Origin: a virus
Length of the DNA: 64,000 bases
IMG/VR virus record: IMGVR_UViG_3300042402_003021
Coordinates: 41,196 to 105,195 of that record
Strand: one strand, 5' to 3'
The notes under the pieces were generated by a model. That model was given only the letters and a program-made list of their open reading frames with translations, made no database searches and had not been told where the DNA came from. Position numbers and translations under genes: made by a program. Numbering within the stretch: the first letter of the stretch is position 1; the number at the start of each line of letters is the position of its first letter. Shown in pieces: positions 1 through 64,000 of this stretch.

Positions 1-23
1 ATAGTTACCTATATATAAAACTT

Positions 24-1661
24 TCATGATATTTTAAATTTTTCCAATCTGGCCTGTTCCCAATGATTCATTTGTAGTCTAAAATTTGTCATTTCTTTCA
101 TGGCTTCATCTATAGAAAATGGTTTAACAGTACTATATGATTGTATATGCGATTCATTAAAGTAAAAATCATGCTCAAGATTTTCACACCTATATCCAAA
201 ACTACAATCTCTTAATACTCTTCTCCAAAGATATCCGCCAATCCATTCTGGTTTTCCCAATACGTTATTAAAAATGAAATTAACCTTATCTAAAGATGTA
301 GTCAACTGTTCTGGAATAGCATGTGCTGGACTAAATAATTTTGATGGTGATTTCCAAGAAAGATGCTCTGGTATAATTTCTGTATTTAATATATAGTCCA
401 TCCACTTATTTGCTGTCTGGTCCCAACTATATGCTTTTCTTGCTTTATTGCATACGCTAGTACCTATATTTTTTAATTCATCTTGAGTTTTTTCTGATAG
501 CCTTAATAATATATCAATAAACTCTTGATTGTTTGGAATAGCTCTATTGCAACCGGTTTCGCATTCTTTACTAAACGCAATTGGATTTACACCTATACCT
601 CCGATATTATCAATGACAGACTTCATTGCTGAATAATATATAGAAACAACTGGTAAACCACAGTATGCTGCTTCTAATTGCGGCATACCAAAACCCTCAC
701 TATTTGCATATTGTATATATACATCAAATATATTATAGATTTTAGCTAATTCTTTTTCTGTAATGCTATTGCCAATACCAACCAACGCATTAGTAAAATT
801 ACCACACGACTTACAAAACTGCATAGCATCTTGAAAAAAATCAGTAGTAATTTTACCACATTTTTTACATTTGTATGTAAATAATACCCTGTTAGATAAA
901 GAATACGTGTCTAATAATTCTGGTATATTCCATCCGATATCTGGATAATATGTATGGCAATATAAAAATACATCATTTCTATTTGATAGATTTAGAAATT
1001 CTCTAAATGATTCAAACAAGTCTGGATAAAGTTTTCTTTTTTGATTACGCATGACGGTGCCAAATATCAATGAATCTGGTCTTAAACCGCATTGTGATTT
1101 ATGTTGTGCCTTGTTAGCAACAGGAGTAAAACATTCACTTGCTGCTGGAGATGCAATGTCTAAAAACTTAATATTATCACACTGATTTAATAGTACATCT
1201 CTACCAAATTCTGAATATGTAAAAACAGCATCTGCTGATTCATATGTATTAATCCATTGATTATTTTGTGGTTCAGCATCAACAGTTGGCATTATTGCCC
1301 ACTTGAAAAAATTTCTAAACGGCGATCTTTGCTGAAACTCAATCATCCACCAATCCCTAATATCTAATACAAAATGTGGATTAAAATCTAATAATACTTC
1401 ATTAAAAGAAAAATCCCCAAATTGAGCGCTAGGACTTACTTGATAAGTCTTATATTGTGGATGATTACTTGATGGTTTATTGCCATAAATTTTCCAAGGA
1501 AAATCTTTGACATGTGGGTCATCTGAAGAGGCGTATATAGCTATTTGTGCAACATCTAAAGATGGATTTTGTACTAGTCTTTTTAGGACTTGATTTCCAT
1601 ATACAGAATATCCAGTGCTATACCACGGAGCTTCTGATAAGAATAAAACTTTCTTTTTCAT
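24..1661 (-). CDS. GT4-type glycosyltransferase with inserted zinc ribbon
   Basis: This is a 545-residue GT-B-fold glycosyltransferase. It opens with KKKVLFLSEAPWYSTGYSVYG, an N-terminal acceptor-domain style start. The C-terminal half has the GT4 pattern SEGFGMPQLEAAYCGLPVV, where the Glu pair contacts the nucleotide-sugar phosphate. Four cysteines at about residues 265, 268, 283 and 286 form a CxxC-x14-CxxC zinc ribbon between the two Rossmann halves, which is unusual for the family. It probably transfers a sugar to a surface or virion target; donor and acceptor cannot be read from the sequence. It is the last gene of the polymerase operon, 1 bp after the SSB-like gene. The family call is firm and the substrate is unknown. 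Confidence 0.85.
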   Translation of the reverse strand: MKKKVLFLSEAPWYSTGYSVYGNQVLKRLVQNPSLDVAQIAIYASSDDPHVKDFPWKIYGNKPSSNHPQYKTYQVSPSAQFGDFSFNEVLLDFNPHFVLDIRDWWMIEFQQRSPFRNFFKWAIMPTVDAEPQNNQWINTYESADAVFTYSEFGRDVLLNQCDNIKFLDIASPAASECFTPVANKAQHKSQCGLRPDSLIFGTVMRNQKRKLYPDLFESFREFLNLSNRNDVFLYCHTYYPDIGWNIPELLDTYSLSNRVLFTYKCKKCGKITTDFFQDAMQFCKSCGNFTNALVGIGNSITEKELAKIYNIFDVYIQYANSEGFGMPQLEAAYCGLPVVSIYYSAMKSVIDNIGGIGVNPIAFSKECETGCNRAIPNNQEFIDILLRLSEKTQDELKNIGTSVCNKARKAYSWDQTANKWMDYILNTEIIPEHLSWKSPSKLFSPAHAIPEQLTTSLDKVNFIFNNVLGKPEWIGGYLWRRVLRDCSFGYRCENLEHDFYFNESHIQSYSTVKPFSIDEAMKEMTNFRLQMNHWEQARLEKFKIS

Positions 1662-1662
1662 A

Positions 1663-1959
1663 TCAATTTTGATTTACAAATATTTTAAATGTTGTGATTC
1701 TAAAAACAGTATTATTATTTTCTTTTCTAGCTACGGCCTCTACTACTATATAGTCATTAGCCATTGATTGAGTGGTAATCGCTATTGCAGCACTATCCCA
1801 TGCTTCAAATTCTAATATATCTTTTCTTTTACGCTTGTTTCCATCTTTATCTTTTCTATATTCTTCTATTTCTAGAAGAAATCTAGTGAATTTTGCAAAA
1901 TCATTTGTTTGCAATTGTGGCGTATCTACAAACCTACCAAGAAAATGACACTTATTCAT
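1663..1959 (-). CDS. SSB-like OB-fold protein
   Basis: About 98 residues starting MNKCHFLGRFVDTPQL. The layout matches a single-stranded DNA-binding protein: a LGR strand, then TRFLLEIEEYRKDKDGNKRKRKDILEFEAWDSAA, then VVEAVARKENN. Bacterial SSB has G-R-L...PELR..., F-x-V-A and D-W-in-strand at equivalent places. There is no acidic C-terminal tail. An in-frame TTG at 1977 overlaps the polymerase stop, but the ATG at 1959 starts the conserved strand and is preferred. A second, clearer SSB lies at 38.1-38.4 kb, so this copy may serve the polymerase it is transcribed with. Confidence 0.65.
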   Translation of the reverse strand: MNKCHFLGRFVDTPQLQTNDFAKFTRFLLEIEEYRKDKDGNKRKRKDILEFEAWDSAAIAITTQSMANDYIVVEAVARKENNNTVFRITTFKIFVNQN

Positions 1960-1973
1960 ATGATCTATAATCC

Positions 1974-3521
1974 TCAAACTTGTGTAACTTTATTTACAAT
2001 TAATGATGTGTTTTCCTTTTTAGAGATTTCTCCATTAATATATACTGTATTGCCTTCTGTCAATAAATCTTTATATTCTGAATAAGTCTCTGGAAAAATG
2101 GTAATAGAGTCTAGCATTCCACTACTGTCTTCAGCACACAAAAAAGCCATTATCTGACCGGGATTTTTACCCTTTTTTGTTTTGTATTGACGAACAGAGT
2201 TAATACTCACTACTATATTTGCCTTACCTGTTATCAAGCCATTGGATATATCTTTGCACATATTAGCAGCAAGAAATTGGTCAGAAGCATCTGTCTTATT
2301 GCATGTTAAAGAACATCCAAAATATTTCGATTCTTCTTCGGCTATAGTTACGATTGAATCTTCCAAGTTGTACATTGGATTTTTCAGTGAATTACTAATA
2401 TCTAATACGATTTGCTGTCTACTTTGTACTATTTTTAGTGTTGATAATAAGTCTATTATACAGTCATGTAGTGATTTTTTACCAGCATAATTATTAGCTA
2501 TATGATCTTGCTCTCTATTAGAAAGTAATTTCCAACTATCATATTCATATAACATCTTTTTTCTATGTTCTAGATTATATTTACCATTAAATGCTCCAGC
2601 AGATATTAAAGCTATAACGGATCTCTTATTAAGGTTGTATCTATGAATAATATTTATCAAACAATCTAGCCATGTATATCTAGTTATATCATGATTATAT
2701 TTGATTTCTTGGATTTTTTTGCACTCTGCTTCTCCAACATTTTTAATATGATTTAAGCCAAAAAATATCTTACCATTCTTGATTGTGAAATCTGTATATA
2801 GATTATCTAGCCTTGGTGGATATACATCTATATCGTTTGATTTTGCATCAGTGATTAATTCCTTTATTTCTTTTTGTGAGTCTGGCTTTCTATGTGCATG
2901 ATTTAGGTAAGTTTTATAGAAGCTTAGTGGTTTCCATTTTTTACAATACGCACTCCAATACGCATTGATAGCATAGGAGACTGCATGTGATTTATTAAAT
3001 GCATATCTATTAGATTTTTCTATCCAAGAGAAAATTTCTTCTGCTGACTCTTTCGTGACTATATTTAGTTTTTCTGATCCTTGAATAAATTGTTCTTTGA
3101 CTTCATTCATGAGTGCTGCATTTTTCTTGCCAATCGCTTTACGCAGTGAATCCGCTTCTTTTAGTGAAAATCCTGCTAGTTTTTGTGCAATCATCATGGA
3201 TTGTTCTTGATATACCAATACACCATATGTCTCACTTAAAATTGACTCCAATGAGTCATGAGGATATGTTACTGGGTCTTTGGCATGTTTTCTATCAATA
3301 TAATGTTGCGTCATAGATTTGCCATCTACATACGCCTTTAGACATCCCGGTCTAATTAAACTAATCAAAGCTGCAAGTTCTGATAGGTTTCTAGGTTTTA
3401 GCTGTTTAGCCCAATGTCGTCCAAGATTAGATTCTAATTGAAAAACTCCTTTGGTTTTTCCAGTACAAATCAAATCCCAAACCTCGTCGTCATCAAAATC
3501 ATTTATGTTAAATGTTTTCAT
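1974..3521 (-). CDS. dnaE: DNA polymerase III alpha, C-terminal part (fingers, HhH, OB)
   Basis: This 515-residue protein is the second half of a C-family replicative polymerase. Near residue 25 it has KGVFQLES, the start of the fingers. SLIRPGCLKAYVDG, YGVLVYQEQSMMIAQ, LRKAIGKKN and AFNKSHAVSYA follow in the same order as bacterial DnaE. After that comes a helix-hairpin-helix region (KRSVIALISAGAFNG) and a C-terminal OB fold ending ...YINGEISKKENTSLIVNKV. The catalytic palm is absent and lies in the separate gene at 4430-6025. No intein motifs occur at the N terminus, so the two parts must pair as separate chains. It starts with ATG 9 bp after the exonuclease gene. Confidence 0.93.
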   Translation of the reverse strand: MKTFNINDFDDDEVWDLICTGKTKGVFQLESNLGRHWAKQLKPRNLSELAALISLIRPGCLKAYVDGKSMTQHYIDRKHAKDPVTYPHDSLESILSETYGVLVYQEQSMMIAQKLAGFSLKEADSLRKAIGKKNAALMNEVKEQFIQGSEKLNIVTKESAEEIFSWIEKSNRYAFNKSHAVSYAINAYWSAYCKKWKPLSFYKTYLNHAHRKPDSQKEIKELITDAKSNDIDVYPPRLDNLYTDFTIKNGKIFFGLNHIKNVGEAECKKIQEIKYNHDITRYTWLDCLINIIHRYNLNKRSVIALISAGAFNGKYNLEHRKKMLYEYDSWKLLSNREQDHIANNYAGKKSLHDCIIDLLSTLKIVQSRQQIVLDISNSLKNPMYNLEDSIVTIAEEESKYFGCSLTCNKTDASDQFLAANMCKDISNGLITGKANIVVSINSVRQYKTKKGKNPGQIMAFLCAEDSSGMLDSITIFPETYSEYKDLLTEGNTVYINGEISKKENTSLIVNKVTQV

Positions 3522-3530
3522 GTTAATTGT

Positions 3531-4220
3531 CTATTGTATATAGAGTTCGCTATTTGCAAAGGCTTTTTCAAACTTGATTTTCTTTAATAGATTACGCTGT
3601 AGCTTTAGAAATTTTATCAGTATATTTGCTGTATCTTTAACGTCTTGTAAGGCGTCATGTGAATTTTCTGAAGATATTCCGAAATAATCTCTTAAATAAT
3701 CCATGTTATAACCTTTTACATCGTGATTATTTTCAAACCAGCAATATATATGATTCATTAGATCTATCTTGAATATTGGATTAAAGATCTTTTGCTCATT
3801 TTTGATTTTATCAAATGGTCCATATTGTTTACATAAGCGATCTACGATAACCATATCATATCCAATGATATTATAGCCAACAGCTACTGGTGCGGTATAT
3901 GATGTTTTCTTAAAATTGTATTGATTACAGAATTCTGCAAATTTTTTCCATACAACTTTTGGTAGCGGTGCTTTGGCTAAAGTGTCTCTATTTTTTCTGG
4001 TAATCTCTAATGCCTTATCCTCAAGCGGTCCTACTCCAGCTTTAATAGCTTCTTCATCGTCAATTATTGGTCTAATTTCACTATTAAAGACTCCATTTGG
4101 TTGTAGTTCCAACTTCTTCGCATGTATGGCTACTGCGGCTATCTGTGTGGGTTGACATGTATTTGGATCAGCGCCACCAGTTTCAAAGTCGAACACAATA
4201 TAATCTCTATGATTTGCCAT
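3531..4220 (-). CDS. dnaQ: DEDDh 3'-5' exonuclease, epsilon/DnaQ-like
   Basis: A 229-residue RNase H-fold exonuclease. Motif I is D11-x-E13 in IVFDFETGG, motif II is in VGYNIIGYDMVIVDRL, and motif III is H188-D189-A-L-Q-D193. Together these are the full DEDDh set for two-metal hydrolysis of 3' ends. It most likely proofreads for the polymerase III alpha encoded on both sides of it in the same operon, which has no exonuclease domain of its own. Its start overlaps the preceding 79-residue gene by 14 bp, as expected for coupled translation. Confidence 0.9.
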   Translation of the reverse strand: MANHRDYIVFDFETGGADPNTCQPTQIAAVAIHAKKLELQPNGVFNSEIRPIIDDEEAIKAGVGPLEDKALEITRKNRDTLAKAPLPKVVWKKFAEFCNQYNFKKTSYTAPVAVGYNIIGYDMVIVDRLCKQYGPFDKIKNEQKIFNPIFKIDLMNHIYCWFENNHDVKGYNMDYLRDYFGISSENSHDALQDVKDTANILIKFLKLQRNLLKKIKFEKAFANSELYIQ

Positions 4221-4443
4221 TCAGTTTTCCTCTGGTTAATGCAAAAAATTTATCTACAGCTTCATCAATATTATGATACATATTATAACAATGATGCTTA
4301 TCTGACCAAACTTGGTACTTTGCTGCTCTGGATATCAATTTGTTCTTGAGATGATTTTCTATGTTACATATAGACACACCACCACAATCTACAGCGCATC
4401 CAGCAAAAACAACAGCTTTAATATCTTGCTTAGTTATTGTCAT
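4207..4443 (-). CDS. Small protein between polymerase halves, unknown
   Basis: This 78-residue protein begins MTITKQDIKAVVFAGCAVDCGGVSICNIE and has the look of a compact alpha/beta protein with several cysteines. I do not recognise a family. GGAGA sits 6 bases before the ATG at 4443 and supports this start over an in-frame TTG at 4455. It overlaps the end of the polymerase N-half gene by 14 bp and the start of the exonuclease by 14 bp, so it is probably translated with them. A role in the replisome, for example holding the polymerase halves together, is speculation from position only. Confidence 0.6.
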   Translation of the reverse strand: MTITKQDIKAVVFAGCAVDCGGVSICNIENHLKNKLISRAAKYQVWSDKHHCYNMYHNIDEAVDKFFALTRGKLNGKS

Positions 4444-6025
4444 TTTCGTCTCCAATAATCTCCATGATCTTACTTAATAAATCAATTCCAAGAATATCGA
4501 ACTTGATATGTCCTTGGCTTTCTAAATCGTTCATTTCAAATGCGGCTATCATTTGATCGTTTTTGTCTTTAACCATTGGACATATATCTAGAAGTTTTTG
4601 TTGAGAGATTAATACTCCAGCCGCATGTTTGCCTTGCGACTTATTAGTACCCTCAATGTCGATTGCCTGTTTAAATATATCTGCTAGCGGTCCTTCTAAT
4701 GTGCCATTTTCGTTTTTATAGCACCAATTCTTTAATGATTCAGCGTCATTATCTAATGCCCAATTAATGATAGATTTTTCACCCATTAATTCTAGCTGAT
4801 CAGAGATTTCTGCCTCGTTTGGTATTCTTTTAGTTATCTCATTCATTTCAGCAAATGACACGGCATCATTAATCCTTAAAACCTCTTTTAATGCTGCTCT
4901 ACCTTGTAGTCTACCGAATGTAATCATTTGAGATACATTTTCATGTCCATATTTTGTTTTGATATAGTCAATAATGTTATCTCTATATTCAGCTGGTACA
5001 TCGACATCAATATCTGGTAACGAGATGTGGTCTTTAGTGTTTCTACCTTCGTTGTAGAATCTTTCAAAAAGTAGACCATGTTGGATTGGGTCCACATCTG
5101 TAATTCCTACTAGAAACGATACCAGACACCCTGCGGCTGAACCTCTACCGGGACCAGCTAACCATCCTCTACGCTTGACTTCATTGACTATATCTTGCAC
5201 AATTAGAAAATATCCGGCGAGATTTGCATTTAGTATTACATCCAGTTCATGTTTTATTCTATTAGTATATTCCGTCTTTTTATCTTCATTCAATATTTTA
5301 CCAGTTTTGATTAATCTATCCATCCACCCAATTCTACATAACTGCCTCAAATAATCATTTTCATTAATATCATTTGGGCATTGAAATTTTGGTAGTCGTG
5401 GTTTTTCTGTTATATCATATGACTCGCATAATATGTTTAACTTATCAGAAATTGATTGATAAATAGTATCACTTGGCGGAATAGTTAAGTAGAAATCATT
5501 TCTAGTAAAAAATTCCATATGCTCAAATTCTTCATTGTTTCTGATCTTTTTCTTTATATTTGGCAATGTTGTTTTCTGATCCGCACATAACAAAATACGA
5601 TGACACTCTACGTCCTTTTGATCTACATAGTAGATAGCATATTGCTTTATATTACATTGAATAAAATTGTCTAGAAAAATTTTTTCTATATTTAGATCGT
5701 TAGACATACATAATATATTGTTGGTTTTAGCAATATCCTCTAGCATGATATGATCAATATCTGAAACTATTCTCATTAGTTCAAACCATCCAGATTTATT
5801 TTTTGCAATCAATATAAATTCGCCAAAATCACATCCTATAATTGGTTTAATGTTGTTTTTTTTACAGGCTTGATGAAACTCTATTGCTCCAGATATGGTT
5901 TTTTTATCTGCTATAACACAGCCATCATATCCATACTCATTACATCTCTTTGCTAAGTCGTCACATTGTGATAAGCCATTTAGTAAACTAAAATGTGTTT
6001 TACAATTTAATGCAATATTAGACAT
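4430..6025 (-). CDS. dnaE: DNA polymerase III alpha, N-terminal part (PHP and palm)
   Basis: This 531-residue protein is the first half of a C-family polymerase. Residues 1-70 are a PHP-like domain (THFSLLNGLSQCDDL...GIKPIIGCDFG-like order) in which the usual first metal-binding HxH is replaced by NCK, so PHP chemistry is probably lost. The palm carries GPGRGSAAG at 291-299, the catalytic PDIDVD at 337-342, GKHAAGVLIS, and the third catalytic Asp at about 510 in IKFDILG. The chain ends about 20 residues later, just before the fingers. The partner half is at 1974-3521. All three catalytic aspartates are in this chain. It is translationally coupled to the exostosin-like gene upstream (8 bp overlap). 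Confidence 0.93.
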   Translation of the reverse strand: MSNIALNCKTHFSLLNGLSQCDDLAKRCNEYGYDGCVIADKKTISGAIEFHQACKKNNIKPIIGCDFGEFILIAKNKSGWFELMRIVSDIDHIMLEDIAKTNNILCMSNDLNIEKIFLDNFIQCNIKQYAIYYVDQKDVECHRILLCADQKTTLPNIKKKIRNNEEFEHMEFFTRNDFYLTIPPSDTIYQSISDKLNILCESYDITEKPRLPKFQCPNDINENDYLRQLCRIGWMDRLIKTGKILNEDKKTEYTNRIKHELDVILNANLAGYFLIVQDIVNEVKRRGWLAGPGRGSAAGCLVSFLVGITDVDPIQHGLLFERFYNEGRNTKDHISLPDIDVDVPAEYRDNIIDYIKTKYGHENVSQMITFGRLQGRAALKEVLRINDAVSFAEMNEITKRIPNEAEISDQLELMGEKSIINWALDNDAESLKNWCYKNENGTLEGPLADIFKQAIDIEGTNKSQGKHAAGVLISQQKLLDICPMVKDKNDQMIAAFEMNDLESQGHIKFDILGIDLLSKIMEIIGDENDNN

Positions 6026-6926
6026 ATTGTTCTAGCTCTCTTCTTATTTTTTGTATTTCTGATTGTATAATTGTTTTATCTATATTATTTCTATTTTGTA
6101 ATACTTTATATAAATGTAGTGCGAGTTGTTGCTCATCTAGTATGTTCATATTATATATAGCTAATTTTTCAAATGTGTTTCTGGATATAGTGCTATTTAG
6201 ATAATTCAAAGATGTTGATAAATAAAAATCTAATTCGTGCCACCTACACTTGAAGAATGGTGCATTCTCATAATACCACAGCTTGGGCAATCTTTCAACC
6301 ATTGGAATTGCGCCCATTTTAATGCATTCAAAAAATCTAAATGTTTCTAAGCTATAAGCGCCGGGTGGACACAATGCTATTTTTGAGTCGTTTAATAGCT
6401 CAACATATTCTGTATGTGATAGTCCATTATTAAAACCATTAGTAAATTCTAATACATATTTAAACTTCTTGCCAGTTTTTAATATTAATTGTTCTATATT
6501 TCTTTTAAAAGAATCTCTAGTACCAGTGTGTGGTATTTGCCCCACAAAAGAAAAATCATATTTCCTTTCTGGAATCGGTTTGATTTCTATAGATTTCAAC
6601 TGATCAAAATCGACAAATGTTCCTATTGGCATTGGATATGCTAGTGGATTATATATAGGATATTCCCATCTATCTAGCATAAAATAGTTTTGAAAAATAG
6701 CGTAAACATCATCTCTAAAAAAATTATTAGGTATAGAGTGTGTTTCTCTTGAGGTCGCTATTTCAATATTTAGTAAATCATCATTAAATATTGGCAATTC
6801 TGCATTATCATACTTTAGAATTACTCTGAATTTATTACATAATAAGTTGGCTAATTTTTTTCCAACGTTATATGTAAACATATTACCAAGATGAAATTCT
6901 TTATGTAAGTCGAGTAATTCAGCCAT
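6018..6926 (-). CDS. Exostosin-like glycosyltransferase
   Basis: A 302-residue protein with the C-terminal signature of exostosin/GT47-type enzymes: YDFSFVGQIPHTGTRD, then LLNDSKIALCPPGAYSLETFRFFECIKMGAIPMV, then a stretch with W and acidic residues. In this family these segments form the nucleotide-sugar site. It would add a sugar to a glycan or protein, with donor and acceptor unknown. It sits between the polymerase and a nuclease gene, overlapping both by 8 bp, so it is part of the replication operon despite its different role. Phages commonly interleave such genes. Confidence 0.75.
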   Translation of the reverse strand: MAELLDLHKEFHLGNMFTYNVGKKLANLLCNKFRVILKYDNAELPIFNDDLLNIEIATSRETHSIPNNFFRDDVYAIFQNYFMLDRWEYPIYNPLAYPMPIGTFVDFDQLKSIEIKPIPERKYDFSFVGQIPHTGTRDSFKRNIEQLILKTGKKFKYVLEFTNGFNNGLSHTEYVELLNDSKIALCPPGAYSLETFRFFECIKMGAIPMVERLPKLWYYENAPFFKCRWHELDFYLSTSLNYLNSTISRNTFEKLAIYNMNILDEQQLALHLYKVLQNRNNIDKTIIQSEIQKIRRELEQYV

Positions 6927-7401
6927 ATTGTTTAAGATCCTTGATTGCCATATTATAACAGTTAGCTTTTACAATAAAGCCATTACTATGGTCTATATCC
7001 CCCTGTTTTAGAAATCTTGCCTTTTGAAAATATTCTGTTTTAGGAAAATATCCTAGAATCCAAGCCCTACCCCAGTTATTATTTTTGTATTCTATTCGCA
7101 CGAATACATATGTGTCACATTTTTGTTTAGTATTATATGCCGCTATCGAACATTCGTAATATTCTTTTGGTTTACTTGTACATCTTTTTGTTTTTACGTC
7201 ATATTTTTTTCCTTCTTTAATTATATCATAATCATAAGTATTATTAATCGTGCCATTAATAACAGAATTGGCTATTTCTTCTCCTAAAAATCCAGCCAAA
7301 TTACCATCACCATTAGTGATAGAATTAACCAATTTACCCATATCTTTGGCCTTTTGAAAAGCTCGCTCTTTCATCTGTTCTGTAATTTTTACTTCTAACA
7401 T
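6919..7401 (-). CDS. Putative PD-(D/E)XK-type nuclease
   Basis: A 160-residue protein. It has NLAGFLGEEIANSVI, then YDYDIIKEGKKYDVKTKR, matching the GxxGE ... D ... (D/E)xK arrangement of the restriction-endonuclease-like fold. DVK would be the catalytic D-x-K and the Glu in GEE the helix acid. This family includes phage-borne DNases of unknown target. No recognition domain is visible. It sits 3 bp from the RecB-like nuclease gene. The fold assignment rests on motif spacing only, so it is moderately sure. Confidence 0.55.
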   Translation of the reverse strand: MLEVKITEQMKERAFQKAKDMGKLVNSITNGDGNLAGFLGEEIANSVINGTINNTYDYDIIKEGKKYDVKTKRCTSKPKEYYECSIAAYNTKQKCDTYVFVRIEYKNNNWGRAWILGYFPKTEYFQKARFLKQGDIDHSNGFIVKANCYNMAIKDLKQYG

Positions 7402-7403
7402 AA

Positions 7404-8426
7404 TTAACCCGGCGCTGAATAATATCCTATATCAAAATTATCATTAGTGCATTTTTCTATTGTTTCATCATATCCAAAAGCTCTTAAATGATCTTCAACA
7501 TAATTGCACATTGGTTTATTTGTTCCCGGCCAATTGTTCTTATAGAAGTGACATAATTTAGTACATTTAAAATTAGATCTATCATTAGAAATAGGCTTAG
7601 GAAAATCATTATGTTGAATTTGCTTATATCTAGATTCTAGCATGGACAAGAAATTATTTTGATCCTGTTCATCAAAACACATACTAAATGGTCCACCGTC
7701 TTTAATAAAGAAGATAGACATAATTGATTGTTTATATTCTGGAAAAAGTTTAGATGTGGCATAATTATATAACATCAGCTGTGGGTCTTGACATAATTTA
7801 TCATATGTTTTTTCTTCCCCTGTTGCCCAATTAAGTCTTTTTCCTGTTTTCCAATCTATGATTTCTATCACATCTTTATCTACTTCTGTTACAAGATCAA
7901 TAGTACCCTTAATAGCTAATTGACCTTTAACAATTTTACCATTTGGTAATTTATATTCGTATTTAGCCCATCCAGTTTCTATTGGAATATCAAATTGTGG
8001 TTCTGCGGCAATAATTTTTCTATTACGTGGATCAAATTGTCCATCATTATATTCTAACGCTGTTTTAACTAAGTCTTTACAGAAAGCAAGATCTGCTGAA
8101 TGATAGTCATGAGTGCATTTACTTGTGTAATGATCATAGCTTTTACTAATAAGCTTATCTACAAAAGACTTAGTAAATAAAGAGTTGGCAGTAAATGACA
8201 GATCTCCAATCGCGTCATCATTAATAGATAAAGATTTTTTTGTACTACTGGATTGTAATGCCTGTTTGCATTTAGCTAAACATTCCATAACCTTATGTAC
8301 AATCGTACCAAGCTGTGCTTTCTTTCCAGATATGCTTTGATGTCCCAAAACATATGTAATAAAATACTGCATCTGACAATATTCATAATTGTTATAGCTC
8401 GATGATCGAATATATGTAATAATCAT
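7404..8426 (-). CDS. RecB/Cas4-like PD-(D/E)XK nuclease with Cys cluster
   Basis: This 340-residue protein has the PDDEXK_1 order: SSYNNYEYCQMQYFITYVLG at the N terminus, GTIVHKVMECL, GTIDLVTEVDKDVIEIIDWKTGK (catalytic D ... D-x-K) and the QxxxY-type QLMLYNYA. One N-terminal Cys in EYCQMQY and three C-terminal cysteines (CTKLCHF ... MCNY) match the spacing of the Fe-S cluster seen in AddB/Cas4 nucleases. It probably acts on DNA ends during replication or recombination. It lies between the dNMP kinase and the other nuclease with almost no spacing. The family is sure; the iron-sulfur cluster is inferred. Confidence 0.85.
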   Translation of the reverse strand: MIITYIRSSSYNNYEYCQMQYFITYVLGHQSISGKKAQLGTIVHKVMECLAKCKQALQSSSTKKSLSINDDAIGDLSFTANSLFTKSFVDKLISKSYDHYTSKCTHDYHSADLAFCKDLVKTALEYNDGQFDPRNRKIIAAEPQFDIPIETGWAKYEYKLPNGKIVKGQLAIKGTIDLVTEVDKDVIEIIDWKTGKRLNWATGEEKTYDKLCQDPQLMLYNYATSKLFPEYKQSIMSIFFIKDGGPFSMCFDEQDQNNFLSMLESRYKQIQHNDFPKPISNDRSNFKCTKLCHFYKNNWPGTNKPMCNYVEDHLRAFGYDETIEKCTNDNFDIGYYSAPG

Positions 8427-8427
8427 T

Positions 8428-9312
8428 TTATTCCTTTATTTTATGTATGCCACCAACCTTTTGTAGCATTGATTTATTATTTGGTATTATTTCTTTACCT
8501 AGCCAACCCCAGCTATCTAATATTTCAATAAGCTTAATATTGGTTTCGTGTATAGATAAATCTTGATTATCTATAGTTGCATCAAAATGATTACACTCCT
8601 TTAGTTCCGCTTCGCTACTATGACTATCGTCATATAAATTTCTAGTTAAATATATCACTTTACCACCAGCATTCTGTATAGCATTCACTTCATTGATAAA
8701 TCTACAATCATCTACAATTGCTACTAATGGTTGTTCATGATTAATGTCATTCAATAATCTACTATACCAAATATCTTCATATATTTTCCTACATATATCT
8801 GTGCCAAAGAATTGTAAAAATTCTCTGTGTGTCATCTTGCCTTTTTGATGGTAATGTAATATTCCACTATCTACTAATTTCTTTATTTCTGGATTGGTAA
8901 GTAAATCTTTATCTGTAATAACAGATGGCATATCTTCCCATCTATAGAATGTATTCGCATTCTTCATGGAATTATTGCCATATATATTTTCTTGTTGCAA
9001 ACCAAATAGACCAATGCAAATATCTTTGAGCGGAGTGGCAAATGAATAGTTCTTAATGAACGGCCACATATTATATACCGCCCACTCTGCAAACTCTGCA
9101 TCTAATCTGTTAGTCTCTAATAATCCCAATCCTTCTTTCTCTTTGCCGTCATCGTCTATGATGGCCGTTTTTATAACTAGCTTTCCATCTGTAGTAATAT
9201 CAAATCCATCAATCACGCCATTAGCCCTAAGTTGATAGCCATGTAAAAAATTAGAACATGTGGTTTTTCCAGCCTGTTTATGACCAGCAAAAGCTAAAAT
9301 TCTAGTTTGCAT
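8428..9312 (-). CDS. Deoxynucleoside monophosphate kinase-like P-loop kinase
   Basis: A 294-residue P-loop kinase. Walker A is FAGHKQAGKTT at the N terminus. It has the phage dNMP-kinase signature FATPLKDICIGLFGL, then HREFLQFFGTDICRKIYEDIW, and VAIVDDCRFINEVNAI, where Asp and Arg line the active site. Enzymes of this type phosphorylate dNMPs to dNDPs and feed polymerase with precursors, as T4 gene 1 does. An in-frame TTG at 9315 is ignored in favour of the ATG at 9312. It overlaps the primase gene by 11 bp. Confidence 0.85.
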   Translation of the reverse strand: MQTRILAFAGHKQAGKTTCSNFLHGYQLRANGVIDGFDITTDGKLVIKTAIIDDDGKEKEGLGLLETNRLDAEFAEWAVYNMWPFIKNYSFATPLKDICIGLFGLQQENIYGNNSMKNANTFYRWEDMPSVITDKDLLTNPEIKKLVDSGILHYHQKGKMTHREFLQFFGTDICRKIYEDIWYSRLLNDINHEQPLVAIVDDCRFINEVNAIQNAGGKVIYLTRNLYDDSHSSEAELKECNHFDATIDNQDLSIHETNIKLIEILDSWGWLGKEIIPNNKSMLQKVGGIHKIKE

Positions 9313-10342
9313 CAATTACTCCTTTTAGTTGGGGTGCTAGTTCTTTCTGTAGATCTGATATTTTCATATCGCCAGCATCTTTGGCTGAAATTCGTGGTCG
9401 ATAATAATTAAATCTACGACCGCATTTTTTGACTATCTGTTTATAGGCCATATCACCAGCATCATCTGAGTCCGTTAATATAATTACATTACATGCTCCA
9501 CTATTTTCCATTAGTAATAGTTGATCATCACTGATACTGGAACCAAAAATACCTACTGTTTGTTTATATCCAGCTTCGTGCATCCTCCATACATCACCCT
9601 GACCTTCTACCAAAATTATGTTACCAGTTTGTAATATATCATATTTAGCTATATGCATACCATATAACACAGCTTTTTTAAAGCCTTTACTGTATAACCA
9701 CTTAGGTTGCAAATCATTGTTCAATGCTCTACCAGCACATCCAACATATTTATATGATTGATCATATATTGGTACTACAGATCTGCCAGACATAGGTTTA
9801 TTTTTTTCTTTACAAATACCAACATCAAATGTGTTTAACGTTTCTGGTAGAAATCCTCTATTGATAAAGTATTTGCATGGTATATCTAGTTTTAATCTAA
9901 CTTGTGATCTAGATAATTCACTACCTATATCTTGTGGTTTTTTTGTAAAGACTTCTAGTATGTCTAAATTTTTGGTTGGTATTTCTATATCAGAGTGGTT
10001 CAATTTTGTGCCAAGTATATTTTCACAAAATGATAGAGTTTCATTTAATGAGATTTTTTTTCTTCGTGTGTGAGACATAGCCCCTCTAACAAATCCAAAA
10101 ATATTACTAGTATATTCTTCTTGACAATTATGTGTCCAGCATCTCCAATTACCTTTAGCTGAATCGCCATCAACAAACAAACTGCATCCCTCTGGATTAT
10201 CACCACCATGCACAGGACAAGGAAATGAAAATCTATTTGGATATTCTATGTAGTCAATTTGAAATGTATTCAATATTTTGGGAATATTGTCTATCAATTT
10301 AACACAGATACTATATATCTGTTTCTGAGTCAATTTCTCCAT
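9302..10342 (-). CDS. dnaG: DNA primase (zinc finger and TOPRIM)
   Basis: About 346 residues. A CHC2-type zinc finger near residues 40-75 has CPVHGGDNPEGCSLF ... NWRCWTHNC. A catalytic core follows with PIYDQSYKYVGCAGR, then the TOPRIM Glu in ILVEGQGDVWRM and the Asp pair in ILTDSDDAGDMA. It makes RNA primers for lagging-strand synthesis. There is no helicase domain and the C terminus is short; the helicase is the adjacent gene, with which it overlaps by 32 bp. The ATG at 10342 is chosen over a TTG three codons upstream. Confidence 0.92.
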   Translation of the reverse strand: MEKLTQKQIYSICVKLIDNIPKILNTFQIDYIEYPNRFSFPCPVHGGDNPEGCSLFVDGDSAKGNWRCWTHNCQEEYTSNIFGFVRGAMSHTRRKKISLNETLSFCENILGTKLNHSDIEIPTKNLDILEVFTKKPQDIGSELSRSQVRLKLDIPCKYFINRGFLPETLNTFDVGICKEKNKPMSGRSVVPIYDQSYKYVGCAGRALNNDLQPKWLYSKGFKKAVLYGMHIAKYDILQTGNIILVEGQGDVWRMHEAGYKQTVGIFGSSISDDQLLLMENSGACNVIILTDSDDAGDMAYKQIVKKCGRRFNYYRPRISAKDAGDMKISDLQKELAPQLKGVIDAN

Positions 10343-11771
10343 CGATCTCAAATCCTTCTTGTTTATTTTTTGCCTTTTGATGTATTTCGTTTCTAGTCTT
10401 GCCTTCTTCTATTTTACCAATAGAGCCAAACATCTTCATGCTAATATAATCGCCATCATCTAGTCCTCCACCATGCCTTGACACGATTGGTACAAGTTTA
10501 CGATTTCCATTTTCTTGCCTATCTTCAGCAATTTCTTCATCTGATTTTAGCTTGAATATTGAGAAACTTGTACATAGCCAAATTAATCTATCTGATCCAG
10601 AAACTACATCTGTAGATTCCTTAGTAATACCATCTCTATTTAATTGTACAAAACTAAGGCATGGTACATCATACTTTACGCAAAAATTATGTAGTTTAGT
10701 AATTTGAAAACCAAGAACTTGATATTCTTGCATAGAATTGTTTATTGTTTCTGATCCCATTAATTTTAGATAGTCATATATTATTAAACAGTCTTTAGTA
10801 GAGCCATCCTCATTAAATCCTACATATTGATATATCCATTTTCTCATGATTGATATTATATTTTCAAATGGCTGACCAGCAATACTGATGTAGTGATATG
10901 GAATACTTTTAAGTTCTTCTGCTGCCTTATATACCTTCTCTTTATCTAATTCACATTGTCCAAATTTTCCAGTAGATATCTTATTAATTTCTACACCGCT
11001 CAAATTTGCTATCATGCGATTGAGATGATCTTCCTTTGACATTTCAGTATCGAGCATAAGAACTGGTATTTTAAGTCCTTTGGATACATTTAAAGCTACA
11101 GCATCACCAAACATTGATTTACCAATTTTTGGTCTGGCGGCAATTAAATCTACGCATTTTCTACGCAAGCCACCACCTATGGCTAAATCATATCTACTAA
11201 AGCCTGTTGGAATACCTGCAAAATCTGATGGATTGTCGCATAGGTATGTAATATACTCTTCTATATTTGATCCTATGATTTCAGTAGACTTATTAGATGA
11301 TTGATAAATACTAGACGTTGCATCTAATATTGGCTCTTCTATACTAGATATCATATCCATGATATCTTCTTCACCGTTTATAGTCTCTAGTCTCTCAGAG
11401 CAAACTTTAAGAGTTTGCTTTAGATCTCTAGCTAATTTTAATTTAGCGATTTTAGCTGCATGTATGGAAACATTTTCTTTATGAATAGGGAAATTAAATA
11501 ATGATCTAATGAAACCTATTTCATCTTTAGTATTAATCTTTTCAGAAATACCTAGATCACTAGCGGCAGATAGAATTGATGTTAAATCAACTTTGATATT
11601 ATTGTTTATTATGGCCTTTAAGCAACTGAATATAAGTTGATTGGTGCTATTATGAAAATGGTCGGTATCAACAAAGTCTATATTGAGATACACATCTAAG
11701 CCATATTGGCATAATCCAGCCAATACGGCTCTTTCAGATGCAGCATTTTCTAGCAAGCTTTTCTTTTGCAT
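10311..11771 (-). CDS. dnaB: Replicative DNA helicase, DnaB type
   Basis: A 486-residue DnaB family helicase. The N-terminal domain has ERAVLAGLCQYG ... FHNSTNQLIFSCLKAI. The RecA-like ATPase has a GIPTGFSRYDLAIGGGL lead-in, Walker A AARPKIGKSMF (about residues 210-220), the Walker B-like LIIYDYLKLM, and SFVQLNRDG with DRLIWLC as late motifs. Position 4 of the usual GRPxMGKT loop is changed (Lys-Ile), but the GKS core is kept. It unwinds the fork ahead of the split polymerase III. It follows the Zn-ribbon gene with a 1-base stop/start overlap. Confidence 0.93.
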   Translation of the reverse strand: MQKKSLLENAASERAVLAGLCQYGLDVYLNIDFVDTDHFHNSTNQLIFSCLKAIINNNIKVDLTSILSAASDLGISEKINTKDEIGFIRSLFNFPIHKENVSIHAAKIAKLKLARDLKQTLKVCSERLETINGEEDIMDMISSIEEPILDATSSIYQSSNKSTEIIGSNIEEYITYLCDNPSDFAGIPTGFSRYDLAIGGGLRRKCVDLIAARPKIGKSMFGDAVALNVSKGLKIPVLMLDTEMSKEDHLNRMIANLSGVEINKISTGKFGQCELDKEKVYKAAEELKSIPYHYISIAGQPFENIISIMRKWIYQYVGFNEDGSTKDCLIIYDYLKLMGSETINNSMQEYQVLGFQITKLHNFCVKYDVPCLSFVQLNRDGITKESTDVVSGSDRLIWLCTSFSIFKLKSDEEIAEDRQENGNRKLVPIVSRHGGGLDDGDYISMKMFGSIGKIEEGKTRNEIHQKAKNKQEGFEIDGEIDSETDI

Positions 11772-12172
11772 TATTTACCTATACATCTATCGCAGATAAA
11801 GAAATCTCTTTTATGTGTTGGATGAGTCTGAATTGATTTATTGCACTTTTGACAAGTTTGATATATTGGTTGAAACCTTGGTCGCTTTCTTTCTGTTGGC
11901 TTTATATCTGGTGTAGTAATATCTTTGGCTTCTATTCCATCATCTTGAAACGTATTTACACGTTTCTTGATGGCATTTACAGGCACCCCTCTTTTGTTGT
12001 CATTCTGTGATTTTGGCATAGTGAAGATGAATTCATTATTGTCGTCTTTTTTCTCTATTGGTGCTGCTATGTCTTGTTCAGACATTAAAGAACTTGCTAG
12101 TGCAATTAGTTCTTCGTCATTTGTTTCTATTGCTTTTTTTAATAGGTTCTTTATGTGTTCTGTTTTATTCAT
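11771..12172 (-). CDS. Small protein with C-terminal zinc ribbon
   Basis: A 133-residue protein. The N-terminal 30 residues are helical (KTEHIKNLLKKAIETNDEELIALASSLM), the middle is low-complexity and charged, and the C terminus has CQKCNK-x13-CDRC, a treble-clef or ribbon metal site. The family is not recognised. It sits directly upstream of the helicase gene and shares its stop/start base. A helicase-loader or adaptor role is possible by position but not shown. Confidence 0.65.
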   Translation of the reverse strand: MNKTEHIKNLLKKAIETNDEELIALASSLMSEQDIAAPIEKKDDNNEFIFTMPKSQNDNKRGVPVNAIKKRVNTFQDDGIEAKDITTPDIKPTERKRPRFQPIYQTCQKCNKSIQTHPTHKRDFFICDRCIGK

Positions 12173-12635
12173 TATATTTCCTCTTAGCTAAACTAGATAA
12201 TATTTCTGACATCTTTTTGATAGTGCTGATTTTATTTTGTAATACCTTGATTCTAGCACTAGAATAAGTTTTTACTTTAACAATTTGTGTTGCTAATGGA
12301 TTTTCCTTAACTGCTTTAAAGTACTTCTCTTGCCATTTTGTATATTTATCTCCGTACTGATCTATCTTGTCTGCAATCACATACCATATGCTATCATCAG
12401 CCCAATCGAAGGCAATTTGCTCTTTGCACAATAAACTATCTAAATATTCACTATATGCATATAATTCATATGCATACTCTAGGCATTGATTATGAGTTAA
12501 TTTTCTGAGTTGATCCCTACCAATATTCAATATTTCATCTATCGCGGGATTAGGTTTGACAGCTTGAATGCCATGCAAATTAATCCAATCTTCAATAGAA
12601 GATTTGAATACTTCAAATCTTTCTTCTCCATTCAT
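12165..12635 (-). CDS. Helical protein of unknown function in recombination operon
   Basis: A 156-residue, mostly helical and charged protein with a long C-terminal helix (KTYSSARIKVLQNKISTIKKMSEIL). I recognise no catalytic motif. It lies three genes downstream of the RecA/UvsX gene in the same operon and overlaps its neighbours by 8 and 23 bp. UvsY-type recombination mediators are small helical proteins found next to phage recombinases, so that is one guess. No residue-level similarity supports it here. Confidence 0.6.
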   Translation of the reverse strand: MNGEERFEVFKSSIEDWINLHGIQAVKPNPAIDEILNIGRDQLRKLTHNQCLEYAYELYAYSEYLDSLLCKEQIAFDWADDSIWYVIADKIDQYGDKYTKWQEKYFKAVKENPLATQIVKVKTYSSARIKVLQNKISTIKKMSEILSSLAKRKYNE

Positions 12636-13017
12636 TTATATCCTCATTATAATTTAGTTCAACTAACTTGATGGAATTAATATCACACCACTCTCTTTTA
12701 TCATTATCTCTGGCTTTTGCACGATAAAAATGTAACTTGTTTTTGAAGAAGAATTTATTGAATTTGTAATGCTGCTCTCCATGAACTTCTATGATCAAAT
12801 TTCTATTTGGTATGAAAAAATCGGCTCTCAATACAGTGTTTCTGTACTTTGTCTTACTTCCGGGTAAAGATACCTCTTCTAAAACTCTATCATGTGGAAA
12901 TAGTTCATTCAATAAGTCTTTTGCCATCATATGTAATGATGATCTATTTTCTGTGTCTGCTTGATTTGCAGACGGGTTCCAACTATAGTTTTTACCATCT
13001 AGTCCTAATATGTTCAT
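12613..13017 (-). CDS. Vsr/DUF559-like PD-(D/E)XK endonuclease
   Basis: About 134 residues. The core is RADFFIPNRNLIIEVHGEQHYKFN, with Asp of the first strand, then Glu-x-His-Gly-x-Gln-His in the next strand. ARDNDKREWCDINSIKLVELNYNE follows, the Lys/Arg helix and closing strand of Vsr-type endonucleases. It probably nicks or cuts DNA, maybe in repair or recombination. A GTG at 13026 is possible, but the ATG at 13017 overlaps the recombinase stop as ATGA and is preferred. Confidence 0.75.
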   Translation of the reverse strand: MNILGLDGKNYSWNPSANQADTENRSSLHMMAKDLLNELFPHDRVLEEVSLPGSKTKYRNTVLRADFFIPNRNLIIEVHGEQHYKFNKFFFKNKLHFYRAKARDNDKREWCDINSIKLVELNYNEDINEWRRKI

Positions 13018-14093
13018 ATCACACACTTAATATTATTTTCCAATATTGACACTACTTCTGGATTAGATACTAAAAATTGATATAGGTTATCTTGTCCTTG
13101 AAACTTAAAAGCCTTTTCTATCGCTTCGCTATCTTCGATATCCAAATCTGGTTTTATCTTCTTAATTAAGTCTTTATGCTGCCCCATAAAGGAACATGTC
13201 ATCCATGCACCGGCCTTATCTATCATACCAAGATCCAGAGCAAGAATCAATACCTCTTGCACTTTATCAATTCCATGACCATATCTAATCCAACTTTGTA
13301 CTTGTCCACCGGGTGGCCCCATCGATGAACATAAAATTTTCCAGTTCACAACCTGACCAATTCTTTCTTGATTATTATTAGTCCAAGGAGTTACAGCGGA
13401 TAGCTTTTCTCCACCACTCTTGATTTCCATTCTTGTATCTGCTTGATATTGAATTTTTGTACCACCATCAGCCATTTTAGTGGCACCAAATCCAGCTGTG
13501 TTTGCTATGAAGTGTGTAATTGCTATTATTAAGCCACGTTGTCTTGGTAAGAGCTGACCCATCTTTTTAGTAAAGATAGATAGAATCTTTGGTAATCCAG
13601 CCCTACCGGGGGTCATATCTCCATCTAATTCTTTTGCTGGCATTAATGAGGATATAGAATCTATAATAAGTACCGCACCATGATAATCTGGATGACTCAT
13701 TAACTTATGTGCCACATCTAAAAAATCCTCTGCTGGTAGTGGTTTATCTTCTGGATGTATAATTTTCATTTTTGAGGCATCTAAATCTCTTACTTCAAAG
13801 TTCATATCTTTCAATCTGCCCTCAACATCTAAATATATAACCGGTCTTCCCTCCTTTTGGCAATTAGATGCTATTTGCATTGCAGTTGTTGTCTTACCGC
13901 TTTTTGGATCTCCAGTAAGTGTGAGCCAAGTTCCTTCACGAATACCTCCACCTAAAGCAATATCTATGGCTGGACTCACAGATATAACTTTGTAGTTACG
14001 TTTTTCCTCTAGGATCTGCTGACCATTAGATATAATATTACCATACTGTTTTAGAATCTTTGTAAGATATTCTGGATCTTTTTCTTTAGCCAT
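13014..14093 (-). CDS. RecA/UvsX-like recombinase
   Basis: A 359-residue RecA-fold protein. It has PAIDIALGGGIREG before Walker A GDPKSGKTT (about residues 59-67), the Walker B-type AVLIIDSISSL, and QRGLIIAITHF. It should form filaments on single-stranded DNA and promote strand exchange in recombination-dependent replication. The typical bacterial RecA C-terminal domain is replaced by a phage-type tail. Nucleases, primase and helicase lie downstream in the same operon. The family call is firm; RecA versus UvsX subtype is less so. Confidence 0.92.
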   Translation of the reverse strand: MAKEKDPEYLTKILKQYGNIISNGQQILEEKRNYKVISVSPAIDIALGGGIREGTWLTLTGDPKSGKTTTAMQIASNCQKEGRPVIYLDVEGRLKDMNFEVRDLDASKMKIIHPEDKPLPAEDFLDVAHKLMSHPDYHGAVLIIDSISSLMPAKELDGDMTPGRAGLPKILSIFTKKMGQLLPRQRGLIIAITHFIANTAGFGATKMADGGTKIQYQADTRMEIKSGGEKLSAVTPWTNNNQERIGQVVNWKILCSSMGPPGGQVQSWIRYGHGIDKVQEVLILALDLGMIDKAGAWMTCSFMGQHKDLIKKIKPDLDIEDSEAIEKAFKFQGQDNLYQFLVSNPEVVSILENNIKCVI

Positions 14094-14565
14094 TTTGTGC
14101 TTTCCTAATCTTATTCAAGAGTGTAGTTTTTAAATTTTTTGGTCTGGTTGTATATTCTAATTTGTCAATGTTTGCTGTGTCAAGAGTCTTTTTTGGTTTT
14201 TGTTTTTCAGCTTCTGTTATTTCAAAACTGATTTTAATATAATCTTCAACATATTTAGAAATCAATACAAATTTTTTAGATGAATGTAAAAAACCTAACG
14301 AGTATGTTTTTTTACCGTGTGCCGTATTTAAATAATGTAATACTGCTTCTATTGAATATTTATTTATTAATTTATTGGCAACTCGGATTTGTATCTGATA
14401 CTCGTCCTTTTGCGATTTATTCCAAAATTTATATTCTAGATTACCAGTATTATCTTTTTCTCTTTTCCTAATACACACCAATTCAGCTATATATTGTGCT
14501 GCGGTACAGGGTTCACCCGTTGAGCAACTTTTGTATTTCTGGATGTTCTCGTTTTTTTGATCCAT
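14086..14565 (-). CDS. Phage protein of unknown function next to recombinase
   Basis: About 159 residues. The N-terminal part has KSCSTGEPCTAAQYIAELVC, a conserved-looking Cys-containing segment, followed by KFWNKSQKDEYQIQIRVANKLINKY. It is charged and alpha-rich with no known catalytic motif. Another in-frame ATG at 14589 would add eight residues. Translation overlaps the gene upstream by about 50 bp and the recombinase by 8 bp. The function is unknown; position suggests replication or recombination. Confidence 0.65.
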   Translation of the reverse strand: MDQKNENIQKYKSCSTGEPCTAAQYIAELVCIRKREKDNTGNLEYKFWNKSQKDEYQIQIRVANKLINKYSIEAVLHYLNTAHGKKTYSLGFLHSSKKFVLISKYVEDYIKISFEITEAEKQKPKKTLDTANIDKLEYTTRPKNLKTTLLNKIRKAQNG

Positions 14566-15019
14566 TTTTAAATAACATGCTTGCAACATTTTCTTCTGTC
14601 AATACTCTAGTACTATGTCTTTTTTCAAACTGACTAATAGGCCAAGTATATTTTGCAACATCTATACAAGAACAGTCATCTCTTAAAAGTCCAACTGTTA
14701 TTGTTTGAAAAGACTGTGAATGACTTCCATCCATTGCTTGATCTTTAGCCATGCCACGCATAACAAACACGCCATCTAGACCTTCTTCATCTTCAAAGAA
14801 AATCTCATGAGGCGCACCAAACATATGTAATTCCACCTTTACTGGATATACATCATTCTCTGCACAATATCTTTTAAGTCTAATCCAAGGATTATCAAAT
14901 CCTTCTCTGTCATAATCTCCATAAGCTTTTGTGCCATCATTAAGAGTAATTTGCCAACTGATCATAAGATCATGATAGCATAATTTTTCCATGTATCCAT
15001 CTATACTTTTGCAAATCAT
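14513..15019 (-). CDS. Phage protein of unknown function
   Basis: A 168-residue protein with a beta-rich N-terminal half (MISWQITLNDGTKAYGDYDREGFDNPW, then VKVELHMFGAPHEIFFEDEEGLDGVF). The C-terminal end begins STRVLTEENVASMLFKNGS. I do not recognise the family. It starts 2 bp after the HTH-like gene and overlaps the next gene. The acidic surface and small size fit a phage accessory protein. Confidence 0.65.
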   Translation of the reverse strand: MICKSIDGYMEKLCYHDLMISWQITLNDGTKAYGDYDREGFDNPWIRLKRYCAENDVYPVKVELHMFGAPHEIFFEDEEGLDGVFVMRGMAKDQAMDGSHSQSFQTITVGLLRDDCSCIDVAKYTWPISQFEKRHSTRVLTEENVASMLFKNGSKKREHPEIQKLLNG

Positions 15020-15020
15020 A

Positions 15021-15335
15021 TCAATCCTCCCGAATTTTATGAATTACATCTCTATATTTTCTAGATGAGTATACATCTAATTTAGTCTTTTTTTCATCCG
15101 CTGACATTGAAGCAGATTCTGTCATAACAACTACACCACGCTCTTTGTTTCTTGCGTATAGATTTATATCTGAACCACCATTATTGGTATCAGTTGTAGG
15201 AGTAAGTGTTTTCAAATATGTCTCAACAACCTTATCTGATCTTTGTAATTTAGAGGCTAGTTCAACTAGTGTCATATTAGATCTATTAGCGTCAATAAAT
15301 TCTTTATCTGCTTTAGATAGTGGTCCTTTTCTCAT
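15021..15335 (-). CDS. Small helix-turn-helix-like protein
   Basis: A 104-residue protein. Residues 5-45 (LSKADKEFIDANRSNMTLVELASKLQRSDKVVETYL) resemble a helix-turn-helix of the GcrA/Trp-repressor kind: a helix, TLVELASKLQRS as turn and VVETYLKTL as recognition helix. The C-terminal half is charged (SSRKYRDVIHKIRED). It may bind DNA. The start overlaps the stop of the gene upstream by one base. Function is inferred from fold resemblance only. Confidence 0.55.
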   Translation of the reverse strand: MRKGPLSKADKEFIDANRSNMTLVELASKLQRSDKVVETYLKTLTPTTDTNNGGSDINLYARNKERGVVVMTESASMSADEKKTKLDVYSSRKYRDVIHKIRED

Positions 15336-15676
15336 TATATTTGCTCCATTACTATTCTTCTTGCCATTGTAAAGTATAAACGATTTTTTGTTTGAAGAAA
15401 TTTTATATATGAATCGAATGCCTGTTTATTAACCTTTTTGAATATTTTTGGATATGTAGTATTGCGTATGCTACTATCTATATGATGTGGATCTATAATC
15501 TCTCCACGCGCATATTTAATATAATATAATTCTTTATCGTCATTAATTGTTTTTTTGGCGAATGCTACTTCTTCATTATTAGTCTCTTTGGCGTTTTTGT
15601 CAAAGAAAGTCCTGACAAGATGTACTGGATCTGGTAAATTTAGATCACTTACATCTTCATTTTCCCACCTAGCCAT
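15335..15676 (-). CDS. Hypothetical protein
   Basis: A 113-residue charged protein (MARWENEDVSDLNLPDPVHLVRTFFDK...) with no motif I recognise. It has an internal EIIDPHHIDSSIRN segment and a C-terminal helix. It overlaps the 76-residue gene upstream by 8 bp and the HTH-like gene downstream by one base, so it is part of the same transcript. Its similar composition to its neighbours supports a real gene. Confidence 0.6.
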   Translation of the reverse strand: MARWENEDVSDLNLPDPVHLVRTFFDKNAKETNNEEVAFAKKTINDDKELYYIKYARGEIIDPHHIDSSIRNTTYPKIFKKVNKQAFDSYIKFLQTKNRLYFTMARRIVMEQI

Positions 15677-15899
15677 TTAATCTCTCCAATTTTTGTTTAA
15701 GATATTTAATTGCTTCTGCCTCTGACACGGCAGAAAAATAAAATTGTGCTTTATTTGATATACCATAATCAGATAGAAGTTTATTTCCTAATACTTGTTG
15801 ATCAAGCGTTCCATCTGGTAATATCTTTCTAATATCAATTTTCATTGTAATAGTGACATGATGTGGGTGTTCTTTTCTATTACTCAAATTATGATTCAT
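15669..15899 (-). CDS. Hypothetical protein
   Basis: A 76-residue protein with strand HHVTITMKIDIRKIL and a C-terminal helix SEAEAIKYLKQKLERL. It looks like a small alpha/beta domain. The family is not recognised. It shares one base with the stop of the FmdB-like gene upstream, consistent with coupled translation. Confidence 0.6.
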   Translation of the reverse strand: MNHNLSNRKEHPHHVTITMKIDIRKILPDGTLDQQVLGNKLLSDYGISNKAQFYFSAVSEAEAIKYLKQKLERLNG

Positions 15900-16240
15900 C
15901 AGTCACCATCTTTAATCCAACGTACTTTTTCTTGTTGGGTCATTTTATTAATTCTTCTATTAAGTTTACGTTGTTCTGTGATTTCTGATGCTTGATGAAT
16001 ATTATTTTTAGCATTCTTATCTTGTAACTCATATTTTCCCATTTTTTGGGTATTTCTATCTGCTAGTTGTGCAATTGTTACAGGTTCTCCCCTTATCATG
16101 ATTGCTGGTGGATTAATAAAAACTTTAACTAATGTTTCTTTTCCACAGATTGGGCAAGTATGAGTAGAGGGATCATTAAATCCCTGTTTAATTTCTATAT
16201 AAAACGCACATGGCTCACACTCAAAATCGTATGTTGGCAT
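15899..16240 (-). CDS. FmdB-type zinc-ribbon protein
   Basis: A 113-residue protein starting MPTYDFECEPCAFYIEIKQGFNDPSTHTCPICGKE. The Cys-x2-Cys ... Cys-x2-Cys arrangement in the first 35 residues is that of the FmdB putative regulatory family, and the phrase MPTYDFECEPC is typical. The C-terminal half is helical and basic. The role of FmdB proteins is poorly known, though they bind zinc and have been proposed to regulate transcription. It is the first gene of this sub-block, with a 67-bp gap upstream. Confidence 0.8.
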   Translation of the reverse strand: MPTYDFECEPCAFYIEIKQGFNDPSTHTCPICGKETLVKVFINPPAIMIRGEPVTIAQLADRNTQKMGKYELQDKNAKNNIHQASEITEQRKLNRRINKMTQQEKVRWIKDGD

Positions 16241-16307
16241 ATAGCTCTCCGTAACCTTCCTTTGTCCTTCATTATAGATAGATCATAATCAAAAAACACA
16301 CAACATA

Positions 16308-16979
16308 CTAAAGTCTGGCAATAATTCTAGCAATAATTTTATTTCTTACAATATCCTCTGATGATAGTTTACATATCCCAACACCTTCAACGCCCCTAAG
16401 TCTTTCTATGCAGTCATCTAAACCGCCGTCAGACTGTTCGTTCAAATCCGTTTGTGTGATATCGCCATTAATTACCGCTTTAGATTGTGTTCCAATTCTT
16501 GTTAAGAACATTTTTATCTGTTCATATGTAGCATTTTGTGCTTCATCTAATATCATAAATGAATTATGAAAATTTCTTCCTCTCATATATTCTAGTGGAC
16601 ATAATTCTATGGCATTGGTATTCTTGTAATTATTAAATGTGTCAGTACTTAAATATAGTTTCATTTCTTCCAACGTGGGTATTAAGTATGGTAATACCTT
16701 TTCTGTTAATGTTCCCGGCAAATATCCTAAACCACGACCAGATTCTACAACAGGTCTAGTAATAATAATTTTCTCAATTCTATTAGTTAGTAAATATTCA
16801 CATGCCAATCCAACGGCCACAGCTGTTTTACCACTACCAGCTGGTCCTACGCAAAAAGTTATATCGCATTCAGACATTGTTCTAATATAGTCTACTTGAT
16901 TTTGTGTTTTAGGTTTGAATACTTTTCTTAATGGTGGCTTTTTTTCTTTATTAGAATCTGTTGTTCTTTTTTTTCTCAT
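16308..16979 (-). CDS. phoH: PhoH-like ATPase
   Basis: A 223-residue P-loop ATPase. It has KPKTQNQVDYIRTM, Walker A GPAGSGKTA at residues 45-53, IIITRPVVESGRGLGYLPG, ILDEAQNATYEQIKMFLTRIG (Walker B with DEAQ) and VINGDITQTDL. These are all diagnostic of PhoH, a common phage auxiliary gene with unclear function, probably RNA-related. An upstream in-frame start would add 14 residues, but the ATG at 16979 lies 1 bp from the upstream stop and gives the normal length. Confidence 0.92.
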   Translation of the reverse strand: MRKKRTTDSNKEKKPPLRKVFKPKTQNQVDYIRTMSECDITFCVGPAGSGKTAVAVGLACEYLLTNRIEKIIITRPVVESGRGLGYLPGTLTEKVLPYLIPTLEEMKLYLSTDTFNNYKNTNAIELCPLEYMRGRNFHNSFMILDEAQNATYEQIKMFLTRIGTQSKAVINGDITQTDLNEQSDGGLDDCIERLRGVEGVGICKLSSEDIVRNKIIARIIARL

Positions 16980-16980
16980 T

Positions 16981-18078
16981 TTAATATGGCCCAGTGTTTG
17001 AGATTGAACGAATAGTAGCACCTTTGTATTGTACTAAATCACTATAATCATTTTTATATGACAGTGTTAGTTCCACATTACCTCCACCGGTATCTCCACC
17101 AGAAGTAGAGATATTATCTAGGTAGTTTTTCGTCCCTAAATCCCACACAAAATATTGACTGCCTAAAGCATCAGCTACAATTTTTATTTGTTTGTTTTCT
17201 TCGAATGTTTTATCTAAGCGCAATATATCTTGATATAGGTATATACTTCTAATAACACCTACCAATGAACAGGTTATACTGATTGGTAAGTTCACAAACT
17301 TCCAGAGATTGACATCTGTTTCATCATTTGCCCCTCTCCAAATACCAATATCATTTAGTTCTGTATAATCTATTGTAGCTTCAATTTGTATTGACTGTAA
17401 ACCAAATACATCTTTATTGTCTATAGATAGTGGACTATTCAATTTAAAAATTTGATTGGCTTCTTCTGGCAAGATAGTAGAAGACATTTTAATATGCTGT
17501 CTTTTTAGAATATCTCCATCTTGAGCTGAATCGGGTAAAGCATCAATATCGCCATCATCATATTTTACAATATTACTAATAAGTGTAATTGTTTCTGTGA
17601 TTTGATCAACACCAATATCATATGATATATTTGTTAGTAGGCAATTTTTATATGACACTTTTGTCAGTGTTGCACTATCTTGTATTAAAGATACATCATC
17701 TTCTCCATATACTATTATAATATCATAATTTTTTAATCCACTACTATTAGTATATGTGTCTGATCCTTGACATCCTAGATTTGTATTAGATAGTAGATGA
17801 CACTGATTATAATTAGTACTAGAACTTTCATCATAGTAGAATAATTGTCCACCCCTTGGTATTATTCTAGAAATATTAATTTCATGAGTACGGTTCTTAT
17901 TTTCAAAACGAAACCTTCTTTGAAATCTACCAATGTCTACTATAGATGAAGATTCGCTAGTGCTACTTACGCCAACTGACTGAGCGCCATCTAAGTATGC
18001 ATAAGTTCCACCAGATTTAGTATTTCGTTTTCTATACAGTACAGCCTGACAGGCATAGAAAACTCTATTTTGAGACAT
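16981..18078 (-). CDS. Putative virion structural protein
   Basis: A 365-residue protein rich in Ser, Thr, Asn and beta-strand patterns, without enzymatic motifs. It opens MSQNRVFYACQAVLYRKRNT and ends ELTLSYKNDYSDLVQYKGA. Regular beta-rich blocks with DITETITLISN-like segments fit a tail tube or tail-associated protein. No specific family is recognised. It lies between dUTPase and PhoH, 2 bp from each. The call rests on composition and context only. Confidence 0.5.
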   Translation of the reverse strand: MSQNRVFYACQAVLYRKRNTKSGGTYAYLDGAQSVGVSSTSESSSIVDIGRFQRRFRFENKNRTHEINISRIIPRGGQLFYYDESSSTNYNQCHLLSNTNLGCQGSDTYTNSSGLKNYDIIIVYGEDDVSLIQDSATLTKVSYKNCLLTNISYDIGVDQITETITLISNIVKYDDGDIDALPDSAQDGDILKRQHIKMSSTILPEEANQIFKLNSPLSIDNKDVFGLQSIQIEATIDYTELNDIGIWRGANDETDVNLWKFVNLPISITCSLVGVIRSIYLYQDILRLDKTFEENKQIKIVADALGSQYFVWDLGTKNYLDNISTSGGDTGGGNVELTLSYKNDYSDLVQYKGATIRSISNTGPY

Positions 18079-18080
18079 AT

Positions 18081-18569
18081 TTAATTTCCGCTACTGCCAA
18101 AACCAGACTGTCCTCTGTCAGAATTATTTAATTCCTCAGTCTCTATCATTTGTACAGATAAAATAGATTGAAATAATATTTGTGCTATTCTATCCCCAGC
18201 CTTAACATTATATGGTTCATATCCATGATTTTGTAACACAACACACACTTCGCCACGATAACCACTATCAACCACTCCAGCCATAGTATCAAGCCCGTGC
18301 TTAACAGCCAATCCAGATCTAGGCCATATTAAACCAACATAGCCATCTGGAATTGCCATAGATATTCCAGTTTTAATCATCAATCTATTCTGTGATGGTA
18401 TTATGCAATCCTCTAGGGCATATAAATCATAGCCAGCATCTGTATGATTAGCCTTAGATGGAGCTATAGCATTTTTATCTAGCTTCTTAAAATGGATACT
18501 ATGATTATAGGTAGTATTTGATATATTTATAGCTGAACAATCTATCAAGGTTGTTAAATCAATTGACAT
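18081..18569 (-). CDS. dut: dUTP diphosphatase (dUTPase)
   Basis: A 162-residue trimeric-type dUTPase with all five motifs in order: HTDAGYDLYA, WPRSGLAVKHG, GVVDSGYRGEVCV, GDRIAQILF and the C-terminal RGQSGFGSSG. It hydrolyses dUTP to dUMP and keeps uracil out of DNA while supplying dUMP for ThyX. The active-site Asp is in GVVDSGYRG. It is 15 bp downstream of the RNR gene. Confidence 0.96.
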   Translation of the reverse strand: MSIDLTTLIDCSAINISNTTYNHSIHFKKLDKNAIAPSKANHTDAGYDLYALEDCIIPSQNRLMIKTGISMAIPDGYVGLIWPRSGLAVKHGLDTMAGVVDSGYRGEVCVVLQNHGYEPYNVKAGDRIAQILFQSILSVQMIETEELNNSDRGQSGFGSSGN

Positions 18570-18584
18570 AATATGTCTCCAATG

Positions 18585-20783
18585 TTATACTAGTTCACAT
18601 GTTCCGCCAGAACAAGCCCATTCCTGTTCTGCTTTTGTATTGTTTGTTTCTTCTATGACGCTGGTGAAATCTATATCTTGATATTCACGATTTAGATCTA
18701 CCCACTCTTTCCAGTTAAATACGTCCTTCATACAGTATGTTAATTTTCGTAAATCCCCATCAAAATATTTACCTGCAAACTTTTTACATCTATTTGCAAA
18801 TTCTTTCTTTTCTGATCCCTTGATTTTTTGTCCTATTCCAAGCAAGGAATCACAAGCGGCCCATAAATTATCTTCCCATAGTTCTAATGCCACTTCTATT
18901 AAGCCGCTCACAAACAATGAAGCATCTCCATAATGTTTTACTTGTTCGTGTGGAGTATAAACTGTTGTAAATGGTGCCTGTGGATAATCTTTATCTCCAG
19001 TAATTGGCAATAATGATATCCCACAAAAGTATTCTCTATTATTATATATGTAGTCAGTAACAATAGACCACTCTTCTGGCTTAATATTTATCGTATTTGA
19101 TACGTTATGTACCAGCCAAGGTTGTGTACATAAATGCTTGTTTGTACCATTTAATACCCAGTTTTTTTGGGTATTTTTTACATGCTCTAATAATTGTATG
19201 GCGTCAATTTGATTTTTTATTTTAGACCCATCTGGAACTTCTACGCAAAATGAAATGACATCATCACTATCATTATTTGACCATACACTATCTTCACATG
19301 CCCTTGGATTAACTGATTTGAAGTATTGATATATTGGTTCCATTTTATTTGCTTGGACCTTACGAATATATCTTTTAGCATGATGAGGATGTATACCGCT
19401 GGATGTGCCTAAAATGCAACTTGATGTACCTTCTGGTTTAACACATGTAGTTCTTGCGGCTTGATTAATTGCTATCATATTAGCTATTTTAGCGTTGGTA
19501 TCTCTAACAATATTTGCTCCAGCGCTTTGTATGGTATCATTAAGACATATATCATATTGTTCCATGATTCCGGTCATAGAAACACCAAGTAGTGCTTCTC
19601 TTGAGATAATTCTTTCTGACACAGAACCCAAATAATCAAATTTATTAAATCCTGCTTGTAGTGTTCCAATTATAGATGCGGCCCTACATGCATCATAAAA
19701 ATCATTTTCTGTTTTTACTTTGGCACAATTGATTGTACTTAGGTTACATGCCTGCCAGCCAGTTTGTCCAGTTTCTATATCTACGGGCCACATACCAATT
19801 TCAACACAAGGATTAACAATTAACTCAGTTGAATCTGACCATACAAATCCCGGCTCTCCAAAATCTTTGACAGATTGCATTAACTCATTAAATTGTTCTT
19901 TAGTAGTTTCTTTTCTCAATAATAATGCTGAGTTATTTGATCTACCGCGTTGTGGATTTTCAATAAACCAATTACCAGTTTTGGCCTTTGCCATATCTTG
20001 ATCGTCTGGACTAAAAACACAAATAGTAGCACTACGTCTGACTCCACCACTAATTACAGCGTCAGCACTATACATAACTATATCATATGCTTCTATTGGA
20101 AGTAATTTTCCTATTCCAGACTTCATACTCTTATCTAATAGTTTTTTAATATTATTTAAGGCTTTGCGTAATGGCTCTGGACCCGGAGCCTTACCACCAC
20201 TAGATTGTAAAAATGCTCCAGCCGGTCTAATTTCAGAAAAATCGAATGTTATATTTTTACCATTATATTCTGGAAATAAGTCTGTATCTTCAAAATAACT
20301 AGAGACTAATATTCCAATAGCATCAGACCATCCTTCGATTGAATCAGATATAGTAAACTTTTTATTTCCAGATTTAGTTTTTACTAAATTAGGAAGTTTA
20401 TTAATATGGTGTTTTTGTACTGAGAATCCTGTACCACATCCACATAGTAATAGATACATGCACTCTTGGAAGAATCTAACGCGATCTACGTATGAGGCAA
20501 TGCAATTATATATTCTAGCGTTGTGTTTAAAGATAGGACTTCCGCCAAATTGTAAAGCTCTTTGTGAACCAAGCACCCTCTTCTTCCTCATCATCTCATA
20601 AGCCCATTCAATTTCTTGCTGAAGTTCTTTATGGGCCGGATTAGACTGATCAATATATTTGTCAATCATCATTTGCTTTACTCTGTCTACTGCCTCATTC
20701 CAAGTTTCTCTTCTTTTTTTTTCTGGACACCATCTAGCGTACTTAGACACAAACGTATAATTCATAAGAGCTTTAAGTGACAT
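18585..20783 (-). CDS. nrdJ: Class II (B12-dependent) ribonucleoside-triphosphate reductase
   Basis: A 732-residue monomeric class II RNR. It has RYARW-like start, RVLGSQRALQFGG, YNCIASYVD with CGCGTGFSVQKHHI, the NPCVEIGM active-site loop with its thiyl Cys, CNLSTINCAKV, PEGTSSCILGTSSGIHP, and a C-terminal redox pair CSGGTC. No class I iron-ligand or class III glycyl-radical partner is present, so it should need adenosylcobalamin from the host. It makes deoxyribonucleotides from NTPs. The length matches Lactobacillus-type RTPR. It is followed directly by dUTPase. Confidence 0.93.
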   Translation of the reverse strand: MSLKALMNYTFVSKYARWCPEKKRRETWNEAVDRVKQMMIDKYIDQSNPAHKELQQEIEWAYEMMRKKRVLGSQRALQFGGSPIFKHNARIYNCIASYVDRVRFFQECMYLLLCGCGTGFSVQKHHINKLPNLVKTKSGNKKFTISDSIEGWSDAIGILVSSYFEDTDLFPEYNGKNITFDFSEIRPAGAFLQSSGGKAPGPEPLRKALNNIKKLLDKSMKSGIGKLLPIEAYDIVMYSADAVISGGVRRSATICVFSPDDQDMAKAKTGNWFIENPQRGRSNNSALLLRKETTKEQFNELMQSVKDFGEPGFVWSDSTELIVNPCVEIGMWPVDIETGQTGWQACNLSTINCAKVKTENDFYDACRAASIIGTLQAGFNKFDYLGSVSERIISREALLGVSMTGIMEQYDICLNDTIQSAGANIVRDTNAKIANMIAINQAARTTCVKPEGTSSCILGTSSGIHPHHAKRYIRKVQANKMEPIYQYFKSVNPRACEDSVWSNNDSDDVISFCVEVPDGSKIKNQIDAIQLLEHVKNTQKNWVLNGTNKHLCTQPWLVHNVSNTINIKPEEWSIVTDYIYNNREYFCGISLLPITGDKDYPQAPFTTVYTPHEQVKHYGDASLFVSGLIEVALELWEDNLWAACDSLLGIGQKIKGSEKKEFANRCKKFAGKYFDGDLRKLTYCMKDVFNWKEWVDLNREYQDIDFTSVIEETNNTKAEQEWACSGGTCELV

Positions 20784-20785
20784 AT

Positions 20786-20968
20786 TTAATCTTTCTCTGA
20801 TGGATCTTTTTCTAGTGTGATAGTTATCTTATTGAGATTTATTTCAATTACTGTCTTATCATCCCTTTGATAGATATTTACATTATCGGCCAAAGTAGTG
20901 ATTTTGTCAACTAAACTCTTTTTAATTCCAAGCTCTTTGATAATAGAATTAACTAAGATTTGTATCAT
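20786..20968 (-). CDS. Small hypothetical protein
   Basis: A 60-residue protein (MIQILVNSIIKELGIKK...) with helical N terminus and a beta-hairpin-like KTVIEINLNKITITLEK. It is 2 bp before the RNR gene and 3 bp after the membrane-protein gene, so it is operonic. No family is recognised. Confidence 0.55.
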   Translation of the reverse strand: MIQILVNSIIKELGIKKSLVDKITTLADNVNIYQRDDKTVIEINLNKITITLEKDPSEKD

Positions 20969-20971
20969 ATG

Positions 20972-21304
20972 TTAGTGTGTTACTTTATTGAGTAGTATTT
21001 CAATTTTTTGTATGATATGATTTAACGAAGATGCCTTTTCATTTATTGATATCTTACAATCAATTACATTTTTCTCTATTGCATCTATTTTAGATTCTAG
21101 TCTGCTTTCCATTCCAACAACCCTATCTTCTAAAGACAGCATTCTTCTATTTAATGAATCATTGACTTTTTCTTCAAGAATAATTATTTGTTTGCCATGA
21201 TTAACCAATGTTAACATAACCCAAGCAATGAATGGTATAAATATAATACCAAGTACTTCTATGATATTGTGAAATAGTGACCAAATATTTAAAGCATCGT
21301 TCAT
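20972..21304 (-). CDS. Single-pass membrane protein with coiled coil
   Basis: A 110-residue protein. Residues about 12-35 (IIEVLGIIFIPFIAWVMLTLV) are one membrane span, then residues 36-105 form a long charged coiled coil with heptads (LEEKVNDSLNRRMLSLEDRV). One span with a coiled tail resembles some phage holins and spanin-like proteins, but no residue signature settles it. It lies just downstream of the strong hairpin at 21331-21374. Confidence 0.6.
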   Translation of the reverse strand: MNDALNIWSLFHNIIEVLGIIFIPFIAWVMLTLVNHGKQIIILEEKVNDSLNRRMLSLEDRVVGMESRLESKIDAIEKNVIDCKISINEKASSLNHIIQKIEILLNKVTH

Positions 21305-21330
21305 TATAGCACTCCTTATAGGATATTATT

Positions 21331-21374
21331 TTGGTAGACACAGGGGGCTTTTAATACCCCCTATGTCACACCAA
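21331..21374 (-). terminator. Strong hairpin after virion-type gene
   Basis: The minus-strand RNA folds as TTGGT / ACCAA around GACATAGGGGG / CCCCCTGTGTC, giving a stem of about 16 pairs with a 9-base loop. It comes just after the stop of the gene at 21381. No run of U follows, so it may be a weak terminator, processing site or stability element that lowers read-through into the next genes. Confidence 0.6.
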
Positions 21375-21380
21375 CATAAA

Positions 21381-22061
21381 TCACATACCAGTTATTGCTT
21401 TATAATTGAAGAAGTCGCCACCACTAGCCACAGATAATGTTACGAAGTCTACCTTCATAACTAGTTCACCGGGAACTGCTCTGGTTGGATTAGCGGCATT
21501 ATCTATATGACGAGCTTTATTATCATTAACTGGACTCCACATATAACCACTACTAAATGTATTAAGAGCAGTGGGTTTAGCAGATGCTGTACCAGCAGCA
21601 TTAAGGAATAGTCTACGCGACTGAAGCTTAGTACCATTGTTGAGATATCCACTTCTGGCAAATCTATTACTTCTAATAAAGCTAGTAGTAGTAGCACCAA
21701 AATCATGCTCAAATTGAGCAATAGATCTAGTATTATCACCCCTACCAGTAATTAGAATATTAGTATTAGCAGCACCAGATAGTGTAGCACTACTCGCTGC
21801 AATTACATATTTACCAGCTTCGCTATAGGCAAATGTGCCACTAGAGTATGGTTTACGATTGTGACTAAGACCATTATCTTTCACTCTTGGTAAAGTGCCA
21901 TCTGTATATTCTGTGGCATTATCCTTGAGTGCAAGAGCTTTGGTAATTCTTTCAGTGCTTGTTGTAGTATTGCCAAGGATAGTTCCACCCTGTCTGGTAC
22001 TACTATAAGCGCCACCTGTTGTATTTTTTAGATAATTAGCTTTAGATGTAGGAACTGGCAT
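21381..22061 (-). CDS. Probable virion structural protein
   Basis: A 226-residue Ser/Thr/Asn/Ala/Gly-rich protein (MPVPTSKANYLKNTTGGAYSS...) with few charged blocks and many short beta segments. It has no enzyme motif. Its codon choice is less AT-biased than neighbours, with many C-ending codons, which fits high expression. It has its own 5' gap, a GGAG ribosome site and a strong 3' hairpin, so it may be expressed as a separate unit. A head decoration or tail protein is likely, but no family is recognised. Confidence 0.55.
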   Translation of the reverse strand: MPVPTSKANYLKNTTGGAYSSTRQGGTILGNTTTSTERITKALALKDNATEYTDGTLPRVKDNGLSHNRKPYSSGTFAYSEAGKYVIAASSATLSGAANTNILITGRGDNTRSIAQFEHDFGATTTSFIRSNRFARSGYLNNGTKLQSRRLFLNAAGTASAKPTALNTFSSGYMWSPVNDNKARHIDNAANPTRAVPGELVMKVDFVTLSVASGGDFFNYKAITGM

Positions 22062-22147
22062 AATTATGCTCCATGTAATTTGAATATAACATAATCCTAA
22101 TTATCCTAAATACAATCCATGTCCATAGCTATATACACAAAATGGTA

Positions 22148-22609
22148 TTAACTTTTAACTAGATTTTTACACATCCTAATAGCTTTTTTTAATCTTCTTC
22201 TTGCTGTTTCTCTACTATAGCCATTCTCGTCAGCAATTTCAGTCATGGTCATATTATGAAAAAATCTTTGCTCTAATAGAGTTTTCATACCGCTAGGCAG
22301 GCTCTCTAATATGTCAAATACTTCATTCTTAATAGAAAAACTTATTGGTTGTTCTATGCTGTCCGAAGCATATTCTATATTTTTCTTTTTTAGTTCATTT
22401 TTAAGAGCATATAAAAGCTGTTGATATAGATAAGATGTAAACTTTGCACCCTTTGTTGGGTCATACTTTTCTATGCATTTCCATAATGTTACCATAGCAA
22501 TAGAAGATATGTCATTATGGTCTAATGCATACATGAACTTATTGGACACAGAATTTATTATATTACGTATGTTGCTGTCTTTCAAATAGTTTTCAATATT
22601 TTTATCCAT
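22148..22609 (-). CDS. Small sigma-70-family transcription factor
   Basis: A 153-residue protein. The N-terminal part (HNDISSIAMVTLWKCIEKYDPTKGAKFTSYLYQQLLYALKNELKK) matches sigma region 2, with the FTSYL(Y/W)xxxxxAL core-binding pattern. The C terminus (LPSGMKTLLEQRFFHNMTMTEIADENGYSRETARRRLKKAIR) matches region 4 with a helix-turn-helix. Regions 1 and 3 are absent, as in compact phage or ECF-type factors. It could direct the host RNA polymerase to phage late promoters. It overlaps the gene upstream by 8 bp. Confidence 0.85.
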   Translation of the reverse strand: MDKNIENYLKDSNIRNIINSVSNKFMYALDHNDISSIAMVTLWKCIEKYDPTKGAKFTSYLYQQLLYALKNELKKKNIEYASDSIEQPISFSIKNEVFDILESLPSGMKTLLEQRFFHNMTMTEIADENGYSRETARRRLKKAIRMCKNLVKS

Positions 22610-23225
22610 TAGTACCTCTTAAGATAATTCCACCCTTTTTATTTTTCATAACCGTTAACTTATTTAGTCCGTCTAAGTAAGTTTTATCCATTTTATCAGA
22701 AGCTATGTATTCTACTTCACCGTCTGGAGACACTAGTATAGACCAGTAATCGACAGATTGCAACTGTTTCTTGACCAAATCTACGGTTTGTCGTAGATCA
22801 TTATCTGATAATATTTCTTCTTCTGTATAATTACAGATAGCATTTTCTATATCTTTTCTTACGTGCTTAATATTAAATAGTCTAGCAACCCCTATAAAAA
22901 AAGAATATCTACCCATAATTTTTAAGGCTTCAACTCCTTCTATTTTTTCAATTATTTCTGCAATATTAACTGTTACATCAAAATTTGTATGTCCGATCCA
23001 GCAATCCCATCTATCAGAAGGTTTTAATAGAGAATCTTGTGGGTATGGACCCATAGGGGTATGAACTATTTTGTTCTGAAATAACAAATCATGTGCAAGT
23101 AATGGATACTCGTCATCCGAATCTTCTAGCAAGCTTACGCTTGCCTCACTAAGGGCATTATCAGATAAAGATTCTTCTACTTTAGAATTCCAACTTTCCC
23201 AAGCTATTTTTTTTATTTTGTGCAT
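22602..23225 (-). CDS. Hypothetical phage protein
   Basis: A 207-residue mixed alpha/beta protein. It contains HTPMGPYPQDSLLKPSDRWDCWIGHTNFDVT and ends YWSILVSPDGEVEYIASDKMDKTYLDGLNKLTVMKNKKGGIIL. The family is not recognised. It is translated just before the sigma factor and could be functionally linked. There is no signal peptide or membrane span. Confidence 0.65.
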   Translation of the reverse strand: MHKIKKIAWESWNSKVEESLSDNALSEASVSLLEDSDDEYPLLAHDLLFQNKIVHTPMGPYPQDSLLKPSDRWDCWIGHTNFDVTVNIAEIIEKIEGVEALKIMGRYSFFIGVARLFNIKHVRKDIENAICNYTEEEILSDNDLRQTVDLVKKQLQSVDYWSILVSPDGEVEYIASDKMDKTYLDGLNKLTVMKNKKGGIILRGTNG

Positions 23226-23246
23226 AATTATCCCTCACTGGATGAA

Positions 23247-23576
23247 TTATTTGATATCTCTTGGGCGCACTACAATACTATTATTGCTCGATATTTTGTT
23301 TTTATGTAATTGTGATAAATTATTCTTGATTTCATTAAACTCATCAAGCCTATTATTTTCTACACATTGGGAGTATAAATGTTGTAATATTCTTTCTAGA
23401 ATATCTCCATACTTTAACTCAAATATGATCTGTGATATATATTTTACCCCATCTTGTGTATTGTCCCAATCACAAACAAACATTAATTCATTAGTTTCTT
23501 TTTCAATGTATAGAGATAGTTGTGCTAACACATCTAGCTTAGAATATTCTGAATTTTCTTGATAGAATTCTTCCAT
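23247..23576 (-). CDS. Hypothetical protein
   Basis: About 109 residues starting MEEFYQENSEYSKLDVLAQLSLYIEKETNELMFVCDWD. It is acidic and helical with no known motif. A GTG at 23624 could extend it, but that would overlap the upstream gene by 86 bp; the ATG at 23576 is more reasonable. Confidence 0.6.
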   Translation of the reverse strand: MEEFYQENSEYSKLDVLAQLSLYIEKETNELMFVCDWDNTQDGVKYISQIIFELKYGDILERILQHLYSQCVENNRLDEFNEIKNNLSQLHKNKISSNNSIVVRPRDIK

Positions 23577-23907
23577 AAAAACTTTCGAAATTTGGCTTAT
23601 TGTTGTGTGAAACAAATTTTCCACGTTTTTCTATACCAAGCAAATTAGGTAATTTTATTGCATAAACTACTTCACAATCTGTGGTATTTACTTTTCTAAA
23701 GTCCATCAACTCAATTGAAGTCCAATCAAAGTACACACTAACATATTCAGAAAATAAGTCCCTCGCGGTATCTGTTATATCTTTGGTAGAGATATATTTA
23801 CTAGGAAATTGACCTTCTTCTGTGAGCAAGAATTTGAAAAAATCATCGTGCGAATACTGTACATTAGGATTTTGTTGCACGACAATTAGTGTCAATGCTA
23901 CTTTCAT
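23539..23907 (-). CDS. Hypothetical protein
   Basis: A 122-residue alpha/beta protein (MKVALTLIVVQQNPNVQYSHDDFFKFLLTEEGQFPSKYIS...). The layout of strand, helix, then GQFPSKYIS...TDTARDLF faintly recalls a Nudix fold, but no Nudix box (GX5EX7REUXEEXGU) is present. It overlaps the next gene by 38 bp and the upstream gene by 4 bp. The function is unknown. Confidence 0.55.
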   Translation of the reverse strand: MKVALTLIVVQQNPNVQYSHDDFFKFLLTEEGQFPSKYISTKDITDTARDLFSEYVSVYFDWTSIELMDFRKVNTTDCEVVYAIKLPNLLGIEKRGKFVSHNNKPNFESFYGRILSRKFRIF

Positions 23908-24131
23908 GTTGGTTCTTTTGCATCAGAATTAGTTGTAGTATATTGGACTTGTGATTTTAGATTTTTGACAATTTCTAATTGTGATGCCGCACTTTGATAC
24001 TGTCTAATAGCATTCAATAATTCATTTAAAGAATTATTCTTAGATTGATCTTTAACTAAGACATTGATAATAAAAGAATTTTCGTCTATAATAGATTGTA
24101 ATCTGCTTTCAGCCGCTCCTAAAATATCCAT
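23904..24131 (-). CDS. Small helical protein
   Basis: A 75-residue, wholly helical, polar protein (MDILGAAESRLQSIIDENSFIINVLVKDQSKNNSLNELL...). It probably forms a coiled coil. There is no recognised family. It starts 10 bp after the membrane-anchored gene and overlaps the next by 4 bp, suggesting co-translation. Confidence 0.55.
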   Translation of the reverse strand: MDILGAAESRLQSIIDENSFIINVLVKDQSKNNSLNELLNAIRQYQSAASQLEIVKNLKSQVQYTTTNSDAKEPT

Positions 24132-24141
24132 TATTTTCCTT

Positions 24142-24582
24142 TCAATTATTCAAGTACCAAGCAATTCCATAGAATTTTTCTTGTAGTAGTAACTTTTCAT
24201 TATCAGATAGTATATGATTTTTATCTCCAACCGTGTCTATTATACTATTGATTAAGAAAATGTCAAGATCTGCATATTTATCTTTGAGCGAATCCCCAAA
24301 AAAATATTTACCAGCCAGTGTGTATAAATGATTTAATTTTTGCGTATCTATATCATATGATATAATTCTATCAGCAAATACTTTATTAAACACTGCTAGG
24401 TTTAATCTATCAGTATCATTTGTGACTATATTAGTGATCTTAGACACTTGTTGTGCTATAGCATCTGTTGGTTTTTGTATACCAAGGCTTGGAGTGACAT
24501 CCTTTTCTACTCCAGATATTTTGCTTAGAAATACAAAAACCACCAGAGCTAATCCAGCAATAAGCAAATAATTACTTTTCAT
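24142..24582 (-). CDS. Membrane-anchored protein
   Basis: A 146-residue protein with one N-terminal membrane span (YLLIAGLALVVFVFLSKI, residues about 4-21) and a soluble, helical remainder (ITNIVTNDTDRLNLAVFNKVFADRIISYDIDTQKLNHLYTLAG). A type II anchor is likely. The start is the ATG at 24582, which overlaps the gene upstream. Together with two other short membrane proteins next to it, it might belong to a lysis or envelope module. Confidence 0.6.
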   Translation of the reverse strand: MKSNYLLIAGLALVVFVFLSKISGVEKDVTPSLGIQKPTDAIAQQVSKITNIVTNDTDRLNLAVFNKVFADRIISYDIDTQKLNHLYTLAGKYFFGDSLKDKYADLDIFLINSIIDTVGDKNHILSDNEKLLLQEKFYGIAWYLNN

Positions 24583-24889
24583 CAATAGTTTTCCTATTTT
24601 TTTCTAGTGTATATACAGATACCAACATTGGAAATACTTCTTGTAATTTATTGTAAGCATCAAGTAAATTAGCTTGTTTACAGGCATTTGATAATATTTC
24701 CCACTTTGCTACTATAGATGTTAAATCTGTATTAGTAGTTGGTTTGGGTGTTACTTCCTGTTTATTATCAAACAAACTTTTTACATTTGATACTACATAA
24801 TCTTTAGAACCAAGTATTAGCATCAATACACCACACCCCAAGACAATCCATTGAGTAGGAGTTAATAAACCTAAAATATCTTTCATCAT
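24572..24889 (-). CDS. Membrane-anchored protein
   Basis: A 105-residue protein with a membrane span near residues 11-30 (TQWIVLGCGVLMLILGSKDY), then a charged helical domain ending LEKNRKTIDEK. Its ATG overlaps the stop of the 58-residue gene upstream as ATGA. It resembles small phage envelope proteins in layout. The function is unknown. Confidence 0.6.
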   Translation of the reverse strand: MMKDILGLLTPTQWIVLGCGVLMLILGSKDYVVSNVKSLFDNKQEVTPKPTTNTDLTSIVAKWEILSNACKQANLLDAYNKLQEVFPMLVSVYTLEKNRKTIDEK

Positions 24890-25062
24890 TTTGTCTCTCT
24901 AATAGTATCTCCAACTACCCATGCTACAACAATACTGGTAACCGCTAAAAGTTGCTCATGATCAAGTTGAACACCAAATAATTCAGATGAAACTACTGTT
25001 GCTAAACCAATTGCTGCAACCCAAAAACGTCTTGAAGTGAGTAAAGATTTGACTTTATTCAT
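24886..25062 (-). CDS. Small membrane protein, holin-like
   Basis: A 58-residue protein, MNKVKSLLTSRRFWVAAIGL at the start, then ATVVSSELFG and AVTSIVVAWVVGDTIRETK. It has two hydrophobic helices (residues 14-27 and 40-51) separated by FGVQLDHEQ. This two-helix hairpin with charged ends is like small class II holins and phage membrane proteins found beside lysis genes. It joins the next gene by an ATGA overlap and has GGAGCG 6 bases before ATG. A holin role is inferred. Confidence 0.6.
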   Translation of the reverse strand: MNKVKSLLTSRRFWVAAIGLATVVSSELFGVQLDHEQLLAVTSIVVAWVVGDTIRETK

Positions 25063-25071
25063 TTTTCGCTC

Positions 25072-25395
25072 CTATTGATGTTGTTTGATTATTAACCCCG
25101 CGCCATGAAATGGACATTCTGTTGTATGTCCATCACCGTGTATTATTCTTCCAGTTCCTTTGCATGGACACTTTTTAGGATCTGGATTTGGTCTAATTAT
25201 ATTGTCATCTGGTTTTGGCTTAATTTCAAATATTTCTTTTTCTGCCTTACTAAAAGCATTATTAGCACTATACACAAGATCTTCTATGTTTATTTTTGAT
25301 GAACTAAAGTTAGAATCTTGAGTTTGTATTACTCCATGAAATATAAATGGCAATAATAATGTAAGTGATAAAGCTACAAATTTAAGATTTCTCAT
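25072..25395 (-). CDS. Secreted Cys-rich small protein
   Basis: A 107-residue protein. MRNLKFVALSLTLLLPFIFHGVIQ is a signal peptide or anchor. The C terminus has CPCKGTGRIIHGDGHTTECPFHG, a CxCxGxG-type metal-binding or DnaJ-like cysteine pattern. The ATG at 25395 is chosen over the upstream ATG because it lies 2 bp from the protease stop and has GAGG nine bases before it. It is likely exported to the periplasm. The function is unknown. Confidence 0.65.
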   Translation of the reverse strand: MRNLKFVALSLTLLLPFIFHGVIQTQDSNFSSSKINIEDLVYSANNAFSKAEKEIFEIKPKPDDNIIRPNPDPKKCPCKGTGRIIHGDGHTTECPFHGAGLIIKQHQ

Positions 25396-25396
25396 A

Positions 25397-26326
25397 TTAA
25401 AATACCTCATCAAGAGTCCAATCTATATTTCTTGCTGGAAAGCCATCAACATCACTAAACACCCATGATCCACTAGAGCCTAACATATCACGGGCTACAG
25501 ATTCTCTAATCCAAAAACTTCCATCTGGTTGATCGTGTCGTTTTGGGCCATTATTCCAAACTCCCCAACTATTTTGAACCAAGAAAAGAGTTTCATTATA
25601 TATTTCATGGGTATCATCTGCGGCTATCCAAGCCATAGCGTGCGCCCAAGATCCAGATGGGGCGGCTATACCATACTTATCTCTACGAGAACTGAATCCA
25701 AACATTGAACATACGCTTATGCCATATCCATTTGCCAGAGCGTCTCTGGCCTCTTCTACGGTTGTTATTAAACTGGCTGTTCTTACTGGCCTCTTTTGTG
25801 CTTCTTCTATAAGCGTCTTAGGTGGCCCGCTTCGTCCCCAAGACGATGCAAGTTTACCTTGATATGATGTTAAATCAATATTGTCATATTTTTGTCTAAT
25901 TAATACACCACCAGTTTGTTTGACAAATCTTGCCGCACCAGAACATGTCATGCCTTCACCACCGTGTCCGCGTGAACCATATATGCCTTCTGTAGCACCG
26001 CGAGCAACAAACTCTTCATTTTCTCCATTGATAATTTCACAGCTTCTAGTGATATCTATTGCATTACGAGTAGAGTGTGAGACACAATCACCAACTACTT
26101 GTCTTTCTGAAGGACCAAAATTAGGATCGAATTTTAATAGATTTTTAAATGGAAGAGATAATTTTCCTTTTCCTGTTCCATATAATTTATATGCAGCAGC
26201 ACCGAATAATGGATGTCTTAATTCACCCAATAATTTATCAGTATCTTCTGGATCACAAATGCTACCGACGAATCCATCCTTGTACGTCTTTAGAATTTTT
26301 GATGGAGTACTAAAGTCGAGTTGCAT
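25397..26326 (-). CDS. Papain-like (C1A-type) cysteine protease
   Basis: A 309-residue protein with the papain order: Q76, catalytic C81 in QVVGDCVSHSTRN, catalytic H229 in SWAHAMAWIA, and N252 in QNSWGVWNNG, then GSFWIRES and a GSSGSWVF end. The Cys-His-Asn triad is complete. There is no signal peptide, so it may be a virion-associated or lysis-linked protease. Papain-like proteases in phages are uncommon but recorded. It overlaps the glycosyltransferase upstream by 17 bp and precedes a run of small membrane proteins downstream. Substrate unknown. Confidence 0.82.
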   Translation of the reverse strand: MQLDFSTPSKILKTYKDGFVGSICDPEDTDKLLGELRHPLFGAAAYKLYGTGKGKLSLPFKNLLKFDPNFGPSERQVVGDCVSHSTRNAIDITRSCEIINGENEEFVARGATEGIYGSRGHGGEGMTCSGAARFVKQTGGVLIRQKYDNIDLTSYQGKLASSWGRSGPPKTLIEEAQKRPVRTASLITTVEEARDALANGYGISVCSMFGFSSRRDKYGIAAPSGSWAHAMAWIAADDTHEIYNETLFLVQNSWGVWNNGPKRHDQPDGSFWIRESVARDMLGSSGSWVFSDVDGFPARNIDWTLDEVF

Positions 26327-27383
26327 TTAATATTCCTTTAGCTGAGTTTTGCCATGAAAATTTTTCTGCTGTCTGAATACCATCTACATTAATATTTAGT
26401 TCACCGTTCTGTTTTTTCTTATGCACCAGCCTCATATGACTTATAGTTTCTTCTTTTTGATTATCAGACAACTCAGCCCAAAAACCACATTTACCATCAA
26501 AAAATACTCCATCAAACGCTGTCTCTAGATTATCGACATCTATAAGCATGGCATTTTGATTATTGCAAAACTCTGTATGTGCAGAATAGTTGGTAGTAAT
26601 TACATGTTTTCCGCATGACATCATTTCAAGTAACTCTAAATTCCACCCTTCAGCCCTAGATGGAAATATTCCACAATCTGAGAGCCTCATAATATTATAC
26701 ACATCTTTTTGGGTTTGCTGTCTAGGTATTATCCTTATTTTTTCACCCAGCTGTGAGTTTTTATATAGGCTTTTCCATTCATTATTTTGTTCGCCTATAA
26801 AAGGATTATCGCATAACATCCATAGTTCTACATCGTCATGATAGGTAAATGCCCTATTAAAACACTCAACAATAATATCGTGACCTTTTCTAATTTCCCA
26901 TTTTCCACAATTGAGAAAGACTGTAGTTGACCTTTTATTTGGCAGTGTACATGGCCTAAATACAGTAGCATCTACACCAAGCGGAATTACATGAATGTCT
27001 GATTGATCAAATTTATTCACATTATTCATTACGACTTCTTTTGCCCAGTTAGAACATACCATAATTTTATCACAATGAGATAAACTGACTATTTCATGAG
27101 AATTAAATTTGGTTAATTCAAATATTGGAAAACCAAAATATGTACCATTACCAACTTTGGTCTGTAAATCATGTTGATGCCATAATTTTATACACGGTCT
27201 ATGTTTATCAAAATAAAGTTGATTATTAATACTTATAGATATAATATGGGTATCATCCATATTTTCTGGTCTTGAAATTGGATATAATGCAATTGTATTA
27301 TCTATTTGATATAATTCTTTCAGTAGATTATATCCAGCTATACCATAGCCGAGATTATTAATTGGAGCTATAAAATTTATCAT
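26310..27383 (-). CDS. GT4-type glycosyltransferase
   Basis: A 357-residue GT-B enzyme. It starts MINFIAPINNLGYGIAGYNLL, an N-terminal acceptor domain. The C-terminal half has VFLNCGKWEIRKGHDIIVECF, RLSDCGIFPSRAEGWNLELLEMMSCGKHVITTNYSAHTEF, the E-x7-E nucleotide-sugar motif of GT4. It adds a sugar to an unknown acceptor. It opens a run of sugar genes (26-34 kb) and overlaps the papain-like gene by 17 bp. The family is clear; donor and product are unknown. Confidence 0.85.
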   Translation of the reverse strand: MINFIAPINNLGYGIAGYNLLKELYQIDNTIALYPISRPENMDDTHIISISINNQLYFDKHRPCIKLWHQHDLQTKVGNGTYFGFPIFELTKFNSHEIVSLSHCDKIMVCSNWAKEVVMNNVNKFDQSDIHVIPLGVDATVFRPCTLPNKRSTTVFLNCGKWEIRKGHDIIVECFNRAFTYHDDVELWMLCDNPFIGEQNNEWKSLYKNSQLGEKIRIIPRQQTQKDVYNIMRLSDCGIFPSRAEGWNLELLEMMSCGKHVITTNYSAHTEFCNNQNAMLIDVDNLETAFDGVFFDGKCGFWAELSDNQKEETISHMRLVHKKKQNGELNINVDGIQTAEKFSWQNSAKGILNATRL

Positions 27384-28191
27384 TGAATATTTTCTTCCAA
27401 TAGTTATATACCATAATTAAATCTTCATCTTGATGTATATTAGACTTTACTATGATATCATTCCACGCATTTATTAATTCTACATCTCTTGGTGTGCCAA
27501 GACATATATATTGTTCTGTTTCATACATCAATATCTTTAGATTGTCGTTAATAATTAAATTATATGGCATTGTTACATAAAATTCATTATTGACTCTGTT
27601 GCCAGATTCTATCAATTTTCTAAAATAATGATTCATCATTTGGAATGATTTGAAATAATATATTCCATTAGATGCGTGTTCAAATATTGGATGTGCTGTA
27701 AAACATCCTTTTTCTTTAATTTCTAATACATTATTATTGCTATCATGTCTAACATGTGCAAAATTAGTATTGTAAAATTTATGCGGATGTAATCCACAGT
27801 GTGTCAATATACATCCATCAGCATTATTTGTATGAACATATGAAATTAGTTTGTCTAAATTAAAGATACTTACTAGATCACAATAGCTTACAATAATTTC
27901 TTCTTCTGGATTGATATCTAAATTTGCCGATAATATTGATACAACTGGACCATCTGAATTTGGCGATATTGGATTAATATTTATTTTTGGAAATAGTTTT
28001 TGTAGAATTCTATTACTAGCAACATTACAATTTTTTGTGATCAAATATATATTATCATGTGAGATGCCATCAAACATATTGATTACATGTTCAATCATGT
28101 ATTTATTTACAACTTTTATGAATGATTTTTCTGGATATCCATTTTTAGTAAATCTTTCACTTTTACCAGACAGTGTTATTATTATTTTCAT
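27358..28191 (-). CDS. Sugar-phosphate nucleotidyltransferase
   Basis: About 277 residues starting MKIIITLSGKSERFTKNGYPEKSFIKVVNKYMIEHVI. The G-x-G-x-R-F ... P-K loop is that of NTP-transferases such as RfbA/GlmU, although the first Gly-rich loop is LSGKSERF rather than GGxGTRL. EEIIVSYCDLVSIF holds the metal-binding Asp. It probably activates a sugar-1-phosphate for the local glycosyltransferases. The ATG at 28191 is chosen because the longer ORF would add 22 residues that read as upstream intergenic sequence. Confidence 0.75.
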   Translation of the reverse strand: MKIIITLSGKSERFTKNGYPEKSFIKVVNKYMIEHVINMFDGISHDNIYLITKNCNVASNRILQKLFPKININPISPNSDGPVVSILSANLDINPEEEIIVSYCDLVSIFNLDKLISYVHTNNADGCILTHCGLHPHKFYNTNFAHVRHDSNNNVLEIKEKGCFTAHPIFEHASNGIYYFKSFQMMNHYFRKLIESGNRVNNEFYVTMPYNLIINDNLKILMYETEQYICLGTPRDVELINAWNDIIVKSNIHQDEDLIMVYNYWKKIFNDKFYSSN

Positions 28192-29014
28192 TTTTTCGCC
28201 TATAAAATTCTGGTATATGTTTTTTGCTCTCACCCCAAAAATGTATAAATATCGCATTCTTATATTTGTCTACAGTTTCATCTATGGAGAGATTATCAAA
28301 TGACTCTTCATAAAATTGTGCTGGGGCATATGGACCTGTTTTTCTAGCCCCCCAAAACTCCTTAATGTTTAGATTTAAATTTTTCTTTTTACATATGTAA
28401 TACACTAATTCTAAAATAGTTTCCTCAATGCATTTTGTTTCTATTTTGATATTTAATATATCAAGATGTTCTAGCAATATTTGCTTAAACGACATAGCTG
28501 ATTGTTTGTTTGCAAAAATTAGAGACGCATTAGATAATGTGTAAAATTCTTCATCTTGCGATAAATTGATTTTAGATATGAGGTATTTTAGCCATTCGAT
28601 TTTTGTATTTGCCCAACCAATCTTGTCTTCTTGTGTTGGTTTTTTATTTGACCAGCAATAAACGTGATTATTATCAATGTTAAGTATATCAAAGATATTA
28701 ATATTATCTAAGTTAATAGCCATATCTAAATGTAACCAATAAAAATTGTCATAACCAGAATCACAAAAATCCAATATTGCAGCTATTGCACTTAATGTAT
28801 ATACACTGTAATCTTTACAAGAAGGTTTTTTATCTGTCTGAAAATTATTGAGTATAATTTGCATGAATTTATTTTTTTCATCTATTACATTAAAAGCAAG
28901 TCCATGTTTCTTGCAATATTCTATCATCTTATTTTTTTGCAAGTTAACCCAATCTATATTTTCTTTATTATTCAATACTCCAAATCCATATGATGTATAT
29001 ATTGAGTTTTTCAT
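28163..29014 (-). CDS. Glycosyltransferase-like protein (GT34-like)
   Basis: A 283-residue protein. YTLSAIAAILDFCDSGYDNFYWLHLDMAINLDNINIF matches a GT-A type nucleotide-sugar transferase in which the D-x-D is replaced by LDMAI, followed by a solved-family-like AxxxxW helix. Galactosyltransferases of the GMA12/MNN10 group have a similar helix-DxD-D arrangement. The catalytic DxD is not clean, so activity is uncertain. ATGA overlap with the sulfotransferase upstream. It is the third sugar gene in this run. Confidence 0.55.
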   Translation of the reverse strand: MKNSIYTSYGFGVLNNKENIDWVNLQKNKMIEYCKKHGLAFNVIDEKNKFMQIILNNFQTDKKPSCKDYSVYTLSAIAAILDFCDSGYDNFYWLHLDMAINLDNINIFDILNIDNNHVYCWSNKKPTQEDKIGWANTKIEWLKYLISKINLSQDEEFYTLSNASLIFANKQSAMSFKQILLEHLDILNIKIETKCIEETILELVYYICKKKNLNLNIKEFWGARKTGPYAPAQFYEESFDNLSIDETVDKYKNAIFIHFWGESKKHIPEFYRRKNENNNNTVW

Positions 29015-29739
29015 TTTGATAAACACTCATTTTCATTTAAACATTTATGCCAATTCATCACTTCATCCAGATTTGGTATAATTTTTTTATATGTATCATA
29101 ATTATTTAATTTATTTGATGCGTCCATCAGCGATAAACTGTCAATATTTTTTGCTTGCAAATTCAAAAAATGCATTATTTTATCTAGTTCTAGTGATTGA
29201 TTTTCAGAATATAAATCCTCATATTTCACTATTAAGGTTTTATTGCTATGATAAAATTTTACATAATTGTAATAACATTGAATATTTTTTATGAAATCAA
29301 AATAACAGACAGCAAATTCTTTTAAGTCGATTGGTGGTCTTACTTCAGAATAAAAATCATTTAATAAAGACTGAGCTACATCATTTTGAAAACTATTTTT
29401 TAGTCTATGCTTTTCGTATATTTTATAGTCTCCAGAATAGGTCATCGATACAATATTAGATAGCATAGTATCCAAGACACTTTCTCTATATAAAAAAATA
29501 ATCTTTTCAGCCACATCTATTATTTCAAAATTATCTAATATATCTAGAGGCCAGCCTAATATTTTTATAATATCATATGTTTGTATTTCTTCGAACTTAT
29601 CTTTTAATGTTACTTGTCTATTTTCATTGCACTCTGGATTATATGGTTCCACAGACAAAGTACTTTCAGATGAATATGCTATATACTCACATAAAGCTGT
29701 TGAACCAGATCTTGGAACTGGTGAAAAAATTAACTTCAT
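29011..29739 (-). CDS. Sulfotransferase
   Basis: A 242-residue P-loop enzyme. The 5'-phosphosulfate loop is PVPRSGSTALCEYI (residues 7-20), matching the PRSGST(T/L) of carbohydrate and protein sulfotransferases. KIIFLYRESVLDTMLSN is the second (3'-phosphate) motif with Arg-Ser, and KTLIVKYEDLY is the following strand. It would move sulfate from PAPS to a glycan or tyrosine. It lies inside the sugar cluster, so glycan sulfation is likely. PAPS synthesis genes are not seen and must come from the host. Confidence 0.85.
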   Translation of the reverse strand: MKLIFSPVPRSGSTALCEYIAYSSESTLSVEPYNPECNENRQVTLKDKFEEIQTYDIIKILGWPLDILDNFEIIDVAEKIIFLYRESVLDTMLSNIVSMTYSGDYKIYEKHRLKNSFQNDVAQSLLNDFYSEVRPPIDLKEFAVCYFDFIKNIQCYYNYVKFYHSNKTLIVKYEDLYSENQSLELDKIMHFLNLQAKNIDSLSLMDASNKLNNYDTYKKIIPNLDEVMNWHKCLNENECLSK

Positions 29740-30701
29740 AATATATTCTCTAACTTTTTCTTAAAATCATTGACAAAATATCTGCCACTTAAAAAGTATT
29801 TAGGCATATTTTTTAGATATTCATGGGCTTCGATGATTAAATCTGTGTTTCTTATTTTTGATTCAGCCTCAGAAAGATTATCAAAGTATAATGGATAATC
29901 AGCACCAAGATATTCAACTACTGCTGGTAATTTATTTACTATTATTGGTGTATTTCTAGACATAGATTCTATGATCGCATTATTAGCAGAACTATCATAT
30001 AGATCCAAAAATACTACACCCCTAGTTAATAGTTCATCAAATTGATCGGCTTCTAGAAATTTTAACATTGATACTCCAGCCCACATATATCTAGATTGAT
30101 GGGCGTCTGGATTTGTTTTGTTGTATACATCGAGCATAGTTAAAGTATAATCATACGAACTAGGAAGCCAGATTTTTGTATAATCTGTTCCTATATTTAA
30201 TTTATGTAGTGAATCTAATTTTCTTAACCAATATCCTAGTTGTATTACTGGCTTGCAACGCTGGTGTATAAATTTATCTGGACACCATTTTAACTTTGGA
30301 ATCTGTGTTGGATGCTTAAGATCTATTATTGGAACATCAACACGCGACGAAAGCCATTCTTTCAAATACTTAGATAGTACAATTAAAAGCTTACATGTTT
30401 TTAAAGATTCTTGAAAAATTGGACGACTCAATATAGCATTTGGGGAATCAAAATAATTAAACCAATTTGGCATATTTGGCGGGTTATGCAAAAAACCTAT
30501 CCATTTATGCTTATATGGTATTTTATGAATACTTTTTCCACGAAAATGATCGTATAAATACCAAGAAAAAGATCTTTCAATAAAGTCATCACAAAAAATA
30601 CCACTACGTGAGTGTAGTGTTTTTAATTGGCTTAAACAAAACTGCCATCCAGATCTATGATGTATAAATCCAGATGACTTAGATAAATCAATTGTAATCA
30701 T
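29736..30701 (-). CDS. Glycosyltransferase (GT-B type)
   Basis: A 321-residue protein with IDLSKSSGFIHHRSGWQFCLSQL at the start, HKWIGFLHNPPNMPNWF and the C-terminal DSSANNAIIESMSRNTPIIVNKLPAVVEYLGADYPLYF. ANNAIIESMSRNTPI is the nucleotide-sugar loop of GT-B enzymes, with Glu and Asn retained. Coupled by 4-bp overlaps to the sulfotransferase and to the next gene. It probably builds the same glycan that the sulfotransferase modifies. Confidence 0.75.
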   Translation of the reverse strand: MITIDLSKSSGFIHHRSGWQFCLSQLKTLHSRSGIFCDDFIERSFSWYLYDHFRGKSIHKIPYKHKWIGFLHNPPNMPNWFNYFDSPNAILSRPIFQESLKTCKLLIVLSKYLKEWLSSRVDVPIIDLKHPTQIPKLKWCPDKFIHQRCKPVIQLGYWLRKLDSLHKLNIGTDYTKIWLPSSYDYTLTMLDVYNKTNPDAHQSRYMWAGVSMLKFLEADQFDELLTRGVVFLDLYDSSANNAIIESMSRNTPIIVNKLPAVVEYLGADYPLYFDNLSEAESKIRNTDLIIEAHEYLKNMPKYFLSGRYFVNDFKKKLENIL

Positions 30702-31561
30702 ATCAGTTTTCTAGATAGCATCCCCTCATAAAATCCTATTTGATATTTACACTTACATATAACCAAATTTTCCAAATAATCACCATCCATGTCTGGATTT
30801 GAATCTAATAGCCATCTTGGCATTTCATTATCTAGCATTTCTGGAGACTCTACAAATCTATGCCACAATTCTTTTCTTTTTTCATCTAAGTTTTTATTGC
30901 TGACTAATAATCCATCTTGGTATCCAGAATCATAATAAAAATCAGATATCTTTTCCATTGAAAAATCTATTTCATCTAGATATTTTATTTTACTCAGTGT
31001 ACTACAATAATAAACACGATATCTATTAGCCATTTGTGCTATAAATAATTTATTACTTATATTTTTATGTCTATATGAAATTACTGGCCTATAGGAAAAA
31101 TCATTATAGGCTCTTCCAGATATGGCACAGTATAATAAATCTGGATATAGATGTATTTCTTCAGTAAGATCTGATATAACATTATGACCATTATCAAGAT
31201 TATATCTTTGATATTTTTGATTTATCTTATGGATACCATTATTAAGTGAGGCGTGTGTATGTGTATTAGTTGGGCCACAGAATATACCACCATCTCTTAA
31301 TAAATTATTAATAGAAATGATCTTATTTAAGTAATCATCTTCTACATAAAATGTATTATCAACTATAATAACAATACTAGATTTTACTTGGCTAGGTAAA
31401 TCATCAATACTTATTTTATGTATTTGAGCAGATAATTCGTAATATGATATTTCGTGTTTAAAACTATCAATAGCTAATTTATATTGTTTATTATTTAGTA
31501 CTAGTTGTTTTGGTTGATTATTTTTCTTGGTTTCATTGATAGCAAAGATTTCAATATCCAA
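30698..31561 (-). CDS. Unknown protein in sugar cluster
   Basis: A 287-residue protein. SSIVIIVDNTFYVEDDYLNKIISINNLLRDGGIFCGP resembles the donor-site strand of a GT-A transferase (VDxxxxxxxD), but the rest is not recognisable. It begins with TTG preceded by AAGGGA at good spacing, and there is no nearby ATG, so this is an unusual start. It overlaps the next gene by 4 bp. A glycosyltransferase or related enzyme is likely by context. Confidence 0.5.
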   Translation of the reverse strand: MDIEIFAINETKKNNQPKQLVLNNKQYKLAIDSFKHEISYYELSAQIHKISIDDLPSQVKSSIVIIVDNTFYVEDDYLNKIISINNLLRDGGIFCGPTNTHTHASLNNGIHKINQKYQRYNLDNGHNVISDLTEEIHLYPDLLYCAISGRAYNDFSYRPVISYRHKNISNKLFIAQMANRYRVYYCSTLSKIKYLDEIDFSMEKISDFYYDSGYQDGLLVSNKNLDEKRKELWHRFVESPEMLDNEMPRWLLDSNPDMDGDYLENLVICKCKYQIGFYEGMLSRKLI

Positions 31562-31572
31562 TTTATTTTCCC

Positions 31573-31908
31573 TTATTTCATTAATTTTTTTAGTCTGTTC
31601 TGATAAGAATTGTCGTATCCAGTTATTCTTGCTACTTCTAAAGAATCATCATTTAGAATGATAGTAGTTGGCACAACTCTAATTTTAAAATGTTTTTTTA
31701 GATCTGGTGATTCATCTATATCGATAATCACAATATTGTATATGTCATGTAGATCTGTATTATCATCTAGAAATTTTTTTAAATTAACACAGGAAGGACA
31801 CCATTTGGCACTAAAAATATATAAATCATCCGCAATACAATATTTTGATGTCAAGCCAGCAAATACTAATATACAAAGAAAAGTATTTAAGAATCTAACA
31901 AGTGTCAT
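31573..31908 (-). CDS. Exported thioredoxin-like protein
   Basis: A 111-residue protein. MTLVRFLNTFLCILVFAGLTSKYCIA is a signal peptide. YIFSAKWCPSCVNLKKFL has the redox pair C37-x-x-C40, and RVVPTTII has the cis-Pro80. It should fold as a periplasmic thioredoxin that reduces or isomerises disulfides. WCPSC, rather than WCGPC, points to a specialised substrate range. It overlaps the DUF1501 gene upstream by 4 bp, which suggests joint export or folding of that protein. Confidence 0.85.
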   Translation of the reverse strand: MTLVRFLNTFLCILVFAGLTSKYCIADDLYIFSAKWCPSCVNLKKFLDDNTDLHDIYNIVIIDIDESPDLKKHFKIRVVPTTIILNDDSLEVARITGYDNSYQNRLKKLMK

Positions 31909-33176
31909 ACAATTATTTCTAATATTGGTTTTCCGCCATCTACTATTTTTACAGGTCTATTGCCGGGAGCCATAATATGTTTTTCTGGATTAATACCAAG
32001 TAGTGTATATATAGTCGAGGCCCAATCTTCTACTGACACAGGATTATCTAGTGGATCAGTGGCCGTATCATTGCTAGATCCATATACTATTCCAGATTTT
32101 ATACCGCCACCAGCCATTATTCCACTATATAGCTTGGGCCAATGATCTCTTCCGGCAGTTGGATTTATTTTTGGTGTTCTTCCAAACTCTGTTCCAACTA
32201 CTACCAATGTAGATTCTAATAATCCTCTTGATTCTAAATCAAGTATTAAACTTGAAAATGCTTTATCAAAAGGTGGTAATTGAGTTTGCATATTAGTAGC
32301 AATATTATCATGATGATCCCATCCACCATATGTCATTGTTATAAATCTTACTCCAGCTTCTACTAGCCTTCTTGATAATAACATCCTCATGCCAGCAGAA
32401 TTCTTGCCATATGTTTCTTTTGTTTCATCTTTTTCTAATGATAAATCAAATGCCTCTATAGCCGCATTAGAATCCATTAGCTCAAAAGCATTTTCATAAA
32501 ATGAATTCATGGCAACTAAAGCATCAGATTTTTGTGTTGCATCAAAATTTTTATTGACGACCTCCAACATTTTTTTTCTTTTATCAAATCTTTGTATCGA
32601 TATTCCTTCTGGCAATCTTAGATCTCTTACTTTAAAATTGGGATCTTCTGGATTTCCACCAAGACTAAAAGAAGAATATGAATGACTTAAATAACCGGCA
32701 CCAGCGAATTCATTAGGTACATTTGGTACTGTAATATAGGGTGGTAGATTGTTTTTTCCACCTAATTCATGACCCACTATAGAACCAATACTGGGGTATT
32801 GTATTGCTGGCGATGGTCGCCATCCGGTAAACATATTGTGTGTTCCACGTTCATGTGCTGCCTCATTATGGTTCATAGATCGTATTACTGTTATCTTATC
32901 TGCAATCTTGGCAGTATCTTTCAATAATTCGCTAAATTTAATTCCAGTAATTGAAGTATCTATTGATGATAGTGGCCCCCTGTATTCTGCTGGGGCAAAT
33001 GGTTTAGGATCAAATGTTTCTTGGGTAGAAAATCCACCGGGTAAATATATGTAAATTACAGATTTTGCTTTTGCTTCTGTAGCAATGTTATCATCTGCAA
33101 TTAACATTGAATAATTAGTATTATTAATACCAATACAACTCAATGCGCCAAGCTGTAATATATTTCTTCTATTCAT
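31905..33176 (-). CDS. DUF1501 protein, Tat-type leader
   Basis: A 423-residue member of DUF1501, in the alkaline phosphatase/sulfatase superfamily. The leader MNRRNILQLGALSC has a twin-arginine motif. Family signatures are LPGGFSTQETFDPKP, AAHERGTHNMFTGW, FITMTYGGWDHHDN, and GTEFGRTPKINPTAGRDHWP, which hold the predicted metal and catalytic residues. DUF1501 proteins are abundant in Planctomycetota and of unknown function. It is flanked by overlapping phage genes (thioredoxin 4 bp, GT2 8 bp), so it is not an assembly artefact. Related copies are at 41278 and 42519. Confidence 0.88.
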   Translation of the reverse strand: MNRRNILQLGALSCIGINNTNYSMLIADDNIATEAKAKSVIYIYLPGGFSTQETFDPKPFAPAEYRGPLSSIDTSITGIKFSELLKDTAKIADKITVIRSMNHNEAAHERGTHNMFTGWRPSPAIQYPSIGSIVGHELGGKNNLPPYITVPNVPNEFAGAGYLSHSYSSFSLGGNPEDPNFKVRDLRLPEGISIQRFDKRKKMLEVVNKNFDATQKSDALVAMNSFYENAFELMDSNAAIEAFDLSLEKDETKETYGKNSAGMRMLLSRRLVEAGVRFITMTYGGWDHHDNIATNMQTQLPPFDKAFSSLILDLESRGLLESTLVVVGTEFGRTPKINPTAGRDHWPKLYSGIMAGGGIKSGIVYGSSNDTATDPLDNPVSVEDWASTIYTLLGINPEKHIMAPGNRPVKIVDGGKPILEIIV

Positions 33177-34038
33177 TTTTTAGTTTGATTATATTTAGAG
33201 CGGAATTAAATATGTTTTCTATAGAGCTTTCTGGTATTCTTGATTTAAAATATGAGAAAATTTGTTTTATCATTTCATGATCTGGATCTTGAGTTAATTC
33301 TAGCCATCCAACAAAATAATTCCATATCCTATCTTCAAGTATTAATGGATATTTTACACCAAGCGGTCTTCCAAATCTATGTACCCATCCAAGTTGTGGC
33401 AAGCATATATTTTTGCCACCATTTCTTCTAAATTTTTCTGCTATATATCCTTCTTCTCCACCAAATCCTTTAAAGTGTTCACATATTCCCGGCCAGTTTT
33501 TCTTTTCAAAAGAACACAAACCCATACCATGCATTAGTATCTCAAATGGTTTATTAGATTTATATTTTTCATGATCAGTAGCCCATGTTCCGTACATATC
33601 TCCGCTCCAATTGGGATCAAAATGAGTAGAAAAATTTTTTAGATCATCATAAATCAACGGTCCCTGTATCAAGTTCTTACAATCCTTATTTTCTGCATAA
33701 TAATTTAATAACGAATTAATAGCGCCTTTAACTAATAAAACATGACAATCAATAATAAGAACATATTTTCCAATAGCATGTTTTACTATTTCATATTTGT
33801 TAAAACTAGAACTTTTATCTTCTTTTGGTATGTATTTACCAAGTTGATTTAATCCGTTTTCAACAAATTTTTTTGTAACTTTTCCGCTTTCGCTATTTGG
33901 ATTATTATCTAAAACAATATATTCTACAGAATCTGTGTTACAGATTTCATGATACATTCTTAAACTTTGTATTGTAAAAAATACTCCATCATAATCATCA
34001 TATGTTGCCATACCAATTGTTAATAATTTTTGACTCAT
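33169..34038 (-). CDS. GT2-type glycosyltransferase
   Basis: A 289-residue GT-A enzyme. It begins LLTIGMATYDDYDGVFFTIQSLRMYH, with Asp in the nucleotide loop, then YIVLDNNPNS. VLIIDCHVLLVKGAINSLLNYY stands in place of the DxD segment (DCH). GFGGEEGYIAEKFRRNGGK follows, with the GEE base motif and the acceptor helix. It transfers a sugar by inverting chemistry. It overlaps the DUF1501 gene by 8 bp. The family is firm. Confidence 0.82.
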   Translation of the reverse strand: MSQKLLTIGMATYDDYDGVFFTIQSLRMYHEICNTDSVEYIVLDNNPNSESGKVTKKFVENGLNQLGKYIPKEDKSSSFNKYEIVKHAIGKYVLIIDCHVLLVKGAINSLLNYYAENKDCKNLIQGPLIYDDLKNFSTHFDPNWSGDMYGTWATDHEKYKSNKPFEILMHGMGLCSFEKKNWPGICEHFKGFGGEEGYIAEKFRRNGGKNICLPQLGWVHRFGRPLGVKYPLILEDRIWNYFVGWLELTQDPDHEMIKQIFSYFKSRIPESSIENIFNSALNIIKLKNE

Positions 34039-34042
34039 AAAA

Positions 34043-34519
34043 TTATGGATTCATCAATGACTCCCATAATTCAATATCTATTGCATATATTTCACGAACT
34101 CTATTTTCTTGTTCTGGCGTTAAAATAGGTTTATTTTCACTAGCATCCAAATGTGGCAATGGCACTGTAATTCCAAGCCAATTTGCGCAATCTTGTAATT
34201 GCGTTTCAAATAAAAATGCTCTGTCATAATTTGTAATATGGCAGAACTCGCAGCCGTATATTGGATTTTCTAATTGTTCTTCAACTGTTCTATTTCCATG
34301 AGCCACCATAGATCGAAATCTTTCAATTGGATTTCTAACAATAACACATTTTTGACCATTGTCTTGGCTAATTGGATAAAAATAAGCAGGATGATATGAA
34401 TCTGTTATTTCTATATCTGGATAAAAGGACTGTAACATAGCCATTGCTATTGAGTGCGATCCACTGCGAGGAATTAGAATTATACTATTTCCATTCGGGC
34501 TTGTTAATATGCTTGGCAT
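34043..34519 (-). CDS. Small sulfotransferase-like protein
   Basis: A 158-residue protein with the 5'-phosphosulfate loop ILIPRSGSHSIAMAML (residues 15-30) and CVIVRNPIERFRSMVAHG, the 3'-phosphate Arg/Ser motif. It is shorter than the sulfotransferase at 29011, and its C-terminal part (NKPILTPEQENRVREIYAIDIELWESL) matches the family end. It lies 2 bp from the mucin-like fibre gene, so it may sulfate that protein or its glycans. The substrate is inferred by position. Confidence 0.75.
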   Translation of the reverse strand: MPSILTSPNGNSIILIPRSGSHSIAMAMLQSFYPDIEITDSYHPAYFYPISQDNGQKCVIVRNPIERFRSMVAHGNRTVEEQLENPIYGCEFCHITNYDRAFLFETQLQDCANWLGITVPLPHLDASENKPILTPEQENRVREIYAIDIELWESLMNP

Positions 34520-34521
34520 GA

Positions 34522-35352
34522 TTATGTAAAGTAAAGTATTACTGCTCCAGTTTCTCTAGTTTCTACTGTGCCGAATCCATTACCGCCGCCTATACCGCCA
34601 GAGGCAAAACTTCCATACTTATCAAATTTAGTACCAGCACCAAATACATTTGGATTAGTCATATCATAATTATAATTAACGTATGTAGTTGGATCTATTC
34701 CTAATAGATTTAATACGGCAAATAGGCCGTCTATATCTGTTGCTTTAAATACTGGCCTACCCACACCCTGTGGAGTATTTCCACCAACTGCTCCGTTAGC
34801 GTATTCTCCACCACCTTGATATCCTCCACCCCCACCGTTAGCGCCACCGTCACCACCATTGAATCCAAATCCACTAATTAACCTACCTCCACCACAGCCG
34901 GTAATGGTTGTGTTATCATATGTTATTGTTGTATTATTACCAAATGAGCCATAATTAGCATTATTAACAGCAGCACCAACTGTATAAGCTACAGAAGAGC
35001 CGCCATTAACATTCCAAGTTTTATATGCTGTTCCACCAGCCCCCTTTTCGTAGTTTCCACCACTTCCAATAGCCCATGCTTTCATAGTGGTGGCACCAGT
35101 TGGTACTGTATATGAAGAACCAGTTGTTAGCATAACTGCCATTGGTGAAAATGGTGCCGCAGTGGTAGTAGTAGTTGAGGTTGTTGTGGTGGTTGGTGCC
35201 GCAGTGGTTGTGGTTGTGGTTGTTGGAGCAGCAGTGGTTGTTGTAGTGGTGGTTGATTGTGTTGGAATTAATAATGAGCCACCATATATTTTTTGCACTT
35301 CTTGAGAGCTAAAGTATATTTTTTTTATTTCATTAGAGCCGATATTAAGCAT
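34522..35352 (-). CDS. Thr-rich, Gly-rich tail fibre or adhesin-like protein
   Basis: A 276-residue protein in three parts. The N terminus IGSNEIKKIYFSSQEVQKIYGGS is a phage tail-fibre attachment-type repeat. A Thr-rich linker (about residues 33-66; TTTTTTTAAP units) is mucin-like. The Gly-rich C-terminal domain (GGGGYQGGGEYANGAVGGN) resembles phage adhesin or tail-tip Gly-rich repeats, ending GGIGGGNGFGTVETRETGAVILYF. It is likely a surface-exposed virion protein. The Thr tract could be a site for O-glycosylation by the adjacent enzymes, which is an inference. Confidence 0.7.
   Translation of the reverse strand: MLNIGSNEIKKIYFSSQEVQKIYGGSLLIPTQSTTTTTTTAAPTTTTTTTAAPTTTTTSTTTTTAAPFSPMAVMLTTGSSYTVPTGATTMKAWAIGSGGNYEKGAGGTAYKTWNVNGGSSVAYTVGAAVNNANYGSFGNNTTITYDNTTITGCGGGRLISGFGFNGGDGGANGGGGGYQGGGEYANGAVGGNTPQGVGRPVFKATDIDGLFAVLNLLGIDPTTYVNYNYDMTNPNVFGAGTKFDKYGSFASGGIGGGNGFGTVETRETGAVILYFT
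35155..35256 (-). repeat. Thr/Ala/Pro-coding tandem repeat
   Basis: Within the fibre gene, runs of ACC/ACA/ACT Thr codons are broken by Ala-Ala-Pro every 7-13 residues. Codons vary, so it is selected at protein level. The opposite strand reads as a Val-rich ORF, which is only a shadow. Confidence 0.8.
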
Positions 35353-35373
35353 TATATATATTCCACGTATATA

Positions 35374-35823
35374 TTATTTTTTCTTTGGATGTCCACTTGG
35401 TAATAAATCATTATCCTGTTTATAGTTTGGATTAGACGGTCTACCATTTCTTAAGAGATAAAGAAAGGCTTTTATTCTTGCTATAGCCCATCCATGTCTA
35501 CTCATCTTTGGATGATGGCTTGTACTAAACGCTCCTGCTCCTCTTCTATATACTGTTTTTAACATACCAAGGGTGGCTTTGCTACCTTTATTCTTTTTAT
35601 TATGCTCTGCTACCATACTTTTAAGTTGATCTTCAACATCCTTACTAAAATCTATCTTGGTATTTGGTTTATCAGCACTCTTTGGTGGATTTTTTTTGGA
35701 ACCCCTTTTTTGATCCTTCTTAGGTGCTGGTGTTTTTCTTGGATCTTTTGGGCCGGGTTTCCCATATTGTAAAGCATCAGACTTGTTATATTCTGACATT
35801 AGTTGAATAAACTTGTTAATCAT
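35374..35823 (-). CDS. Basic DUF5872-like phage protein
   Basis: About 149 residues. The basic, Pro-rich N-terminal half (GKPGPKDPRKTPAPKKDQKRGSKK) leads to a conserved phage segment, VYRRGAGAFSTSHHPKMSRHGWAIARIKAFLYLLRNG, ending in DNDLLPSGHPKKK. This segment is common in phage head-region proteins and sometimes fused to capsid proteases. The ATG at 35823 is preferred because the longer ORF would run into the upstream gene. Its role is unknown; head morphogenesis is plausible. Confidence 0.7.
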   Translation of the reverse strand: MINKFIQLMSEYNKSDALQYGKPGPKDPRKTPAPKKDQKRGSKKNPPKSADKPNTKIDFSKDVEDQLKSMVAEHNKKNKGSKATLGMLKTVYRRGAGAFSTSHHPKMSRHGWAIARIKAFLYLLRNGRPSNPNYKQDNDLLPSGHPKKK

Positions 35824-35849
35824 TTTTATATTTATTTCTATAATTAATA

Positions 35850-36269
35850 CTAGGTTATTGGACCACCAGTAATCCAAGCATCACAAGTTCTATCACCAGC
35901 ACATTTAAAATCAAATAGTTCACAGTATCCAAGATTAGCTTTATCTGTTATTTCCTCTGCTATCTTTAGTTCTTGCTCTTCTTCGGATAGTTCAGCTATT
36001 CCTTTATGTATACAGTTTAACATTTTTTCTGTTTTTATAAAAGCTGCACAATTTGCACATCTCATTGTTTTTGCATTTTCAATGGATGTTTTAAATAATA
36101 AAGCCTTTTTTTGCCAAAACTGTTCATCATTTAATGATGGATTTGCTGGACCATAATTAGCCTTATCCACACATATTTGTCTATTTTGTAGATTGATGCT
36201 AATATCTTGTGTAGATTTTGGACAAACTATTTGATTTTCTACTGCTTTAAGTATATTTCTTTTTTTCAT
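35850..36269 (-). CDS. Cys-rich protein, HiPIP-like spacing
   Basis: A 139-residue protein. The C-terminal half has CANCAAF ... CIHKG ... GYCELFDFKCAGDRTCDAWITGG. The pattern C-x2-C, Cx-LF, and C-x-x-W resembles high-potential iron-sulfur proteins and a family of small phage Cys proteins near capsid genes. It might bind a metal cluster. It lies between two head-type genes and starts 3 bp from the one upstream. Confidence 0.6.
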   Translation of the reverse strand: MKKRNILKAVENQIVCPKSTQDISINLQNRQICVDKANYGPANPSLNDEQFWQKKALLFKTSIENAKTMRCANCAAFIKTEKMLNCIHKGIAELSEEEQELKIAEEITDKANLGYCELFDFKCAGDRTCDAWITGGPIT

Positions 36270-36272
36270 ATG

Positions 36273-37187
36273 TCACCACATTTTGCATGACCAATATCTT
36301 GCTTTCCACTTTGGACCCGGATTAGTATCGCATTGATGTCTTGCTCTAAAGCTTTTACGCCTAGCTGGAATATCTCTTTTAATTTCCATATTTGGGTCAC
36401 CAAAATTTACTTTGACTACATTACCTTTATCATTTTTGACATAAACACTAAACTTTTTTGGACCTTTTGGTGTTCTAAATGGTTTATTTAATGTGACTTT
36501 TCTTCCTTGATACTCAGAGGCATATGCACTGTCATCTTCCATATCCTCATCCTCATCCTCAAGCTCTGAAGGCTCTTCCACATATTCATCTTCATATTTA
36601 CCCGGCTCATAATATGAAACAAAATCATAAACATTTTGTACATATATTTCTGCCTTAGATATCATATCTTTGGTCCAATCTTGAAATTTAATATCCATCA
36701 TTTTTATTTTTGATACTATGCCCATCAATTGGTCATGCATTTTTTGCAATTGCTCTATAGCCATTGCATCTCCGCTGTCAGACTTTGCTTGCTTCCAAGC
36801 TTGTTTAGTTGGTCTATCTTTATCTCCGGGTTGTGCTGGCTTATAGTTTTTTCCTTCTCTTTCCTTTTTCTTACGTATATTTTCCCATAAACTTGCATTT
36901 TCTTTAGAAATATCCCATTCTTGTGTTTGTTCGCCTAAATCAACATATTCGCACTCTAGTGGGGTATAAAAATTATCTTCATTTAAGTCTTCAGTAAAGC
37001 CAAATGTTTCATAATTATATGCAAAATCTACTGTATCCATAGACTTTGCATTAAATCCAGCATTACTCATGCAAACTGCCACTCTTTGGTCTTGATTTGG
37101 GAAATCTTTTTGTACTGTTTCATCACTCATGCATCTTGACATGAATTGTTCCCTTGTTTCTTTTTCCCCTCTTTTTGGTAGTGGCAT
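36273..37187 (-). CDS. Head-associated phage protein
   Basis: A 304-residue protein. The N terminus (MPLPKRGEKETREQFMSRCMSDETVQKDFPNQDQRVAVCMSNAGF) is a domain found in phage portal/protease-region proteins, and the C terminus (KVNFGDPNMEIKRDIPARRKSFRARHQCDTNPGPKWKARYWSCKMW) is another known phage head-region domain. In between is a helical, acidic linker (EDEDEDMEDDS). It may be an internal scaffold or head protein. The role is inferred from these two end domains. Confidence 0.65.
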   Translation of the reverse strand: MPLPKRGEKETREQFMSRCMSDETVQKDFPNQDQRVAVCMSNAGFNAKSMDTVDFAYNYETFGFTEDLNEDNFYTPLECEYVDLGEQTQEWDISKENASLWENIRKKKEREGKNYKPAQPGDKDRPTKQAWKQAKSDSGDAMAIEQLQKMHDQLMGIVSKIKMMDIKFQDWTKDMISKAEIYVQNVYDFVSYYEPGKYEDEYVEEPSELEDEDEDMEDDSAYASEYQGRKVTLNKPFRTPKGPKKFSVYVKNDKGNVVKVNFGDPNMEIKRDIPARRKSFRARHQCDTNPGPKWKARYWSCKMW

Positions 37188-37196
37188 GATTTTCTC

Positions 37197-37589
37197 CTAT
37201 TTATTTTTGTGTGTATATGATACACAGTCACGTATCAGACTTACCTCATCTGTGTAGCATTTATTTTTACACATTTTTTCTATTACAGACTTCGCATCTC
37301 TAACCCTATATCCCAATTTTACTAATGCCTGCCTAGTATTTGTAAGTAATTCAGCAGAAGTTTCTAGTTGTTTTTCATTATTAAGTCTTACAGTTTTGTT
37401 GATCTTAGCTGGTTTTTCAACATATATCGTCTTATAGACTGTATTTGAAGCATTACATGTCTGTCGAATATAATTTCTAGAATATAATTTATTAATTAAT
37501 GGTGTAGCCAAACATAGGGTGGTTGGCAGCAATAATAAAATTAAATATATAATAGCACCACTAGAATTTGCAAAGCCAGCATTACTCAT
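37197..37589 (-). CDS. Membrane protein with RuvA-C-like tail
   Basis: A 130-residue protein. A hydrophobic N-terminal segment (IIYLILLLLPTTLCLATPLINKL) anchors it. The C terminus (TRQALVKLGYRVRDAKSVIEKMCKNKCYTDEVSLIRDCV) resembles the UBA-like domain III of RuvA (AL..LGY...A...I). Its role is unclear. It lies 7 bp upstream of the head-associated gene and overlaps the basic-protein gene by 4 bp. Confidence 0.55.
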   Translation of the reverse strand: MSNAGFANSSGAIIYLILLLLPTTLCLATPLINKLYSRNYIRQTCNASNTVYKTIYVEKPAKINKTVRLNNEKQLETSAELLTNTRQALVKLGYRVRDAKSVIEKMCKNKCYTDEVSLIRDCVSYTHKNK

Positions 37590-37843
37590 TTTACGCCCTT
37601 AAATTTCTTTTTTCGTGTTTTTCTATATTCTTTAATATTGGTAATTTGTATCTTTTCTTTAGGCAACATAGAGAGTGCAATTCTTCTATGTTCCTTTTCA
37701 GAACTTTCTTTTACAATATGTGTATTTTTATTTTGGATTTTTTCTATTTCTCTCTCTAGTTTATTAGTATCTTTTTCTGCTCTTTTCTTTAGTGCTAGTC
37801 TACGCCTTCTTTCATGTTTCGCTTGTCGATGATTCTTATTCAT
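37586..37843 (-). CDS. Small basic protein
   Basis: About 85 residues, extremely Lys/Arg-rich (MNKNHRQAKHERRRRLALKKRAEKD). It may bind nucleic acid or act as a head-internal protein. Two further ATGs lie upstream at 37852 and 37861, so the exact start is uncertain. It overlaps neighbours by a few bases. Confidence 0.55.
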   Translation of the reverse strand: MNKNHRQAKHERRRRLALKKRAEKDTNKLEREIEKIQNKNTHIVKESSEKEHRRIALSMLPKEKIQITNIKEYRKTRKKKFKGVK

Positions 37844-38039
37844 AGTTATCATTATTTCCATTTTTTATTGCTTGAAGTCTTTTAAGTAATTTTTTCTGAT
37901 CTTTTTCTAGCTTCTTTTTTCTTTTCAGAATCTCTCTTTGATCAGAAGCACTAATTTGTGGTTGATATTGTCGTTCTGATAGAACCGACATTTGTTGATC
38001 TATAGCGTTTAATTTTGAAATTATACTATTAATGCTCAT
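37836..38039 (-). CDS. Small coiled-coil protein
   Basis: A 67-residue protein (MSINSIISKLNAIDQQMSVLSERQYQPQ... then RKKKLEKDQKKLLKRLQAIKNGN). It is helical and basic, a probable coiled coil. The ATG at 38039 lies just after the hairpin at 38052-38080. The longer upstream reading would translate that hairpin, so this start is preferred. Confidence 0.6.
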   Translation of the reverse strand: MSINSIISKLNAIDQQMSVLSERQYQPQISASDQREILKRKKKLEKDQKKLLKRLQAIKNGNNDNYE

Positions 38040-38051
38040 ATTAATAATGAA

Positions 38052-38080
38052 GTTCGTGCCGCCCGAAGGCGGCAACGAAC
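38052..38080 (-). terminator. GC-rich hairpin after ssb, UUCG loop
   Basis: Minus strand: GTTCGT-T-GCCGCC, UUCG loop, GGCGGC-ACGAAC, 12 pairs with one bulged T. It starts 11 bases after the ssb stop. It is markedly GC-rich against its surroundings and lacks a long U tract. It probably ends or trims the ssb transcript. Confidence 0.7.
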
Positions 38081-38090
38081 CTCAATGAAC

Positions 38091-38420
38091 TCACTTTGAT
38101 AAACTTGGCTTTACAACTTTAGAGAAGGTACTTGGTAGAACGCTATATGATGTTCTGCTATTTCCTTCTTTGTCTTCCCAATCACGCTGTCTTAGGCGAC
38201 CATCAATAATTACTCTATCGCCCTTAGATAGCTCCACATTTCTAGAATACTCTGCATGACTACCCCATCCATCTACATCAAGATAAACGGTTTCCTCTTT
38301 ACCATTTCCAAGAGATTCATTAACAGCAATTCTAAATGTGACTAGTTCCTTATCGGAAACAGTCTTATATTCTGGATCTTTAGTCAAATTTCCCTTCAGT
38401 ATAATTCTATTGTTTAACAT
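38091..38420 (-). CDS. ssb: Single-stranded DNA-binding protein
   Basis: A 109-residue OB-fold SSB. It begins MLNNRIILKGNLTKDPEYKTVSDKELVTFRIAVNES, then TVYLDVDGWGSHAEYSRN, KGDRVIIDGRLRQRDWEDKEGN and SYSVLPSTFSKV. These are the usual L1-2, DW, and GRLR landmarks. The acidic tail used by host partners is absent. It has its own promoter, a strong AGGAGG ribosome site and a 3' hairpin, so it can be made at a high level independently of neighbours. Confidence 0.93.
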   Translation of the reverse strand: MLNNRIILKGNLTKDPEYKTVSDKELVTFRIAVNESLGNGKEETVYLDVDGWGSHAEYSRNVELSKGDRVIIDGRLRQRDWEDKEGNSRTSYSVLPSTFSKVVKPSLSK

Positions 38421-38449
38421 AATACCTCCTAAAAATTAATCAAAACCCT

Positions 38450-38465
38450 AGACTTCTCTAAGTCT
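38450..38465 (-). promoter_or_regulatory. 5' leader hairpin of ssb
   Basis: Minus strand AGACTT-AGAG-AAGTCT, six pairs and a four-base loop, at the start of the ssb mRNA. It may protect the 5' end. AGGAGG follows about 25 bases on. Confidence 0.5.
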
Positions 38466-38856
38466 ACTCTATTATAGCATCAGACTCTGATTCAGTCAAC
38501 ATGTCTATTTTTTTTCTTTCTAATTCGTAGCTTAAAAGATAATTTAATGCCATTACTAAACCATTAACATCATCTCCTAATTTACCAATTCCAGTGTTAC
38601 ACTTTTCACATATCCAACCACGAAATTCGTTAGATATATGGTCATGGTCCAAACACCATTTTATTGGCTGTTTACCACAACACGAACACACTTCTGGTTT
38701 TGGTGGCGCCGTCTTATGAAGATAGTTTCTTATTTTTCTTTGACTTTTAATACATGTATTACATCTCATGTCCAATTTATCCTTATACATAATATGTTTA
38801 GGAAAATGAACAACAGTTTTTTCTATGCCACAATATATACATTTTTTAGTTTTCAT
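38464..38856 (-). CDS. Endonuclease VII-type HNH nuclease
   Basis: About 130 residues. Four CxxC-type pairs start with CIYCG and CNTC, then CSCCG, and the core WCLDHDHISNEFRGWICEKCNTGIGKLGDDVNGLVMAL. This DHDH ... RGW(L/I)C..CN.G(I/L)G fits the T4 endonuclease VII (recombination resolvase) family. It would resolve branched DNA before packaging. The ATG at 38856 is chosen over an upstream extension. Its 3' end contains the promoter of ssb. Confidence 0.9.
   Translation of the reverse strand: MKTKKCIYCGIEKTVVHFPKHIMYKDKLDMRCNTCIKSQRKIRNYLHKTAPPKPEVCSCCGKQPIKWCLDHDHISNEFRGWICEKCNTGIGKLGDDVNGLVMALNYLLSYELERKKIDMLTESESDAIIE
38471..38499 (-). promoter_or_regulatory. Promoter of ssb
   Basis: Minus strand: TTGACT (38494-38499), 17-bp spacer, TATAAT (38471-38476). 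It lies inside the end of the endonuclease gene and 51 bp before the ssb start. The match to sigma70 consensus is near perfect. Confidence 0.8.
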
Positions 38857-38905
38857 TAGTACTTGATATATAGCAGAAAACAACATTCTTCCAAAGAAAA
38901 TAATT

Positions 38906-39154
38906 TTAGTTAACGCGATCAGTGTTCTTGCTGATAGTAGTGCCATTTTTAAACCCCCTACGATTAGTGAAACTATAGTTTAATATTTCTATCAATCTAG
39001 AGCCAATCTTAGGAAATAAAGATGGTATTATGCCATGTATGATCAATAATGCACCAGACACAATACACATTATACCATGCGACCAAGCAAACAATAAATG
39101 TTCACCATAATGCATGTTATTTTCTTTTAAATGTTTGATTGATTTTTTGATCAT
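38906..39154 (-). CDS. Small membrane protein, DUF6356-like
   Basis: An 82-residue protein. IKHLKENNMHYGEHLLFAWSHGIMCIVSGALLIIHGIIPSLFP matches DUF6356 (H...Y..HL..A......a...liHgiiP.lF), a membrane protein found in many phages and cyanobacteria. One or two spans. The function is unknown. It lies just downstream of the tmRNA and probably shares its transcript. Confidence 0.7.
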   Translation of the reverse strand: MIKKSIKHLKENNMHYGEHLLFAWSHGIMCIVSGALLIIHGIIPSLFPKIGSRLIEILNYSFTNRRGFKNGTTISKNTDRVN

Positions 39155-39165
39155 TATTATTTAAG

Positions 39166-39515
39166 TGGACCGGATGGGAGTCGAACCCATGTCTTGTGAT
39201 AGTGTTAATATAGCTTCTACAAGTTTAGTTGTTCATAAATTCTTAAGAAAGATTAAAGAACAATCAACATTCATCTTTCCGTACCAACAAATCTTAGCTA
39301 GAACCCGTTGGCTATTCTAGCAGCAGAAGGATTTAACGACAATCTTTTGGACGCTACCTTCATCGCTTCCTAAGATTGTTGCTACTTTCTCAAGCAGCAA
39401 GAGCTAACTGTGTTACGCCAGTTAAAGCGTTTAATCGACTTTTAAAGTGGCCTGTCGATCAACCACTACTTGCTAACCATAATAACTACGATCCAATCGA
39501 TACCTTTACCGGCCC
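39166..39515 (-). ncRNA. ssrA: tmRNA (ssrA)
   Basis: A 350-base transfer-messenger RNA. The 5' end GGGCCGG pairs with the 3' CCGGTCC (one G-U), a T-arm GGG-TTCGACT-CCC sits 9 bases before the end, and CCA is not encoded. In the first third there is an in-frame tag ending ...LNALTGVTQLALAA then a TGA stop; ALAA is the standard ClpXP degradation signal. The exact resume codon is unclear because the region is degenerate. It rescues stalled ribosomes. Phage-borne tmRNAs are rare but known. ThyX begins just upstream. Confidence 0.9.
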
Positions 39516-39518
39516 TTT

Positions 39519-40142
39519 CTATAGATTGAAACCTTCTAAACTATACTTAAATGGATTACCATCTATATTTTTTATTAATTCTAGCATTTCTTTTGCAATA
39601 TTTTTGACTTCTAATTGAGCATTTTCTGTGTTACGTAGCCCAAGAAAATGAGCAAAACTTCTGAAGTTAAACATAACATCTGCTGAAATTTGAGTATTAT
39701 AGGTTCTAAAAAATCTTGCTGCCTCTTTAGCCCTTTTTCTACTAAAACCATGAGTATCCACTAAATCCTTGATGCACTCATGATACAAATCTAACCCAGC
39801 CTTAGTATATGTTTCTAGTTTTTGTTGCCAAGTGTCTGGAAAATCAGAAGGTATATAAAAACAATCCTCTTTGATTTCTTTATATCTGGCTGATTCTGCA
39901 TTAACAGAAATTCCAATGCGATGCTTTAATATATGTATGTGTGTTGCTATGTCTGTACATATCAAGAAATGTAGTGAAGACTTTTCAAATGGCGTATGAT
40001 GTCCCTCAGATGCTAGCATATAAAGCAACTTGTCTATTCTATTTCTTTTATCTTCTGTTAAATCTCTTGATGTGCTTGTCCATGCTGATAATGCGTGTGT
40101 TTCATCGCCACCATAATATCCAATCAATTGTACTTTATTCAT
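39519..40142 (-). CDS. thyX: Flavin-dependent thymidylate synthase
   Basis: A 207-residue ThyX. The family motif RHRxxSxNxxSxRY is present as KHRIGISVNAESARY at residues 73-87. FEKSSLHFLICTDIATHIHILKH and the C-terminal FFRTYNTQISADVMFNFRSFAHFLGLR complete the usual pattern. It turns dUMP into dTMP using FAD, NADPH and methylene-tetrahydrofolate. It is a partner of the dUTPase and dCMP deaminase coded nearby. It ends 4 bases before the tmRNA. Confidence 0.95.
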   Translation of the reverse strand: MNKVQLIGYYGGDETHALSAWTSTSRDLTEDKRNRIDKLLYMLASEGHHTPFEKSSLHFLICTDIATHIHILKHRIGISVNAESARYKEIKEDCFYIPSDFPDTWQQKLETYTKAGLDLYHECIKDLVDTHGFSRKRAKEAARFFRTYNTQISADVMFNFRSFAHFLGLRNTENAQLEVKNIAKEMLELIKNIDGNPFKYSLEGFNL

Positions 40143-40440
40143 GTTTTTGAGTATCTATTGTTTGATGTAGTCTATCAAAAAAACATATGCTTAGTATAAA
40201 AATATACTGAGATAGTTCACTTGGCGTTAATTCTTTTCCACTTTCAGCCATAATATTTCTTAAAGAAAGTAATTCATTGTCTGTGTAGCAAATTATCTTC
40301 AGAAAATATTTAATTGTATGTAAGTCAGCACTTTGAATGTGTCGATTGAATCTATTATAAGCGGCCCAAGCGGCTTCTATGTCTATTGGATAGTCGTATG
40401 CAAAATTCATTATTGCACATAACTCTTCTTTGTAGAACAT
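40135..40440 (-). CDS. Hypothetical helical protein
   Basis: A 101-residue, mostly helical protein (MFYKEELCAIMNFAYDYPIDIEAAWAAYNRFNRHIQS...). It has no recognised family. It overlaps thyX by 8 bp and is preceded by a 26-bp gap to the dCMP deaminase. A second small gene at 58019 has a similar helical tail (TPSE(L/V)xxY), which may hint at a shared fold. Confidence 0.6.
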   Translation of the reverse strand: MFYKEELCAIMNFAYDYPIDIEAAWAAYNRFNRHIQSADLHTIKYFLKIICYTDNELLSLRNIMAESGKELTPSELSQYIFILSICFFDRLHQTIDTQKHE

Positions 40441-40466
40441 ATTGATACTCCATGTGATATATGCAA

Positions 40467-40907
40467 TTATATATACACACCAAGTTCAACTACATCAATA
40501 TTTGCACGATTAAAAATATCTTTAGATTGCTCTAATCTTTCTTTCCATCTGTCATTTTGACATACTATAGATACTACTCTCTTTATTCCTGCTTGGATCG
40601 TCATAGATGCACAATTAGTACATGGAAGAAATGGATATGTGTATAATGTAAAATTATGTAAATTACATTTCGCAGCTAGTATAGCATTCATTTCTGCATG
40701 TATAATGTACTTATATTTTTCTTCTCTATTATTGAGGATGTTTACATCGTCACGTACAGACATTGGTAAACCATTATATCCAATAGATATTACTTTGATG
40801 CCATCTGTAATTACTGCTCCAACTTGCGTTGATGGATCTTTAGACCAAGTTGAAATCAACTTAGCTAGCTCAAGAAATCTAATATCCCATTTTAATGTTC
40901 TATTCAT
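40467..40907 (-). CDS. dCMP deaminase
   Basis: A 146-residue zinc deaminase. IIHAEMNAILAAK holds H70 (zinc) and E72 (proton shuttle), and PCTNC holds C96 and C99. The start RTLKWDIRFLELAKLISTWSKDPSTQVGAVI is typical of dCMP deaminase. It converts dCMP to dUMP, feeding ThyX. It overlaps the next gene upstream by 4 bp. Confidence 0.93.
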   Translation of the reverse strand: MNRTLKWDIRFLELAKLISTWSKDPSTQVGAVITDGIKVISIGYNGLPMSVRDDVNILNNREEKYKYIIHAEMNAILAAKCNLHNFTLYTYPFLPCTNCASMTIQAGIKRVVSIVCQNDRWKERLEQSKDIFNRANIDVVELGVYI

Positions 40908-41203
40908 GTTAGTATTTTATTATCTGTTTTATCTACGATATGCCATCCATCATAAAATACAAAAAATGATTTTGTAATAGAATATTTTGGATAAACTGAA
41001 TTATCACAATATTTTTCTATCCAAACATTGATTCTAAAATGATTTTCCCATATCCGTATACAATCTATCTTGTGTAGATTTTTTATATATCCTACAAAGT
41101 TTTCTAGTTCATTTTGTGGTATGGATGTAGATTTTAGATCGATAACTTCCATTTTGTCTGATCGTTTGTGGGTTTTTTGCTTAGTAGCAATTCTTTTTTT
41201 CAT
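40904..41203 (-). CDS. Hypothetical protein
   Basis: A 99-residue protein (N-terminal MKKRIATKQKTHKRSDKMEV basic, then beta strands IDCIRIWENHFRINVWIEK and SITKSFFVFYDGWHIVDK). No family is recognised. It is the first gene after a strong promoter and overlaps the dCMP deaminase gene. An internal ATG at residue 18 is an alternative start. Confidence 0.6.
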   Translation of the reverse strand: MKKRIATKQKTHKRSDKMEVIDLKSTSIPQNELENFVGYIKNLHKIDCIRIWENHFRINVWIEKYCDNSVYPKYSITKSFFVFYDGWHIVDKTDNKILT

Positions 41204-41234
41204 TGTTTATCTCCATAAGCTCTGTTATATCGTC

Positions 41235-41262
41235 ATTCTACACGATTTGGCTTGAGAGTCAA
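41235..41262 (-). promoter_or_regulatory. Promoter before dCMP deaminase/thyX unit
   Basis: Minus strand: TTGACT, 16-bp spacer, TAGAAT, then GACGATATAAC downstream. It lies 32 bp before the gene ending at 40904. It probably drives the deaminase, ThyX and tmRNA region. Confidence 0.7.
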
Positions 41263-41277
41263 CCACATCCTTTATAT

Positions 41278-42522
41278 TTAGAATAGTTCTTTAATTACTC
41301 GTCCAGAATTAGCAATCTTCATTGGACGACCATTTTTAGAGGTAAATGTAGTTTCAAGTGAAATATCCAAACTTTTTAGTATAGTTGCCATTAAATCTTC
41401 TGAAGAATAAGCTTCACTTATTACCTTTTTTCCATCATCATCAGTTTCACCAACAACTATGCCTTTGTTTAATTTTCCACCACCAACTACAGCACTCCAG
41501 CTTCTAGCCCAGTGATCTCTACCAGCATTTTTATTTATATCTGGAGTTCTACCAAATTCCCCCATCCATATAATGGTGGTATTGTCATACAATCCCCTAC
41601 TTACTAGATCTTCAATTAATGCACTCATTCCAATATCCATTTGAGATAGTTTATCTGGTAGTGTTGTAAAAATATCCATATGATTATCCCATCCACCCAT
41701 ATCTACTTCTATGAATGGTACGCCAATTTCTACTAGTCTTCTTGCCATGAGACAACCTTTACCAAATGAAGTGTTGCCATATCTATCACGAATGTTTTGT
41801 GGTTCTTTATTTATGTTTAAGACTTGAGTATGTGGACCAAACATTAAATCAACAGTTTTATTCAACATTTTAGCGTGATCGCTTGCTAATTCTCCTCGTT
41901 TTTCTTGAATAAATTTGTTCTCTATTACTGATAGAACTTCTAATCTTCTTTGCACGGTTTGATAATCTACACTTGATTGTAAATTTCTAATTGTTCCATT
42001 ATAATCAACAACAAGTGGGGAATATGTAGCACCTAAAAACCCCGGACCAATACTGGCACCACCTATACTAATAAAAGGTGGTATTCCTATCTGATTAGTA
42101 GTATTTTTTAACAATTCATGAGATATAACTGATCCATAACTTGGATATTCCACATTAGGATTAGGCACATATCCAGTATGCATATAGTATCTACCTCTGC
42201 CATGATCAGCTTCCCTTGTACTCATACTGCGAACAATACTAAGATTATCCATGTTTTTAGATAATAATGGTAAATGCTCGCATATTTGTATTCCATCGAC
42301 ATTAGTAGATATTGGTTTAAATGGTCCACCGCTTGGACTATTTGGTTTTAAATCCCAAATATCTATAGTACTAGGACCACCGCTCATCCATAATAATATT
42401 GTACTTTTGTTTTGTTTTTTAAGTTTTTCAGCATTTGCTAAAATAGAATTCTGCAATAAAACTGTACTTGATGTAAGTGCAATTGTTCCATTGAGATGCG
42501 ATAAAAAATGTCTTCTGTTCAT
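41278..42522 (-). CDS. DUF1501 protein, Tat-type leader
   Basis: A 414-residue DUF1501 protein. The leader is MNRRHFLSHLNGTIALTSSTVLL, a twin-arginine RRxFL type. Family marks are LLWMSGGPSTIDIWDLKPNSPSGG, ADHGRGRYYMHTGY, FIEVDMGGWDNHMD, and WMGEFGRTPDINKNAGRDHWARS. It is the second of three in the window and overlaps the next DUF1501 gene by an ATGA pair, so the two are translated together. The function is unknown; alkaline phosphatase-type fold, exported. Confidence 0.88.
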   Translation of the reverse strand: MNRRHFLSHLNGTIALTSSTVLLQNSILANAEKLKKQNKSTILLWMSGGPSTIDIWDLKPNSPSGGPFKPISTNVDGIQICEHLPLLSKNMDNLSIVRSMSTREADHGRGRYYMHTGYVPNPNVEYPSYGSVISHELLKNTTNQIGIPPFISIGGASIGPGFLGATYSPLVVDYNGTIRNLQSSVDYQTVQRRLEVLSVIENKFIQEKRGELASDHAKMLNKTVDLMFGPHTQVLNINKEPQNIRDRYGNTSFGKGCLMARRLVEIGVPFIEVDMGGWDNHMDIFTTLPDKLSQMDIGMSALIEDLVSRGLYDNTTIIWMGEFGRTPDINKNAGRDHWARSWSAVVGGGKLNKGIVVGETDDDGKKVISEAYSSEDLMATILKSLDISLETTFTSKNGRPMKIANSGRVIKELF

Positions 42523-43808
42523 ATCAATTCTTTCATATATGGATGGTCTACTAAGTATTGTGGTCTTCCTGTTGTATCAATAATAGTAGTTGAGGAAGTT
42601 TCTACACCAAGAGTGTTATATATTGTAGCTACCACTTCTTGAAAATCAACAGGTCTATCTACAGCATATTCACCAAGTTTATTCGTTGATCCAATAACCT
42701 GTCCATGTTTCAATCCGCCACCAAATAATAAAGCGCTATTTACTTGAGGCCAATGATCTCTTCCTGCGTCCTTATTAATTTTTGGTGTTCGTCCAAACTC
42801 TCCCCAAACTATAACTAATGTATTATCAAGCATATCTGATGTCTGTAAGTCATCTATTAAAGCCGATAAGCATTGATCTAATTTAGATCCATGATCTTTA
42901 ACTAAATCAAAATTAGCACCATGACTATCCCATCTACCATAACTCAAAGATACAACTCTAGCCCCTGCTTCAAGCAGTCTTTTTGCTATTAATAATTGAC
43001 TATTATCTGTGGGCGCTCCATCATATTGATATTTATAAGGCTTACCATCTCCATATTTTTCTAATATGTCTTTGTTTACCTTAGATATATCTAGTGCTTG
43101 TAATAACTTATTATCTGTCAATATTTCAAATGACTTTTCAACATGTTTATCATAACTATTAAATCTTAGATTAAAATCAATATCTTGCTTAAGTTGATCT
43201 AATTGTAATAATAGATTTTTTCTATCATACAATCTTTTAGCATCAATATGAAGAGTCATATCTTTAATACTATCCCCACTTGGCTTAAATGGATTATAAG
43301 TCTGGCCTAAAAATCCTCCAGTACCAGAATCACTCCAAGGCATGTGCTGCGTTGGTGCTGCTAGACCAATGTATGCTGGTATAGATGGATCGTTTGAGCC
43401 ATGTAGTCTAGATATAACAGAGCCTATAGATGGTCTACCACCAATATTTTTTAAATTATCTGGCTTCCATCCTGTCATGCATTGAAATGCAGCATGATCT
43501 CCATGAGAATTAATTATTGATCTTATGATAGAACATTTATCAATCCTTTTCGATAGTTTATCGAATACTTCACAAATTTGTATTCCATTTACATTGGTAG
43601 AAATTGGCTTAAATAATCCCCTTATTTCTGATGGAGCGTCTGGTTTTAAATCCCACAAATCGAGATGTGGTGGTCCTCCAGCCAAAAATATATTGATTAA
43701 ATTCTTTTTTTTTCCATTGATTGTATCTGCTTTCAATATATCTGGCAAAGCAAGGGTATAGCTACTAAAACATAATGATCCTATTGATAAAAAATGTCTT
43801 CTATTCAT
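42519..43808 (-). CDS. DUF1501 protein, Tat-type leader
   Basis: A 429-residue DUF1501 protein. The leader is MNRRHFLSIGSLCFSSYTLALPDIL. Signatures are FLAGGPPHLDLWDLKPDAPSEIRG, DHAAFQCMTGW, VVSLSYGRWDSHGANF, and VWGEFGRTPKINKDAGRDHWPQ. The ATG at 43808 is used; the longer ORF would add 16 residues before the twin arginine. The three copies share landmarks but differ much in sequence, so they are old paralogues or separate acquisitions rather than a recent duplication. Confidence 0.88.
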   Translation of the reverse strand: MNRRHFLSIGSLCFSSYTLALPDILKADTINGKKKNLINIFLAGGPPHLDLWDLKPDAPSEIRGLFKPISTNVNGIQICEVFDKLSKRIDKCSIIRSIINSHGDHAAFQCMTGWKPDNLKNIGGRPSIGSVISRLHGSNDPSIPAYIGLAAPTQHMPWSDSGTGGFLGQTYNPFKPSGDSIKDMTLHIDAKRLYDRKNLLLQLDQLKQDIDFNLRFNSYDKHVEKSFEILTDNKLLQALDISKVNKDILEKYGDGKPYKYQYDGAPTDNSQLLIAKRLLEAGARVVSLSYGRWDSHGANFDLVKDHGSKLDQCLSALIDDLQTSDMLDNTLVIVWGEFGRTPKINKDAGRDHWPQVNSALLFGGGLKHGQVIGSTNKLGEYAVDRPVDFQEVVATIYNTLGVETSSTTIIDTTGRPQYLVDHPYMKELI

Positions 43809-43868
43809 ATATAAATTCCTATTTTTTGTAGTAGAATCATATATAAATATACACAATTTATTAATGTG

Positions 43869-44402
43869 TCACTCTTTAGTGAAGAATATCCATCTATCTA
43901 GTAGATCAATATTTATTGAATCATTAACTTCATGTAAATAATCTAGAATTTCGTACATTCTACTGAATATATGTTCATGTGGCAACATAAAAAATAACCA
44001 ATTTGGGGCATTATGCTTGCCTTGTTCGCACCAAACCAATACTGGTTTTTTTTGCCTATTAGCTGTGACAATTTCTTCATATGAACCACACATATGAACA
44101 CTCATATCTATTCTGGCTATAATAAAGTCAGATACGTCAACACATCTTAAGTCAGCATTTCTTATATGTCCATACTCTTGTTTAATCTTATTAAATTGTC
44201 CAGTATTTTTATAGTGGTCTATAACAGATCTTGTAGTCTCATCTTCTTTTATGAGTTTAATAGGCTTATTACATGGATTAATTACATTTATATTTAGATA
44301 TTTTAATGGTGGAGTAATCATATCTCTCCAACCTTTGCCACCATCAGCCACTCTATCCATAGGACCGACAAGATAGGTTCTCATACCATTTAGATTGTTC
44401 AT
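43869..44402 (-). CDS. Nucleoside 2-deoxyribosyltransferase-like protein
   Basis: About 177 residues. TYLVGPMDRVADGGKGWRDMI has the nucleoside-binding loop, DFIIARIDMSVHMCGSYEEIVTA has the D...E nucleophile region and KPVLVWCEQG the closing strand, as in nucleoside deoxyribosyltransferases and the related DUF/Nuc_deoxyrib_tr2 group. It may exchange or salvage bases on deoxynucleosides. The ATG at 44402 makes an ATGA overlap with the 55-residue gene upstream. It lies in the operon of GMP reductase. Confidence 0.75.
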   Translation of the reverse strand: MNNLNGMRTYLVGPMDRVADGGKGWRDMITPPLKYLNINVINPCNKPIKLIKEDETTRSVIDHYKNTGQFNKIKQEYGHIRNADLRCVDVSDFIIARIDMSVHMCGSYEEIVTANRQKKPVLVWCEQGKHNAPNWLFFMLPHEHIFSRMYEILDYLHEVNDSINIDLLDRWIFFTKE

Positions 44403-44566
44403 AATGTCCACCAGCCAATTTTATTTAATTCATACCAAAGTAATCCTAGATTAGCAAATGTATATCCAGACCACATTACTCCATGTGAATAATCCTTTTG
44501 CACAAAACAAGAAATAGCCACACATAAATATAGTATTGTAGATATTGTTACACAAGTTGGTCCCAT
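44399..44566 (-). CDS. Small membrane protein
   Basis: A 55-residue protein, MGPTCVTISTILYLCVAISC then SHGVMWSGYTFANLGLLWYE. It has two short hydrophobic stretches. Its ATG shares a base with the GMP reductase stop (TAATG), and its stop overlaps the next ATG (ATGA), so it is a genuine coupled gene. The function is unknown. Confidence 0.7.
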   Translation of the reverse strand: MGPTCVTISTILYLCVAISCFVQKDYSHGVMWSGYTFANLGLLWYELNKIGWWTL

Positions 44567-45693
44567 TATATACTCTTATCAAAATGAGTTCTATTGACCA
44601 TAATAAATTCTGCACACTTTGGTAAATCTTTAAGTGATGTTGCTCCTATATAAGCACAAGCACTTCTTATACCACCCATTATATCATTCATAATCTCAGA
44701 TGCACAACCCTTATATGGAATTTTAATTACTCTTCCTTCGCTGGCACGATAATTTTTTATTCCACCATATTTTTCTTGTGCCTTATGTGAACTCATTCCA
44801 TAAAATAGTAATGATTTTTTTCTTTTTTCTGGTGGATTGTAACCCGGATCATTTTGTTGCCACCACTCATTAACAACATTTCTATCATTATCTATGATAG
44901 CACAGCGATATTCATATTCCCATTCTCCCTCGCACTGATCAGTTCCAGCAAGCATACCACCAAGCATCACGAAGTCTGCGTTTGCCGCAAAAGCCTTTAC
45001 AACGTCTGAGGGTGTTCTACATCCACCGTCTGCACAAATCAATCCTAGACGCCTGTCTTCGCTTTTTAAACCATGAGCAGCGTGTGAGCATTCAGATATT
45101 GCAGATAACTGTGGAAAACCCACTCCAGTTTTTAATCTTGTAGTACAAGCAGAGCCGGGGCCAATACCAACTTTAACTATATCTACTCCACCATGTAAAA
45201 TAAGTTCCTGCACCATCTCTGGTGTACATACATTACCAGCCATAATAATTGGTTGAGTGCCAAAAGTATCCCTAACTTTTCTACAATAATTTACAAAGTC
45301 ATCAGTATATCCATTTGCAACATCTATACAAATATTTGGTATAAATCCAACATCATCTATGATATATCTTATCTTATCTAGATCTTCATTTTTAATACCA
45401 ACACTTAACCATTGAGAATGGACGTTACAAAAATGATTTTGATAATCTTGCTTAGTATAATGTTTATGTAGACATGTTATGGCTTTATATTCTGATAATT
45501 TATCAGCCATTTCAAATGTACCAGTGGAATCCATATTTGCAGACATTATTGGTAAGCCTGTCCACTGCCTTGTAGAGTGATAGAATGAGAATGTTCTATC
45601 AATACTTACTTCTTTTCTTGATGCTGCCCTAGATCGTTGTGGAACTAGTAAAACATCATCAAAATCTAATTTAATATCTGTCTGTATTTTCAT
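44566..45693 (-). CDS. guaC: GMP reductase
   Basis: A 375-residue IMPDH/GMPR-fold enzyme without CBS domains. It has LDFDDVLLVPQRS, SANMDSTGTFEMA, GIGPGSACTTRLKTGVGFPQ with the catalytic Cys, ADGGCRTPSDVVKAF, and FVMLGGMLAG. FYGMSSHKAQEKYGG and YRASEGRVIKIPYKG are the GMP-reductase hallmarks that separate it from IMPDH. It converts GMP to IMP with NADPH, releasing ammonia, and so favours adenine supply. It lies behind a stem-loop, with two small coupled genes downstream. Confidence 0.9.
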   Translation of the reverse strand: MKIQTDIKLDFDDVLLVPQRSRAASRKEVSIDRTFSFYHSTRQWTGLPIMSANMDSTGTFEMADKLSEYKAITCLHKHYTKQDYQNHFCNVHSQWLSVGIKNEDLDKIRYIIDDVGFIPNICIDVANGYTDDFVNYCRKVRDTFGTQPIIMAGNVCTPEMVQELILHGGVDIVKVGIGPGSACTTRLKTGVGFPQLSAISECSHAAHGLKSEDRRLGLICADGGCRTPSDVVKAFAANADFVMLGGMLAGTDQCEGEWEYEYRCAIIDNDRNVVNEWWQQNDPGYNPPEKRKKSLLFYGMSSHKAQEKYGGIKNYRASEGRVIKIPYKGCASEIMNDIMGGIRSACAYIGATSLKDLPKCAEFIMVNRTHFDKSI

Positions 45694-45743
45694 TGTTCAT
45701 TCGTCCGAGTTTCCATAATCAATCCGCGTAGTATGGGTAAGAC

Positions 45744-45776
45744 AAATCAATGGGGCCATTTAGACCCCACTGATTT
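45744..45776 (-). terminator. Stem-loop after rIIB
   Basis: Minus strand AAATCAGTGGGG, 9-base loop, CCCCATTGATTT, 12 pairs with one G-U, followed by TTTGTC. It starts 9 bases after the rIIB stop, and is likely to end the rIIA-rIIB transcript. Confidence 0.65.
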
Positions 45777-45784
45777 TATCTTTA

Positions 45785-46660
45785 TCAAATACAAACAACA
45801 TCCCTGTTCTTTTTGATGACAGTATTTACCTTATTAATCTTTGCAGTAATTTCCTCAACCCATTCACGATTACGCTTCTTGGTATTCATATACTGAATAT
45901 CTTCTGTCGTAAGATGAACAACCTTATCAAATACAGACGTAAATTCTGCAACCACTTCATATCGACAGCAACGAAGCTTTTGAAACTTAGAATCAGATGG
46001 AACACTCACAACGTCACGCGGATTAACCTTACAAATCATAAGGCGATTTCCACCATCATTATCATCGTCTTCATCATCAATCTTAATTCCACCATACCTC
46101 TTTGCATAATCAATTGCACCAACGTGTAGACCATGACCACAACCATTTTCACGATTGCTATCTACCTTACTACGAGGAACAGAACAAACGCTACCAACAC
46201 TATTATCAAACGTTCCAGAATACATATCTTTATAATTATTCTTAACAGCCTTATATGCTAGAAAACATCCATCAGATGTAATTGGCATATTCTTATTCTT
46301 CATAAAGTCAAACAGTTCAACAATAGCATGATCAGATGGATTCTGACTCATATTATCAAGGAAATTAAGCATTGGTTCAAACGGAAATCCCTGCTTAATC
46401 ATATCAATGATAGTATCACCAAACATATTTGGCATCTTAATACCATCCCACATTAGATTATTACCATCACAAGCAATATATCCTTCACAGAAATTATTAA
46501 TATGAGAAACAACATCATAGTAAGCCTCAAACATCTCAATATTATTCTTCTTAAGACAATTTACAAGCTTATCATAGTTAGGATGAGACTTACCAAAAAA
46601 GTAACTCTGATTACTAACAATCGCACTAACATTACCATCATTTGCTATAATATACTTCAT
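45785..46660 (-). CDS. rIIB: rIIB-like protein
   Basis: A 291-residue protein with the phage rIIB organisation. It has MKYIIANDGNVSAIVSNQSYFF, then HPNYDKLVNCL, and the C-terminal SDGCFLAYKAVKNNYKDMYSGTFDNSVGS with GCGHGLHVGAIDYAKRYG. In T4, rIIB acts with rIIA in lysis timing and phage exclusion. The codon use is more C-ending than the surroundings, and it follows rIIA by 3 bp. The homology is clear; its exact action is unknown. Confidence 0.85.
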   Translation of the reverse strand: MKYIIANDGNVSAIVSNQSYFFGKSHPNYDKLVNCLKKNNIEMFEAYYDVVSHINNFCEGYIACDGNNLMWDGIKMPNMFGDTIIDMIKQGFPFEPMLNFLDNMSQNPSDHAIVELFDFMKNKNMPITSDGCFLAYKAVKNNYKDMYSGTFDNSVGSVCSVPRSKVDSNRENGCGHGLHVGAIDYAKRYGGIKIDDEDDDNDGGNRLMICKVNPRDVVSVPSDSKFQKLRCCRYEVVAEFTSVFDKVVHLTTEDIQYMNTKKRNREWVEEITAKINKVNTVIKKNRDVVCI

Positions 46661-46663
46661 TAC

Positions 46664-48790
46664 TCACTCCTTATTAAGAACAGAAACTTGTTCAATGCTA
46701 TCAATATAGTCGGCAATAATTTGCCTATCCTCATCAGAGTAAGGCGCATTACGAATTACCTGCAAAATCTTATACTTAGACATTTCCTTATCAAATCGTG
46801 GAGCAAAACGATCATCCACAAAATTACTATCTCTACCGGGAAACGTAAATCTAAAAGAACTAGCCATTTGCCTTATGACTTCAACCTTCTCACAAATGTT
46901 GTCCAATCGAGATACGTATTCATTATACTCAGAAATTACGTTTTTTACAGCAGATGGATTTTTAGTCATATTAATAATCTCAATCCATCTAGTTGCAAAA
47001 TTTCTGGAAAGACTCTGACGATTCATTATATCATAAATATCTTGATGATTATAAGCAATAATATCGGTCAAAATCTTTCTAATAAATTCATATCCCAAAT
47101 GCCAATTCGATCTCTCGTCTAGCTTCCTATTCTTTGCAACAGATGGCTTGACAATATAAAATGTCTTTCCTTCCACTTCATCATTGTGATGATCATGCAT
47201 GTAAGACAAGATCTTTTCAAGATAATAAATCTGTACAACACCATAAGATGAAGAAGAAATATGAACCTCACCCTTTGACTCTGTAAAATAATATGCATTT
47301 TCATATTTTACACTCATCGCACACTCTTCAAAGCAACCAGACTCTTCATTAAAAACTCGGGCTTGAATCATTGGCCCGCTATTTCCACCAGAAGAATTAC
47401 GATTATATTCTACCTTTGGAAGATTAGATGTAAATACAACATCATCCTTTGTCGCTCCACCAAGTATATCATACAATCTACAGTTGTCAATCGTTTCTCC
47501 ATGTCCTAACTTATAAAAATAACAGGCTACGTTGTTATTAAATTCTTTGATATATTGCTTTGTACGACTAATTCCTCCGCGTGGAAGATCATCGACAACA
47601 AACTTAACAGCATCTGTAAAATGTATACGGTTAGTGTCTATCTTCATATCAATCTTAGAACGATATGACGACTTCTCAAAAAGTTTAACTGTCATATTTG
47701 GAATGTCAATACTTTCAGACACAATATTGTCAAACAGTTTTTGATCATTCCAAACTATTGACTTCATGAGAGATTCCATAGCAGTCTTTATAGACATGCA
47801 CTGATCAGAAATCTGCACATACTTACTTCGTGCCTTAAACAGAGTAGGCTGACTTTTAATTTCATGTTCAATCTGTGTTGCAATATCGTCCAATATCTTA
47901 GAGATAATATTATTGATATTGATCTTAGTCTGCTTGCTATAAGAAAGAGACTCACGACTTGGAGTGATATCAACATCTCCAATATTAACAATGATCCTAA
48001 GACCACTAGAATATTCAACAAATCTACTGTTCTTCTTGGATGAATCAATTCCATCAACTATAATTTGATTATGGTCGATAGGATATGCAATTTGCCCCAT
48101 GATGATATAGTTCTTATCATCGTTATCATCAAAGTACCAATTATCACCACTCAGAGTCTTATTCTCAGCATCGTAATAAATTTCTTCGCCAATAAAATTT
48201 GGCCTAACATTAAAGAATTCATAAACCTTACGTGCCTCACGCACAAAACGATCTATGTCATATTCATTAACACTAATTGAAACCTTAATGCCATTTGCTT
48301 CATTGGTTTCGCTGGTATCCATCAAAGAAAATATGGGATTACCGTCCTCATTCTTATAAGCATTATAAAGACGGCGAGTACCATCAAGATATGCTTCAAC
48401 AGTAAAACTGTCACCATATGCAAATGGTGCCTTACTGCCAAGACCCAAGCAACCAACAGCGTCATTACTATTATTACGTGTGCTACGAAAATAAGTAGTG
48501 TAAAGTTCCATGCAATGTTCATGACTCATGCTGGTGCCGTAGTCACGAATATAAAATATAGGATTAAGCCTAGTTGGAAGATGAACATCAAATTGAACAT
48601 CTTTCTTGCCAGCATCTACATGAGAATCGTAAGCATTAGTAGAAAGCTCACGAACTACTGCAAGGATCTTATTAGAATAAAGACCATCAGAAAGAATAAA
48701 GAAAGCCTTGGCAGATGCCTCGATACTGAACTGGCTTTCCTCAAAATCACCAGACTTTTCAATCGTGTTAATACCAGCATGAAGTTTCAT
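46664..48790 (-). CDS. rIIA: rIIA-like GHKL ATPase
   Basis: A 708-residue protein. The GHKL N-box is in VVRELSTNAYDSHVDA, G1 is YIRDYGTSMSH, and G2 is GCLGLGSKAPFAYGDSF; these bind ATP. Regions beyond residue 250 match rIIA by order only. rIIA with rIIB is a membrane-associated pair in T4. It has its own consensus promoter, GAGGACG ribosome site, and codon use that suggests strong early expression. Confidence 0.88.
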   Translation of the reverse strand: MKLHAGINTIEKSGDFEESQFSIEASAKAFFILSDGLYSNKILAVVRELSTNAYDSHVDAGKKDVQFDVHLPTRLNPIFYIRDYGTSMSHEHCMELYTTYFRSTRNNSNDAVGCLGLGSKAPFAYGDSFTVEAYLDGTRRLYNAYKNEDGNPIFSLMDTSETNEANGIKVSISVNEYDIDRFVREARKVYEFFNVRPNFIGEEIYYDAENKTLSGDNWYFDDNDDKNYIIMGQIAYPIDHNQIIVDGIDSSKKNSRFVEYSSGLRIIVNIGDVDITPSRESLSYSKQTKININNIISKILDDIATQIEHEIKSQPTLFKARSKYVQISDQCMSIKTAMESLMKSIVWNDQKLFDNIVSESIDIPNMTVKLFEKSSYRSKIDMKIDTNRIHFTDAVKFVVDDLPRGGISRTKQYIKEFNNNVACYFYKLGHGETIDNCRLYDILGGATKDDVVFTSNLPKVEYNRNSSGGNSGPMIQARVFNEESGCFEECAMSVKYENAYYFTESKGEVHISSSSYGVVQIYYLEKILSYMHDHHNDEVEGKTFYIVKPSVAKNRKLDERSNWHLGYEFIRKILTDIIAYNHQDIYDIMNRQSLSRNFATRWIEIINMTKNPSAVKNVISEYNEYVSRLDNICEKVEVIRQMASSFRFTFPGRDSNFVDDRFAPRFDKEMSKYKILQVIRNAPYSDEDRQIIADYIDSIEQVSVLNKE

Positions 48791-48831
48791 TATCGCGTCC
48801 TCAGAGAAAATTTATTTGTCGAACTTCCGTG

Positions 48832-48859
48832 ATTATAACATGGTTATCGTCCATGTCAA
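48832..48859 (-). promoter_or_regulatory. Promoter of rIIA with inverted repeat
   Basis: Minus strand: TTGACA, 16-bp spacer, TATAAT. The spacer holds ACGATAAC, and an ACATGG/CCATGT inverted repeat spans it. Start lies 42 bp before rIIA. Confidence 0.85.
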
Positions 48860-48868
48860 GCAGATAGT

Positions 48869-49552
48869 TTAGTTTTTTGTTGCTTGTATATAATTCTTAA
48901 TTCTATCAATCTTATTCATGCCACCCATAAAATGTATGATACCATTATTAAGAACAGTACCATTGAGTGATTTATCCCAAATATTAATATGATGTTTTTT
49001 ATTTGCACTAGATGCAAAATTAAAATAATCAATATTCATATATTTTGGCATAGATAATATATACGATTGTTCTCCTAGATGGATTTTTCTTAGATCATCA
49101 ATAGATATTGACTGATTGAAGATACGTGTATGCTCTTTATCTAAAACAAAAATTCCAGAATTTCCTCCAACAAAATCTATTCCGGTTATGGATTCCCATT
49201 GTGGTTTACATTTTTTGTAATGTTCATAGTTATTTCCAAAGTCATTGTAATAATAAACACAAACGCCAAAATGATTTCTTGGTGTAAATTCAAATAAGTT
49301 AATACAGCCATCAGGAATATAACAGTCACAATCAATAAATGCAACTCTATCATATTCTTCTAGATATGTTTTTACTTGAAATTTTTCAAAAGTAGCATCA
49401 TTCCAAGTGTCTCCAGTTGTTATTCTTGCGTCTGTAATTATATGAAAATCTGAATGACATTTATTGGCATATTTTTTTAGACTATCTTTAGTCATATCTA
49501 AAACTTCTAAAAACTTATCTCTAAGTGCCACAGTGACGATAGCCTGTTTCAT
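48869..49552 (-). CDS. GT8-type glycosyltransferase
   Basis: A 227-residue GT-A enzyme. It starts AIVTVALRDKFLEVLDMTKDSL, has RVAFIDCDCYIPDGCINLFEF with the DxD-type metal motif (DCD), and GGNSGIFVLDKEHTRIFNQ then LGEQSYILSM, the acceptor and catalytic segments of GT8. The HxxG in FIHFMGGMNK is also typical. It likely adds glucose or galactose. It is separated by 3 bp from the next glycosyltransferase. Confidence 0.8.
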   Translation of the reverse strand: MKQAIVTVALRDKFLEVLDMTKDSLKKYANKCHSDFHIITDARITTGDTWNDATFEKFQVKTYLEEYDRVAFIDCDCYIPDGCINLFEFTPRNHFGVCVYYYNDFGNNYEHYKKCKPQWESITGIDFVGGNSGIFVLDKEHTRIFNQSISIDDLRKIHLGEQSYILSMPKYMNIDYFNFASSANKKHHINIWDKSLNGTVLNNGIIHFMGGMNKIDRIKNYIQATKN

Positions 49553-49554
49553 GC

Positions 49555-50271
49555 TTATTTGATTCCAAGGTATAATTTTTTTAATAAATGTTGATCATTT
49601 CTCATGCAGTCAAATGCATACTTTATATCTTTTGGTAGTGAGTTCCAAGAATCAAGCATTTCATTCAATGCTTCCTTTGTATTATAATTTGTTGATCTTG
49701 GATGATTAATTATATGATTATAATCTCGCAACACATATCTCTGATTGAGATGAGATATTGCACATAATGTTCCATCCCAAGGCCAGCCAAATTTATATTG
49801 ACCTAAATTTAGATTTCTTTCTTTATATAGATCAATAATATCTTTATGTATGAACCAACAAATACAATCAGTATTGATAACAATTTTGACTTTATCATTA
49901 TCTATACATAGATTTTCTATATCCGATCTATCGGAATGCCACCAAGTATAGTCAACATTTGGTGCGTATATTCCACAATTGATATCATTAAAGTATTTTT
50001 CTGCATCTGTATATAGCCTTGACCATTCTTCATATGAAGCATCAGCTAAAATCTGGAAAAGAACATCTCCATCAAATAACTCTATAGCCTTTTCAAATTG
50101 TTTACCAAAATAACATTCATTACCAATGTTATACCACTCAGTTATGTGATTATATGTATCATCGCTATTTATGATGATTGGTTTTACATCTATTTTTTTT
50201 AGTTGTTCAATTTTATATTTCGTATTTTGAATTTGATTGGGCCAATTAAATAAAAAAGTTTGTATATTCAT
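49555..50271 (-). CDS. Glycosyltransferase-like protein
   Basis: A 238-residue protein. NIQTFLFNWPNQIQNTKYKIEQLKKIDVKPIIINSDD, then LFQILADASYEEWSRLYTDAEKYF, then CWFIHKDIIDLYKERNLNLGQYKFGWPWDGTLCAIS and RDYNHIINHPRSTNY follow the layout of a GT2-like transferase. The acidic residues in the donor loop are not fully conserved. It starts 5 bp after the 57-residue gene and is probably active on the same glycan. Confidence 0.6.
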   Translation of the reverse strand: MNIQTFLFNWPNQIQNTKYKIEQLKKIDVKPIIINSDDTYNHITEWYNIGNECYFGKQFEKAIELFDGDVLFQILADASYEEWSRLYTDAEKYFNDINCGIYAPNVDYTWWHSDRSDIENLCIDNDKVKIVINTDCICWFIHKDIIDLYKERNLNLGQYKFGWPWDGTLCAISHLNQRYVLRDYNHIINHPRSTNYNTKEALNEMLDSWNSLPKDIKYAFDCMRNDQHLLKKLYLGIK

Positions 50272-50276
50272 ATCAT

Positions 50277-50450
50277 TTAAAGCTCATAATAGCCGTTTTC
50301 TATATTAAATATCATATTCAACATAATTCCAGCTTGTTCAATGATATAATATTTTCCAATTCTAATGCTATGATAACCTAAAAACAGACCAGACACACAG
50401 ACAATTGTAAAATAAGTTATCTCAAATAAAACCATTTTTAGCATGTTCAT
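50277..50450 (-). CDS. Small membrane protein
   Basis: A 57-residue protein (MNMLKMVLFEITYFTIVCVSGLFLGYH, then EQAGIMLNMIFNIENGYYEL). One membrane span. Its ATG overlaps the stop of the gene upstream as ATGA and its stop lies 5 bp before the glycosyltransferase start, so it is well placed as a real gene. Function unknown. Confidence 0.65.
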   Translation of the reverse strand: MNMLKMVLFEITYFTIVCVSGLFLGYHSIRIGKYYIIEQAGIMLNMIFNIENGYYEL

Positions 50451-50719
50451 ATGCTGGTAATAGACTTTAAAACTCCAGACCTACCAATAGCAATTCTTAA
50501 ACCAAGCTTCTTATTATAGTTATCATTACTACTACACGTAGCATCACCAACAAAATGTTCACCATTTGGAGAATCAATAACTACTTTTGTATATCCACCC
50601 TTTGGTTCTGGATCAGATAACTTAAATAGTAATTTTTGATAAGACAATTTTCCATCATATATGCGACTATGTAGAACTCTTACTTTATATCCAGCATTGC
50701 GTAAATCTTGTACTGTCAT
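50447..50719 (-). CDS. Hypothetical phage protein
   Basis: A 90-residue protein starting MTVQDLRNAGYKVRVLHSRIYDGK, with KGGYTKVVIDSPNGEHFVGDATCSSNDNYNKKLGLRIAIGRSG. It looks like a small alpha/beta domain common in phages. The ATG at 50719 is chosen because a longer reading would overlap the gene upstream. It is coupled to the next membrane gene by ATGA. Confidence 0.65.
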   Translation of the reverse strand: MTVQDLRNAGYKVRVLHSRIYDGKLSYQKLLFKLSDPEPKGGYTKVVIDSPNGEHFVGDATCSSNDNYNKKLGLRIAIGRSGVLKSITSI

Positions 50720-50732
50720 TTCTTTTCTCCAA

Positions 50733-50945
50733 TTAAATAATACCGGCTTCCATAAAGTCCATATCAAGATTGAGTTCGTCCCAATCCTCTTGTGTAACAT
50801 TTCCAACTACCAAATAGTTATCATCATCAGACATATTGTAGTCGATATAAAAATCTTCAGACTTTGATGACTTCATCTGGTTAAGATCAATAACTAGGTC
50901 TTGTGCTTCTTTATGACCAATTACATTACTAAAACAATTAATCAT
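50733..50945 (-). CDS. Small acidic protein
   Basis: A 70-residue acidic protein (MINCFSNVIGHKEAQDLVIDLNQMKSSKSEDFYIDYNMSDDDNYLVV). It starts at 50945 where the reading overlaps the previous stop by a few bases. No family. It may bind a basic partner. Operonic. Confidence 0.55.
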   Translation of the reverse strand: MINCFSNVIGHKEAQDLVIDLNQMKSSKSEDFYIDYNMSDDDNYLVVGNVTQEDWDELNLDMDFMEAGII

Positions 50946-50949
50946 TATT

Positions 50950-51144
50950 TTACCTCTTTGTGCTTGTAGATAAATGATCTTTTGCCTCTTCAATACTTTG
51001 AGTAACCTGTTCTATTAGACTTGATAAACGCTCTTCGTCTTCACAGTCCATATCTCCATGTTCCAATTCAAGAACAAGACCTTCTAAATATTCTTCTGAC
51101 CAACATATTAAATCAGTGATAATTTTCTTGGTTTTTTGATTCAT
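50950..51144 (-). CDS. Small acidic helical protein
   Basis: A 64-residue protein (MNQKTKKIITDLICWSEEYLEGLVLELEHGDMDCEDEERLSSLIEQV). Helical and acidic. Preceded by GGAG and a consensus promoter with a 22-base leader, and it is the first gene of a short operon. No family is recognised. Confidence 0.6.
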   Translation of the reverse strand: MNQKTKKIITDLICWSEEYLEGLVLELEHGDMDCEDEERLSSLIEQVTQSIEEAKDHLSTSTKR

Positions 51145-51172
51145 TTCATTACTCCAATGTGTCATAAATGGT

Positions 51173-51201
51173 AGTATACAACAGTTATCGATAGTTGTCA
51201 A
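51173..51201 (-). promoter_or_regulatory. Promoter with CGATAAC spacer motif
   Basis: Minus strand: TTGACA, 17-bp spacer containing TATCGATAAC, TATACT. It drives the small-gene operon from 51144. Shares the CGATAAC spacer with the promoters at 48832 and 60170. Confidence 0.8.
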
Positions 51202-51213
51202 GTTTTTCTTTAG

Positions 51214-51300
51214 CGGAATCTGAGGGATTCGAACCCCCGGAGGATTTTAACCCTCGGCTCTTTAGTAAAAAGCTGCATTAGACCACTCTGCCAAGATTCC
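51214..51300 (-). tRNA. tRNA-Ser (anticodon ACT)
   Basis: An 87-base class II tRNA. Acceptor GGAATCT/AGATTCC, discriminator G as in Ser, anticodon stem GCTTT/AGAGC, loop TTACTAA giving ACT, and a long variable arm. It would decode AGT. A34 in this position is unusual since GCT is the standard anticodon. CCA is not encoded. Confidence 0.8.
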
Positions 51301-51303
51301 AAG

Positions 51304-51375
51304 CACACAGGGTAGGAGTCGAACCTACACAGAGCAAATTAACAGTTTGCGGCACTACCATTATGCTACCTGTGT
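51304..51375 (-). tRNA. tRNA-Asn (anticodon GTT)
   Basis: A 72-base tRNA. Acceptor ACACAGG/CCTGTGT, anticodon stem GCAAA/TTTGC, loop CTGTTAA with GTT. The T arm is GTAGG-TTCGACT-CCTAC. It lies 4 bp from the tRNA-Ser. Confidence 0.9.
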
Positions 51376-51381
51376 AAAATA

Positions 51382-51816
51382 CTATTCTGGATAATTACAA
51401 AATTCTAAACCAACATATCTTGCATTTTTTGTTTGTCTCATAAAAGTCCTATTTCTATGACAATTGCAGCATACAACTTCACACTTATCTATCTCTTCTT
51501 TTATTTTTTCTATATCAATAGTGCTATTTCTGAATTCAGATATAGTAAAATTTTTATTCCCAAGATGATCGAATTCTAGCATCCAATATGGATAATTTTC
51601 TTTACAATCATAGCACACTTTATTTGATTTATATTCCTGTAGAAATCTCATCACCTTAGTTCTACACTCATTGGTTCTTTTCTTTGCTTTATCCTTTTGA
51701 CCTATTCCAAGATGATACGCTATTGTTCCTTTAGAACATCCGACAATTTTTTGTATTTCCCTATATGAACAACCTTTCTCTTTTAATTCTAATATTTGTT
51801 CTTTTTTTGTCTTCAT
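51382..51816 (-). CDS. HNH endonuclease with HTH, in tRNA array
   Basis: A 144-residue protein. Residues 4-40 (KEQILELKEKGCSYREIQKIVGCSKGTIAYHLG) are a helix-turn-helix. CYDCKENYPYWMLEFDHLGNKNFTIS and CEVVCCNCHRNRT form a Cys4 HNH nuclease (H-N-H in FDHLGNKN ... CHRN). Such freestanding HNH genes are mobile homing-type elements. It sits between tRNA-Asn and tRNA-Gln, so it is inserted in the array. Ribosome site GGAGGG. Confidence 0.85.
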   Translation of the reverse strand: MKTKKEQILELKEKGCSYREIQKIVGCSKGTIAYHLGIGQKDKAKKRTNECRTKVMRFLQEYKSNKVCYDCKENYPYWMLEFDHLGNKNFTISEFRNSTIDIEKIKEEIDKCEVVCCNCHRNRTFMRQTKNARYVGLEFCNYPE

Positions 51817-51879
51817 GATAACCCTCCTTTGATATATCTATATACACAAAAACTGAGAATTATGTATCGAACCATTAAG

Positions 51880-51950
51880 TTCCGGGACTACGATTCGAAC
51901 GTAGAAAAGTTGATCCAAAGTCAACTGTGATACCGTTTCACCATCCCGGA
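51880..51950 (-). tRNA. tRNA-Gln (anticodon TTG)
   Basis: A 71-base tRNA. Acceptor TCCGGGA/TCCCGGA, anticodon stem GTTGA/TCAAC, loop CTTTGGA with TTG. The T arm is CTACG-TTCGAAT-CGTAG. It abuts the next tRNA directly. Confidence 0.9.
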
Positions 51951-52021
51951 AGCCCACAGAGGGAATCGAACCCCCTTCCGATGATTACAAATCAACTGTA
52001 ATACCATTATACTATGCGGGC
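51951..52021 (-). tRNA. tRNA-Thr (anticodon TGT)
   Basis: A 71-base tRNA. Acceptor GCCCGCA/TGTGGGC, anticodon loop TTTGTAA with TGT. The anticodon stem has one T-T mismatch. T arm GAGGG-like with TTCGATT. Adjacent to tRNA-Gln with no gap. Confidence 0.8.
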
Positions 52022-52026
52022 AATAA

Positions 52027-52099
52027 TAGGAGCGGTGGGATTCGAACCCACACTTTAAGGATTTTAAGTCCTTTGACTCTGCCGTTGGTCTACACTCCC
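52027..52099 (-). tRNA. tRNA with Leu anticodon TAA, short variable loop
   Basis: A 73-base tRNA. Acceptor GGGAGTG/CGCTCCT with two G-U pairs, anticodon stem AAGGA/TCCTT, loop CTTAAAA with anticodon TAA (reads TTA). The variable region has only five bases, whereas bacterial tRNA-Leu is class II with a long arm. Charging identity is therefore uncertain. First tRNA after the promoter. Confidence 0.75.
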
Positions 52100-52112
52100 A
52101 AACTACAGATTC

Positions 52113-52140
52113 ATTCTACCCTATCATCGTCTACTGTCAA
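52113..52140 (-). promoter_or_regulatory. Promoter of tRNA array
   Basis: Minus strand: TTGACA, 16-bp spacer, TAGAAT. The spacer contains ACGATGATA, related to the CGATAAC spacer of other promoters. It lies 14 bp before the first tRNA. Confidence 0.75.
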
Positions 52141-52141
52141 G

Positions 52142-52759
52142 TCACGACTTTACACCATTGTCAAGTATCCATTTAGAATTAATTCTATTCATTAGATCGG
52201 CTATAGAAATTTCACTAGTTTTTAGACAATCACCCTTATTACATGGAACTAATAATTTCCAAGGAGAATTTGGATAATATAACTCATTACCAGAATTAAA
52301 ACGTATCTGATTATCTATATTACATACTATACCCTTTTTATCAATATTATTCTTAATATTGATTGCCCCATTTAATGAAGTTACATAACCATCTCCTAAT
52401 AATGCCAATCTGATTACGTCTATATCTGGTGTAAAAAGAGAAATACAATCCTCTATATGTGAAACAAACTCATCATGTAATTCAAGATCGTCCTCTATGA
52501 AGCACATAAATGGAATATTGTTTTCTATTTGATGTTTAATGGCATTATATTTTGTTAGAAAGTTAGCTAGAGTACCATATGTCGGATAATGTAGTCTATG
52601 ATATACAAGACCACTAGCCTTGAAAGCCCTCAATGTTTCATCAACATCGTATCCGTTAATAGATTTGATTACTTCAAAACATGGAAATTTTTGTATGTTG
52701 TTTTCTACAATATGTTTTCGATCTGCCCTAAGAAGCGATAATATGTAATATTTAATCAT
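52142..52759 (-). CDS. GT25-type glycosyltransferase
   Basis: A 205-residue protein. IKYYILSLLRADRKHIVENNIQKFPCFEVIKSINGYD and FMCFIEDDLELHDEFVSHIEDC match the LPS-type GT25 family, with ExD in EDDLEL as the acidic metal/nucleotide motif. It should add a sugar to an oligosaccharide. The C-terminal part has the PNSPWKLLVPCN loop. It overlaps the zinc-ribbon gene by 4 bp. Confidence 0.8.
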   Translation of the reverse strand: MIKYYILSLLRADRKHIVENNIQKFPCFEVIKSINGYDVDETLRAFKASGLVYHRLHYPTYGTLANFLTKYNAIKHQIENNIPFMCFIEDDLELHDEFVSHIEDCISLFTPDIDVIRLALLGDGYVTSLNGAINIKNNIDKKGIVCNIDNQIRFNSGNELYYPNSPWKLLVPCNKGDCLKTSEISIADLMNRINSKWILDNGVKS

Positions 52760-52959
52760 TTTATTTTTTCCTTTAAATTTCTCAAAGTATTAGTAATAGT
52801 AAATAAAGTATCAGAAGAGAACTCAGTTTCTATTGGCACAAAAACCCATTCGTCTTTTAAAATAAAATATCCGTATTCACATTTGTAAACTTTGTCGCTC
52901 AAAGCAAAAACATGGGGGCCATTACATTTATATGGACTAACACAATTAGGACAAACCAT
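52756..52959 (-). CDS. Small Cys-containing protein
   Basis: A 67-residue protein (MVCPNCVSPYKCNGPHVFALSDKVYKCEYGYFILKDEWVF). The CPNC and two other Cys residues suggest a metal site. It overlaps the epimerase gene by 14 bp and the GT25 gene by 4 bp. The function is unknown. Confidence 0.6.
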   Translation of the reverse strand: MVCPNCVSPYKCNGPHVFALSDKVYKCEYGYFILKDEWVFVPIETEFSSDTLFTITNTLRNLKEKIK

Positions 52960-53839
52960 AAAATGATAATACCCATTCTTTTAGATCTTGTTTTGGTTGC
53001 CAGTTTAATTTAACTTTTGTTAATGAAATATCTGCTAATGTTATTTTAGGTTCTATTCTAGTTTCATTGTATTGTTTTTCAGCGTTAAGCCAATTAGCAA
53101 TAGTGTTTATACTATAACTTTTTCCATTACCAATATTTAGAATACTATTATTAGCATAATTATTAAGAGATAATATATTGGCATTAGCAACATCTTTTAC
53201 ATAAATAAAATCTCTTTCTTGATTACCATCATTACAAATATTTAGTGGTTGATTGTTCTTTAATGATCTATAAAAATGACTCAATACACTAACATAAGAG
53301 CCAGTAGAGGTCATTCTTTCGCCATAAACATTAAAGTATCTTAGTATCACATAATTTATATTGTATAGTTTATTATACAGATAAATGTACTCTTCGCCTA
53401 TGTATTTTTGTAGAGCATATGGACTAATTGGTTTAATATTTTCTTTTTCGTTGGTTGGAAAATGTTCGCAGTTTCCATATACTGATGATGAACTACTATA
53501 AATAATTTTAGTAACATTATTTTGTCTCATACACTCTAAAATTTTAATAGTGGTATCAACATTACTGTTATTTGATTCATACGGATAGTCTATCGAAAAT
53601 TGAACATTTGGTAAAGCAGCACAGTGAAATACAGCATTGACTTCTTTAAAGTATTGTGATAGATCTTTGATCGGAGTTAATGATAGATCAATATTAATAA
53701 AAGAACAAGACGCATTAATATTTTCTAATGATCCAGTTGATAGATTATCTAGTACAATAACTTCGTGACCATTCTGTATTAATTGGTCAACTATATGACT
53801 TCCTATAAATCCGGCCCCACCAGTTACTAAATATTTCAT
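52946..53839 (-). CDS. NAD-dependent sugar epimerase/dehydratase (SDR)
   Basis: A 297-residue extended SDR. It has GGAGFIGSHIVDQL (NAD loop, residues 7-20), IVLDNLSTGS, STVYGN-like SSSSVYGNCEHFPTNE, SPYALQKYIGEEYIYLY with the catalytic YxxxK, and RDFIYVKDVANANI. It likely interconverts NDP-sugars, as GalE and RmlB do, feeding the glycosyltransferases. The ATG at 53839 is preferred over a longer frame. Confidence 0.87.
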   Translation of the reverse strand: MKYLVTGGAGFIGSHIVDQLIQNGHEVIVLDNLSTGSLENINASCSFINIDLSLTPIKDLSQYFKEVNAVFHCAALPNVQFSIDYPYESNNSNVDTTIKILECMRQNNVTKIIYSSSSSVYGNCEHFPTNEKENIKPISPYALQKYIGEEYIYLYNKLYNINYVILRYFNVYGERMTSTGSYVSVLSHFYRSLKNNQPLNICNDGNQERDFIYVKDVANANILSLNNYANNSILNIGNGKSYSINTIANWLNAEKQYNETRIEPKITLADISLTKVKLNWQPKQDLKEWVLSFYGLS

Positions 53840-54501
53840 ATAAACTCTAACTCCACTTGACCATCTTTTAAAGTCAAATAAGAACAATCTTTTTCTGTCC
53901 AGCATCCACTATTAGTATACCACACAGAATGGCTTTTGTCAATGATCGGATGATGAGTATGCCCTAAACATACAACGTCAACGCCTTTTGATATAGCATA
54001 TTTGCGAGAACTACTAATCATATTTTCTGTGCATCTTAAATAGATTTTGGATCGATTCTTTATAAGTTTAGGTAGGAATCTTTTATCGAATCTTTGGATT
54101 GTTCTATATAAATAATCTGCTACCTTTGTGGTTTTAGGATACTTATATATAAAATCATCAAATTTATCACCATGTAAACATAATACTATTTTATTTCCGC
54201 TAACAAAAGAGTATTCGTCTTTAAAATCTACTCCTATTAAGTGAGAAATAATCTCCGCGTCACCATCATGATTTCCTCTTATCCAGACTATTTCCGTATG
54301 TTTGCTCAATGTTCTAAGCAAAGATAGTATATTCCAATGATTCTTTTTTAGTCTGCGAAAATCTAAATTATCAAACAGATCGCCATTGATAATCAATCTA
54401 TTTGTTTTAGAATCTATCAACTCTAAAAAATCATATAGTTTTTTACTTTCACAAACATCACTACCCAAGTGAATATCGCTAATTATGATAGCATCATTCA
54501 T
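53836..54501 (-). CDS. Metallophosphoesterase, LpxH-like
   Basis: A 221-residue calcineurin-type phosphoesterase. IISDIHLGS has the first metal ligands D9 and H11, NGDLFDN the next, RGNHDGDAE the bridging Asn/His, and LGHTHHPII the last. The order is that of the UDP-2,3-diacylglucosamine hydrolase (LpxH) group. It may act on lipid or sugar phosphates or on nucleic acid. It overlaps the epimerase gene by 4 bp. Confidence 0.85.
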   Translation of the reverse strand: MNDAIIISDIHLGSDVCESKKLYDFLELIDSKTNRLIINGDLFDNLDFRRLKKNHWNILSLLRTLSKHTEIVWIRGNHDGDAEIISHLIGVDFKDEYSFVSGNKIVLCLHGDKFDDFIYKYPKTTKVADYLYRTIQRFDKRFLPKLIKNRSKIYLRCTENMISSSRKYAISKGVDVVCLGHTHHPIIDKSHSVWYTNSGCWTEKDCSYLTLKDGQVELEFI

Positions 54502-55414
54502 ATTGAATAACGTCGTTATTATTCCTGCTTATAAAGGCAGCGAAAGTTGAGGCGGATACATTTTCATTAATAAATCTCGACGACCCATCTGCCATTACAA
54601 CAACCATGCCACCAGCATGAAAACTATTTGGTTCACTATCATTATTACAATTCATAATACAGGTACCGGTACTTCCGGTGGTATTTAAATTACCAGTAGT
54701 TTTATCTGATCCATCAAGAGAACCAGCACCACCATCTGGATCAATCCAACCATAACCTTCTGGCCTTGGTAAAACTATGCCTCTACTTTTGCCAAGCACA
54801 AACCATTCTGGCCTTCCAGCACTTTCCATTGTTAGTATTGTTTTAGACATGCCATCAACCATTTCTGATTCTCTAGTTGGTCCCGTTCTATTTAAAGAAC
54901 CCTCAATATCTGCACCGGGATCGGGCAATCCATTAGCAGTATAAAATGCTCGACGTATTCTATGCATAACAATATAATCAGAAGGCCCAAGTGATTTACC
55001 AATTATGTTTGCTGGTGCCGTGGCATCGGCCACTATTCGTGGATAACCTTTACTACTAGGACATATAAATAATGGTATGGTTTTTTGTCCATTGGTGATA
55101 TTAACTAGTGAATCCCATCTTTGATTGATATCATATAATTCTGCTAATGATCCTTCTTCAAAAAATGGTAGTAAAGAAATGCACCAACTTGTTGGACTAT
55201 TTGTGCCGTCTAATGGTCTTGATCGCGGAAAAGATTTGCGAATAGACATATGATTATGGAACGCTAATCCTTGTTGTCTAGCATTATTTAGACATGAACT
55301 TCGTCTGGCCGCTTCTCTGGCACTTTGTACCGCTGGTAAAAGTAATCCAATGAGAACAGCTATGATTGCAATAACAACCAATAATTCAATAAGTGTAAAT
55401 CCTTTTTTCTTCAT
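54494..55414 (-). CDS. DUF1559 prepilin-like protein
   Basis: A 306-residue protein. It opens MKKKGFTLIELLVVIAIIAVLIGLLLPAVQ, a type IV prepilin cleavage motif (G-FTLIE) and hydrophobic helix, followed by AREAARRSSCLNNARQQGLAFHNH, the DUF1559 core. The C terminus (NSFHAGGMVVVMADGSSRFI) is the H-x-G-G-x-N/V-x-x-x-A-D-G-S motif. DUF1559 is almost restricted to Planctomycetota and is thought to be a type II secretion pseudo-pilin. Its presence in this phage is striking. Start ATG 55414. Confidence 0.9.
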   Translation of the reverse strand: MKKKGFTLIELLVVIAIIAVLIGLLLPAVQSAREAARRSSCLNNARQQGLAFHNHMSIRKSFPRSRPLDGTNSPTSWCISLLPFFEEGSLAELYDINQRWDSLVNITNGQKTIPLFICPSSKGYPRIVADATAPANIIGKSLGPSDYIVMHRIRRAFYTANGLPDPGADIEGSLNRTGPTRESEMVDGMSKTILTMESAGRPEWFVLGKSRGIVLPRPEGYGWIDPDGGAGSLDGSDKTTGNLNTTGSTGTCIMNCNNDSEPNSFHAGGMVVVMADGSSRFINENVSASTFAAFISRNNNDVIQYE

Positions 55415-55448
55415 TATATTTCTCACATAGGAAGGATATATGGCGGGA

Positions 55449-55467
55449 TTGGTTTACAATAAACCAA
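55449..55467 (-). other. Perfect inverted repeat upstream of pseudo-pilin
   Basis: TTGGTTTA / TAAACCAA, eight pairs around a three-base loop, about 35 bp before the DUF1559 gene. It could be an operator or a weak transcript hairpin; there is no U tract. Confidence 0.4.
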
Positions 55468-55534
55468 CTATATGATAGTAGATTAAAAAATCAAAATTAT
55501 TATGTTAGAATTGTGTTAAAGATCTATATTAACT

Positions 55535-55678
55535 TCATACTCTATGATCATACTTATACCATGCTCGTAATTGCTGACTAAACTCATATAAAAATGATTG
55601 AGTCTTTAATGACTTGCTCATTATCTCATATTCTCTTTGATCTTCTATAAGATCGAATTCAAATATAGCCCTCATCAT
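55535..55678 (-). CDS. Small phage protein
   Basis: A 47-residue protein, MMRAIFEFDL followed by IEDQREYEIM, SKSLKTQSFLYEFSQQLRAWYKYDHRV. Small phage proteins of this pattern (A-x-F-E-F-D-L-P-E ... L-R-x-x-x-K-Y) are widespread. It lies between the pseudo-pilin and the 155-residue gene. Function unknown. Confidence 0.65.
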   Translation of the reverse strand: MMRAIFEFDLIEDQREYEIMSKSLKTQSFLYEFSQQLRAWYKYDHRV

Positions 55679-55707
55679 TTGCTCCAAAATGTTTCAATAT
55701 TACCTGT

Positions 55708-56175
55708 TTAGCCGGGAAATTCTGGAGGAGTCCACTTGTTGTCTTTATTCCTACAACTATTACATAGTGTGGTTATCCATCCACCTTTATTTGGTTTTCC
55801 GCTATTACCACAAACTTCACAGATTTTATAACTCATTTCTTCTGCCATGTCTATAATACCTTCAACATAATCGTCGCCGCCACTAAAGTATATTCTAAGT
55901 CCACCAAACTTTTCCTTTATCTGATCAAACTTAACAGGAACGTAGTCTAAGTCTGATTGATCATTTAGTGTGCCATATTTATTTCTTACCGCTATTCTTT
56001 CAGAAATATTTTGTTCATGCTGAAATATTCTCCAACAAACAGACGATAATAGTTCATACCATCCATCGTTACATTCAATACCCCAACACATACATGATTC
56101 CATACAAGATTTGCTCGTATTGGAAAATAGTTGTGGATATTTTTCGAATATGGTATTTTGTAATTCTTGATTCAT
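55708..56175 (-). CDS. Phage protein with Cys pairs
   Basis: A 155-residue protein. CWGIECNDGWYELLSSVCWRIFQHEQN, VKFDQIKEKFGGLRIYFSGGDDYVEGII and CEVCGNSGKPNKGGWITTLCNSC follow a conserved phage family with a C-terminal zinc ribbon (CxxC ... CxxC). The function is unknown. It precedes the phosphoesterase gene by 2 bp. Confidence 0.75.
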   Translation of the reverse strand: MNQELQNTIFEKYPQLFSNTSKSCMESCMCWGIECNDGWYELLSSVCWRIFQHEQNISERIAVRNKYGTLNDQSDLDYVPVKFDQIKEKFGGLRIYFSGGDDYVEGIIDMAEEMSYKICEVCGNSGKPNKGGWITTLCNSCRNKDNKWTPPEFPG

Positions 56176-56177
56176 GA

Positions 56178-56774
56178 TTAAATCTTGTATATCTCTAACT
56201 CATTTAAACAAATAAATTTTGTCTTACCATATGTAGTTTTTTTACTTACATGATAGTGTCCATGAATCCAAATATCTGGTTGATGAATATGAAGTAATTC
56301 ATTCAACGCCCAGCCTGTCATATTTTGATATACTCTTTGATCTGGACGAAGCATTGTTGTGACCATACTACTAGGGCAATCATGTGTAATCACTATATTT
56401 GGTTTTATGTTCGCATACAATTCCATAGCTTTATTAAATTCATCAATAGAAAGCTGTTCATTCTGCCACCAATCAATACCAATGGTTCGTGTTTTGTGAT
56501 CTATCGAGTAAGCACCACGATAGAAGAAAAACTCTACATCGCCAAGTTTAAATAAACCATAGTCACCAAGATAATGTGGAAAATTAATTATTTGGTCATA
56601 ATTATCATGATTTCCAGCTACAATTTTATGACACTGTGGATCAACATCTTTTAGAATTTCATAATTGAATCCAAAGTCGCCTAATTGAACTGTATATGGA
56701 TAACAATCCTTTTTTTGAATGATTTCATGATAATTTTTGTATTTACCATGAACATCACCAATTATAGTAAGCAT
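56178..56774 (-). CDS. Metallophosphoesterase
   Basis: A 198-residue calcineurin-like phosphoesterase. TIIGDVHGKY (D7, H9), VQLGDFG, VAGNHDNYDQ, IVITHDCP and WIHGHYHVS give the full metal set. The group includes phage enzymes with nucleotide or RNA repair roles. Its substrate is unknown. It is separated by 12 bp from the small gene upstream. Confidence 0.88.
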   Translation of the reverse strand: MLTIIGDVHGKYKNYHEIIQKKDCYPYTVQLGDFGFNYEILKDVDPQCHKIVAGNHDNYDQIINFPHYLGDYGLFKLGDVEFFFYRGAYSIDHKTRTIGIDWWQNEQLSIDEFNKAMELYANIKPNIVITHDCPSSMVTTMLRPDQRVYQNMTGWALNELLHIHQPDIWIHGHYHVSKKTTYGKTKFICLNELEIYKI

Positions 56775-56786
56775 ATGGTCTTCTTT

Positions 56787-57011
56787 TTATTCAGAAGTTT
56801 CATTAAAGATAGATTCGGAATTGATAACAAGTACTAATTGATCATCGCCCTCTGGATCATCTATTAGCCATGTATCACAATTATATTCATCACCACTTGC
56901 TGCATTGTGTACTATAACAGGACTACTCCATAGTTTTTGATCTAGATTATGTATATCATTTGCTTTTTTATGCAATAAATTATATAGGTCTAGCCATGTC
57001 ATATTATTCAT
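56787..57011 (-). CDS. Small phage protein
   Basis: A 74-residue protein, MNNMTWLDLYNLLHKKANDIHNL then WSSPVIVHNAASGDEYNCDTWLIDDPEGDDQLVLVIN. It resembles a common phage small protein family with the T-W-L-x-L-Y motif. The ATG at 57011 lies just downstream of the upstream stop. Function unknown. Confidence 0.65.
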   Translation of the reverse strand: MNNMTWLDLYNLLHKKANDIHNLDQKLWSSPVIVHNAASGDEYNCDTWLIDDPEGDDQLVLVINSESIFNETSE

Positions 57012-57021
57012 TAATTTCTCC

Positions 57022-57243
57022 CTAAAATTGAAACTCATCTATTTTATAACTGGATTGATGATCTAGAAATTTATTATCAGTCATGTGATTAAATATTGAT
57101 CTTATCAATGATGAAGTACTATCTGCGGATTGATGATCGCTACCCTTGTTCCAAAAATACACCCTTTGATTATTTTCATCTTGTGTCTTACTTACTTCGT
57201 AAGAATGCTTTTCAGCCCAAAGTTTTATTTCTTTCCAAGTCAT
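57022..57243 (-). CDS. Small phage protein
   Basis: A 73-residue protein (MTWKEIKLWAEKHSYEVSKTQDENNQRVYFWNKGSDHQSADSTSSLIRSIFNH). It is the first gene behind the promoter at 57250. Helical and strand mix; the TWKEIK start echoes the neighbour. Function unknown. Confidence 0.6.
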   Translation of the reverse strand: MTWKEIKLWAEKHSYEVSKTQDENNQRVYFWNKGSDHQSADSTSSLIRSIFNHMTDNKFLDHQSSYKIDEFQF

Positions 57244-57249
57244 ATTACC

Positions 57250-57277
57250 ATGATACCACGCAAATCAAAAATGTCAA
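57250..57277 (-). promoter_or_regulatory. Promoter after terminator
   Basis: Minus strand: TTGACA, 16-bp spacer, TATCAT. It lies 7 bp before the gene start, so the message would be almost leaderless, and it directly follows the terminator at 57293. Confidence 0.65.
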
Positions 57278-57292
57278 TCAAAAAATAAAAAA

Positions 57293-57325
57293 TGCGTCTT
57301 TTTCAGTATACAGAAAAATGACGCA
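57293..57325 (-). terminator. Rho-independent terminator
   Basis: Minus strand: TGCGTC-A-TTTTTC, an 8-base loop, GAAAAA-GACGCA, then TTTTTTATTTTTT. This is the clearest intrinsic terminator in the window. It ends the transcript of the 57354 gene. Confidence 0.9.
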
Positions 57326-57353
57326 AAAACTCTATGGCTAATTAAACCAAATA

Positions 57354-57578
57354 TCAACCTCTACGCCTACGATTAGCAAAACCATATCTTGTTTCGCCGC
57401 TACGGCCAACTGTTCTTACAACATTAAATCCAGAACTATGAGCTAGTTCCTTGATGTCGCTAACAGTAGCACGTAGATTAGAAACACCAAACATACCAAA
57501 CGCACTATCGGCCGATAGTGTTCTACCACTAGATAGATAATTAAAAACCTTGTCCTGCTTACTTAGCATTGCTGACAT
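57354..57578 (-). CDS. Winged-helix-like protein
   Basis: A 74-residue protein (MSAMLSKQDKVFNYLSSGRTLSADSAFGMFGVSNLRATVSDIKELAHSSGFNVVRTVGRSGETRYGFANRRRRG). It looks like a helix-turn-helix or winged helix: SADSAFGMFGVSNLRATVSDIK holds the HTH and the wing follows. GGAGG five bases before ATG fixes the start at 57578. It has its own leader hairpin and terminator, so it may be a separately controlled regulator. Confidence 0.7.
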   Translation of the reverse strand: MSAMLSKQDKVFNYLSSGRTLSADSAFGMFGVSNLRATVSDIKELAHSSGFNVVRTVGRSGETRYGFANRRRRG

Positions 57579-57594
57579 TCTAACCTCCAAAATT

Positions 57595-57629
57595 GTGGCA
57601 CTAAAATCAAGACATTCTGAGTTTGCCAC
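57595..57629 (-). other. Leader inverted repeat GTGGCA/TGCCAC
   Basis: Six-base perfect arms with a 23-base interval, in the leader of the winged-helix gene just upstream of its GGAGG. It could be an operator or RNA switch for autoregulation. Confidence 0.4.
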
Positions 57630-57645
57630 TACTCAAAATATCATA

Positions 57646-58014
57646 CTATTGTAATGGTGTATAATTTATATTATGTAGATTATTATCTTTATACGTCCAA
57701 AATATCATTTTTTGAGACTTGTCGTCCCAAGCACATTCTATTATGTCGCTTGCTGCCAGTTTTGACAACGCGGACTGATATATTTGTTCTGCAATTTCGT
57801 ATAACATATTCGCATATATATCTTCATTAAGTATTTTTACACCAGATTCATCATGAGTTTTACATTTTCTATTAACTATTTCTTCGCATTGTCGAAGTGT
57901 TATAAATTCATCTATATTGGTTTTTTCTGATATGTTATCAGATAGCGAAAATACGGCTTCCTTTCTAAGGATTTCACAAAATCTAGACATATCTTTAATA
58001 AAGAAATGATCCAT
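57646..58014 (-). CDS. Hypothetical protein
   Basis: A 122-residue helical protein (MDHFFIKDMSRFCEILRKEAVFSLSDNISEKTNIDEFITLRQCEEIVNRKC...). There are Cys residues but no metal pair. The C-terminal IECAWDDKSQKMIFWTY forms strands. It is 4 bp from the small gene upstream. Function unknown. Confidence 0.6.
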   Translation of the reverse strand: MDHFFIKDMSRFCEILRKEAVFSLSDNISEKTNIDEFITLRQCEEIVNRKCKTHDESGVKILNEDIYANMLYEIAEQIYQSALSKLAASDIIECAWDDKSQKMIFWTYKDNNLHNINYTPLQ

Positions 58015-58018
58015 ATAT

Positions 58019-58210
58019 TTATTTGTCCAGCACTATATCTCGTAAAATATTTAAATATGAGTATACTTCTGATGGAGTCATTTCAAAACCAGCCTCTGCC
58101 GCTTCTCTTCTTAATTTTAGTACTTGATGATTGTCAATATTTTTTAATGCTATAGCATATTGAGATTTATTTTTTCTTATTTTATTCAACCATTGATCAA
58201 TGTCATTCAT
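58019..58210 (-). CDS. Hypothetical helical protein
   Basis: A 63-residue protein (MNDIDQWLNKIRKNKSQYAIALKNIDNHQVLKLRREAAEAGFEMTPSEVYSYLNILRDIVL). It is helical and lies 2 bp after the protease gene. Function unknown. Confidence 0.6.
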   Translation of the reverse strand: MNDIDQWLNKIRKNKSQYAIALKNIDNHQVLKLRREAAEAGFEMTPSEVYSYLNILRDIVLDK

Positions 58211-58212
58211 AA

Positions 58213-59001
58213 TTATTCCTTATTATCCATAGTAGTTTCAATAATTTTTGTCATCCTATCTATCCAATTCTTATGCGTACTTATTCTAGTATGTAGAGAT
58301 CGATCATTATAATCAGAGTTTAGTTTTTTATCCTTATGTGAAGTATAAATTGATGAATTGATTCCAGCTAACCTATTTGCTATAAACAAACCACCACCAC
58401 TATCACCATTTGCTATTAAAAATTCTAATTCTGTATTTGGTCTATCTAGTAATGAGCATTCTAGCATACCATCTGTCACTGAGCTAATTCTATTAGATCC
58501 GGCTCTTTTCTTTCCATCTACACGAAAACATCCAATATCATGTGTTCCACTATTTCCAAAGCCGCTAATACTGCATATTTTATTTAATTCATCTTGATTT
58601 TCATATAGTTCTGGATAGTATGATATTTCTATTGGTTTAGTCAAATGTCCTATTGCTATGTCATTTGGAGATATCTTGTTAGATTTTTCATCTTCATCAA
58701 AAGAAGATGGATATAGTGACAAATCAATTTCTATTTCTTCGTTTTCATGAATGATAACTGACTTATTACTTTCAGATATTACATGTGCAGCAGTCAATAT
58801 TATTGTTGGTTTAATTAATACACACGATGCGATATAGTGATACTTTACCCCATCTTTTAACACATAACATTTAATTTTAAGTACGCATTCATGTTTTTCA
58901 CCATAGTTAGTATACTTTGTATCATCGACTTTTGGTAAAATTGTGCCACCAATTGCACATTGATTTAATAAAATTGCTACCATGAATATGATTATTTTCA
59001 T
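58213..59001 (-). CDS. Secreted trypsin-like serine protease
   Basis: A 262-residue S1-family protease. MKIIIFMVAILLNQCAIGG is a signal peptide. The triad is H73 in LTAAHVIS, D114 in SPNDIAIGHL, and S201 in ANGDSGGGLF. It has the oxyanion Gly and several cysteines. Phage-coded secreted trypsins are uncommon; it may digest host surface proteins, affect cell envelope or modify virions. The trypsin start overlaps the end of the HNH gene upstream by 80 bp. Confidence 0.88.
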   Translation of the reverse strand: MKIIIFMVAILLNQCAIGGTILPKVDDTKYTNYGEKHECVLKIKCYVLKDGVKYHYIASCVLIKPTIILTAAHVISESNKSVIIHENEEIEIDLSLYPSSFDEDEKSNKISPNDIAIGHLTKPIEISYYPELYENQDELNKICSISGFGNSGTHDIGCFRVDGKKRAGSNRISSVTDGMLECSLLDRPNTELEFLIANGDSGGGLFIANRLAGINSSIYTSHKDKKLNSDYNDRSLHTRISTHKNWIDRMTKIIETTMDNKE

Positions 59002-59347
59002 TTTTATACTCCTTTGGTAGCTGCATATGTTTGAATTTTATTAAATGTGGACGATGGACCCTTTTATTATAGTATTCATTACAGTCATTAACAACATCAG
59101 TATTCCAACTCTTCCAATCGCCCAAATGTCCAAAAATAAAATGACAATAATCATCACATAAAGTTATTAAATTACTAGTATCTAATTCCTTGGTGTTATC
59201 TACGTGATATGGTATAATATGATGAACTTCTAGTCTTGTTTTTCTTCCACATGCAGCACATTGTTTGTTGTTTTTTAGAAATTCATCTCTGACCTTTTTC
59301 CAAGATGACGATCTTCCAAATAGATCTTTGTGAAAATTAAAAAACAT
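58922..59347 (-). CDS. HNH endonuclease
   Basis: About 141 residues. SSSWKKVRDEFLKNNKQCAACGRKTRLEVHHIIPYHVDNTKELDTSNLITLCDDYCHFIFGHLG is a complete HNH: CxxC, HH, N and H. It is a free HNH nuclease, maybe homing. The ATG at 59347 is chosen over TTG at 59362. Its last 27 codons overlap the trypsin gene in another frame, a sign of recent insertion or of a start shift. Confidence 0.85.
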   Translation of the reverse strand: MFFNFHKDLFGRSSSWKKVRDEFLKNNKQCAACGRKTRLEVHHIIPYHVDNTKELDTSNLITLCDDYCHFIFGHLGDWKSWNTDVVNDCNEYYNKRVHRPHLIKFKHMQLPKEYKNENNHIHGSNFIKSMCNWWHNFTKSR

Positions 59348-59383
59348 ATTAGTGTATTCCAAATTCCATACATAGTATACACA

Positions 59384-59791
59384 TTAAGTGATGGAAGGTT
59401 GATGCTTCTGTAATTTTATTAACTTATGTTTTGTTTTATATATTCCAGTATCATTATGATATGTATCTGGCCCCATATAAATATGACAAAAGCCACTATT
59501 TTTATCTACACCAAAAGCCCTAATACCATTTTCGTCTAAAGATTCAACCATAAATGATCCTTTATGGCCCATAGATATTGATTCTTGTCCATTACTATAA
59601 TATGGACCACCCTTAACTTTTATTCTATCGCCCTTTTCAAGTGACTTCCAATCTATTTTAATAAATCTCTTGTTTTTCTTAGTCTTTACACTATCCTTAA
59701 ATGTGAAGTTTGAGCCACATTCAGCACAAACATATGCTCTAGCACCACACAAAGCACCACACTTTTTACAGGATTTCTTACCTTTTGGCAT
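59384..59791 (-). CDS. Zinc-ribbon protein of unknown function
   Basis: A 135-residue protein. MPKGKKSCKKCGALCGARAYVCAECGSNFTFK is a zinc ribbon; the rest (WKSLEKGDRIKVKGGPYYSNGQESISMGHKGSFMVESLDENGIRAFGV) is an SH3-like beta barrel. Similar two-part proteins occur in large phages. It may bind RNA or DNA. Function unknown. Confidence 0.7.
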   Translation of the reverse strand: MPKGKKSCKKCGALCGARAYVCAECGSNFTFKDSVKTKKNKRFIKIDWKSLEKGDRIKVKGGPYYSNGQESISMGHKGSFMVESLDENGIRAFGVDKNSGFCHIYMGPDTYHNDTGIYKTKHKLIKLQKHQPSIT

Positions 59792-59798
59792 TATTACC

Positions 59799-60143
59799 TC
59801 ACTTATAGTTTCTGGAAAACTCGCCTTGAATATCGCTCACAAAATTTGGATCATCTTTATAATCTGGACCAGTAATAAACTCTTGAGGCACATTGACAGA
59901 CTGCCCCATGTTCATTTTAGAAAACATACCACCCTTTTGTTCATTCCAATCTAAGAAACCAAACTTACTCCAATACAAATATGAAAAACCATTGTAAGAC
60001 TTAGTATCTCTTAGTAGTTTTTCCATCATTATGCAAAGTTTTTGCTTGCAAGATTGTGGAATATTGCTGGCTAGTAAATTATTAATTGTTGTTTTTGAGT
60101 AATCTAAAAAATCTAAAGAAACTTGTTTTCTTAATTTTGCCAT
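59799..60143 (-). CDS. Hypothetical phage protein
   Basis: A 114-residue protein (MAKLRKQVSLDFLDYSKTTINNLLASNIPQSCKQKLCIMMEKLLRDTKSYNGFSYLYWSKFGFLDWNEQK). The segment NGFSYLYW is typical of a small phage family. Start ATG 60143, behind the promoter at 60170. Function unknown. Confidence 0.65.
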   Translation of the reverse strand: MAKLRKQVSLDFLDYSKTTINNLLASNIPQSCKQKLCIMMEKLLRDTKSYNGFSYLYWSKFGFLDWNEQKGGMFSKMNMGQSVNVPQEFITGPDYKDDPNFVSDIQGEFSRNYK

Positions 60144-60169
60144 GAATACAGCTCCTATGGGTTCTTTAG

Positions 60170-60198
60170 AGTATACCATAGTTATCGTCATCTGTCAA
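60170..60198 (-). promoter_or_regulatory. Promoter with CGATAAC spacer motif
   Basis: Minus strand: TTGACA, 17-bp spacer containing GACGATAACTATGG, TATACT. Part of the family with 48832 and 51173. Drives the gene starting at 60143. Confidence 0.8.
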
Positions 60199-60210
60199 GC
60201 AGAACTTTAG

Positions 60211-60378
60211 TTACTTTTGTTCTAGTTTGGGTATTGAAGCAGTATTATCGTATGCAATATTAACAATTCTTATTTGAAGGAATGAATCTTTATCAGTGTC
60301 TGATTTTGAAATTAAATCTTGAATTTTTTGAATAAGTAAATTAGCATCTATCTTATCTGTTATTTTTATATGTATCAT
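60211..60378 (-). CDS. Small protein
   Basis: A 55-residue protein, MIHIKITDKI, then DANLLIQKIQ, DLISKSDTDK, DSFLQIRIVN, IAYDNTASIP, KLEQK. A ferredoxin-like beta-alpha-beta pattern is possible. Overlaps the membrane gene by 26 bp. Function unknown. Confidence 0.6.
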   Translation of the reverse strand: MIHIKITDKIDANLLIQKIQDLISKSDTDKDSFLQIRIVNIAYDNTASIPKLEQK

Positions 60379-60544
60379 TATTGATGATATTCATGTAAGT
60401 AATATATGTCATCATTCTATTAATCATATTTGACTGTACTTGTAATCTATTAATATGGATGATATTCATTCCAAGAGATATGGCAAATAATCCACAAAAT
60501 ATTAGGTATATTGGTAGATGCTTAATCAAACAACGGCACGACAT
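60353..60544 (-). CDS. Small membrane protein
   Basis: About 63 residues (MSCRCLIKHLPIYLIFCGLFAISLGMNIIHINRL...). One membrane span near residues 10-28, then a polar tail. The ATG at 60544 or one five codons earlier. Function unknown. Confidence 0.55.
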   Translation of the reverse strand: MSCRCLIKHLPIYLIFCGLFAISLGMNIIHINRLQVQSNMINRMMTYITYMNIINNDTYKNNR

Positions 60545-60746
60545 AGTTTTGGTTCTCATATGGGTTAAAAGTTAATCTGAGGTCATATAATTGACCATCT
60601 TTTGCCCTTTTCGCATAAGCAACTGGGGCTTTATTCTTTAACTTATCCCAATGATCAGCCGCGTTTAGCACATCAAATTTTTCTATAGAGTGGCCGCTTT
60701 TTAGTCTATCTAGTATATATGTAATTGGATCACTAAGTCTATTCAT
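60522..60746 (-). CDS. Small phage protein
   Basis: A 74-residue protein (MNRLSDPITYILDRLKSGHSIEKFDVLNAADHWDKLKNKAPVAYAKRAKDGQLYDLRLTFNPYENQNYVVPLF). It resembles a common phage protein with a D-R-L-x-x-G-H and AYAKR-NxxGxLYDLR. The ATG at 60746 lies on the ASCH gene stop. Function unknown. Confidence 0.65.
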   Translation of the reverse strand: MNRLSDPITYILDRLKSGHSIEKFDVLNAADHWDKLKNKAPVAYAKRAKDGQLYDLRLTFNPYENQNYVVPLFD

Positions 60747-61123
60747 CAAAGTACGTTCTTTCTAAAGACTATTCCACCTATAGAGTTTAACTTTATCGAT
60801 TCATCAAATTTGTTTATATTGCATACAACCCAGCCATATTTATCTTTATCATTTTTCCAACCGTAGTTTTTATCATCAATAGGCACCAAATGTCTATTAA
60901 AATCAGATTCAAAATCATATATGGTTTCATATTTAAAACTATGACTAAATGTTATTGTACCAATTATACTGGATTTAAATTTTTCTTTTCTTCCGGGTGT
61001 CTCTATTAGTGCTAGTTCTATACCTATGTATTTTTTTGGAAGTGGATATGATCTAGTTTCAACGCATTTTTCTTGATCAATCAATAATTTTGACCAAGGA
61101 TATTGTATATTTATTCCATTCAT
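60746..61123 (-). CDS. ASCH/EVE-like domain protein
   Basis: A 125-residue protein. GINIQYPWSKLLIDQEKCVETRSYPLPKKYIGIELALIETP is the ASCH/PUA-like beta-barrel start, with SW...LL.GEK..E.R pattern. The C-terminal part (YGWVVCNINKFDESIKL) closes the barrel. ASCH proteins bind RNA or modified bases. It overlaps the deaminase gene by 4 bp. Confidence 0.75.
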   Translation of the reverse strand: MNGINIQYPWSKLLIDQEKCVETRSYPLPKKYIGIELALIETPGRKEKFKSSIIGTITFSHSFKYETIYDFESDFNRHLVPIDDKNYGWKNDKDKYGWVVCNINKFDESIKLNSIGGIVFRKNVL

Positions 61124-61554
61124 AAAGTATGAACAAGTCCCCCCATATCATATGAACCAAATGTGTCTTTATCAATACTCCAATAAATATTGCTGATATT
61201 TACTGCTCTCAATATTTTTTCACAATTTATGCATGGCTTGCTTAATAGTAATCGTCCTTGCCTATTAATTCTAGTAACAACAATCGACCAATTAGGATCA
61301 ATGGCATTATACATATCAAGCAATTTAGAAACAAGATGGCTTTCAGCATGTATATATGGAAATTCTACATAGGTTTTTATGTTAAATCTTTGACCAATTT
61401 TGTAAGCTTTACAGTTTACTTTAATTGGATTATTTTCAGATATCAATATTGGTCTGTTTCCATCGAAAGCAATAGCAAAATGATACCTACGTTGATAAGC
61501 ATTTGGTCTAAATCTGTCATAACTTAACTTTATTGCCCTTTTGATTATCTTCAT
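61120..61554 (-). CDS. Cytidine/deoxycytidylate deaminase-fold protein
   Basis: A 144-residue protein. YIHAESHLVSKLLD holds His-Ala-Glu (zinc His and catalytic Glu), and SKPCINCEKILRAV has the PCxxC zinc pair, as in cytidine deaminases. Its C terminus is short and the substrate could be a base, nucleoside or RNA. It lies next to an ASCH protein, which may hint at a base-modification pair. It overlaps the ASCH gene by 4 bp. Confidence 0.82.
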   Translation of the reverse strand: MKIIKRAIKLSYDRFRPNAYQRRYHFAIAFDGNRPILISENNPIKVNCKAYKIGQRFNIKTYVEFPYIHAESHLVSKLLDMYNAIDPNWSIVVTRINRQGRLLLSKPCINCEKILRAVNISNIYWSIDKDTFGSYDMGGLVHTL

Positions 61555-61663
61555 GGTTTTCTTTTTTATTCTCTTCTTGCTCGCTGTTTAGTGGTAAAAG
61601 ACGCCTCAATGGTACTTTTTTTGCTGTAATATTACTCATTGATATTTTTTGAGGTTCTTTCAT
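61517..61663 (-). CDS. Possible small ORF
   Basis: A 48-residue basic ORF (MKEPQKISMSNITAKK, then VPLRRLLPLNSEQEENKK). It lies 12 bp from a strong promoter and overlaps the deaminase gene by 38 bp. No good ribosome site is seen, so it may just be a leader. Confidence 0.35.
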   Translation of the reverse strand: MKEPQKISMSNITAKKVPLRRLLPLNSEQEENKKENHEDNQKGNKVKL

Positions 61664-61674
61664 GATGTATACCC

Positions 61675-61702
61675 ATTATAGCATGAATTACATGTAAGTC
61701 AA
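61675..61702 (-). promoter_or_regulatory. Promoter before deaminase unit
   Basis: Minus strand: TTGACT, 16-bp spacer, TATAAT. It drives the small ORF and the deaminase-fold gene. Located at the end of the zinc-ribbon gene. Confidence 0.75.
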
Positions 61703-61707
61703 TTTCA

Positions 61708-61893
61708 TTACTTTTCGCCAATCTCTATATATCTTGAATCATATCTAGTGGATCTTATTATCCATAATTCATGACAATTGCTACATCTACTGATCTTGCC
61801 AGAATTGATTGACGAGGTATAATAGTTTGTAGTCTTCTTATTACAGTCTACACATTTTACTGATTTAATTTTTGGAGTTTGTTTTTTAGCCAT
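61708..61893 (-). CDS. Small zinc-ribbon protein
   Basis: A 61-residue protein (MAKKQTPKIKSVKCVDCNKKTTNYYTSSINSGKISRCSNCHELWIIRS). Two CxxC pairs form a ribbon. It starts 2 bp after the 33-residue membrane peptide. Function unknown. Confidence 0.7.
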   Translation of the reverse strand: MAKKQTPKIKSVKCVDCNKKTTNYYTSSINSGKISRCSNCHELWIIRSTRYDSRYIEIGEK

Positions 61894-61894
61894 G

Positions 61895-61996
61895 TTATTT
61901 TTTCTTATTCGCTAGTAAACAAATTAAATAAGCAATTGGTATAAGACCAAGAGTTAAATATATAGAAGAAAGTATGAGAATGTAATTTAAAATCAT
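61895..61996 (-). CDS. Small membrane peptide
   Basis: A 33-residue peptide, MILNYILILSSIYLTLG then LIPIAYLICLLANKKK. It is almost all membrane span with a Lys tail. GGGAG six bases before ATG and the 1-base spacing to the next gene support translation. Function unknown. Confidence 0.55.
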   Translation of the reverse strand: MILNYILILSSIYLTLGLIPIAYLICLLANKKK

Positions 61997-62488
61997 TTTT
62001 TCTCCCAAAAGATATTTTTTTCTCCCTAACTAGACTGTACTAGATAGTAGGGATTGGAACGTACAAAAACACACATACATACATAATATATAGAAAATAT
62101 ACATATATAAACACTACATACAACATAAGGAAGAGAGAATGTCTATGTCTGGATTTTATGCTTACAACGTGCGCGGCTCACAATAAGTAACAAGAGGGCC
62201 ACAAACCCACAATTTTGCCACATTTTTTGTGCAATTGGGATGTTAAACCCACAATACCCAAATTTTTGTTTGTCAAAAACGCCATTTTTGCTTGATAATA
62301 AACTGCTTTAGCAGAGTTGATTGTAGTGTATGTTGTATGTTTTGTATGGCTTTTTTACTCATAGGACCGTTAATCTAGACAATTTTAGCAGAAAGAAGTA
62401 AAAGTGTTGGGATTTACTCTTGCCTAAATGATAAATGTGTATTCCTCTATGGTGTAAAAGTGTATTAACTCTGGGAAAAACGTGACTT
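61997..62488. other. Non-coding divergent region
   Basis: About 490 bp between minus-strand genes and the only plus-strand gene. It holds an alternating C-A/T-A low-complexity stretch (62070-62125), two AAACCCACAAT repeats (at about 62203 and 62254), and a weak plus-strand promoter (TTGTCA, 18 bp, GATAAT at 62270-62299). A 15-residue plus-strand peptide at 62139-62186 has a ribosome site. A regulatory or origin role is possible but not shown. Confidence 0.6.
62139..62186 (+). CDS. Possible leader peptide
   Basis: A 15-residue ORF, MSMSGFYAYNVRGSQ, behind AAGGAAGAGAG. It is on the same strand as the 62489 gene but 300 bp upstream. It could be a leader or chance ORF. Confidence 0.25.
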   Translation: MSMSGFYAYNVRGSQ

Positions 62489-62812
62489 ATGAAAATTGAC
62501 AAGAAACAGATATACGACGAGGTTGAGTCTAAGTTTAGTAACCCAAATTACTCTACAGAGACTAGTCTGTTAGCATCTGAGTGTATGAAACACGCTGAAG
62601 AATGGCTACAACAAGCTGGCGACTTTCCATTCAAGAATAAGAGGGAACTAAGAAAAGACCTTAAGAAATACATAATGGATCGAGTGGATTTACAGGATGC
62701 AAAAAGATCCTATTTTATACCATCATTTATATGGATATTTCTAGCCGGTCAGATTATATCCTACATTGTTAGACTGATCGTGGAAAGATATACCGAAGGC
62801 GCTCAAGACTAA
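62489..62812 (+). CDS. Membrane protein, sole plus-strand gene
   Basis: A 107-residue protein. The N-terminal 75 residues are soluble (MKIDKKQIYDEVESKFSNPNYSTETSLLASECMKHAEEWLQQ), then SFIWIFLAGQIISYIVRLIV is a membrane span. Its stop overlaps the end of the opposing gene at 62809. Plus-strand coding in a nearly all-minus window suggests a boundary of transcription units. Function unknown. Confidence 0.7.
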   Translation: MKIDKKQIYDEVESKFSNPNYSTETSLLASECMKHAEEWLQQAGDFPFKNKRELRKDLKKYIMDRVDLQDAKRSYFIPSFIWIFLAGQIISYIVRLIVERYTEGAQD

Positions 62813-63024
62813 ATCTCAGAGTTGTATTCGTCTATATGTAGCACTTGACACATTGTATCAAATAGTCTCTCTCTATGTAGATCAAGCGTAGCAGATAATC
62901 CTTCTAGGGCTTTTGATGCTACTTCTATATCTCCATTATCTACGGCCATCCTAATAAGACTAATTTGATCAACATAATTAGACAGGCTCATAATTTCTTG
63001 TTCAAGGTCAAATCTATCCTTCAT
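62809..63024 (-). CDS. Small phage protein
   Basis: A 71-residue protein, MKDRFDLEQEIMSLSNYVDQISLIRMAVDNGDIEVASKALEGLSATLDLHRERLFDTMCQVL. Helical; a family seen in many phages (MKDRFDLEQEI...). Start at 63024 with AGGAG ribosome site and promoter at 63036. Function unknown. Confidence 0.7.
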   Translation of the reverse strand: MKDRFDLEQEIMSLSNYVDQISLIRMAVDNGDIEVASKALEGLSATLDLHRERLFDTMCQVLHIDEYNSEI

Positions 63025-63035
63025 TATATATCTCC

Positions 63036-63064
63036 TATATAGGGGCAATCTAGCTGACTGTCAA
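63036..63064 (-). promoter_or_regulatory. Promoter overlapping repeat R4
   Basis: Minus strand: TTGACA (63059-63064), 17-bp spacer, TATATA (63036-63041). The -35 box and part of the spacer lie inside repeat R4. Drives the gene at 63024. Confidence 0.75.
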
Positions 63065-63090
63065 CATGACCAGCAATCTTAGTAGATTAA
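63051..63090. repeat. Repeat R4 of four
   Basis: Plus strand TAGCTGACT-N14-CAATCTTA, with constant 14-base spacing. Four copies occur only in this region. R4 embeds a promoter -35 on the minus strand. Confidence 0.7.
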
Positions 63091-63099
63091 GTAAGACAA

Positions 63100-63270
63100 T
63101 CATGAGGCAAGCCGCATAGTTAATAAAGTAAATGTACTATGTGTGAGATGTATACTAAGCTCCTCATCCACCCAAGCCCACGCGGCCTCTGAACTATCAA
63201 ATGGACCATAGTAAAAATCATTACCATTGGCCCCGTCTATACGTCTTATGATATACTTCATCTTATGCAT
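63100..63270 (-). CDS. Small phage protein
   Basis: A 56-residue protein, MHKMKYIIRR, then IDGANGNDFY, YGPFDSSEAA, WAWVDEELSI, HLTHSTFTLL. The K-Y-I-I-R ... YxGPF-S-xx-A-A-W pattern is common among small phage proteins. It lies in the repeat region between R4 and R3. Function unknown. Confidence 0.65.
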   Translation of the reverse strand: MHKMKYIIRRIDGANGNDFYYGPFDSSEAAWAWVDEELSIHLTHSTFTLLTMRLAS

Positions 63271-63356
63271 AAATTATATACCAAGAGGGTGTTATGATTT
63301 ACATCTATCACATACTATATTATCGTCAAAAATACTACTAGTACATCAGTTAATTT

Positions 63357-63396
63357 TAGCTGACTACCACCACAAGAACCAATCTTATATATTTAG
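63357..63396. repeat. Repeat R3 of four
   Basis: TAGCTGACT-N14-CAATCTTATATATTTAG on the plus strand. It matches R2 beyond the core, including the TATATATTT end. Confidence 0.7.
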
Positions 63397-63408
63397 CAAA
63401 GACAAAAC

Positions 63409-63448
63409 TAGCTGACTACCAGCACAGGGAGCAATCTTATATATTTTG
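63409..63448. repeat. Repeat R2 of four
   Basis: TAGCTGACT-N14-CAATCTTATATATTTTG on the plus strand. It lies 52 bp from R3. Confidence 0.7.
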
Positions 63449-63520
63449 GTTGGACAGTCCTATTGAATGTCAAATTGGGCAATATACACAGTAGAAACAA
63501 AATGCCACATATAGGCACTT

Positions 63521-63560
63521 TAGCTGACTGTGGGCATCTGGAGCAATCTTAAAAGATAAG
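63521..63560. repeat. Repeat R1 of four
   Basis: TAGCTGACT-N14-CAATCTTAAAAGATAAG on the plus strand. The most divergent tail. Confidence 0.7.
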
Positions 63561-63631
63561 ATACGACATATGGCCCAGCCCATACCCCCCTACTCGGGTG
63601 GTGCATTAGAAATATTACTCCTATACCATCC

Positions 63632-63659
63632 ATTATACCACGTACTGATGGGATGTCAA
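63632..63659 (-). promoter_or_regulatory. Consensus promoter at head of repeat region
   Basis: Minus strand: TTGACA (63654-63659), 16-bp spacer, TATAAT (63632-63637). Both boxes are perfect. Transcription would go through R1, R2, R3 and then the 56-residue gene. Confidence 0.85.
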
Positions 63660-63712
63660 CCTAAGTCCTTTCGTGGCAATGACTTATAGAAACTGGGGCG
63701 GGCCGGGCCGCA

Positions 63713-63741
63713 CGTAAATCCTTTGCCAATAAGGACTTACG
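63713..63741 (-). terminator. Hairpin downstream of 63757 gene
   Basis: Stem CGTAAxTCCTT/AAGGAxTTACG, ten pairs and one mismatch, seven-base loop. It follows the 63757 gene on the minus strand. No U tract, so terminator function is uncertain. Confidence 0.45.
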
Positions 63742-63756
63742 GCGACCACGGTTTCG

Positions 63757-63993
63757 CTACGCTTCCCAAGCAGTTTTGATCTCATCCATCGCGTCTTGAA
63801 TCTTACGATGCACAGGCGTATCCTTATTCACTTTCTTATAATCTTCGATTACTGGCGGCTCATAATCTGCGGTGAAGAATCCAGCGTTTTCCTCAACAAA
63901 GTCTAGATCCAGTTCACCAATAAGATCATGAAGTTCGTCAGGGTCTTTTGCCTCGACCACAAACTCTGCCGCTTTTGCTTCCACGTAATTCAT
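63757..63993 (-). CDS. Small acidic protein
   Basis: A 78-residue acidic protein (MNYVEAKAAEFVVEAKDPDELHDLIGELDLDFVEENAGFFTADYEPPVIEDYKKV). Higher G+C than most genes here. It is the last gene before the window edge, and its promoter would be outside. No family is recognised. Confidence 0.6.
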   Translation of the reverse strand: MNYVEAKAAEFVVEAKDPDELHDLIGELDLDFVEENAGFFTADYEPPVIEDYKKVNKDTPVHRKIQDAMDEIKTAWEA

Positions 63994-64000
63994 TCGAACT

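Follow-up and report, generated by a model that had tools for sequence, protein, structure and literature searches.

The paired operators of gal, lac, and lambda, which are short and palindromic, act through DNA looping, and T4-like phages carry PeSL, promoter cassettes with stem-loops. Cluster A mycobacteriophages such as L5 and TipsytheTRex possess operators and stoperators, 13-bp sites that occur more than 20 times genome-wide and are bound by a known repressor (PMC9283540, PMC6550527). These sites follow the direction of transcription and occur both at promoters and in short gaps between genes, and their repressor, with two DNA-binding domains (an HTH and a stoperator domain), halts both initiation and elongation (PMC9283540). 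In cluster K, the SAS is a 13-bp sequence, GGGATAGGAGCCC, which holds the Shine-Dalgarno sequence and lies 3 to 7 bp from the start codon; its extended form, ESAS, includes an inverted repeat whose spacer varies (PMC3203893).

Here, we describe a ~48-base control element that, as far as we found, had not been described before. A group of uncultivated large phages bears several copies of it at early promoters and ahead of early genes. It appeared as a four-copy repeat in a 64,000-nucleotide stretch of a virus record (hereafter, the window). Like the cluster A operators and stoperators, the element is asymmetric, co-oriented with transcription, found at promoters and in short intergenic spaces, and present several times per genome; unlike them, it measures ~48 bp, occurs 1 to 8 times per record (mostly 4 to 5) within a single stretch, and is unrelated in sequence. 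Because site length and number differ, and a regulator is known only for the mycobacteriophage sites, we do not file it as a stoperator; the resemblance is one of layout only. With SAS and ESAS, whose genes are non-structural, it shares being repeated, mostly co-oriented, and directly in front of start codons, but it ends before the Shine-Dalgarno sequence, differs in sequence, and lies upstream of promoters in a third of its copies. Like PeSL, it is a repeated unit tied to early promoters, yet it contains no conserved stem-loop. Finally, as in gal, lac, and lambda, two sites can lie ~100 bp apart with a promoter in between, although the sites are long, asymmetric, and co-oriented, and their spacing follows no strict helical phasing.

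RESULTS

Four copies of a 48-base unit lie behind a consensus promoter

The first-pass annotation of the window had reported a repeat with a 14-base middle, present four times in a non-coding region with a strong promoter. The repeat is real: a scan of the 64-kb window found four perfect matches to TAGCTGACT-N14-CAATCTTA, at 63051, 63357, 63409, and 63521, and no fifth even with three mismatches allowed, whereas 100 shuffles of the window yielded a mean of 0.30 matches and never reached four. The window forms the right-hand 64 kb of a 105,195-base record, which holds these same four copies and no others, even at three mismatches; the repeats lie close to the contig end, at a distance of ~450 to 950 bases. 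Past each copy, after 13 further bases, stands GACA, which is TGTC on the minus strand, so that the unit extends beyond what was first described. On the minus strand, which is the transcribed strand and the direction of nearly all genes in the repeat-bearing part of the record, it reads TGTC-N13-TAAGATTG-N14-AGTCAGCTA, ~48 bases in all. Within the 14-base middle, the four copies also have a T and a TG in common.

Upstream of all four copies, at 63632..63659 on the minus strand, lies a sigma70-type promoter, TTGACA-16-TATAAT with an extended −10 (TG). It matches the consensus at 12 of 12 positions, which bears out the claim of a strong promoter, and is the sole occurrence of TTGACN..GGTATAAT in the window; judged by its sequence, it would transcribe all four copies. 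The description of the region as non-coding needs correction, since a 53-codon ORF (63100..63261, minus) separates copies 2 and 1 and a 71-aa gene (MKDRFDLE..., 62809..63024, minus) follows copy 1. Homologues of the ORF are limited to near-identical contigs and it has no Pfam match; the family of the 71-aa gene is frequent in large-phage contigs.

All four copies are exact matches on the minus strand (scores refer to the model R1 introduced below). The consensus promoter precedes copy 4 (63521..63568, 23.3 bits) by ~63 bases, and a terminator-like hairpin (63498..63522, minus; from a consensus scan only) follows this copy directly. Copy 3 (63409..63456, 24.0 bits) belongs, like copy 4, to the leader of this promoter, between it and the 53-codon ORF, and copy 2 (63357..63404, 27.7 bits) lies in front of that ORF. 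Thirty-one bases after the AGTCAGC of copy 2, the same distance as in the relative L126, starts GACGATAATAT (63317..63327, minus), the spacer motif found in this phage group's promoter family. At this site it lacks good −35 and −10 hexamers and may represent a promoter for the 53-codon ORF that is weak or has decayed. Copy 1 (63051..63098, 30.8 bits) is intercistronic, with its end 27 bases upstream of the 71-aa start codon, and contains the minus-strand −35 box noticed earlier, a TTGACA 17 bases before TATATA. Copies 1 and 4, as well as 2 and 3, resemble duplicates, and copies 1, 3, and 4 are without the tight promoter spacing typical of the relatives described below.

A hairpin, GTAAGTCCTT...AAGGATTTAC, lies upstream of the window promoter (63560-63770, minus), and the relative L119 carries at least nine hairpin-like CGTAAGT-N15-ACTTACG repeats (627-9333); such hairpins may form a family of terminators in this phage group. 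On the minus strand of the window, near 60198, 52140, 51201, and 48859, promoters of the form TTGACA-N-CGATA-N-TATAMT occur with no element nearby, so the element is carried by some promoters only.

The element is conserved in diverged form

An exact pattern scan of viral contigs returned three near-identical contigs, with all four copies at the same spacing, and four further single matches; among 84,980 prokaryote genomes, it returned six single matches, each in a bacterium. We put the single matches down to chance; the viral ones lack the TGTC block. Close copies of the window element are confined to near-identical contigs, and a blastn search of the INPHARED phages found nothing. The 71-aa gene proved no route to element-bearing relatives, as its family is common but the repeat is absent in front of its homologues (91 relatives). 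One near-identical contig, L009, runs past the end of the window and holds a 403-aa gene with a weak DUF932 match. This gene led to 24 loci, at identities down to 50%, many of which have a diverged element; in L126, for example, TGTCTTAGTCTATCTATTAAGATCGTGCCAATCGTGGTAGTCAGCGA is followed by AAAAAGGAG and a start codon.

We aligned 48 copies (alignment A1), built a sequence-only model (R1) from them, and added further loci via the neighbouring zinc-ribbon gene. Over all loci, R1 gave 147 hits, representing 88 distinct copies, part of which had served to train it. The confident copies are all oriented in the sense of the accompanying genes, that is, with transcription. Ten whole virus records contain 1 to 8 matches each, mostly 4 to 5, which, bar a few weak partial ones, fall on one strand and within one stretch of at most ~12 kb; on the window's own record, R1 finds exactly the four copies. 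Loci with more distant homologues of the DUF932-like and zinc-ribbon genes lack the element. The repeat, for which a search of the whole genome and of relatives had been proposed, with lack of conservation as the outcome that would speak against it, is therefore conserved, in a diverged form that was reached through neighbouring genes and not through the exact pattern.

Fixed blocks surround a drifting middle

On the transcribed strand, the consensus is TGT[CA]YTACCC-N-A-N8-AGATC-(14-16 variable)-AG[TC]CAG[CT]GA, ~47 to 50 bp, with TGT, the A at position 12, and AG.CAG near- or fully invariant. The conserved blocks are spaced ~20 bases apart, about two helical turns, and the three of them stay fixed while the remainder of each copy diverges to near random. 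The middle, which in the relatives is 14, 15, or 16 bases long, tends to hold an internal direct repeat, such as GTGAC-AATA-GTGAC, GCCAC-TAAT-GCCAC, or GAGGG-ATAT-GAGGG. Across 30 middles dissimilar to one another, the first part and the last share 3.23 matches of 5, compared to 2.62 for shuffled pairs, and none of 5000 shuffles reached this resemblance. The repeated word itself varies between phages and even among copies within one phage.

Copies track promoters and gene starts

Promoter positions were taken from a simple sigma70-type scan, and the copies were compared with random positions. In these counts, which overstate the number of independent events, as the relatives are not independent, though several different downstream genes are involved, 23 of the 88 copies have their first base −2 to +10 bases after a −10 hexamer, where transcription is expected to start (random, 2.4%); 28 end 10 to 30 bases, mostly 17 to 21, before a TTGACA-like −35 box (random, 3.5%); and 38 have a Shine-Dalgarno sequence and start codon within 27 bases (random, 13%). 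Nineteen promoters are flanked by one copy on each side, the two copies lying 90 to 139 bases apart with no strict helical phasing. Most promoters near copies follow a common pattern, TTGACA-N4..6-CGATA-N-TATAAT or TATACT, and identical spacing recurs before different downstream genes. The linkers between upstream copies and −35 boxes have a CTAAAGTTT-like stretch in common, so inheritance of cassettes may partly account for the fixed spacing between element and promoter. Many copies are probably transcribed, as the preceding gene ends within several of the upstream ones.

DISCUSSION

Beyond its conservation, orientation, and positions, which are matters of observation, the element probably acts as double-stranded DNA bound by a phage protein, and the sign of its effect we likewise infer. 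We favor, with a probability of roughly 55%, reading the copies as asymmetric DNA operators, similar to operators and stoperators, for a phage regulator, on the grounds that the blocks lie about two helical turns apart, that copies stand on both sides of promoters, and that others directly precede genes. A phage-specific regulator would bind the asymmetric ~47- to 50-bp cis-regulatory element. With copies before the −35 box and at the transcription start, it could repress (or gate) a promoter from its two flanks, possibly via a short DNA loop, and intergenic copies directly before a Shine-Dalgarno sequence could affect polymerase during elongation, or a weak promoter close by, in the manner of stoperators. 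Conservation in diverged relatives, positions tied to promoters on both sides, and the lack of a consensus RNA structure support operators, and among the four options raised by the first-pass annotation (iteron, operator, regulatory RNA, and decayed coding motif), a protein-binding DNA element is the best supported. Several observations count against it. An RNA role could explain why a weak hairpin scores above shuffles; many upstream copies reach into the end of the preceding gene and may thus be transcribed as well; a drifting direct repeat is unlike what one sequence-specific protein should demand; and copies 1, 3, and 4 lack the promoter spacing of the relatives, with cassette inheritance as a possible partial source of fixed spacing. 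No regulator candidate emerged among the proteins scanned, and fold searches with the zinc-ribbon protein and a 77-aa protein encoded beside the element gave no match at E < 0.001.

The main rival to operators is a role in 5′ leaders, where the element would be an RNA motif, leader or intercistronic, through which a phage or host factor controls elongation (by antitermination or attenuation) or translation. We consider this possible but rather unlikely. The copies run in the sense direction, many span exactly the interval from transcription start to Shine-Dalgarno sequence, and copy 4 is followed by its terminator-like hairpin, all of which an RNA would account for; the 28 copies at a preferred distance upstream of promoters fit it poorly. 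The structural evidence is divided as well. A 4-bp hairpin (positions 12-15 with 20-23) beats shuffles (0 of 500 for covariation; z of 4.2 in a separate test), in keeping with the regulatory RNA that had been suggested, but it is broken in ~30% of alignment cells and becomes weaker in the larger set. Moreover, RNAalifold predicts no pairs on either 48 or 147 sequences, the variable middle gives no pairing signal with any flank, the 5′ flank shows no clear sign of pairing to the left half, and no relevant Rfam match appears at E up to 1. The drifting middle raises a different thought, which we regard as improbable: three fixed blocks around a middle that changes in sequence while staying a direct repeat (X-N3..4-X, period 8 to 10) might represent a new kind of control element. 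If so, the retained repeat would suggest that repetition as such is recognized, or that pairing or strand exchange is involved, rather than ordinary sequence-specific operator binding.

A promoter for an alternative polymerase specificity, of phage or host, would provide a second start before the same genes, and both the 38 copies directly preceding gene starts and the tandem arrangement with sigma70-type promoters would suit it. Yet the element ends ~20 bases before the −35 box of another promoter as frequently as it precedes a gene, it has no conserved −10-like stretch, and its middle varies freely, which leaves such a promoter very unlikely. We give equally little credence to the element travelling as a passenger, with no regulatory role of its own, in a promoter cassette that is mobile or was duplicated and that recombination has spread. 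The CTAAAGTTT-like linkers and the duplicate-like copy pairs of the window speak for such spread, but with three blocks fixed and the rest near random, selection on the blocks is needed.

Origin iterons and a decayed coding motif, both proposed earlier, we reject as extremely improbable, even though several copies are intergenic and peptide-like frames occur on the minus strand. Copies in the relatives spread over up to ~12 kb, can lie several kilobases apart, and follow promoters and gene starts, and the trend in skew merely tracks gene direction. The minus-strand frame (KI...SQL) is present as described but bears no sign of peptide selection: the middle of 14, 15, or 16 bases keeps no frame, and the wobble bases are conserved to the same degree as the rest. 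We also rejected a second frame that ends in a stop in each window copy ([LI]RL[LV]...VS*), with an ATGA overlap at copy 1 and a Shine-Dalgarno sequence at copy 4, because most relatives end in CGA, TGA, or CCA in place of the window's CTAR and because the length of the middle changes.

The element offers a sequence signature for an early regulatory circuit of a large uncultivated phage lineage. If the copies are operators, early genes under common control could be predicted from them, and the copies could serve as bait for the regulator.

Genome context

The window encodes a DUF1559 protein, which carries an N-terminal methylation motif, as well as three DUF1501 proteins (31905-33176, 41278-43856, and 54494-55426, minus). 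This content of cell-like families suggests, on our assumption and from gene content alone, a Planctomycetota-like host. A tmRNA gene with the tag GVTQLALAA (39165-39515, minus) adjoins a Thy1-type thymidylate synthase gene, and DNA polymerase III alpha occupies two ORFs (1974-6025, minus), one for the PHP/NTPase part and one for the finger part, which flank an ORF for an RNase T-type exonuclease. A trypsin-like protease is encoded at 58213-59001 (minus). Among the relatives, L009 encodes a phage protein with a ribosomal protein L7/L12 C-terminal domain (1453-1848), and L119 contains a group I intron (15539-15728). To the left of the window, at positions 4610-4710 of the virus record, a perfect repeat with a 30-base period, AAGTTGCTG..., lies in a block of plus-strand genes.
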